29,392 bases of DNA from a virus (IMGVR_UViG_3300028008_001548:1-29392), one strand, 5' to 3'. Shown: positions 1-29,392, counted from the first letter of the stretch. Notes: generated by a model from the letters alone, not told the origin. Made by a program: numbers and translations.

Positions 1-409
1 ATGTTAACCCTAGTCCGGCTCCACCCAATAATATTTTTACATCTGGAAAATGTTTCTTTATATATTCACATACAATTTGTGTACACCAGCGACTGACTTT
101 TGTGAATACACTTAATCCTATCCAAGTTGGGTTGTGTAGTTTTATCTGTTCGTGAAATACTTTTTCTAATTCACTTTTGATTAAAACAAAAATTGGTTCA
201 TCTGCTTCAACAGTATAGTCTGGAGAACTAAGTAGTGCAGCAATGACATCGTTCCATTGATCCTTTACTCTATTAAAAAAGATTACATTAGTGTCAACTG
301 CTTCTGCTATGACGTTACTATCTGTTAACTGACCTTTCAAATGAAAAGGAGCAGGAGCAGGCATTTCAACGTCCATTAATGGAACACTGCATAATAAAAT
401 ATTAACCAT
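1..409 (-). CDS. Cobalamin-binding radical SAM protein, N-terminal part (3' end off the window)
   Basis: The reading frame starts with ATG at 409, directly after the TAG of the upstream radical SAM gene, and stays open to the window edge, giving 136 visible residues. The N-terminus (MVNILLCSVPL) is the first strand of a Rossmann-like fold. Residues near 95-135 (WIGLSVFTKVSRWC, then IKKHFPDVKILLGGAGLG) match the usual end of a B12-binding domain in B12 radical SAM enzymes: IGLSvft, a helix, then hPdvkIvlGG. The CxxxCxxC cluster motif would lie further downstream and is not in the window, so the radical SAM assignment rests on the B12-like domain and on position after five radical SAM genes. 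Such enzymes often methylate unactivated carbons or rearrange substrates; the substrate here is unknown. Confidence 0.72.
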   Translation of the reverse strand, partial: MVNILLCSVPLMDVEMPAPAPFHLKGQLTDSNVIAEAVDTNVIFFNRVKDQWNDVIAALLSSPDYTVEADEPIFVLIKSELEKVFHEQIKLHNPTWIGLSVFTKVSRWCTQIVCEYIKKHFPDVKILLGGAGLGLT

Positions 410-1630
410 CTATATTTCTAACCACAGTTCAGGAAAGGTACTTACAAAGTCTTCTTTGCGATACTTGTCAGCACGTGAGCATTCTTCTTCAAAGTCTTCC
501 CAATGTTCATCATGCAAGTCTTCACTATTCATAAACGCAGTTATTTTTTCAAAATGATCTATATTAGTTTTACAACTCTTATCCGTTGCATACTCCCAAT
601 CGCCTATGTCTATACTCTTAGAATTCAATAGTTTATCAGTTATCCAATCCTTAGTATGTTTAGGCAACGCCTTTACATTATAATAAAGCGGCTCATGACA
701 ATAACCAAAATCAATTAATTCAATATACTGTCTTAAATTCTTATCCCAATACTCTACTAGCTCGGGTAGATAAGCAACATTTAATAAACTAACTGTAGTC
801 CATACTTTGTTTTTAATTACATCTCTGTTAATTGCCTTGTTCCAAAGTTTTACATTTTCAATTACATTATCAAATTTAGCTGGATGTCTTTGATAATTAA
901 AACGTTCGTGTATGTCATCTATGCTCCAATGAAATAATACCATTTTAAAATGATTTAACTTTTCAGCTACGTCTTGTTTAAAATAAGTACCATTGGTATT
1001 AAATATTAATTCTATATGTTCAGCGTGTCCACTTTCTATGCATGTATCTAGTAGTTCATAGAATGGTGGAATCATAAAAGTTTCTCCACCATACACACAT
1101 ATCTGTTTTATATTTGGTAACCATTTATCTAGTGTTTCTTTGTTTCCTGTAATTACACTGTCGTTGCGTTTATGTTTAACAAGACTTTTATCAAAGAAGT
1201 TCCACTGCTTAGAGGTTTCTTTATGTGCTTCAGTAGTCCATTGACTACTTATATAAGGATTACATATTCTACATTTGATATTACAATGACTTCCTAATTT
1301 TAAATCTAATAGTGTTGGGTGTGGATCGTTAAGTTCTTCGTTGGTAAGCTCTCTACTCATATTTAATCGTAGACTTTCTATACCAGCTGCTTCTTCTTTC
1401 CAACAATTAGCACATTCGGCTGGCTTCTCGTTGTTTAAGAATTTGCGTCTTAGTTCGTGTAAACTATCACTGTCCCATGCTTCTTTAAATCCAGCTTCAG
1501 GAAATTTAAGCACATCTTGGTCGTCATTGTGATATTGTTTACCCACTTGCCTACAACACGCTCTATATGTTCCATCAGTTTGGATTTCTATTTGTGTCCA
1601 TGGTAAACTACAAAAGTTATTGGTACTCAT
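410..1630 (-). CDS. Radical SAM protein with N-terminal twitch-type cysteine domain
   Basis: A 406-residue protein. The N-terminal domain carries C7, the pair C25-C26 and C73xxC76 followed by W77, probably binding an auxiliary iron-sulfur cluster. The radical SAM core follows, with C116xxxC120xxC123 (HCNIKCRIC) for the SAM-binding 4Fe-4S cluster and the SAM-contacting GGE at 181-183. The C-terminus ends with a TFPELW element that has counterparts in two sister genes (2762-4222 and 4215-5582). This architecture is known from N-terminal twitch radical SAM proteins, which I recall as frequent in marine phages; twitch and SPASM enzymes often modify peptides, but no substrate is known here. The start overlaps the upstream gene by 14 bases, which suggests translational coupling. 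Confidence 0.9.
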   Translation of the reverse strand: MSTNNFCSLPWTQIEIQTDGTYRACCRQVGKQYHNDDQDVLKFPEAGFKEAWDSDSLHELRRKFLNNEKPAECANCWKEEAAGIESLRLNMSRELTNEELNDPHPTLLDLKLGSHCNIKCRICNPYISSQWTTEAHKETSKQWNFFDKSLVKHKRNDSVITGNKETLDKWLPNIKQICVYGGETFMIPPFYELLDTCIESGHAEHIELIFNTNGTYFKQDVAEKLNHFKMVLFHWSIDDIHERFNYQRHPAKFDNVIENVKLWNKAINRDVIKNKVWTTVSLLNVAYLPELVEYWDKNLRQYIELIDFGYCHEPLYYNVKALPKHTKDWITDKLLNSKSIDIGDWEYATDKSCKTNIDHFEKITAFMNSEDLHDEHWEDFEEECSRADKYRKEDFVSTFPELWLEI

Positions 1631-2765
1631 TTTTGCACCGTTCTGTTCTACTTCCCATCTGTATCATCTCGTCAGTTGTATAATCTATTAGCAATGTATT
1701 ACCTTGCCTATCTTTTTTAATACCTTGCTTTGCTTGTTGTATTAATTCGTTTGTTCGCAACGGCATAAATGTATGTGTACAATAATTTAAAAATTCCGGG
1801 CATGCATTTATAATATCTTTTTCTAGTTGTATTGCTTCGTCCATCCTGCCAGGCATTACCATAAAGTAAACTTCCATGTGACCTCTATGCAATCCTTGAG
1901 CATCTCGTTCTTGTTTTTCTTTACATATGCCATCTATTATATTAGATATCTTTTCTTCGTATCTATCTATGTATTCAAAATGTATACTAATGTTTAAGTC
2001 ACTGTAGCGAACTAGCTCTCTATAATATGCAGGCAATCTGCTACCATTACTGTGCGTACTTAGTTTGTGTCCATCATCATAAATCATTTTTGCAAACTCT
2101 ATATAGTGTTTGTGTACAGTTGGTTCCCCTCCGCTTACAACAAAATTTGCCTTGCCATCCAAAAGAAATTTTTGTTTAATTAGTTGATATGCATCATTTA
2201 ACTGATCCCAATTTTTCTTTTTTTCAGTATTGTTATGTACTTCACTTGGACAATAACTACAGTTAAAGTTACAACGTCTGCCTAGTTCCCAGAACACTTG
2301 CTTGTACCCACCTAGGTGTGTTCTTTCTACTGCTGCATTATTATTATTTCCCAACGCATTCGGTCCAAGATTATATTTTTGATCTGCTGGCTGTTGCTTT
2401 AATTTAAGAAGATATTCTTTGTTTCCTATTTTTGGATTGTATTTGGGAATGAATATATCAGATCCACAACTGCAAGCTGAGATATTACAATCTATCCATT
2501 GGTCGGGTATAACAAGATAACCGTCATACACATTGCCTAGTGTTCCTGTAAAGACTTTATTAATCTTAGTTCCAGCACCACAACTAGCTAACTGTACATA
2601 TCCATCAAAGTCGATATTAATATTTTCAACGCCGGCTCCACACTTCCATCCTGAAAAATTATTAATACGCTTTGCAACAACTTCTTCTGTACTTAAATCA
2701 CTAAAGTGTCTTTGTCCATCATAAACACGAACTGGGCGACCAACTGTAAAATCATTATCTATCAT
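1617..2765 (-). CDS. Radical SAM protein with an N-terminal SPASM-like domain (permuted order)
   Basis: A 382-residue protein. The radical SAM core is in the C-terminal half: C165xxxC169xxC172 (RRCNFNCSYCPS) and SGGEP around 211-215, followed by a THSNGS strand. The first 100 residues hold a cysteine-rich auxiliary domain with C42, C62, C93, C98 and C100 around the stretch AGVENINIDFDG. The same domain, with nearly the same cysteine spacing, sits at the C-terminus of the protein encoded at 5582-6586, so the domain order differs between the two. It probably binds an extra iron-sulfur cluster. The gene overlaps the preceding one by 4 bases (ATGA) and the next by 14. The substrate is unknown. 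Confidence 0.88.
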   Translation of the reverse strand: MIDNDFTVGRPVRVYDGQRHFSDLSTEEVVAKRINNFSGWKCGAGVENINIDFDGYVQLASCGAGTKINKVFTGTLGNVYDGYLVIPDQWIDCNISACSCGSDIFIPKYNPKIGNKEYLLKLKQQPADQKYNLGPNALGNNNNAAVERTHLGGYKQVFWELGRRCNFNCSYCPSEVHNNTEKKKNWDQLNDAYQLIKQKFLLDGKANFVVSGGEPTVHKHYIEFAKMIYDDGHKLSTHSNGSRLPAYYRELVRYSDLNISIHFEYIDRYEEKISNIIDGICKEKQERDAQGLHRGHMEVYFMVMPGRMDEAIQLEKDIINACPEFLNYCTHTFMPLRTNELIQQAKQGIKKDRQGNTLLIDYTTDEMIQMGSRTERCKNEYQ

Positions 2766-4222
2766 ATGTTATGTATCTCCTCCCACTTAGCGTTTGATGT
2801 TTCTTGTACTATATTCCAAAACTCCGACATCTCTGGAAAAATATTTCTGCAATCAGTATTTTTTCTCAAATCAAGATTGTTTATAAACTTACATAATTTT
2901 TCATATTGTAATGTTGTTCCTGTTTGCGTACACTTAATAGTTGACAAGAAATTAATATATGCAGGCCATGTTGCATATGGATCATTTATATCCTGTGGGG
3001 TTCTAGTCTTGAGAATGTTTATACTCTCATTGATATAATTCATATAACTAGCTGGCAGCATTTCAACTCTATAATGGTCTGGGTCATTAACAACATTGGG
3101 TTTTAAAAATAAAGGTTTACCATATGTATCATATAGCTCAACACACCAGCGTAAGAAATCAGGCATACTGCTTATGCATAAATTGTTTATACTAGTTTGA
3201 AATCCTATTTGCAAGTCAGGAAGATCTAATTTTAGATATTCTCTAATGTTCTTTTCAAATCTATCCCACACTAGATTCATTCTAATATATTCTGCACGTT
3301 CTTTATAAGACTCAATACTTACACTAATTTCTACAGTAAAAAGTTCACATAGCCTTGGCAATCTATCTATAAACTTTTTAAAATAAGCTTCTCTAGTATT
3401 TCCATTTGTAACAAACCAAAGCAGTGGCTTACCTGGGTGAAATGATTTTTTATTAGCATGATCCCAATATCCACTGTGTGGTCGTTTGTCAACGGGAATG
3501 CTTTCCATTATATTACACAAGTTATCAAGGAACTGAGGTAGCCTAGGATTATTTATTGGCTCGCCACCTAATATACCCAACCGAAGATGATGATTAGGAT
3601 CATCTGATTGTGATAAATTAGTATTCAACCATTTCCAAAACTCACTGTTAAAGTTTTCTAAATTTTGATCATTTACTTGTACTTTTAATTTATTGTGTTC
3701 GTCCTTAGTAAAGTCCCAATCAGGATTAATACCCATTGCCCATAGATCAGTATTTGCATTTGCCCAAGTACTACTAAAGTATGGACTACAATATAAACAA
3801 CTCATGTCACAATGATTACTAAGATTTACTTCTAACATGTATGGCTTTGTGCTTCGAAGTATTGGATGTTCTATAGTAATATCTTTAATTAGTGTTTCCT
3901 CTAATGTAAGTTTGTTTATAACTTTATCATCTTGTATATCCCATCCAGTAGGAGCATTATATATTCTTGGACTCTGTACGCCTTGGTCTTCTAGTAACCA
4001 ACATGTTTCGCAACTAGAATGTCTTTGTCCTTTGAGCATTTCTAATCTACGCTCAAGCTGATATGAATCATTAAGAAAGTAATCTTCTTTAAGATTTGAT
4101 AATTGACTGACATCTTGATCTTTTAGTTTTGTTCTGCAACAAGTTCTTGCTTGATTCTTTCCAAAATCAATTACACTATATCCCCAACGGTGTGTACACA
4201 AAGAACGCTTATGGTTACTCAT
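2762..4222 (-). CDS. Radical SAM protein with N-terminal twitch-type cysteine domain
   Basis: A 486-residue protein, the longest of the radical SAM set. The N-terminal domain has C9, C28-C29 and C71xxC74-W75, the same layout as in its sisters at 410-1630 and 4215-5582. The radical SAM motif is C138xxxC142xxC145 (HCDMSCLYC), and GGEP lies at 219-222. The C-terminal region shows the shared ending (IFPEMSEFW). Extra length compared with the sisters lies mainly between the core cysteines and GGE and just after GGE. It overlaps the gene before it by 8 bases and the gene after it by 4, so all are probably translated from one message. Catalytic residues look intact; the reaction is unknown. Confidence 0.9.
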   Translation of the reverse strand: MSNHKRSLCTHRWGYSVIDFGKNQARTCCRTKLKDQDVSQLSNLKEDYFLNDSYQLERRLEMLKGQRHSSCETCWLLEDQGVQSPRIYNAPTGWDIQDDKVINKLTLEETLIKDITIEHPILRSTKPYMLEVNLSNHCDMSCLYCSPYFSSTWANANTDLWAMGINPDWDFTKDEHNKLKVQVNDQNLENFNSEFWKWLNTNLSQSDDPNHHLRLGILGGEPINNPRLPQFLDNLCNIMESIPVDKRPHSGYWDHANKKSFHPGKPLLWFVTNGNTREAYFKKFIDRLPRLCELFTVEISVSIESYKERAEYIRMNLVWDRFEKNIREYLKLDLPDLQIGFQTSINNLCISSMPDFLRWCVELYDTYGKPLFLKPNVVNDPDHYRVEMLPASYMNYINESINILKTRTPQDINDPYATWPAYINFLSTIKCTQTGTTLQYEKLCKFINNLDLRKNTDCRNIFPEMSEFWNIVQETSNAKWEEIHNI

Positions 4223-5582
4223 AATCTTTTATTGCCTCGTATAAATCAGGTATGTTAGCTTCTAACGTTTGATTTCTAATACTGTCTAGTTTTTGTGTAT
4301 GTTGTAGGAAGCTATCTTTGTTAGTCCACTCTTTACCATCTGTTACTTCTGTTTCAATATCATCTGCTAGTGCAAAATCAATTACTCCTTGATATTTTTT
4401 TATAATATGTTGTGCTAATCCAATTTCTAAATTTTTATTACACCAATCAAATAGTTCATTGTACTTGTCTACAATTTTTTGCTTGTGTGCTTTAGGATAA
4501 TTTTGAACTGTTAAGAATCTAGGCCCATGACATATATGTAAAGCCATTACTGAGTCAAATGTACTAAACCTGTTAGTGTACCACTTTACCATATCTGGTA
4601 TTTGCATTACATTGTATATTGTAATAGTTGGTGCAATTGTAGCCGAGATGTTCGTATACTTTTTTGAAAGTTCATAAAATTTATTAATGTTACGCTCAAT
4701 GATTGGCCACTTGCTTGGAAATCTAATATAATCTTGTACATCGCCTAACCCATCAATACTCATTGTCATTCTGACACGTTTGAACTTGCTCCATATATCC
4801 CATGCATTGCGTGGAATAACAAACATGTTACTGTTGTATTCTAAATTAATATTTTTTGCATAATCATTGTCTATAGCATATTGTAAAATATTCCAATACT
4901 CTTTAATAACTGTAGGCTCGCCACCTGTCATGTATATGCGATCAATGTTATGCATATTGTCTTTTAGTTGTGCTACAAATGGTTCTTTATTCCAGTCACC
5001 AATCATACTAGAATATTTTTCTCCGTCTTTGGTAATGTCGTACTTGTCGTCATAGAAATCTATTTTAGCATTACCCATTTTAACCCAGTCATCTAGCCAT
5101 AAACTACTATCGCCCGGTCCACACATTCTGCATTTTTGATTACATTTGTTTCCTAGTCTTATATCAAAATATTTTAAAGGTACTTGTGCAATATCAATAG
5201 TACCATCATCGAGTGTATTTTCTTTACACATTTCTATGTCGCCAACATACTCTTTATTCATATATGTTCTTAGACTATCTAGTCCTAGCTTTTCAGTTTC
5301 CCAGCATTGTCTACATTCGGGATGTTGCTCACCTTTTAACATACTTGCTCGAATCTCTTTTAGTAAAGGAGCATTCCTAGTCTCTTGTATTGTACTGTTA
5401 TTAGCATTATATGTTTCGCCGTTTGGCCTAATAAGTTTTCCAAAGTTATACTCTGGTCCAGTTTTTTTGCCAAACACACACTCACAACAAACTCGGTACA
5501 TACCGTTGCTGGTAATAGCACTTTGTAAAAAAGGTTTAACACAAAATGTTCCCTTTTTATGTAATGGTATATTTTCATTCAT
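4215..5582 (-). CDS. Radical SAM protein with N-terminal twitch-type cysteine domain
   Basis: A 455-residue protein. The N-terminal domain has C14, C32-C33 (with an additional C35) and C90xxC93-W94, followed by a LDSLRTYMN helix resembling GIESLRLNM in the 410-1630 product. The core motif is C147xxxC151xxC154 (KCNQKCRMCGP), with TGGEP at 219-223. The C-terminus keeps the paralogue signature (IPDLYEAI). Its ATG shares one base with the stop of the gene at 5582-6586 (TAATG), a classic coupling arrangement. It is clearly a diverged paralogue of two neighbours rather than a recent duplicate, since alignable identity is limited to motifs. The substrate is not identifiable. Confidence 0.9.
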   Translation of the reverse strand: MNENIPLHKKGTFCVKPFLQSAITSNGMYRVCCECVFGKKTGPEYNFGKLIRPNGETYNANNSTIQETRNAPLLKEIRASMLKGEQHPECRQCWETEKLGLDSLRTYMNKEYVGDIEMCKENTLDDGTIDIAQVPLKYFDIRLGNKCNQKCRMCGPGDSSLWLDDWVKMGNAKIDFYDDKYDITKDGEKYSSMIGDWNKEPFVAQLKDNMHNIDRIYMTGGEPTVIKEYWNILQYAIDNDYAKNINLEYNSNMFVIPRNAWDIWSKFKRVRMTMSIDGLGDVQDYIRFPSKWPIIERNINKFYELSKKYTNISATIAPTITIYNVMQIPDMVKWYTNRFSTFDSVMALHICHGPRFLTVQNYPKAHKQKIVDKYNELFDWCNKNLEIGLAQHIIKKYQGVIDFALADDIETEVTDGKEWTNKDSFLQHTQKLDSIRNQTLEANIPDLYEAIKDYE

Positions 5583-6586
5583 TATTCTTCAATAACCTCA
5601 TATCTATGTTCTGGCAATACTTTTTTACACATAATATCAAAGTTACAATGACAGTAACTCTTATTACATGCTACTGGCTTGGTAGGAAATTTAATTTTAT
5701 CTGGTTCGTGTATATTACCAAATGTTCCTCCTACTCTGCACCAACCTCTCCATACTGTACCGTCAAAGTCCACAATGAACTGTTCGATGCCTGCCCAGCA
5801 ATCCCAACCTTTCCAGTTGTTATTGTTGTCTGCAATAAATCTATGTGCGGAACTGTTTTGTGATAATGCGTTAACAGTGTCGTGCATATCCATGCTGCCT
5901 CTGTATAACTTAAATTCTTTTGTGTGTTTTATTTTGCTACCATACAACTTCCATTGATCATCAAATATCTTTTGTTGTTCATCTGTGTATGGGAAACGTA
6001 CTTCACCAAAGTCTATTACCAAAGGCTGGAATGCCATGCTGATGTTTTCTACTTCCATACATAGCTTCTCACTTAATGCAATACCTTTGTTGAATAATTC
6101 TGGATCAGTGTGACCCATTACATTTACGTGTGTACGACAGTAGCCTGCCATTATCTTTACTACTTCAAAGAAGTGCTCAGCATCTGCATGCTCAGGATGA
6201 AAACTTAAACACACATGATCAAAGTTATCTTTATTCTTTTCCCACCAGCGTAATGTTCTACTACCGTTGCTGATAAATCCTACGTCATGTCCAATATCTT
6301 TAATGTATTGTACAGCTTTAATAAAGTCTTTCCATAGTGTAACTTCGCCACCAGTGAACTCAAAGTAAACTTTACGTGGTGCATAGTGTTTAGCAGTAGC
6401 GTCAATGAATCCTTGAACTACTGTAAAATCATTCCAACCAAAGCTGCCGTCGTTGAGTATGCTAGGACAATACGAACAACTGTAGTTGCACATATTTCCC
6501 AAGTTCCAATTTACTACAACCCAATCACTTGCTTCTTTGTGATGATGGTCAAGTATATTATAGAAGCCTTGTTCACCTAATGCCAT
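5582..6586 (-). CDS. Radical SAM protein with C-terminal SPASM-like domain
   Basis: A 334-residue protein and the first radical SAM gene of the cluster in transcription order. The core comes first: C33xxxC37xxC40 (MCNYSCSYCPS), TGGE at 78-81 and ISNGS at 105-109. The C-terminal domain has C263, C283, C317, C322, C324 and C330 around AGIEQFIVDFDG, which is likely to hold an auxiliary cluster. The same domain is N-terminal in the protein encoded at 1617-2765. The gene starts 3 bases after the glycosyltransferase-like gene at 6590-7576, tying the radical SAM block to the sugar-related block. This is the standard order for SPASM or twitch enzymes; the substrate is unknown. Confidence 0.9.
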   Translation of the reverse strand: MALGEQGFYNILDHHHKEASDWVVVNWNLGNMCNYSCSYCPSILNDGSFGWNDFTVVQGFIDATAKHYAPRKVYFEFTGGEVTLWKDFIKAVQYIKDIGHDVGFISNGSRTLRWWEKNKDNFDHVCLSFHPEHADAEHFFEVVKIMAGYCRTHVNVMGHTDPELFNKGIALSEKLCMEVENISMAFQPLVIDFGEVRFPYTDEQQKIFDDQWKLYGSKIKHTKEFKLYRGSMDMHDTVNALSQNSSAHRFIADNNNNWKGWDCWAGIEQFIVDFDGTVWRGWCRVGGTFGNIHEPDKIKFPTKPVACNKSYCHCNFDIMCKKVLPEHRYEVIEE

Positions 6587-6589
6587 ATC

Positions 6590-7576
6590 TTATTCTAATG
6601 TATCCTCAACCTGGTCTTCTCTAATTTGAGCTCCCATGCGGCTTGGATTAATATATACTTTCTTAAAAAATCTAGATCCTTCTTTTCCTAAGTCTGCAAT
6701 TTCTAAATCTAATTTAGATCTTAAATCGTAACCAAGTCTGTTACTTTCGTTTTGTAGTGTGTCGTAATTCCAACGCATACCTGTACGTGAACATAACTGA
6801 TCACTGTCAGCCTCAAAGTTAGGTAATACATTTTCTTTATAATATTTTGTAAGCCAATCAAAGTCTCGAACATTTCTCCAGTCCCAATCTTCTCTACCAA
6901 TGTTTGTCATGTGGCACCCAAGTCTTGCACCGTATATTGCCCACAGTCCATTCTCACTGTCGTCACCAACACTCATCCAAGTAAGCAGTCGCTTGTAGTT
7001 CTTATCGTGTACTTTTTCTTTTAGTTGTAATGGATCGATAACGTCTCCGTCAACTAATCCCATCTTAACTCCTTCACGGAAACCTGCACGCCAGGCTTGT
7101 AGTGGACTCGCATTATTCATTACATCGCAATATATGTTATTCATTTGCACATAGTTGATATTCCAACAGAAGTCTACTTGGGCTCGCTTGTCGCCCGCTG
7201 GTGCATTCTCATGTGTTTGCATTCCATATACTACTTCTTTTGGCCAACACTTAATGCCTCCGTTTCCGTATACTAATCCGTTCACTGTATTTTTTCCAGC
7301 CCAACTAATAACATCTGTGTTTTTTATTTTACTCATGTCTACTTCAACACCAAAGAAATCATCCTTGACAATGTTGTCTGCATCAATAGTAATAAATCTA
7401 TCTGTTTCTGCTAGGTCGGCTGCTGCCTTATGTGCTGCATCACTGCCAAACACACCGTGGCTTCTCTTTGCCCACGGTGCTTTATTAATTAAATCGTTAT
7501 AGTTTTCATCTGCATTTGGTTCATCATAGCTAATGAACACTATATCAAATTCATTAATACTTTCCATACTACTCAT
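6590..7576 (-). CDS. Glycosyltransferase-like protein (GT-A type fold)
   Basis: A 328-residue protein. It opens with FDIVFISYDEPNADENY, then KRSHGVFG, then FITIDADNIVKDDFF with a DxD motif at D65-A-D67. This is the nucleotide-sugar and metal-binding layout of a GT-A glycosyltransferase. I recall this N-terminal pattern from proteins of marine phages and bacteria, often annotated only as glycosyltransferase. The start is supported by AAGGAG with a 5-base spacer; the alternative Met4 would lie too far from it. The Shine-Dalgarno sequence overlaps the stop of the nitroreductase-like gene upstream. The C-terminal half (from about 190) is charged and unassigned. Sugar donor and acceptor are unknown. 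Confidence 0.72.
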   Translation of the reverse strand: MSSMESINEFDIVFISYDEPNADENYNDLINKAPWAKRSHGVFGSDAAHKAAADLAETDRFITIDADNIVKDDFFGVEVDMSKIKNTDVISWAGKNTVNGLVYGNGGIKCWPKEVVYGMQTHENAPAGDKRAQVDFCWNINYVQMNNIYCDVMNNASPLQAWRAGFREGVKMGLVDGDVIDPLQLKEKVHDKNYKRLLTWMSVGDDSENGLWAIYGARLGCHMTNIGREDWDWRNVRDFDWLTKYYKENVLPNFEADSDQLCSRTGMRWNYDTLQNESNRLGYDLRSKLDLEIADLGKEGSRFFKKVYINPSRMGAQIREDQVEDTLE

Positions 7577-7581
7577 AGTGT

Positions 7582-7587
7582 CTCCTT
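7582..7587 (-). promoter_or_regulatory. Shine-Dalgarno sequence choosing the start of the 6590-7576 gene
   Basis: AAGGAG on the minus strand lies 5 bases before the ATG at 7576. It would be 14 bases from the next in-frame ATG (Met4), so it supports Met1 as the start. It overlaps the stop codon of the upstream gene ending at 7586. Confidence 0.7.
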
Positions 7588-8332
7588 AAAATCCAACAGT
7601 TGAATCAACTGGTGTACGTAATTTTGTTCCGTTTATAAATTTATATTCTTTGCCTGCTTTACTAACCCATGTTTCCAGTTCACCTTCTGTTGGCGCTAGG
7701 CTATCTATTGCCTCTGGGCCAAAACTATTAGTAAGACCTGGGAAAAAACTAATATCATCCCAATTGCCTTGCTTTCCTGGATATGTGTTAATCATATTTT
7801 CTAGTTCAGTTCCAAATCTTTCTTTGATCATTTTTGTAAATGTTTCACATTTTTCTCGACCATTTCCTTCTGCATGCATTCCATGTGTACATCCAAATGT
7901 TGCAACGCTGTATCCCATATTTAATAATGTAGAAAGTATTGCTCCGGCAACAAAGCCTTCACTTCTATCTGCTAAATGATTTTGATCTTCTGCTGATTTT
8001 CCTTCTTCTGGATTAGCCCAAGGTGTTGAAGTTCTAACACATACAAGTACTGCTGGTGCTTGTACAACTGCAAGCATGTGTTCTTTGTCATCACCGTGTT
8101 CTTCCTTATTAGTCATGTAATATATATTATCAGCTAGCCATGTACGCATCTTCATGTCTTCATCGCCTTGGCCTAAATACATCCAAAAATGAGATTTAAT
8201 ACTACATTGAGTAGGAACGTGATTTATTACTGTTGCTAAATATTCGACATCTTCATCTGGTATTGGACCTGTGTCTGAAAATAATCTTGTTGTGTGTCTA
8301 TTTTCCCATACAAGGGGATTTAATTTATTCAT
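7586..8332 (-). CDS. Nitroreductase-like flavoprotein
   Basis: A 248-residue protein resembling the nitroreductase (FMN-dependent, NAD(P)H-using) fold. The N-terminus has RHTTRLF at 12-18, matching the family's RRSxRxF element that contacts the FMN phosphate. Next come PIPDEDVEYLATVINHVPTQ (the I..e.l..il..a..aPs pattern) and SHFWMYL. At about 125-148, GFVAGAILSTLLNMGYSVATFGC matches the family's central helix and glycine region. An AGGAG sequence 9 bases upstream supports the start. Nitroreductase-fold enzymes reduce nitro groups, quinones or cyclic imines, or dehydrogenate azoline rings in peptide natural products. Which of these applies is not visible. Its position between sugar-transfer and radical SAM genes suggests a redox step in the same pathway. 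Confidence 0.65.
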   Translation of the reverse strand: MNKLNPLVWENRHTTRLFSDTGPIPDEDVEYLATVINHVPTQCSIKSHFWMYLGQGDEDMKMRTWLADNIYYMTNKEEHGDDKEHMLAVVQAPAVLVCVRTSTPWANPEEGKSAEDQNHLADRSEGFVAGAILSTLLNMGYSVATFGCTHGMHAEGNGREKCETFTKMIKERFGTELENMINTYPGKQGNWDDISFFPGLTNSFGPEAIDSLAPTEGELETWVSKAGKEYKFINGTKLRTPVDSTVGF

Positions 8333-8333
8333 C

Positions 8334-9302
8334 TTATTGTTCTCCTAAATTTATTTCTATGTTATTGTACTTGTGTACTAACAGTGGAGTATCTGGCCAA
8401 TCAAAGTTTATTTCTATCTCAAACGTTTTATTTTCAAATTGAGATCGTTCTATTTGAATTGCACCTACAAATACGTCCGGAGTCTCATTACAGACAATAA
8501 ATTTAAATAATTTAATACCAGATAGTAAATGTTTATCGGCTATAGATAAATTATTACTAACTATTAATCTATTATCCACTACGTTAATATTTATGTGACT
8601 TGGTTCGTTTGTTTTTGCAGAAGTTTGTAACAAATGTTCGTTGCGTTGGTTTTCTATTTTGAGTTCAGTTAACGACCATCCGTAATTATTAAATACGTGT
8701 TTTGAATACAGACTAATGTTGTTCCAGTCTAGTTCTTTATCTATATTCTTGTCAAGTGTTATAATTTGTTGTCCGTGTGTAAACAATTCTTTTGGATCAA
8801 GTTTAAGTGTATGTACTAGATAGTCTGGATCATTCTTTCTTGTAATATGTATATCTAATGCATTAGTTTCGTTTAATGATATTTCTGATATTGTTGCTAA
8901 ATTTTTATTTTTTCTAATTGAAGGCATATTTGCAGTTACAAGTATTTGATTTGAATTATAAAATATATTCACATACAAATCAACAGAAGAGGGAGCAACA
9001 TCTTTTGCAAACGGTACTAATTTATTATCATCTGATTCAATTATTAATACATTCCCACGGTGACTAAGTTCCCATTTGTGATTTATTAAATCCCATATCA
9101 TGCCATACTTTTTTAAGCTACTAGTACCATTGATTAATTTTTTGCATATTGGGTCAGTTGATTCAGCCTGAGTTGTATTGTTAGCAATGTTAGTAACCTT
9201 AGTACTATTAATTCTTAGTATTTTTCCATTATCATTGTTAAATACTATAAAGTACTTTCTTTTAATGTTTACTTGTGGCTCTGTAAGTGTCTCTGTGTTC
9301 AT
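8334..9302 (-). CDS. Unrecognised 322-residue protein, probably beta-rich
   Basis: I do not recognise the family. The protein has alternating hydrophobic strands (KYFIVFNND, VLIIESDD, LYVNIFYN, LIVSNNL, FKFIVCNE, FEIEINFDW) and few long helices, suggesting beta-sandwich or repeated beta domains. There is no signal peptide, transmembrane segment or obvious catalytic motif. Its start lies 41 bases inside the end of the preceding gene, in another frame. No later in-frame ATG is plausible, because the next lies about 67 codons in and would remove a well-structured N-terminus. It is embedded in the sugar and radical SAM operon, so it could be an accessory binding protein or a structural adhesin-like protein. 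The function is open. Confidence 0.75.
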   Translation of the reverse strand: MNTETLTEPQVNIKRKYFIVFNNDNGKILRINSTKVTNIANNTTQAESTDPICKKLINGTSSLKKYGMIWDLINHKWELSHRGNVLIIESDDNKLVPFAKDVAPSSVDLYVNIFYNSNQILVTANMPSIRKNKNLATISEISLNETNALDIHITRKNDPDYLVHTLKLDPKELFTHGQQIITLDKNIDKELDWNNISLYSKHVFNNYGWSLTELKIENQRNEHLLQTSAKTNEPSHININVVDNRLIVSNNLSIADKHLLSGIKLFKFIVCNETPDVFVGAIQIERSQFENKTFEIEINFDWPDTPLLVHKYNNIEINLGEQ

Positions 9303-10113
9303 TAAATATCTCTTCTGTTATAAACTCGTGTTCTCCATAGTATAGGTTAGTTCCCATTGCAAAGTTTTGAATTTTTACTTTTGCTCCTTTGCTACTCCAA
9401 ACGTTTAATCTTTCTGACCATTTATCCCACTGACCAATCACTCCATCAGTTAACGTTACTGGCATATTAATTGTATTAATAATATTATGTATTGGAGGAT
9501 GCTCGTACAATACTATTGTGTTTAGCAGACTATACATTATGTCACTGTTATAATATTCTGGGCAATGAGATTGATTGAAAAACTTTGGCATTACTTGTCT
9601 CCAATTTTGCATAAACACATCTGCTAATTTAAAAAATGCAAGTGCTAAATCTGTATCAAACTTAAAGTAAAACATATGCGAATAAACTGCATTAAGTTTG
9701 TACTCTGCTTCTATAGTCTTAACTTGTTTGTTTTTTAATACATCACCTTTAAAATCATAAGACTGATTGAAAAAGTATATGTCATGCTGATCTTTTAAAT
9801 ATTCCCATATGCTATCGTGATTTTCTTTAACAAGGCTTGCACAGTCTATTACAATGTTATGTATATATGGTGTTGCCCAGTACAACTGCCAGTCGTTAAT
9901 TCTAGTAACCTCATTACAAGGAAATGGCATGTCTACCAAATAATCAAATGCTTCTTCGTAGTGTGCAGGAACACGGTCTATGTAGTTAGTAACTAATGTA
10001 ACACTAGCATCTTTGTTATGTATTTTAATACTATATGCAAGTGCAGTTGCTTGAATATATTCAAACTCTTGCATTGCAATTATTACATAACCCTGCTCTT
10101 GTTTTTCAATCAT
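9262..10113 (-). CDS. Glycosyltransferase-fold protein with degenerate DxD motif
   Basis: A 283-residue protein whose N-terminus (GYVIIAMQEFEYIQATALAYSIK, then SVTLVTNYID) follows the opening of GT8-like nucleotide-sugar transferases. The segment where the metal-binding DxD is expected reads NIVIDCASLV: D90 is present, but the second Asp is replaced by A92. The neighbour at 10110-11006 has an intact DID at the equivalent place in LLLDIDYIV. Other shared landmarks are the following helix, the strand DIYFFNQSYDF and a later acidic/aromatic segment. The protein may be inactive, may act through a different metal ligand, or may be a binding partner of its neighbour. ATGA overlap with the upstream gene indicates coupling. 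No membrane segment is seen. Confidence 0.65.
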   Translation of the reverse strand: MIEKQEQGYVIIAMQEFEYIQATALAYSIKIHNKDASVTLVTNYIDRVPAHYEEAFDYLVDMPFPCNEVTRINDWQLYWATPYIHNIVIDCASLVKENHDSIWEYLKDQHDIYFFNQSYDFKGDVLKNKQVKTIEAEYKLNAVYSHMFYFKFDTDLALAFFKLADVFMQNWRQVMPKFFNQSHCPEYYNSDIMYSLLNTIVLYEHPPIHNIINTINMPVTLTDGVIGQWDKWSERLNVWSSKGAKVKIQNFAMGTNLYYGEHEFITEEIFNEHRDTYRATSKH

Positions 10114-11006
10114 AAAAGATACTCCGTTAGTTTTGGAATAATTCTGTCAAACGCTCTTTTATTCATAAGATGTATATCTTGATTGTTTGTTTTTACTAAA
10201 ATATTTTTCCAAACTTCTTTTGAATCATGAGATAACATAACCCATGTGTTATCTGATGTTACTTCAATAATGTCGTCTTTCTGACTCATATTAAGTAATG
10301 ATGTTCCATCAAAGTTACCTATGTTATCTTGCTCAGCAGTCATGCCCGAAAGTATATGTACTGCAATACTAACACAGTAGTCTGTTCTAAACATCTTTCT
10401 AGGAAAATTATATAGGTACTGATAGTAGTCATAATTATCTGCTACATGCGACCATGTATTAAAAAATAGTTCACTAAAGTCACTGCGATCAAAATATACA
10501 ACTGTACTCCACCACATTTTAATCCCAGCATCATATAAGAATCTTTCTAAGAAGAGCGGAGGTTCATTTCTTAATGTAGTTGCATTATCAAACATACTTA
10601 CTGAATAATCACTATCAAAATATTTTAGTAGTGTATCCGATTTAACAATGTAATCAATATCTAATAGTAGTGTTTTTTCAAATGGACTGTATTGATAGAT
10701 TTTATGTTTGTTGCTGTTATTAAATTGTGCAGTAAATTCTGTCCAAGGACTATCATAGTGTCGTCTACTGTTAGCCTTCATATTGTCATTAGTTGTTACA
10801 ATATAATCAAAACATTTTTCAATTTCTTCTGTTGAATGACTTTCTTCTAGCCAAGACAGTGAACCCTCGTCTGTAATTAAACAAACAGGTAGTTGTAGAT
10901 TCTTCTTAACAAACTTACTACTAGTAATTGCCATGTTAACATAATCTAATTGACTGTTGTTATATGCAAAAAAGCATACACCCTCTGGTGCTTGAATAGT
11001 AGGCAT
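10110..11006 (-). CDS. GT8-like glycosyltransferase
   Basis: A 298-residue protein with the layout of a GT-A nucleotide-sugar transferase. It has an opening strand (GVCFFAYNNSQLDYVNMA), LPVCLITDEGS near 39-49, and KTLLLDIDYIVKSDTLLKYF with the metal-binding DxD at D116-I-D118. Later a WWSTVVYF strand and an FNTW helix resemble the family's acceptor half. It lacks a signal peptide and membrane segments, so it probably acts in the cytoplasm on an activated sugar. It starts in a TAATG overlap with the 115-aa gene. Similar proteins occur, as far as I recall, beside tail genes in marine T4-like phages. Acceptor candidates (tail fibre, lipopolysaccharide precursor, nucleotide or peptide) cannot be separated from sequence. 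Confidence 0.7.
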   Translation of the reverse strand: MPTIQAPEGVCFFAYNNSQLDYVNMAITSSKFVKKNLQLPVCLITDEGSLSWLEESHSTEEIEKCFDYIVTTNDNMKANSRRHYDSPWTEFTAQFNNSNKHKIYQYSPFEKTLLLDIDYIVKSDTLLKYFDSDYSVSMFDNATTLRNEPPLFLERFLYDAGIKMWWSTVVYFDRSDFSELFFNTWSHVADNYDYYQYLYNFPRKMFRTDYCVSIAVHILSGMTAEQDNIGNFDGTSLLNMSQKDDIIEVTSDNTWVMLSHDSKEVWKNILVKTNNQDIHLMNKRAFDRIIPKLTEYLL

Positions 11007-11353
11007 TACCAGTCCATAATTTTCTTAATGTTTCTTGATTTCTTTAATTTTTCATTTTCAATATCAAATTCAGTAGTAGCACTAGTATATGCATTGATAA
11101 GTTTTTCTAATAGCTCAGATAAACTTTTTACTGTAATAGGATTGTTTTTGCTATCAATAACAATAGATTCCTTATGTTTTAAATCTATTAATGTTTTTAC
11201 AAAAGCAATTGTTTCGTGATCAGCAATAAACACACCACCCAAGTGATGTACGATTTGTAACTGTGCTACTCTGTTTCGAATATTTCTTTTTTGATTATTT
11301 AAAGTTAATGCATAATTACTAAAGTCTAGTGCTTTCTCGAGTCTTTCGTCCAT
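11006..11353 (-). CDS. Conserved small phage protein of unknown function
   Basis: A 115-residue protein, mostly helical and highly charged, starting MDERLEKALDFSNYALTLNN. The N-terminal pattern (MDERxEKALxFSNYxxTLNNQK) is one I recall from small uncharacterised proteins of marine T4-like phages; no function is known to me. There is no enzyme motif, signal peptide or membrane segment. The C-terminal third (ELLEKLINAYTSATTEFDIENEKLKK) could form a coiled coil. The start is clear: AAGGAG with a 6-base spacer just downstream of a strong promoter. It is the first gene of the sugar and radical SAM transcription unit. Its product might be regulatory or a scaffold, but that is speculation. Confidence 0.85.
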   Translation of the reverse strand: MDERLEKALDFSNYALTLNNQKRNIRNRVAQLQIVHHLGGVFIADHETIAFVKTLIDLKHKESIVIDSKNNPITVKSLSELLEKLINAYTSATTEFDIENEKLKKSRNIKKIMDW

Positions 11354-11372
11354 AGAATACTCCTTTATTATA

Positions 11373-11408
11373 TATGTATATAATACACTATTTAGTAGAA
11401 TTTGTCAA
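11373..11408 (-). promoter_or_regulatory. Near-consensus sigma70-type promoter for the left transcription unit
   Basis: On the minus strand TTGACA (11403-11408) is followed by exactly 17 bases and then TATTAT (11380-11385), with a predicted start near 11373. A 20-base leader then carries AAGGAG before the ATG at 11353. The match to the bacterial housekeeping promoter is 6/6 and 5/6. It would let host RNA polymerase transcribe the 115-aa gene and everything after it without phage late factors. I see no terminator between the fibre gene ending at 11418 and this promoter. Confidence 0.8.
11389..11396 (-). promoter_or_regulatory. Late-promoter-like motif inside the sigma70 spacer
   Basis: ACTAAATA followed by GTG resembles the T4-type late element TATAAATA and matches the wider context (TAAATAGTG) of the perfect late motif at 14602-14609. 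If used, it would start RNA about 10 bases upstream of the sigma70 start and give a leader of about 30 bases. The overlap implies the two modes cannot be used at the same time on one template. Confidence 0.5.
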
Positions 11409-11417
11409 TAGGGATTT

Positions 11418-13052
11418 TTAGATTTTGTTATATCTGAATAAACCGGTGCTTTGCCATATCTCACCTGGATCAACTGGTGAACCAGTTGGTGTTTCGGTTG
11501 CAATACCCGAACCTGTTCCAGGTCCAGTGGCTGTGAATACAGTACCAGGGACATTGTCTACGGCACCTATTAATACAAAGTCAGTGTCAACAGATGTTGC
11601 GCCGCCGACTATACCAGTACCAGTTCCTCTACGTGTAGCAGTGAATATAGTGTTTACGTTATTATTAGCTGCTCCCATCTTAGTAAAGTCAGTTGTGCCT
11701 ACTGATACAATTCTGTATTGTTTTCCAGTTATAACTTGTTGTGTTAGTACACCAGTGCCTGGGTATGGTATTTCTACTTGGATATTATCATTAACAGAGA
11801 CAATTGTATATTCTTGTCCAGTTATAAAGTGTCCTGCATCCACATTTGATACAGCATGACCTCTCCAATCAAGTTGAGCATGCGATTCATTAATTGCTGG
11901 TTCTTGCCAATTAGTATCCAATGAAACATCTGGTGCAGGTATTTCTGTAAATTTATAATATGGATAACTGTCAACAGTAAATTTTGCTAAGTTAGGATCA
12001 GTTGCTAACGGAGTTGTAGCTGGTTGTACATATCCAGAGCTCAATGTTATTGGTTGAGTGATATCAAAATTATCATCAATATCTTCAACTAATATAAGTC
12101 TTACATAAATATTAAATTCAGAACCTATATCTTCTGCTCGCATCTGAAGTCTAATTCTTCTACTGTTATACTCACTGTATAAGTATACAGTTGCTTCTGT
12201 GGCAGTATTATTTGTGTATGCAAATACACCTGCGTCTAGGATAGTTCTAAAATCATCTTCACTAGCAGTTGACCCGCCACCGTATAGATACTGTAAGCCG
12301 TTGTAAAATCCATAGTTAACACCACTAGTAGCAATAACATCATAGATATTATCTGCAACTACTCTACATCCTTCTGCTCCTATTCTAATACTATCAAACT
12401 GATCAAATATACCTTCCCATACTTGATTACCCGATGATCCTCCAGGATTCATTTCTAATTCAAGTGTTAGTTCGCCACCTGCATTAAAGAAATGTCTTGC
12501 TTTATTATAACTTTGAAAAGTAAATTTATGAACTATCTCTAAGTTATTATCCCAATTAGCAGTTGTTGTAGTTGTTAATGATGCTAAGTCAAAGTTAGCC
12601 CAGTCTATTTGGTACTTGTTTTTTGGAGCTTGTCTAAACCATTGAATTTTATTTAGTATGCTGTTGTGATATGCAGCTAGTATCTCTGTTTTTGGGTAAG
12701 TAGTTAAATCTATTAAGTTATGTAAGCCTTCTACATTAGCCGATGAAATTGGATCGTCTTCGCCATGATATAATCCTGCATTCATGTATGCAGTTATTTC
12801 GTTTAAGTCTGTAGCAGTTATTAGTGTACCATCAATTACTGCTGATCCATTTTTTTGAAAACTGATAGGTGGAGTGTTAAGTGTTATTTGTCCTTGTCCC
12901 CAGCCATACCTTCTTTCAGCATCAGTGTGATGATTTGCATCATACAAGTATGCGCCACCGTCCCATATTTCATTATAATAGTCAACTAGATCTATTAGGT
13001 CTTGTGCCTTTACTTTGTCTCCAGTATTAACAGGTGTTAATGACACTGGCAT
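11418..13052 (-). CDS. Tail fibre-like virion protein with repeat modules at the C-terminus
   Basis: A 544-residue protein. The segment HHTDAERRYGWGQG near 41-54 and the strand-forming RHFFNAGGELTLELEM at 186-201 resemble structural proteins of marine T4-like phages, where a FFNxGGE element recurs. The C-terminal 135 residues are built from short repeats: a partial copy starting ITGQEYTIVS at 410-428, a full 43-residue copy at 440-482 and a shortened copy at 486-516. Related copies occur in gp6 and in the giant baseplate protein. The protein is probably part of the distal tail or fibre and could contact the host. It directly abuts the 307-aa gene upstream. There is no sign of a chaperone or enzyme domain. 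Confidence 0.7.
   Translation of the reverse strand: MPVSLTPVNTGDKVKAQDLIDLVDYYNEIWDGGAYLYDANHHTDAERRYGWGQGQITLNTPPISFQKNGSAVIDGTLITATDLNEITAYMNAGLYHGEDDPISSANVEGLHNLIDLTTYPKTEILAAYHNSILNKIQWFRQAPKNKYQIDWANFDLASLTTTTTANWDNNLEIVHKFTFQSYNKARHFFNAGGELTLELEMNPGGSSGNQVWEGIFDQFDSIRIGAEGCRVVADNIYDVIATSGVNYGFYNGLQYLYGGGSTASEDDFRTILDAGVFAYTNNTATEATVYLYSEYNSRRIRLQMRAEDIGSEFNIYVRLILVEDIDDNFDITQPITLSSGYVQPATTPLATDPNLAKFTVDSYPYYKFTEIPAPDVSLDTNWQEPAINESHAQLDWRGHAVSNVDAGHFITGQEYTIVSVNDNIQVEIPYPGTGVLTQQVITGKQYRIVSVGTTDFTKMGAANNNVNTIFTATRRGTGTGIVGGATSVDTDFVLIGAVDNVPGTVFTATGPGTGSGIATETPTGSPVDPGEIWQSTGLFRYNKI
11505..11597 (-). repeat. DTDF-type repeat module, copy B (shortened)
   Basis: Residues 486-516 of the 544-aa fibre protein: DTDFVLIGAVDNVPGTVFTA then TGPGTGSG. 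It lacks the opening G-x-x-Y-x-I strand seen in the full copies. It follows copy A after 3 residues, forming a tandem pair. Confidence 0.8.
11607..11735 (-). repeat. DTDF-type repeat module, copy A (43 residues)
   Basis: Residues 440-482 of the 544-aa fibre protein. It contains GKQYRIVSVGTTDFTKMGAA and then NTIFTATRRGTGTGIV. It has the same length and motif order as copy C at 17081-17209 and copy D at 26677-26805. Confidence 0.85.
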
Positions 13053-13976
13053 TTACTTTACTCCAACTATTACTTCAACGGTTCCTGTGTCGTCAGTTGT
13101 CTTATCTTCAACTGCTCTTCCGATAACATGTTGATATCCATACGTACTAACATTACGTGCAGATTGGCCGTGTCCAGGTGTATTACTTGTAACGATTCTA
13201 TCCCCTTTGGTAACTTTACCAACAACATTACATGGTACTCTACCAAGTAGTGCTATACCTACTGTTATGCCAGGTAATCTGCTGTTCATTAACAATGCTG
13301 GGTCTGTTGTAACAACTCCCACTGCATCTTCGTCAAGCTCTTGAGATGTTTCTGTAACTTCATCAGTTCCACCAATTTTCATAACGTGTCCAGGTCCATA
13401 TTCGTTATCCGAAGCATAAAGCTCTGCCACGTCAGCGTATCTGGCGTGTGTTGCTGTACCATGGAATACTGCCTCTTTGTTTTTATCTGTAGTTAAATTA
13501 ATACCAGGAAGAATAGTTGCACTATCTGATATAGTTACTTCTCCGTTGTTTCTAAAATAAGGTTCAATTAATGTTTCGCTTGTGTTAATAACCCAAGGTG
13601 TAGTGTCTGAACTTGTTATTGATATAATAACTCCATTTACTTTAGATACAACAACTTTATGTTTTACATTATTAGTATCCATTACTTCTGTTGTTTTTGA
13701 ATCAGAGTCTATACCAAGCCAATCATTGTTGTGTCTTATAAACAACTGCTGCTCTACTGGTTTCCACCATAGCTGACCTTCAATTGCATTATCTGGTGCG
13801 GTATCACTTGCAAAGTTTTCTAATAGTCTTACTGAATTTTGTGCTATACTTTCACCGTAGCCTACCCAGTACTTGCCTACTAGTGTTAAACTAGTGTTAG
13901 CAACATTTTGTGAGTTGTCATCGATTCTGAAATAGTCTAAAGCTCCGTTTGGATATTTTTTAATATTATATGCCAT
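13053..13976 (-). CDS. Virion/fibre protein with a G2-peptidase-like C-terminal domain
   Basis: A 307-residue protein. The first 75 residues (NTSLTLVGKYWVGYGESIAQ, then LLENFAS, then GQLWWKP) form a module I recall from many marine T4-like phage structural proteins. The C-terminal part contains ARYADVAELYASDNEYGPG, then VMKIGGTDEVT, VGVVTTDPALLMNS, ALLGRVPCNVVGKVTKGD and TSNTPGHG. This order resembles tail-fibre ends related to the peptidase G2 or intramolecular-processing type. Whether it self-cleaves is not visible. The start has AGGAG 8 bases upstream. The product is probably a fibre or tail-associated protein that works with the adjacent 200- and 544-aa proteins. Confidence 0.75.
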   Translation of the reverse strand: MAYNIKKYPNGALDYFRIDDNSQNVANTSLTLVGKYWVGYGESIAQNSVRLLENFASDTAPDNAIEGQLWWKPVEQQLFIRHNNDWLGIDSDSKTTEVMDTNNVKHKVVVSKVNGVIISITSSDTTPWVINTSETLIEPYFRNNGEVTISDSATILPGINLTTDKNKEAVFHGTATHARYADVAELYASDNEYGPGHVMKIGGTDEVTETSQELDEDAVGVVTTDPALLMNSRLPGITVGIALLGRVPCNVVGKVTKGDRIVTSNTPGHGQSARNVSTYGYQHVIGRAVEDKTTDDTGTVEVIVGVK

Positions 13977-13979
13977 AAT

Positions 13980-14582
13980 TTAAACTCCTGCTCTAATTCG
14001 TAATGTGTAAAGTATTTCTAGTTTTCTGTTCTTGCTTTTCTGAATAGGATGGAAAATTAAGTGTGTTAAGAAACTACCTTCACCTGTTGTTGAGCCTGTC
14101 ATTAGTCCAATTTCATCAAATATAAAATTAGTATCAGATATCTCATCCATTGTTGGCGAATTATCAACTGCTTGTGCATCTGCTGGAAAATTGTAATCCA
14201 ACACTGCACGACATTCTAAATCTGAATATGGTTGATTTGATGCATTGTTAACTACAAAAGTTACCGGCACTGTTAAGTCAACCGACGATGCTCCTGAATT
14301 ATCTTTACATGCAGTATACAATTGGCCTGTGGCTCCACTTACCTTTGGTTGTTTATATGTAACTGATCCGTTTGCTTCAACTGTTGATCCGCCCATTCCA
14401 AGTGCTAGTTTTGATATACCGTATGTTGTGCCGTCGCCTCCTAATGCATGTGCTACTGCAAATGCAAAGTTTTGAAAGTTTATAGCGTTATATTTGTCAA
14501 GTAGAACCTCGCCTGAATCAAAGTCTTTGATTAAAACGTGCCCTTCTACTGCGACATTTGAGTTTTCATTTAATGTTTTCAT
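13980..14582 (-). CDS. Conserved virion-associated protein (200 aa)
   Basis: A 200-residue protein with N-terminal VAVEGHVLIKDFDSGEVLLDKYNAI and AFAVAHALGGDGTTYGISKLALGMGG, a pattern I recall from marine T4-like phage proteins encoded beside baseplate and fibre genes. The rest is predicted beta-rich, with SDTNFIFDEIGLMTG near 148-162 and a C-terminal HLIFHPIQKSKNRKLEILYTLRI. No enzyme motif is seen. It may be a short fibre, a fibre connector or a baseplate component; position alone does not decide. It has its own late promoter (14602-14609) and an AAGGA Shine-Dalgarno sequence about 8 bases before the ATG. Confidence 0.7.
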   Translation of the reverse strand: MKTLNENSNVAVEGHVLIKDFDSGEVLLDKYNAINFQNFAFAVAHALGGDGTTYGISKLALGMGGSTVEANGSVTYKQPKVSGATGQLYTACKDNSGASSVDLTVPVTFVVNNASNQPYSDLECRAVLDYNFPADAQAVDNSPTMDEISDTNFIFDEIGLMTGSTTGEGSFLTHLIFHPIQKSKNRKLEILYTLRIRAGV

Positions 14583-14600
14583 TATCCTATTCCTTATACA

Positions 14601-14624
14601 CTATTTATACAAATCGTTAAATAG
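14601..14624. repeat. Inverted repeat around a late promoter
   Basis: CTATTTA (14601-14607) and TAAATAG (14618-14624) are exact inverted arms separated by 10 bases. The minus-strand late promoter overlaps one arm, so the other arm presents a TTAAATAG-like element on the plus strand. There is no following T-run on the minus strand, so a terminator is unlikely. Confidence 0.6.
14602..14609 (-). promoter_or_regulatory. T4-type late promoter (TATAAATA)
   Basis: A perfect TATAAATA on the minus strand in the 44-base gap before the 200-aa gene. With T4 spacing the transcript would start near 14596, leaving a leader of about 14 bases that begins at an AAGGA Shine-Dalgarno sequence (14591-14595). It would be read by phage-modified polymerase late in infection and drive the three fibre-type genes down to 11418. 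Confidence 0.8.
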
Positions 14625-14626
14625 CA

Positions 14627-17600
14627 TTATAATCCTACACCCTTGCCATATGTTTGCAACTCTTGTGCTTGTAATGAGCCTGGGCTGTTTAAAATTGTAT
14701 CACCAAGTGTGTTATATTGCAATTCACTTGGATCATCATTTGCAAATGTAAGTTGAGTTTTATCAACTTGTATCACCGATGTTCCGTTGAGGGCAGAAAC
14801 ATTAAATGTTCCTAGTACACCTCGCTTAGTACAAGATAATGTAGTAGCATCTAATATTGTATAATCAATTAGTTCGCCGCCTACATATGCTGTGCCTGTT
14901 TGATCAAACGAGCTTGTACTAACTACTTGTATTATGTTAGCACTTGCCGTAAAGTCTGCAGTCAATGTTGTTTCGTTTGCTTCTGTTAATGCATATGATC
15001 TAACAAATCCATCTGATCCGATCATATGTGCAAATGTTCTAGAGTTATTGTTATGTGTACTACCTGCTGTATTAGTTTGTACACCAATACTTAATCTTTC
15101 AATTGGACTAAGTTTAACGTATCCATTACGTGGCAAGCCATCTAATTCTTCTATATAATTAAATGCTTGAGCTTCTGTAAAGTCTACACCGTACACTATC
15201 TCGTTATCTGGTGTAGTTGTAAAGTCTGTCAGTACTGTTGGACTAAACATATCAGTTGGTGTGTCGCCTTCATTAAAGTCTTCACCTTCGTATACTATTC
15301 CGCCACCAAATTTATTTTCACTTGATGTATCATTGATATTCATAGTAATATGTGTTTTATGTTCTTGTTCAGTAACTGTTAACATTACATCTTCTAAGTG
15401 CGTATTTTTTGCAGTAATACTACTTAACTTAGTGTGATATGGTTTAACTTCATGTATATAACCTAGTATATCATTTGTTTTATCTTTTCTGTATTTTCTA
15501 CTTTGTGTTCTTATTTGGTCAACTAAGTCTAGTTTGATATATGTAGTTTTCTTAATCCAGTTAGTTTGTTCAAACGAACTCAGTACATAATGTATCACAC
15601 TAAAGAAGAAGGTATTCATCTTTAATACATTGTAAGAAACAAACATATCTTTATACAATGCTTCGATTAGTGTTTCCCAATACTCTGCAATGTCTGCCTG
15701 GTCATATGGCCATGCATCCCATGACTCAACATCCCATCCACCTGTTGCTACTAATAATTCTTCATTAAACTGAATAGTATTATTAGACTTGTAAACTAAT
15801 TCCCATGCTAATATTTCTTTATTATATGCGTATGTTTCACTTCTGTCAAGCTGTACTTCTGTATCAAATATTTCATACTTAACTACCGAATGTAGAGTTT
15901 TGTCAATTGTATTGAGGTCTTTGTATTCATTAATTTTTGTAGTAAAGTTATAAGTTCCGTGATATGTACTTGATACATAATCAGACCATATCCACAAGAA
16001 TGAAGGGAAATTATTTTTGTTAAATGTTCTATCCCATGTATCTTTATACTCGTCTGCTAAATTAATATTTTTCATTAGTGAGTTAATTGTTATTATTGCA
16101 TTTCTTCTTGCATCGGATAAATCTTTAAACCAAGTTTGTCCAATTTCTATTTCATCTCCATACCTATTAAATTTATGTAACGTATAGAATGGAATGTTTA
16201 CTTTGTTAGAGTCTCTTCCTGCAAAGTTACGTTTCATTCTATCAATATAGTATTCAGGTATTGTATCTGAATCCTTAGCAATAAGTGTCCATTCGTTATG
16301 TGAACTATATTTGTTACCTGCCTTATTAATCTGTAGTACTGTTCCTATATCGTCTATGTAGTAATTAATATTATCAACAATAAATTCTTTATCACTGATA
16401 ACTGCAAACCAACTAACACCTGCATTTGTTGGATCAGCAATAATGTTTGCTACATCGTATGCTGATAATATTCTACTATCTTCTATTGTTGTTTTATTTT
16501 TAACCCAGAAGTAATAAACAGTATCATATGCATTAGTTCTAACATTCCATTCTTGTTCTGTTGTATAATAATAAAGTGTTTCTTTTAATGTGTTGTCGTA
16601 TTTTGAATAAGCTTCACCTGTTGCAGGTTTACCAAACATTTCTTTTTGATTAGTAACTTGCTCAGCGTACTCATCTGGCGAAACTGTTGACTTGGACCAT
16701 TCCCAAACTACTACTTCACTGCCTGGGTATAATTTACCCCAATAGTTTGATTTGTATACAGAGTCACCCTGATCGTAATCGTAATAACGAACTTTACTTG
16801 TGTCCCACCATCTTGTACCTACTTGGTCGTTGCTCCATGCAACCTCAACATCTGTATATTGGTTGTCATCTGTTGATGTTGTGTACACTGCATTGTCTGT
16901 AAAGTTACTGTAGTCTAAATTCTGCTGTGCAACACCCGGCAAGATCTTTCTCATAGGATCCCAAATTTCTAGTTGTATTTTTGATTGATTATTAGTGTGA
17001 CTATAAATTAATACACTGTCTATATCTGTGTTAGTAGGTCTTGTAGTTGTGCTTCTTACATCAGTGTATGTTACTTTCTCAACTGTACCTGTTCCTGATC
17101 CAATTCCAGTTGCAGTGAATACAGTGTTAGGTTCACTGTCTGCAGCTCCAATTGATGTAAAGTTAGTATCACCTGTTGTGATAATTCTATATGTAGTGCC
17201 AGTTACTGTATTTGCAACTGATTCTGTATTATACTGTGATACTGTATGCACATATGTTCCTCGTACATTGTCTTTGTTATTAACAAATACAGTTGTACCA
17301 GTAGGCAAGTTCCAATCAGTTGATGAGACTGCTAAGTTTTTCTGCTCAGTTGTTTCAAATCTAGTAGTAACTAATGGCATAACTGAAACTGCATTACCGC
17401 ATGATTCAATATATTCATCTATATAAAATATTTTATTGTTTGATCCAATTTTAGTTACTTTATGGATACCATCAATGTTAGGTGTAGTTGTTGTGTTTAG
17501 TAGTTGTACGTAATCGCCCACTTTTAATCCATGGTCAACATTTGTTGTTACTTCTGCATCGTTACCATCAATACTGGCTGTTCCTGCACATATACCGCAT

Positions 17601-20600
17601 GTAGTTGGATTGTCTGTTACTATGTTTATAGCTTCATCGGGTTTGGTATACAATGTTTCGTTGCCTGGAGCAGCATATCTTTGTGTGACTTGAAGTACAT
17701 TCCAACTCCAAAATTTTGTTTCAGTTGATCCCACTGTACTGTTTACAAAATCACTATCATCGGATATTAATATATTATATAATGCTGGGTCCAGCGACTG
17801 ATCAACTCTAGTAAATTTTGTCTGGTGTGGAGTGCTGCCAGTGTCCCATTCATTATCAACATTAACTTCTGAAGACGTAACTGTTCCTGTTGGTAATCCA
17901 ATTACTGTGTTAAAACTAGTGTCGCCTAAATCAAGTGATGCATTTGTAGATTCAAATTTAATTCTATTTCCAAGTCCAATAACAGTAACGCCTGTAATAC
18001 TATTAAGCGTAAGTTGTGCTTGTATTTGGCTTGCTGCTTCGTCATAACTAACCGGTACCGGAACTTGTAAACTTGTACCAGGAGTTGATGCTGATAGTCC
18101 TAATGATGTTAGTACATTTCCTGACATAACTAGTGGTGAAGTGTCTGATCTATTAGATTGTGTTATGACTATGTTACCAGTTATTACACTTGCTGAAATA
18201 TAAGTAAGCAATGAAGAACTTGTATTGTTAATTTGGTCTCTAACTTCTTCAACAGTTAAAACATCTGGAGCTTCAACATCAGTAACATCTTGCTGAACAT
18301 TAATACCAGCTGGAGGTAAATCTAATTGTGCATTTGTACCATTACCGAGATCTGCGTCTAATATTAAACGTTCTGTGTGATCTGAACTTTGAAAACTTAG
18401 TGTTATTCTTTGTGTACCATTTATTGGTGTAAGAGAAGTTGTTAAGTTAGGAATATTATAACTATCAATATGAGTTATAATTTCTGATTGAGTCATTGTA
18501 TCAACTTGGTGTACTAATACAACTACGATATTATCAACCCCTACACTTGGAGCCGTTGTAAATGTAATGTTACCTGCTCCTGTGTCTACACTATAATCTG
18601 CTGGATCAGTTAATAACACTCCATCAACTGTTACAGAACTAACATTATAGTTATTAGGCCTTGCTCCTAATAACGGTTGCGAGAGAGTAAATATTGTTTC
18701 AATTGCATCTCCTGTAAATGTTTCTGTTATATTGCCTGGAGTAGTATCAAAGTCAACTACCTGAGTTGTGTCTTGTACGGTGTTGTTTGCAAGAGTTTTT
18801 CTAGTTGTAATACTTATTGAATGGTTTGTAACACCTGTAACAGGATCAGAAAAGTCTCCAGTTCCATCTGCATATATTACTGCTGGTCCATTTATTGTTG
18901 GTACTAACTTAATCTTATTAAATGTAATTGGCGCTCCATTTATTACCAATGTAGATGATGCATCACCTGTTATTGGAACATATGTATGTGAGCCATCATT
19001 TCCATTAACTACAACGTTAGCAAAACTTTCGTCATTTTTTATAAGTGTAGTAGGTATGCCTGCAATATTAGCCTGTGTTCCATTTGGAATAATTGCAGTA
19101 TCAGTTGCTCTTCTAGAAGTTACTTCAATACTTGATGATACTTGTGTTACTCCAGTAAACTCAACGTTACATTCCCATAACTCACCGTTCATTCTTACTT
19201 GATCACCTAGACGATAACTTTTGTTAGGAGCCCATGTTTCGATATTAGCATATTCGGCTGTGCTATCAAATACCGATGATATATCAGATGTGCTTAAAAC
19301 TCTGTATGTTGTTTCTGTTTCTAATGCTTCACCACCTGTAAGTATGTCACTGTTTGATTCATCGTAGCTTAATGTATCAAATGTTATTGATTTATTGTTA
19401 ACAATTCTTTCGTTAATATTATCTTGATCTGCGTCAATGTATGCATCGATTACATTAGCGTCTGATTGGAAGTTAGGAGCAGATGCTCCGGTATTTAATG
19501 ATATAGTTTGAGGAGAAGAATTAATATCACTTGACACTATTTCTATTTCTAGTGGATCTTGTAAATCGTCATTTCCTAAAACAGACTGTCTAAACATGTA
19601 TTGTTCATATGCAGATATAGTAGTCTCATTGAAGTTTAATATATTACTTTTACCTATATGCTCTATAGCACCGCGTGTACCTTTTTCTTTTATCATTCCC
19701 TGATAATAATTAGTAAGAATGTTTTCATTAAGGCCCAAACCTTCTAACAACAAACCTTCTGTTTTTCCAATTGTTATGTCTTTGGCTTTTCCAAAAGATC
19801 TATTAAACTCATCTACGTCTGTTCTATACAAGTCATCAATGCTTTGTACTGCACTATCAAAGTTTTGTATAATATGATCGTCTGATACTAAGTATCCTGG
19901 TGCTTTTTTCTCACCATTCCAGTTTTGTGTTCGTTGTCCACATAAGCATAATCTAGATTGCATACTATCTTTAACGTCATCAAACAGTGTTATTCCTAAC
20001 GTTGTACTGTCTTCAATTATAACTACATGTTCAAAGTCTAGCTCTGCACTAGTGATACTTCCTATAAATTCTTTACTTTTTGTTTCCACTGAAACTTTAC
20101 CGTCTGTACGTGTAATACCTAATTTTGTATTTTCTATTTTTATAGAATCACTTGACAGTATGCTATTGTTATTATAAGTTAGTGTATTAAACTCTGACAC
20201 ATGACCATGAGCTGGTGTGTACTTTAATTTTCTACCTATTTGTAAAATATGACTAAATCCAACTTCAGCAGTAGTAGTCCATGTAACAAAGTCGTATGCT
20301 GATGTGTTTCCATCATACTGTAGCTCGTATCCGTTAACACGCATCCATTCCCAATATCCTCTAATAAAGTTATACACATCTTGTATTTTTGTAAACTCAG
20401 CATCATATTCTACTATGCTAGGTGTTACAACAAATTTATTATAACGTCTTAATGTTTGATTCAAAATCTCAATAGATACATAATCTGTTGGGTTAGTAAT
20501 ATTTGGTTCAAGGAATTTAAATTCTCTAGTATTATGATTTATACCAGATACTTTATATCCTGTTAATGTTTTTGTAATAGTTAATGCACTTGCAGTAATT

Positions 20601-23600
20601 AATTTTGATACTGCACCTTTATACATTTCTACATTGTAGTCTGCATCGCCTAGTATTACACATCCTTGTTCACTTGTTTCTGTACTTAGGTGTAGTAGGT
20701 GTTTACTTGTAAAGCCACCTAATTTGAATACTAATTTAGTATCCAAGTTACCATAATGTTCTTCTAGTATGTTCTCACGACCATGTCTAGTTAAAAAGTT
20801 GTACTGTGCTTGTGCTATACCATTTGCAACAAAAGAAACAGTATTAAGTTTAACATCAAAGTCTATGCCCGATGGGTCTGCATCGTTGCCAGCATATGAA
20901 ATAATATATTGTCCTACTATGTCTAGTGGACGTTCAATCATACTTATTGCAGTAATAGTGCCAGGCCCAGATGATTCTGTAATTTCAAAATTAGCTCTGC
21001 CTAGTGTACTATCAAAGTCGTCAAGTAGTTGGAAGAATCCGTTATTTTCAAATGTGCTAGGTGACGAGCCAGGTTTAATTTTTATAGATGTGATAGTTTT
21101 TCCATAAACTTTATTAGGTGTTTTAAATGAATGACTTGATGGTAATAATCTATCATAATGAGTTATGCTTCTTATTAGTGAATTATGTTTACTAATACTT
21201 CCTGGTTGAAAAAAGTCTGACCATGCTTTTGTTGGGTTTAACTTTAACACACCGTCTAGTAATAATGATCTGCCTATATCACTTGATCTCCATTTAAATT
21301 CAACTGGTCCCCAATCTCCAAATACAAATTCTTTTTCTTTATCTACATTTGAAAGAGATGATGTAGGATCTAATACTGTGCTAGGATCTTGTAATGTGCC
21401 TGTTGTAGTAACTGGGCATTGTGTTGACCAATTCCATGTGTGTCTTGCAAACAACGGTACATGTGTTTTTGGTAATCCTGGTTCCGATGTTAATCCAGTT
21501 TTTAATGCAACTATTAGTTTATCACGTTTTGTTGGATCTGTCCAACTGTAGTGCTTATCCCACCAAGTTGGTTTAAATGCGTAGCCTAGCATGTGCCACG
21601 GAGTAATATGTGGTGTACACGTTCCAAATATATGTGTGTATGCACCTTTCCAATGTCCTGGCAACTTGTCTGTAAAATCGCCTCCTGCTGATAGAGTACT
21701 ATAGTTCCATGTACTGCTATCATTAGCATCATAGTAGTTACTAGAATTTAATGTTTTAATATTATTGTTAGTTGTCCATTGGTAATAATGTTTTTCTAAA
21801 TAGTTATTTAAATCGGCTAATTCATACCATGTGTTGTGATGAGGTGCTGGCAAATATTTAATCGGGCTATGGTACTTTTCTAAGCCTACGTTAATTACAG
21901 AAGAACTCTTATACATATTATCTTCTTTAACAAGACCATTATATATACGTTTTTCCATCTCAAATATTACTGCATTAGCAGGATCAAAACTTGCACCTGC
22001 ATTAACATTTTCTAAATCTTTTCCAGTTACATCTATTTCAGTACCATCATGTGTATACAATATATTGTTATTAACTTGTGGCTCTGTAGCAAATCCTAGT
22101 CCTAGCTTTACTAAACTAGCAGGAACAAAACACCAGTCGTCCATGCCTGTCCAGTACACTTCTAACATTGGGTTAGTAAGTTTACTATCCAATGGCTCAT
22201 ATGATAGTATTAATTTAATAGTGTTTCCTATCATTGTATAGTCTTTGTCTTTTATAAGAAGCTTTCGTACTTGTGTTTCATTTCCATTATCTTGTGTTAA
22301 GTAAACATACACATGGTCACGTATATTAACGTCTCCGTTAAATTCAAACCTTGTATTAAATGTTTTGTTTTGTGTAGTATCTATGTCTCTTAATATAAAT
22401 TCTTGTCTATCAGCTGATTGAAGTACAAGCATGTTTGAGTTGGTATAAATTGGTTTTACTTTTGTTACTGAACCAATAGCATTATCAGTTAATTGTTGTA
22501 TTGTCATAGCGCCGGTTTTGGTCCAAATTTTCCTTGCCGCATCTGATACTCGTTGTCTAAATGCAACAAACTCTGTACCCTGTTCGAGTAACGAACCAGT
22601 AATAGATAGCTTAGTATCAGCATAGTTGATATCGTGCATTATACTTAGATCTTCGTGTAAAAAGATTGTACCGCCATAATATGGAGTATGTGGAACGCTG
22701 GCATAATTATTTTCGCCAAATGTGTTATTATCAAATCCTGGCATAACATTTAGTTTGTCTTTCCAATGATTTAAAGTTTGACTAATTGTAAATGTTTCCA
22801 ATATATCATTGTTTGCATTATGTTTGTGTACATCTGGCATGCTTACATTAAGTGTACTATTATTTAGATCATTGTTAGTCCATTCAAAATCAATTAAGTC
22901 ATTTTCTACAAGAATACTTTGATCTAATGTAATCGAAGAATTTGTAACTGTAATATTACTAGGAGATATTGGATTCCCATTTTGTGTTATTTTGTAAAAT
23001 GGTTGGTCATATTGTTTTGACACAATAAAACATTGTACCAATTCGTTGTCTAGATATATATCAAAATATGTGTCGTTACTTGATGCACTAGTTGTTAATG
23101 TTGTTATGCTTCCAGAAGATGTATAAGTGTCTACCCACGAAGCTGAGTTATCTGAAATAACAGATCCATGTGATTTTATGTATAAAGTGTCTCCAGTCAG
23201 GTTAGTAAATTTAATTTCTTGACTTTCGCCTACTGTATATACTTGGTGTGTTTGATCTATTAAGTTATTATTTCCACTGATATTTTTTCTTGTAAGTACA
23301 AATGTCTCAAGTTCTTGATGAACAACAAATTCATCATCCTGTCTCCAGTTATCCCATCCATACGGTATTACAAAAGAATCGTCAGCAGCATTAATTTTAT
23401 ATTGTTTGTGTTCGTGTGCGCCAGCAGGATCACCAGATGGTGCATATATTGATTTTAATACACCATGTTGTTTAAACAAATTAAAACCAATTTGATCTTT
23501 TGAATATGTTCCTCTTGAATACTCAGAATTTGCATAATTACTATAATATTTTTGTGTTATAATAAAGTTTTCAAATTCATACTCAGCTCCCTTTGGAGTG

Positions 23601-25324
23601 TCTTTATAACTTAATGGAAATCCTAGTTCAGTGTCGTTTGCGCCTGTTCCAATTTTGTAGCCAAATATTTTATCTCCATCAAACTTTTTACCATTTATTG
23701 ATCCTAGGTAGTTTCCGTAGTGATTGTAAAAGCTATAAAGTGGATTTTGATTGACTGTGTGCTTTTGTTGAGCAAATTTAATTTTATCTGTGAAATACAT
23801 GTCTGCATTTTTATATGTAGTGTCGACGGCATTATTAATAGTAAATGTGTCATTTTCTTCTAGTACTATGTCTGTGCCACCAACTACATAAATTTTATGA
23901 TCAGTTCCTGACGGAATATGATTATCAACATATACATATGTTTCACCTGCTCCGGTTGGTACACTATCATTTTGTTTAATACCGTGTGTAACTGCACCAA
24001 CATACTGATCTTGCTTATATCCAGCATGGGTATAAAATTCAATTGATGCATTAAATTCAATAATTGGTCTAAGTGCTATTCTTTGTTTATTTCTTATTTC
24101 AGTAAAATCATATCCAGTGATTAATTCTTGTAGTTTATTAATTGTGCTTATGTTTACCCAATGATTATTTCTACTCCATGCAGATTGATATGAGTCATTT
24201 TTGTTAACAACAATGTAATCTTTGTCTGGTGAGATTACTATACCATCGTTATACATTAAATTATTATCCGGTGATAGTGTTGTTTCTGCTAAAGTAATTT
24301 GTTGAGTAGTTGCTGGTAATATAGATACGTTGCCAGTAGTAGCATTAATTGTTAATGAAAATATATCATTATTGTTTGTTCCACTGCCATGTGTCCAGGT
24401 GCCTGTAAATTTTACAAGTATATCTTTATCAAGAACAGTAGTGTTAGATTCTAACTGTGGGAAATCAAACCCATCAAAGAATGGTAATCTACTGTTAACA
24501 GGTGTATTATTATAATCATCTACTAATTGTTCTGGAGTACTACTTGCTCCATATGCCGAGTTTAATTCTGCATTGTATAATATTTTATTAAACCATACAC
24601 CGTTTGCAGAAACACTGTGCTTAACATTATTTTCATATACTCGACTTATACCGTCATTGCTGATATATTCACGTAATGTATATTTTGATACACTACCTGT
24701 AACAATATATGTTTTGTTTAAAACGTCAGTATGCCAACCACTGCCAGTGAACTTAATAAGCATTTGATTTTCAAGTACAAAAGAATTATTATCATCTGTT
24801 ATAGTTGACATGTTATTAGTATTAATTTCTGTTAATGGATTTACTGTACTTCCTGTATATATACTTTCGTATATAGGCAACTCTTCTACCCAACGATAGT
24901 TTACATAGTTAACAAATTTATCAATATCAATTGGTGGGTTAAATCCATACTTATGTGAGGCGTATGCAGAATTATAATTATATGTACTAAAGTTTTGATT
25001 GATTGAATGAGCTACGTCATCAAATGTAATAGTGTTTGTTGTTTTTCCTGAGTTGTTATATGCAACAATTCCAGGAGAAAGTTGTGTAGTTCGTTGCAGG
25101 TCTTTATAAACTTTTGGTTCTAAGTATACATCACCACTTTCAGCTACATCACCTTTTCTACTACCAACAAATACATCTATATCATCTAATGGTCCCTTTG
25201 ACACCATTTGATCTAGTGTACTGTCTAACCAATTTTTATTTAAGTCTGTTTGAAAAACATTTGGTAAAAAATTACTAGTTTTTATATTATTGACTTGTTG
25301 TTTGCCTGCTTTTTTCTTAGCCAT
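14627..25324 (-). CDS. Giant baseplate/virion protein, probably at the gp7 position
   Basis: A 3565-residue protein directly downstream of gp6. The N-terminus (SNFLPNVFQTDLNKNWLD, then STLDQMV, about 17-41, and YGFNPPIDIDKFVNYVNYRWV near 145) is a signature I recall from very large structural proteins of marine T4-like phages, often annotated as baseplate wedge initiator. T4 gp7 is about 1032 residues, so this is over three times longer, and gp7 identity rests on gene order. Visible modules are a CBM5/12-like motif (W2031 to C2052), a Thr/Ser/Val-rich beta region at about 1975-2500, an HGLKVGDYV module, repeat copy C (2706-2748), and a GGELIDYTILDATTLSCTKRG module near 3477-3506. An AGGA upstream supports the start, which lies 2 bases after gp6. 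Some modules may face the host. Confidence 0.72.
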   Translation of the reverse strand: MAKKKAGKQQVNNIKTSNFLPNVFQTDLNKNWLDSTLDQMVSKGPLDDIDVFVGSRKGDVAESGDVYLEPKVYKDLQRTTQLSPGIVAYNNSGKTTNTITFDDVAHSINQNFSTYNYNSAYASHKYGFNPPIDIDKFVNYVNYRWVEELPIYESIYTGSTVNPLTEINTNNMSTITDDNNSFVLENQMLIKFTGSGWHTDVLNKTYIVTGSVSKYTLREYISNDGISRVYENNVKHSVSANGVWFNKILYNAELNSAYGASSTPEQLVDDYNNTPVNSRLPFFDGFDFPQLESNTTVLDKDILVKFTGTWTHGSGTNNNDIFSLTINATTGNVSILPATTQQITLAETTLSPDNNLMYNDGIVISPDKDYIVVNKNDSYQSAWSRNNHWVNISTINKLQELITGYDFTEIRNKQRIALRPIIEFNASIEFYTHAGYKQDQYVGAVTHGIKQNDSVPTGAGETYVYVDNHIPSGTDHKIYVVGGTDIVLEENDTFTINNAVDTTYKNADMYFTDKIKFAQQKHTVNQNPLYSFYNHYGNYLGSINGKKFDGDKIFGYKIGTGANDTELGFPLSYKDTPKGAEYEFENFIITQKYYSNYANSEYSRGTYSKDQIGFNLFKQHGVLKSIYAPSGDPAGAHEHKQYKINAADDSFVIPYGWDNWRQDDEFVVHQELETFVLTRKNISGNNNLIDQTHQVYTVGESQEIKFTNLTGDTLYIKSHGSVISDNSASWVDTYTSSGSITTLTTSASSNDTYFDIYLDNELVQCFIVSKQYDQPFYKITQNGNPISPSNITVTNSSITLDQSILVENDLIDFEWTNNDLNNSTLNVSMPDVHKHNANNDILETFTISQTLNHWKDKLNVMPGFDNNTFGENNYASVPHTPYYGGTIFLHEDLSIMHDINYADTKLSITGSLLEQGTEFVAFRQRVSDAARKIWTKTGAMTIQQLTDNAIGSVTKVKPIYTNSNMLVLQSADRQEFILRDIDTTQNKTFNTRFEFNGDVNIRDHVYVYLTQDNGNETQVRKLLIKDKDYTMIGNTIKLILSYEPLDSKLTNPMLEVYWTGMDDWCFVPASLVKLGLGFATEPQVNNNILYTHDGTEIDVTGKDLENVNAGASFDPANAVIFEMEKRIYNGLVKEDNMYKSSSVINVGLEKYHSPIKYLPAPHHNTWYELADLNNYLEKHYYQWTTNNNIKTLNSSNYYDANDSSTWNYSTLSAGGDFTDKLPGHWKGAYTHIFGTCTPHITPWHMLGYAFKPTWWDKHYSWTDPTKRDKLIVALKTGLTSEPGLPKTHVPLFARHTWNWSTQCPVTTTGTLQDPSTVLDPTSSLSNVDKEKEFVFGDWGPVEFKWRSSDIGRSLLLDGVLKLNPTKAWSDFFQPGSISKHNSLIRSITHYDRLLPSSHSFKTPNKVYGKTITSIKIKPGSSPSTFENNGFFQLLDDFDSTLGRANFEITESSGPGTITAISMIERPLDIVGQYIISYAGNDADPSGIDFDVKLNTVSFVANGIAQAQYNFLTRHGRENILEEHYGNLDTKLVFKLGGFTSKHLLHLSTETSEQGCVILGDADYNVEMYKGAVSKLITASALTITKTLTGYKVSGINHNTREFKFLEPNITNPTDYVSIEILNQTLRRYNKFVVTPSIVEYDAEFTKIQDVYNFIRGYWEWMRVNGYELQYDGNTSAYDFVTWTTTAEVGFSHILQIGRKLKYTPAHGHVSEFNTLTYNNNSILSSDSIKIENTKLGITRTDGKVSVETKSKEFIGSITSAELDFEHVVIIEDSTTLGITLFDDVKDSMQSRLCLCGQRTQNWNGEKKAPGYLVSDDHIIQNFDSAVQSIDDLYRTDVDEFNRSFGKAKDITIGKTEGLLLEGLGLNENILTNYYQGMIKEKGTRGAIEHIGKSNILNFNETTISAYEQYMFRQSVLGNDDLQDPLEIEIVSSDINSSPQTISLNTGASAPNFQSDANVIDAYIDADQDNINERIVNNKSITFDTLSYDESNSDILTGGEALETETTYRVLSTSDISSVFDSTAEYANIETWAPNKSYRLGDQVRMNGELWECNVEFTGVTQVSSSIEVTSRRATDTAIIPNGTQANIAGIPTTLIKNDESFANVVVNGNDGSHTYVPITGDASSTLVINGAPITFNKIKLVPTINGPAVIYADGTGDFSDPVTGVTNHSISITTRKTLANNTVQDTTQVVDFDTTPGNITETFTGDAIETIFTLSQPLLGARPNNYNVSSVTVDGVLLTDPADYSVDTGAGNITFTTAPSVGVDNIVVVLVHQVDTMTQSEIITHIDSYNIPNLTTSLTPINGTQRITLSFQSSDHTERLILDADLGNGTNAQLDLPPAGINVQQDVTDVEAPDVLTVEEVRDQINNTSSSLLTYISASVITGNIVITQSNRSDTSPLVMSGNVLTSLGLSASTPGTSLQVPVPVSYDEAASQIQAQLTLNSITGVTVIGLGNRIKFESTNASLDLGDTSFNTVIGLPTGTVTSSEVNVDNEWDTGSTPHQTKFTRVDQSLDPALYNILISDDSDFVNSTVGSTETKFWSWNVLQVTQRYAAPGNETLYTKPDEAINIVTDNPTTCGICAGTASIDGNDAEVTTNVDHGLKVGDYVQLLNTTTTPNIDGIHKVTKIGSNNKIFYIDEYIESCGNAVSVMPLVTTRFETTEQKNLAVSSTDWNLPTGTTVFVNNKDNVRGTYVHTVSQYNTESVANTVTGTTYRIITTGDTNFTSIGAADSEPNTVFTATGIGSGTGTVEKVTYTDVRSTTTRPTNTDIDSVLIYSHTNNQSKIQLEIWDPMRKILPGVAQQNLDYSNFTDNAVYTTSTDDNQYTDVEVAWSNDQVGTRWWDTSKVRYYDYDQGDSVYKSNYWGKLYPGSEVVVWEWSKSTVSPDEYAEQVTNQKEMFGKPATGEAYSKYDNTLKETLYYYTTEQEWNVRTNAYDTVYYFWVKNKTTIEDSRILSAYDVANIIADPTNAGVSWFAVISDKEFIVDNINYYIDDIGTVLQINKAGNKYSSHNEWTLIAKDSDTIPEYYIDRMKRNFAGRDSNKVNIPFYTLHKFNRYGDEIEIGQTWFKDLSDARRNAIITINSLMKNINLADEYKDTWDRTFNKNNFPSFLWIWSDYVSSTYHGTYNFTTKINEYKDLNTIDKTLHSVVKYEIFDTEVQLDRSETYAYNKEILAWELVYKSNNTIQFNEELLVATGGWDVESWDAWPYDQADIAEYWETLIEALYKDMFVSYNVLKMNTFFFSVIHYVLSSFEQTNWIKKTTYIKLDLVDQIRTQSRKYRKDKTNDILGYIHEVKPYHTKLSSITAKNTHLEDVMLTVTEQEHKTHITMNINDTSSENKFGGGIVYEGEDFNEGDTPTDMFSPTVLTDFTTTPDNEIVYGVDFTEAQAFNYIEELDGLPRNGYVKLSPIERLSIGVQTNTAGSTHNNNSRTFAHMIGSDGFVRSYALTEANETTLTADFTASANIIQVVSTSSFDQTGTAYVGGELIDYTILDATTLSCTKRGVLGTFNVSALNGTSVIQVDKTQLTFANDDPSELQYNTLGDTILNSPGSLQAQELQTYGKGVGL
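17081..17209 (-). repeat. DTDF-type repeat module, copy C (43 residues)
   Basis: Residues 2706-2748 of the giant baseplate protein. It contains TGTTYRIITTGDTNFTSIGA and then NTVFTATGIGSGTGTV. It has the same length as copies A and D. Confidence 0.85.
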
Positions 25325-25326
25325 TA

Positions 25327-28300
25327 TTATGTTCCTGCTTTAATATTTGCATCTGTAATATTTGTAATAATATCAACGTCATTGACATTTACATCTGCAA
25401 TAATAAGTTCGTCTGCGTTTGGCGTAAATTCAAACATATCGCCAAATACACTTCCTGCACCTTGTGGTACAATAACAAAACTACTCAATAGTCCTGCTAG
25501 TTCTTTATGTACATATGCAGCTAATTCAGTGAAGTAAAAAGTTTCACCAAAGTCCCAATTACTCGAATTAAAAAATGAATCAATTGCATCTACTGTTTTT
25601 GTTTTTAAATCAGTATCTGTAACATTTGAGCCGTATAGTTTAATAATTCTAAATCTAGCTTTAAGCTGTGGATCAGCATGTGTACCAAACAACGGTCGGT
25701 ACTTAACTGGTTTATATACAACGGTGTCACTTACTGCTTTTTTGTCCACTACGCCTGTGAATTGTGTTCCTAGTTCATAACTAGTTGGCGGAGTAGGTAC
25801 TGTAGTTGTTGCGCCTTTTAGATAATTCTTGTATTCAGTATCATATGATTTTGATAATGCAAACACATCAATAACATTAGTGAAACTAGGATCAACAACT
25901 TGATTATCAGCAGCAATATGCTCCCATTCGAATTGGTTGTTTATTTTACCATTCTCACTGTTTCCACTTGATGTTTCGGACGTGTTACTTAATCCAACAA
26001 TATCATAAAATACATTTGGATTATCTGGTCTTGAATCAGCATTACTATCAATTAGAGATAGTCTGTATTCATTTGAACTTGCAGAATCATATCCATATAC
26101 ATAAAATGATCCAGCACTAATAAACTGTGGGTTACTAAAGTCTGTGTTTACTTGCTTAAGAGTAATAGTATCTCTTTTTGCTTTTTTAGTAAACGAGCCT
26201 ATTTCTACTTCGTTTTGGATATTTCCCAATTTAGTAGATGCACTATTAAAAATAAATCTTCTTGTTCTAATATAGATATCATAAGACACACCTGTGTAGT
26301 TAAAATAGACTACCCAGTTGTTGTCAATATCAGCTACGTTAAAGTTAGCTGGGTATGTATCATTTTGAGAAAATGGAGGAGGTGTAGTATCAATTTCCCA
26401 TGTTGTTTTTTGTTGGTTATATTTTATGCTAAATGGCTTTTTCTTTTCAAAATAAGAAATAAATAAATCTTTTTCTCTGTTAGAAAATTTTCTCGATAGT
26501 GCAGGATAGATAACATCAACTGTACTGTTAGTAGGTATTTTTCTATCTAACACTATAGCGCCAGTTCCATTTGATTGTAGCCCTGTAGGCTTACCTGCGT
26601 TAACACCGGTTCCTTCTACACCAAGTCCATTATTGTTTACGTCAACAACCTTTGCCCAAATATTTTTAGTAGGCTTAACTTTTCCTGTTCCTATTCCGAC
26701 ACCTGCGGCAGTGAATACTGTACCTGCATAACTGTTTGGTGATCCGATTAATGTAAAGTCTGTGTCGCCTGGTACTGTAATTTCATATTCTGTTCCCACA
26801 ACAAAACTACCAGCCGTTACACTGCCTCCGGCAAATTTAACTAATGCGCCTGGCTTAAGATGTTTCATATATGTAGTAGCAGTTGTACCTACTCTAGTTG
26901 TGTTAGATGTTACTGGGTCTGTTAAATATCCACTTAGTACACCACTTGCAGAATTACTTTCGTTGTTCCATGTAAATACTGCAACGTTACCATTTGAATC
27001 AAGTGTTTGATCAGTAGTCTTAAGAGTTTCTGTTGCTGACCTAAATCCATCATAATATAAGTTTATGAATTCGTCATTGTCTAATATATCTTTAACATAT
27101 TTTTGATATATCCCATTTGCCGTATCTGAAATTGAAGCCGATACTGCTACTAATTTATTTTCAGAATATAACGTTGCGTCATTTCCTTGCAAGTATAAAT
27201 TACTGTATGTTCCAGTTGGATCTGTAAATTTAGAATATCTACTATGTCCACTAAATGTTCTGTTTACACTTTTAATTTTTAAGATGCCGCCGTTACTATT
27301 ACCAAGCATTGTATTATAATCTTGTGCGGTAATCATTCTATCTTGACTAGCATAGTTTCTTGGAGCATTTTCTCTAATTTGATCTAATGTTTCATTTGAA
27401 CTTGCAGTTGATATTGATTGCTTTAATTGTAAAGTGAATACTGCATTGTAGTTGTTGCCATCACTTCCTGTATAATTTATTTGTACTTTTTGTGTTGCAA
27501 TGTCATCTGGTCTTAAAATGTATGTACTGTTAACACTTGTTCTATACCAAACTCTTAATGTGTCTGTTGGAACGTTACCAAATGTACGATCAGGAAACAC
27601 AACAGATATTGCATTGTCTTTTCTAGTTTTTACACTGAAAACATCTCTTTCGCCTTGTGCTAGATTATTATAAATTACATTACTGTTAACGTCAACAACC
27701 TTTGTCCAGTTCTTTAAAACGTTTCCTGTGCTATTAATATTTTGTACCCATACATCTGAATTATTTACGTTTGTTGCATTAATATCAAAAGAAGCATTGT
27801 CAATAGGCTCACTAATCACAATATCCTCATACTGCAACGAGCCTTGCTTTAATCCAAAAAAGAATCCAGTATTGACACTGCTTATTCCCTTGCCATCATT
27901 TTTATAATATAATCCAAATGAATTAACTGGGTCAGGGTATTTCTCTGTAAATGATCTTGTATAATTATCATAGTCACTGCTTATGATATTAAATGTAACA
28001 CTTGCACCAGATACTGATCCTTGTGCATCAAATTTAACCTGATTGGGTGTATTATTAAAATCGTAGAATTCTGTTTTTATATTATTAATTACTACTGATT
28101 TTTTTGGACTACCAAATTGGTTACTGTTTTGTAGTACTGCATTTACTACAGTAACAAAGTCATCTAAATTATTTACATTGTTAGATACTTCGTACTTTAA
28201 ATCTGTTCCACCTAAACTAATACCCGCACTACCAATAACTGGCTCGTTTGTTTTTACGCTAACTATTTTCATTTCACCATACGCTGGCACATTGCGTCTT

Positions 28301-28623
28301 GGTTGATATCCTAAAAATTCTGCTAATTTGTAAACACTCTCTTGTTTTTCTGCGGTACTTAAAAAATTGTTCCTCGCATTCACATCTACTCGATATGCTA
28401 AGTTGTGTCCAAACTGTGCAACTACATCTAGTAGTGATACAAATTCAGCTGATTCTACCCAGTCGTTGTAGTTCTCTGGATAATTATTGCGTACATAGTC
28501 AACCATTGCAGTTCTAATAGTATCATAATCAAATGCTTGAAAGTTTGCATTGATATATGATTCGTAGATTACTGTAAAGTCCTCTGCCGCAAATAGTCTA
28601 TTTTGTCTTGATTTTTGTGCCAT
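25327..28623 (-). CDS. 6: Baseplate wedge protein gp6
   Basis: A 1098-residue protein that fits the long gp6 type of marine T4-like phages. The N-terminus NRLFAAEDFTVIYESYINAN, followed by FDYDTIRTAMVDYVRNNYPE, VDVNARNNFL and LAEFLGYQPRRN, is characteristic. Gp6 dimers join the wedges of the T4 baseplate into a ring. T4 gp6 is about 660 residues; the extra length includes a 43-residue repeat module at 607-649, set between LKPGALVKFAGG and IWAKVVDV. I recall those two elements lying close together in related phages, so the module looks inserted. The C-terminal part (YRPLFGTHADPQLKARFRI, then FNSSNWDFGETFYFTELAAY) also fits gp6. The gene starts 2 bases after gp25 and ends 2 bases before the giant gene. 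Confidence 0.9.
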   Translation of the reverse strand: MAQKSRQNRLFAAEDFTVIYESYINANFQAFDYDTIRTAMVDYVRNNYPENYNDWVESAEFVSLLDVVAQFGHNLAYRVDVNARNNFLSTAEKQESVYKLAEFLGYQPRRNVPAYGEMKIVSVKTNEPVIGSAGISLGGTDLKYEVSNNVNNLDDFVTVVNAVLQNSNQFGSPKKSVVINNIKTEFYDFNNTPNQVKFDAQGSVSGASVTFNIISSDYDNYTRSFTEKYPDPVNSFGLYYKNDGKGISSVNTGFFFGLKQGSLQYEDIVISEPIDNASFDINATNVNNSDVWVQNINSTGNVLKNWTKVVDVNSNVIYNNLAQGERDVFSVKTRKDNAISVVFPDRTFGNVPTDTLRVWYRTSVNSTYILRPDDIATQKVQINYTGSDGNNYNAVFTLQLKQSISTASSNETLDQIRENAPRNYASQDRMITAQDYNTMLGNSNGGILKIKSVNRTFSGHSRYSKFTDPTGTYSNLYLQGNDATLYSENKLVAVSASISDTANGIYQKYVKDILDNDEFINLYYDGFRSATETLKTTDQTLDSNGNVAVFTWNNESNSASGVLSGYLTDPVTSNTTRVGTTATTYMKHLKPGALVKFAGGSVTAGSFVVGTEYEITVPGDTDFTLIGSPNSYAGTVFTAAGVGIGTGKVKPTKNIWAKVVDVNNNGLGVEGTGVNAGKPTGLQSNGTGAIVLDRKIPTNSTVDVIYPALSRKFSNREKDLFISYFEKKKPFSIKYNQQKTTWEIDTTPPPFSQNDTYPANFNVADIDNNWVVYFNYTGVSYDIYIRTRRFIFNSASTKLGNIQNEVEIGSFTKKAKRDTITLKQVNTDFSNPQFISAGSFYVYGYDSASSNEYRLSLIDSNADSRPDNPNVFYDIVGLSNTSETSSGNSENGKINNQFEWEHIAADNQVVDPSFTNVIDVFALSKSYDTEYKNYLKGATTTVPTPPTSYELGTQFTGVVDKKAVSDTVVYKPVKYRPLFGTHADPQLKARFRIIKLYGSNVTDTDLKTKTVDAIDSFFNSSNWDFGETFYFTELAAYVHKELAGLLSSFVIVPQGAGSVFGDMFEFTPNADELIIADVNVNDVDIITNITDANIKAGT
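26677..26805 (-). repeat. DTDF-type repeat module, copy D (43 residues)
   Basis: Residues 607-649 of gp6. It contains GTEYEITVPGDTDFTLIGSP and then GTVFTAAGVGIGTGKV. It is flanked by apparently conserved gp6 sequence on both sides. Confidence 0.85.
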
Positions 28624-28625
28624 AA

Positions 28626-29012
28626 TTAAAACTCTGCGTTTTCTGTAAATTCTTTATCGAATTTAATCTGCAACTCTGTTGCAGTTGTTGTTGGTAGGTA
28701 AGTCAGTTTCACATTAACTGTTACTGAATGTGTGTCGTGGTTTACACTTATATCTGAATTGTTTACTTCAAATCTAGGGTCATAGCTCACAACATTATAT
28801 ACTTCTTCTTCGATAGCATCTTGTGTTGCTTGGTCTAGTGGTTCAAACACATATAATTCTAAGTCGCAACCAAAGTCAGGATTTGACCATTTTTCTCCTT
28901 TACGGATTTTAAAATGATTCAATAAGTCCTGCTTCGCTAGATCTAAGCCGCTAAGGCTTTTACTAGTATAAGGTTGATTAATTGTTGTATATCCAAATAT
29001 ATTATTACTCAT
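28626..29012 (-). CDS. 25: Baseplate wedge protein gp25
   Basis: A 128-residue protein of usual gp25 length. The segment DLLNHFKIRKGEKWSNPDFGCDLELYVFEP, then LD, DAIEEEVYNVVSYDPRFEV and the C-terminal strand pairs match the gp25/TssE family, part of the central wedge core at the baseplate that anchors the sheath and triggers contraction. The family's EPR motif appears here as E57-P58-L59. It is followed closely by gp6, the conserved neighbour. A late-type motif ends only 5 bases before the ATG and no Shine-Dalgarno sequence is visible, so translation may start on a leaderless message or by coupling to the HNH gene 24 bases upstream. Confidence 0.92.
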   Translation of the reverse strand: MSNNIFGYTTINQPYTSKSLSGLDLAKQDLLNHFKIRKGEKWSNPDFGCDLELYVFEPLDQATQDAIEEEVYNVVSYDPRFEVNNSDISVNHDTHSVTVNVKLTYLPTTTATELQIKFDKEFTENAEF

Positions 29013-29017
29013 ACAAC

Positions 29018-29025
29018 TATTTATG
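29018..29025 (-). promoter_or_regulatory. Late-promoter-like motif before gp25
   Basis: CATAAATA followed by GTTG on the minus strand, one mismatch from TATAAATA and sharing the TAAATAGT context with the motifs at 14602 and 11389. With T4 spacing, RNA would start at or next to the A of the gp25 ATG at 29012. It sits in the 24-base gap after the HNH stop codon. Confidence 0.6.
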
Positions 29026-29036
29026 CAAAAGATTAA

Positions 29037-29392
29037 CTAGGTAGATAACGGCTCTATAATTAGCTTATCTTCTTGCCAATGTATGTACTTTTGCCAGGCT
29101 GCGTCTGGTATTGTGAGTGTATGATGCTGGTAAGCATAGTTTATTTGGTACCACGAAGGGTGTGTTGGTCGTTGCATAGGTAAAGGATATAAGCTATCGC
29201 CTTTCTTTACATTGCACGGACCACAAGCAGTAACACTGTTTTCCCATGTTAGTCTTCCACCTTTTGACTTTGGAATAACATGATCAATTGTTAAGTCAGC
29301 ATAAGCAAACCTATCGCCACAGTATTGGCAACAGTATTTGTCTCTGACATATAAATTTCTACGAGTGAATTTTGCTTTGGAGGGTTGTTTGT
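29037..29392 (-). CDS. HNH endonuclease, C-terminal part (5' end off the window)
   Basis: The frame is open from the window edge to a TAG at 29037-29039, giving 118 visible residues. It shows the HNH layout: C21xxC24 (CQYCGD), LTIDHVIPKSKGG with D36-H37, W49-E50-N51, then C56xxC59-N60 and KKG. The four cysteines form the structural zinc site, and H37, N51 and N60 are the expected HNH residues, all intact. It could be a freestanding homing-type nuclease or a nuclease serving the phage in DNA processing; I recall HNH genes near this place in marine T4-like genomes. The start and any N-terminal domain are missing. Confidence 0.9.
   Translation of the reverse strand, partial: KQPSKAKFTRRNLYVRDKYCCQYCGDRFAYADLTIDHVIPKSKGGRLTWENSVTACGPCNVKKGDSLYPLPMQRPTHPSWYQINYAYQHHTLTIPDAAWQKYIHWQEDKLIIEPLST

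Follow-up and report, generated by a model that had tools for sequence, protein, structure and literature searches.

A row of radical SAM genes anchored by a predicted glycosyltransferase in aquatic phages, with a probable role in surface sugar decoration

Gene content of the locus

The sequence analysed here (the window) is a 29,392-base virus record from IMG/VR, in which open reading frames were called mechanically. Its minus strand encodes, between positions 1 and 6586, five complete radical SAM (rSAM) genes and the 5′ part of a sixth (Table 1). Successive overlaps along the five complete genes are 1, 8, 4 and 14 bases, and the sixth, which is cut by the contig end, abuts S1. Six consecutive rSAM-type genes had been claimed in a first-pass annotation of this DNA, and this was confirmed, the sixth being completed as an rSAM gene in the related contig L005. 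The continuation past position 1 was likewise found in L005, where the complete B12-type gene (L005:16178-17680) encodes 500 amino acids with a CVRKCDFC motif, and is followed by three further genes without assignment and then by a seventh rSAM gene (NF033640, 264 bits). The B12-binding model PF02310 matches upstream of the rSAM core, with scores of 21.7 bits in L005 and 30.9 bits in the relative L006, against a cut-off of 32.1 bits. This domain order is the one seen in B12-binding rSAM enzymes, and the gene is a putative cobalamin-type enzyme.

Table 1. Features of the window in and around the radical SAM row
Feature	Coordinates	Strand	Evidence
B12-binding-type rSAM, 5′ part	2..409	-	PF02310 23.2 bits, below cut-off; cut by contig end
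S1, N_Twi_rSAM (N-terminal twitch + rSAM)	410..1630	-	NF033640 314 bits, PF13186 30.8, PF04055 39.7
S2c, rSAM, auxiliary Fe-S domain N-terminal	1617..2765	-	PF04055 54.3 bits; domain homology to S5c
S3, divergent N_Twi_rSAM	2762..4222	-	NF033640 211 bits; CDMSCLYC, GGE
S4, N_Twi_rSAM	4215..5582	-	NF033640 354 bits
S5c, rSAM, auxiliary Fe-S domain C-terminal; first rSAM of the row	5582..6586	-	PF04055 40 bits; model nearest to BlsE
GTa, GT-A-fold glycosyltransferase (predicted), invariant DxD; cassette-slot anchor	6590..7576	-	AF2 model
Nitroreductase-like protein	7586..8332	-	PF00881 21.2 bits, below cut-off 23.5
u9, operon protein	8334..9302	-	Conserved position; without family match
u10, glycogenin/GT8-like protein	9262..10113	-	Profile against PDB glycogenin, E 1e-4
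u11, probable GT8-like glycosyltransferase, invariant DxD	10110..11006	-	Profile against glycogenin, E 0.14; D116xD118
u12, small protein encoded at the head of the operon	11006..11353	-	Conserved position behind promoter
Sigma-70 promoter of the operon, TTGACA-N17-TATTAT	11380..11408	-	Conserved across relatives
u13, tf14, u15: genes of the tail-fibre region, preceding the operon	11418..14582	-	PHROG tail/structural matches (tf14); phrog_11259 (u15)
TATAAATA, T4-late-type motif upstream of u15	14602..14609	-	Single copy in window; marks separate tail unit

Radical SAM families and architectures

Membership was judged against the Pfam gathering cut-off of PF04055 (29.5 bits) and the curated cut-off of NF033640, the N_Twi_rSAM family (170 bits). 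The former was passed by S1 (39.7 bits), S2c (54.3), S4 (37.1), S5c (40) and the B12-type gene of L005 (71.4), whilst S3 fell below it at 20.0 bits and exceeded the latter at 211 bits. All five complete genes carry both the CxxxCxxC and GGE motifs, as had been claimed, and CxxxCxxC is also present in the sixth gene as completed in L005. Frequent loss of the core cysteines, named beforehand as an observation that would refute the first-pass claim, was not seen among the complete homologues, 388 of 392 of which retain CxxxCxxC, with two of the four exceptions being short fragments.

The three N-terminal twitch enzymes of the first-pass annotation correspond to S1, S3 and S4, members of NF033640 at 314, 211 and 354 bits respectively, to which the seventh rSAM of L005 can be added. 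With 23-25% identity in the two pairs compared, S1, S3 and S4 are, to judge by their sequences, old paralogues that do not reflect recent copying. In contrast, S5c and S2c are not members of this family, at 23.5 and 25.4 bits. Different domain order in these two enzymes was borne out, in that the C-terminal domain of S5c is related to the N-terminal domain of S2c (36% identity, E 5e-14), and the S2c of L039 aligns with S5c across both domains in swapped order. Neither matched the SPASM model PF13186 up to an E-value of 0.1, despite their earlier description as SPASM-like; the shared cysteine-rich domain is for this reason termed here an auxiliary Fe-S domain. Five cysteines are invariant in that of S5c, and cluster binding by the domain would be expected from its cysteines.

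The closest fold to the S5c model was that of BlsE (Z 18.1 over 270 residues, 14% identity), an enzyme that acts on a sugar nucleoside, with the sugar-acting DesII, AbmM and BtrN ranking lower. Peptide-modifying enzymes were about equally close, including SkfB (Z 16.8), EpeE (16.0), SuiB and anSME, and hence the modelled fold does not choose the substrate. The sugar rSAMs of antibiotic pathways (BlsE, DesII, SpeY, AbmM and BtrN) resemble S5c in having an rSAM core and a C-terminal region, but the identity of S5c to BlsE is low, and S5c has its own conserved cysteine-rich domain.

Viperin was also among the folds closest to S5c, and the best partial matches of S5c included the pVip (57 bits) and viperin (NF038283; 52.6 bits) models. 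Antiviral nucleotide synthesis of the viperin type, or counter-defence, was accordingly considered, and was rejected on the cut-offs, since viperin membership demands a whole-length match and a curated score of 180, whereas S5c reached 52.6 bits and S2c 43.9. The matches span approximately 105 residues of the rSAM core, S5c has the additional cysteine-rich domain with its invariant cysteines, and the remaining genes of cassettes that hold three to nine rSAMs do not fit such a role, all of which makes this explanation extremely improbable.

Glycosyltransferases and the cassette slot

Database searches found no family for GTa, the gene preceding S5c. Its AlphaFold2 model (pLDDT 90.7) adopts a GT-A fold, and D65xD67 is invariant; 6p61 was the best fold match (Z 10.6, 3.1 Å, 139 residues), ahead of B4GALNT1 and WrtF. 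The IspD/MobA nucleotidyltransferases matched with Z-scores of 8.6-9.3, such that the fold alone is no proof of a glycosyltransferase; from its best matches, GTa is predicted to be a GT-A glycosyltransferase. Profile matches to GT8 enzymes extend over about 100 residues in u10 (E 1e-4) and u11 (E 0.14), suggesting that these are glycogenin/GT8-like proteins, modestly in the case of u10 and weakly in that of u11. The DxD metal motif of u10 is degenerate in the window and present in relatives. Both genes occur together with S5c in 39 of the 48 loci for which upstream sequence is available. The nitroreductase-like gene, for which the best NCBIfam model was PRK11053 (E 0.016), was present in the window and L005 only.

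GTa adjoins, sits near, or is fused to S5c in 40 of 48 loci. The fusion forms one protein in two lineages (L060/L061 and L078/L080), of 754 and 868 amino acids. As an unbiased test of linkage, GTa alone was used as the query, yielding 46 dereplicated loci with enough downstream sequence. An rSAM gene lay downstream in 43 of these and was the next gene in 31; two or more rSAMs were present in 27, and only eight of these loci encoded S5c. GTa thus marks a cassette slot.

It is conceivable that the rSAMs modify side chains of a virion or host protein directly, in the manner of RiPP maturases, with the glycosyltransferases being incidental or glycosylating the same protein. RiPP maturases and epimerases are among the folds nearest to S5c, and weak relatives of the B12 enzyme include RiPP C-methyltransferases. 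However, no match to a RiPP maturase model passed its cut-off, no recurrent precursor peptide was apparent on casual inspection, and direct modification leaves both the GTa-S5c fusion and the GTa-anchored slot unexplained, making it a distinctly unlikely account.

The window itself contains no sugar-nucleotide gene. A CMP-Kdo-type cytidylyltransferase, scoring above an NCBIfam cut-off, is encoded in the cassette of L087, and related cassettes also encode an NAD-sugar epimerase, a UDP-glucose dehydrogenase, carbamoyltransferases, an FkbM methyltransferase and sulfotransferases, neighbours which fit work on a glycan.

Distribution, modularity and selection

A search of viral contigs with S5c retrieved 106 relatives, of which 80 loci were taken for analysis; collapsing at 95% identity left 49 loci with at least 8 kb of downstream sequence. 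As loci were gathered by similarity to genes of the window, absolute frequencies are not population estimates, and shared ancestry means that the counts represent non-independent events despite the removal of 95% duplicates. All loci of this kind encoded at least two rSAMs, with a median of five and a maximum of nine within the analysed stretch, these values being lower bounds. At least three rSAMs were present in 43 loci, N_Twi members in 45, S2c within the locus in 38 and a B12-type gene in 27; a contig-wide search raised the S2c count to 44, including one contig that is a 95% cluster-mate. Across whole contigs, PF04055 matches numbered two to 12 and lay mostly within a single island; one 230-kb contig, for example, had 11 of them in approximately 20 kb.

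S5c and S2c form the commonest core, which stands alone in the analysed stretch of L037, L083 and L086. The first-pass annotation had proposed looking for the same set in related phages: co-inheritance was evident, but the exact S4-S3-S2c-S1 row occurred in three other contigs only (L005, L036 and L027), and S5c and GTa also occur beside many other rSAM sets. L005 and L036 have the set in the same order, as does L027 except that the B12 gene is missing, from which it follows that the row is not a chance arrangement. Proteins of the window operon are 97-100% identical to those of L005. The window and L006 have S5c proteins of 95% identity but quite different cassettes, whereas the remainder of the window cassette is nearest to L005 and then close to L036 and L027, a discrepancy that argues for a slot with exchange rather than a single frozen pathway. 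On these comparisons, the row is, in a group of uncultured, large-tailed aquatic phages, one of three to nine swappable rSAM enzymes lying behind tail genes and a conserved, putatively sugar-transferring enzyme.

The dN/dS ratios of the five complete rSAM genes were 0.05 to 0.12 relative to L005, and 0.05 to 0.17 relative to L036 where dS was unsaturated; the genes are maintained by purifying selection. The row is real and under selection.

No match to S5c, GTa or S2c was detected among 50,697 records of cultured phages, in which S4 matched only distant Vibrio phage proteins (~22%) and the B12 gene only Streptomyces phage SF3 (26%). The baseplate wedge protein was nearest to those of the cultured phages PA5oct, Atu_ph07 and SCTP-2 (33-41% identity), which argues against a plain pelagimyophage assignment.

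Bacterial contexts

Among 84,980 species genomes of bacteria and archaea, three contained S5c, in one case on a phage contig within a gammaproteobacterial metagenome-assembled genome (MAG). A bacterial origin suggested by MAG matches was mostly rejected, as the MED685 contigs (L087, G003:C3) are themselves phage. In an Oligoflexia genome (L085), an S5c-S3-S2c-S3 series has GT1 transferases and an ABC-2 exporter close by, whilst a Bdellovibrionaceae genome (L086) has S5c-S2c flanked by two flagellin genes. Weaker S5c-like matches in other Bdellovibrionaceae (G023, G024 and G026; 28-33% identity) occur in other contexts, without the cassette partners. Bacterial flagellin and O-antigen islands are comparable in that glycosyltransferases and genes for carbamoyl, methyl and sulfo transfer lie beside a filament or exporter, and S5c-S2c themselves are so placed in L086 and L085. 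They differ in that the module described here resides in phage and is dominated by rSAMs.

Promoter and transcription units

General scans for sigma-70 promoters and terminators performed at or near the level of chance over this region, and the u12 promoter emerged only through comparison across relatives. Directly upstream of u12, 47 of 52 loci of the GTa set matched sigma-70 at 10 or more of 12 bases, and 42 at 11 or more; at 1,803 further gene starts taken from these loci, such matches occurred at rates of 5.4% and 1.9%, respectively. Across 39 diverged u12 promoters, conservation was 97% in the -35 and 88% in the -10 element, and approximately 50% in the spacer and flanks.

The relatives are referred to as marine and freshwater, a shorthand for two sequence groups that is not taken from sample records. 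The regular sigma-70 form, defined as TTGAC[AT]-16/18-TA...T, precedes 84% of marine u12 genes; for the remaining genes of the marine row, the figure is 0-8%. Tail genes upstream instead carry a T4-late-type TAAATA motif (u15, 82% of the marine set; tf14, 89% of the freshwater set). Of the freshwater u12 genes, 67% have the late-type motif, and none matched the regular sigma-70 form. A TAAATA element also occurs in 43% of marine u12 promoters, against a background of 8%.

In T4-like phages, sigma-70 promoters serve early transcription and TATAAATA serves late transcription. From its sequence, the operon comprises u12, u11, u10, u9, the nitroreductase-like gene, GTa and the rSAM row, with a predicted start at 11353. 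The first-pass proposal of one message was therefore sound as regards a co-directional, overlapping and linked set, but not in its extent, for the operon begins outside the rSAM row, at u12, with its own promoter. In marine lineages the module is probably an operon of early, and possibly of dual, expression that is separate from the tail unit. This argument is limited to the marine lineages, given the late-type motif of freshwater u12, and even there late expression is conceivable, as many marine promoters hold the TAAATA element.

Comparison with known systems

Pelagimyophages have previously been reported to carry rSAM cassettes in a hypervariable host-recognition island, the glycosyltransferases of which were read as modifiers of the O-chain (PMC7029224, 2020). 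The available text describes T4-like aquatic phages with an island by the tail fibres, GT8 beside it and rSAM cassettes gained and lost, features shared with the present locus, where the GT8-like genes are putative, but gives no architecture, gene order, fusion, promoter or mechanism. As regards that island, which lies between VrlC and gp14, the window has a 3565-residue structural protein with tail genes behind it, which would suit one of the two sides; gp14 is absent from the window. A T4-like environmental genome, TARA_ERS488813_N000010, has a similar number of rSAM genes (12), read as Fe-S cluster metabolism, with gene order and neighbours undiscussed in the available text (PMC5332604, 2017). 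Taken together, these reports indicate that the generalization that phages usually carry single auxiliary enzymes is untrue of this group. Large rSAM sets and cassettes were thus already reported, whilst the available text of neither paper mentions GTa as an anchor, its fusion to S5c, the mirrored pair of S5c and S2c, the promoter or a mechanism. Literature on twitch-domain rSAMs, flagellin glycosylation and huge phages yielded no such module.

The reading given for the 12-gene genome would make the rSAMs auxiliary metabolic genes that supplement iron-sulfur dependent or cofactor metabolism of the host (PMC5332604). Here, the rSAMs are tied to glycosyltransferases and tail genes, none passes the cut-off of a model for a known cofactor pathway, and the cassettes vary, unlike a core pathway; we consider such a role very improbable for this locus.

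Proposed function

Three possible targets had been put forward in the first-pass annotation, namely a surface glycan, a virion protein or a secondary metabolite, and the first is the best supported of these through the linkage and fusion of the rSAMs with a predicted glycosyltransferase. An unusual sugar decoration of a surface is the probable product of the row. Neighbouring genes, bacterial contexts and the S5c fold, taken together, favour a glycan over a peptide, short of proof. Our leading interpretation, to which we assign a probability of roughly 45%, is a multistep glycan-tailoring module that acts most likely on the host surface. GTa, u11, u10 and the rSAM row would act on one common glycan, the glycosyltransferases building or attaching the modified sugar, and the rSAMs carrying out C-H chemistry beyond that of ordinary sugar enzymes, such as epimerisation, deoxygenation or dehydrogenation, with C-methylation by the B12 enzyme. 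S5c would act beside GTa, to which it is fused in relatives, and S2c would be its partner with reversed domain order; the remaining rSAMs would be exchangeable and alter the final structure. In marine lineages, the host cell surface may be changed early in infection such that competing phages no longer adsorb. Sugar as the substrate, the chemistry of each step, the timing, the target and the benefit are what we infer from genes, architectures, linkage, fusion, a conserved promoter sequence and selection that were observed directly.

Counted against a glycan of the host surface are the position of the operon behind tail genes, the lost DxD of u10 in this phage, the absence of a sugar-nucleotide gene from the window, the closeness of the S5c fold to peptide-modifying enzymes and the late-type motif that replaces the sigma-70 form in freshwater relatives. 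An alternative is that these enzymes build a tailored sugar and attach it to a tail fibre or adhesin of the phage itself, with effects on adsorption, stability or recognition. The fixed place of the operon directly behind tail-fibre genes is consistent with this, as are the late-type motif at freshwater u12 and the S5c-S2c pair between two flagellin genes in Bdellovibrionaceae, flagellin being a protein filament. The marine operon, however, has its own host-type promoter apart from the tail genes, and in L027 S5c-S4-S3-S2c-S1 lies away from the tail row. For marine lineages, the early promoter makes the host surface a likelier target than the virion. Decoration of the virion appears rather unlikely.

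A bolder form of the glycan-tailoring interpretation, which we put forward tentatively and hold to be doubtful as a whole, is a phage-specific system in which a GTa-anchored, exchangeable rSAM set, including the mirrored pair, writes variable and chemically unprecedented surface sugars, a block-swapped 'glycan coat' that would decide the next infection. Such chemistry would be essentially viral, considering the scarcity of S5c in bacterial and archaeal genomes and the placement of one of its three occurrences on a phage contig.

Radical SAM enzymes perform chemistry that is possible for few other catalysts, and to our knowledge dense rSAM pathways are not a known feature of phages. Should the glycosyltransferases and the swappable rSAM set be coupled, they would offer a route to new sugar chemistry. 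Both the S5c-S2c pair and the fused GTa-S5c proteins are of a size suited to expression and assay. The module, if correctly interpreted, would also hint at the role of many unassigned viral rSAM 'auxiliary' genes, and would make testable how large aquatic phages alter the surface of the cell or virion in competition with other phages.

A 108-kb contig (G003:C3) filed in a gammaproteobacterial MAG was found to be a T4-like phage with the same tail row as the window phage, harbouring about ten or more radical SAM (rSAM) genes (loci L100-L102); two of its N_Twi-type proteins lack CxxxCxxC, as assembled.

The cassette or its S5c-S2c core was also borne by very large viral contigs, namely L065 (524 kb), L082 (349 kb) and L043 (345 kb), the last of which has DNA-ligase-like and ClpP-like genes as neighbours, rather than tail genes.

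Accessory regions and associated genes

Some N_Twi enzymes are extended at the N terminus by a stretch in which the motif 'R.DMV.DPECP' recurs, and the B12-type rSAM enzyme of L057 likewise has a long N-terminal extension. A protein of L084 consists of repeats similar to 'FDYSWRPDPREPPFIYVWGHKF', and the GTa glycosyltransferases of L060, L072 and L078 are also preceded by a repeat-like N-terminal region. Proteins with a 'GCSHTEG/GCSFVAG'-like start recur among the cassettes; by eye these appear SGNH-hydrolase-like, and Pfam gave no convincing match for them.

Among the S5c loci, only the window phage and the near-identical L005 have a nitroreductase-like gene, in an operon that also encodes a B12-type enzyme. 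In the Oligoflexia genome, the 83-aa protein shortly precedes a further rSAM gene, about 6 kb ahead of S5c, an arrangement that may be likened to a peptide-maturation pair.

Coordinates of features in the window and related loci
Feature	Location	Strand	Remark
Tail row and rSAM genes	G003:C3:15000-52000		
Repeat protein	L084:18468-20063		532 aa
N_Twi, extra N-terminus	L006:14549-16192; L019:13263-14942		
'GCSHTEG/GCSFVAG'-like start	L005:17746-18438; L027:15948-16868; L039:15994-16821		others also
Nitroreductase-like gene	window 7586-8332		inserted between u9 and GTa
83-aa protein	L085:3444-3695		Cys/Gly-rich tail; Oligoflexia
rSAM gene	L085:4675-6084		
Sigma-70 promoter	window 11380-11408	minus	near consensus

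Promoter upstream of u12

The sigma-70 promoter ahead of u12, located within the tail-gene region in the window and its relatives, has an equivalent site in about 70 loci and is conserved despite phage divergence. Its spacer often contains a late-type TAAATA element, and it is a possible dual early/late promoter.
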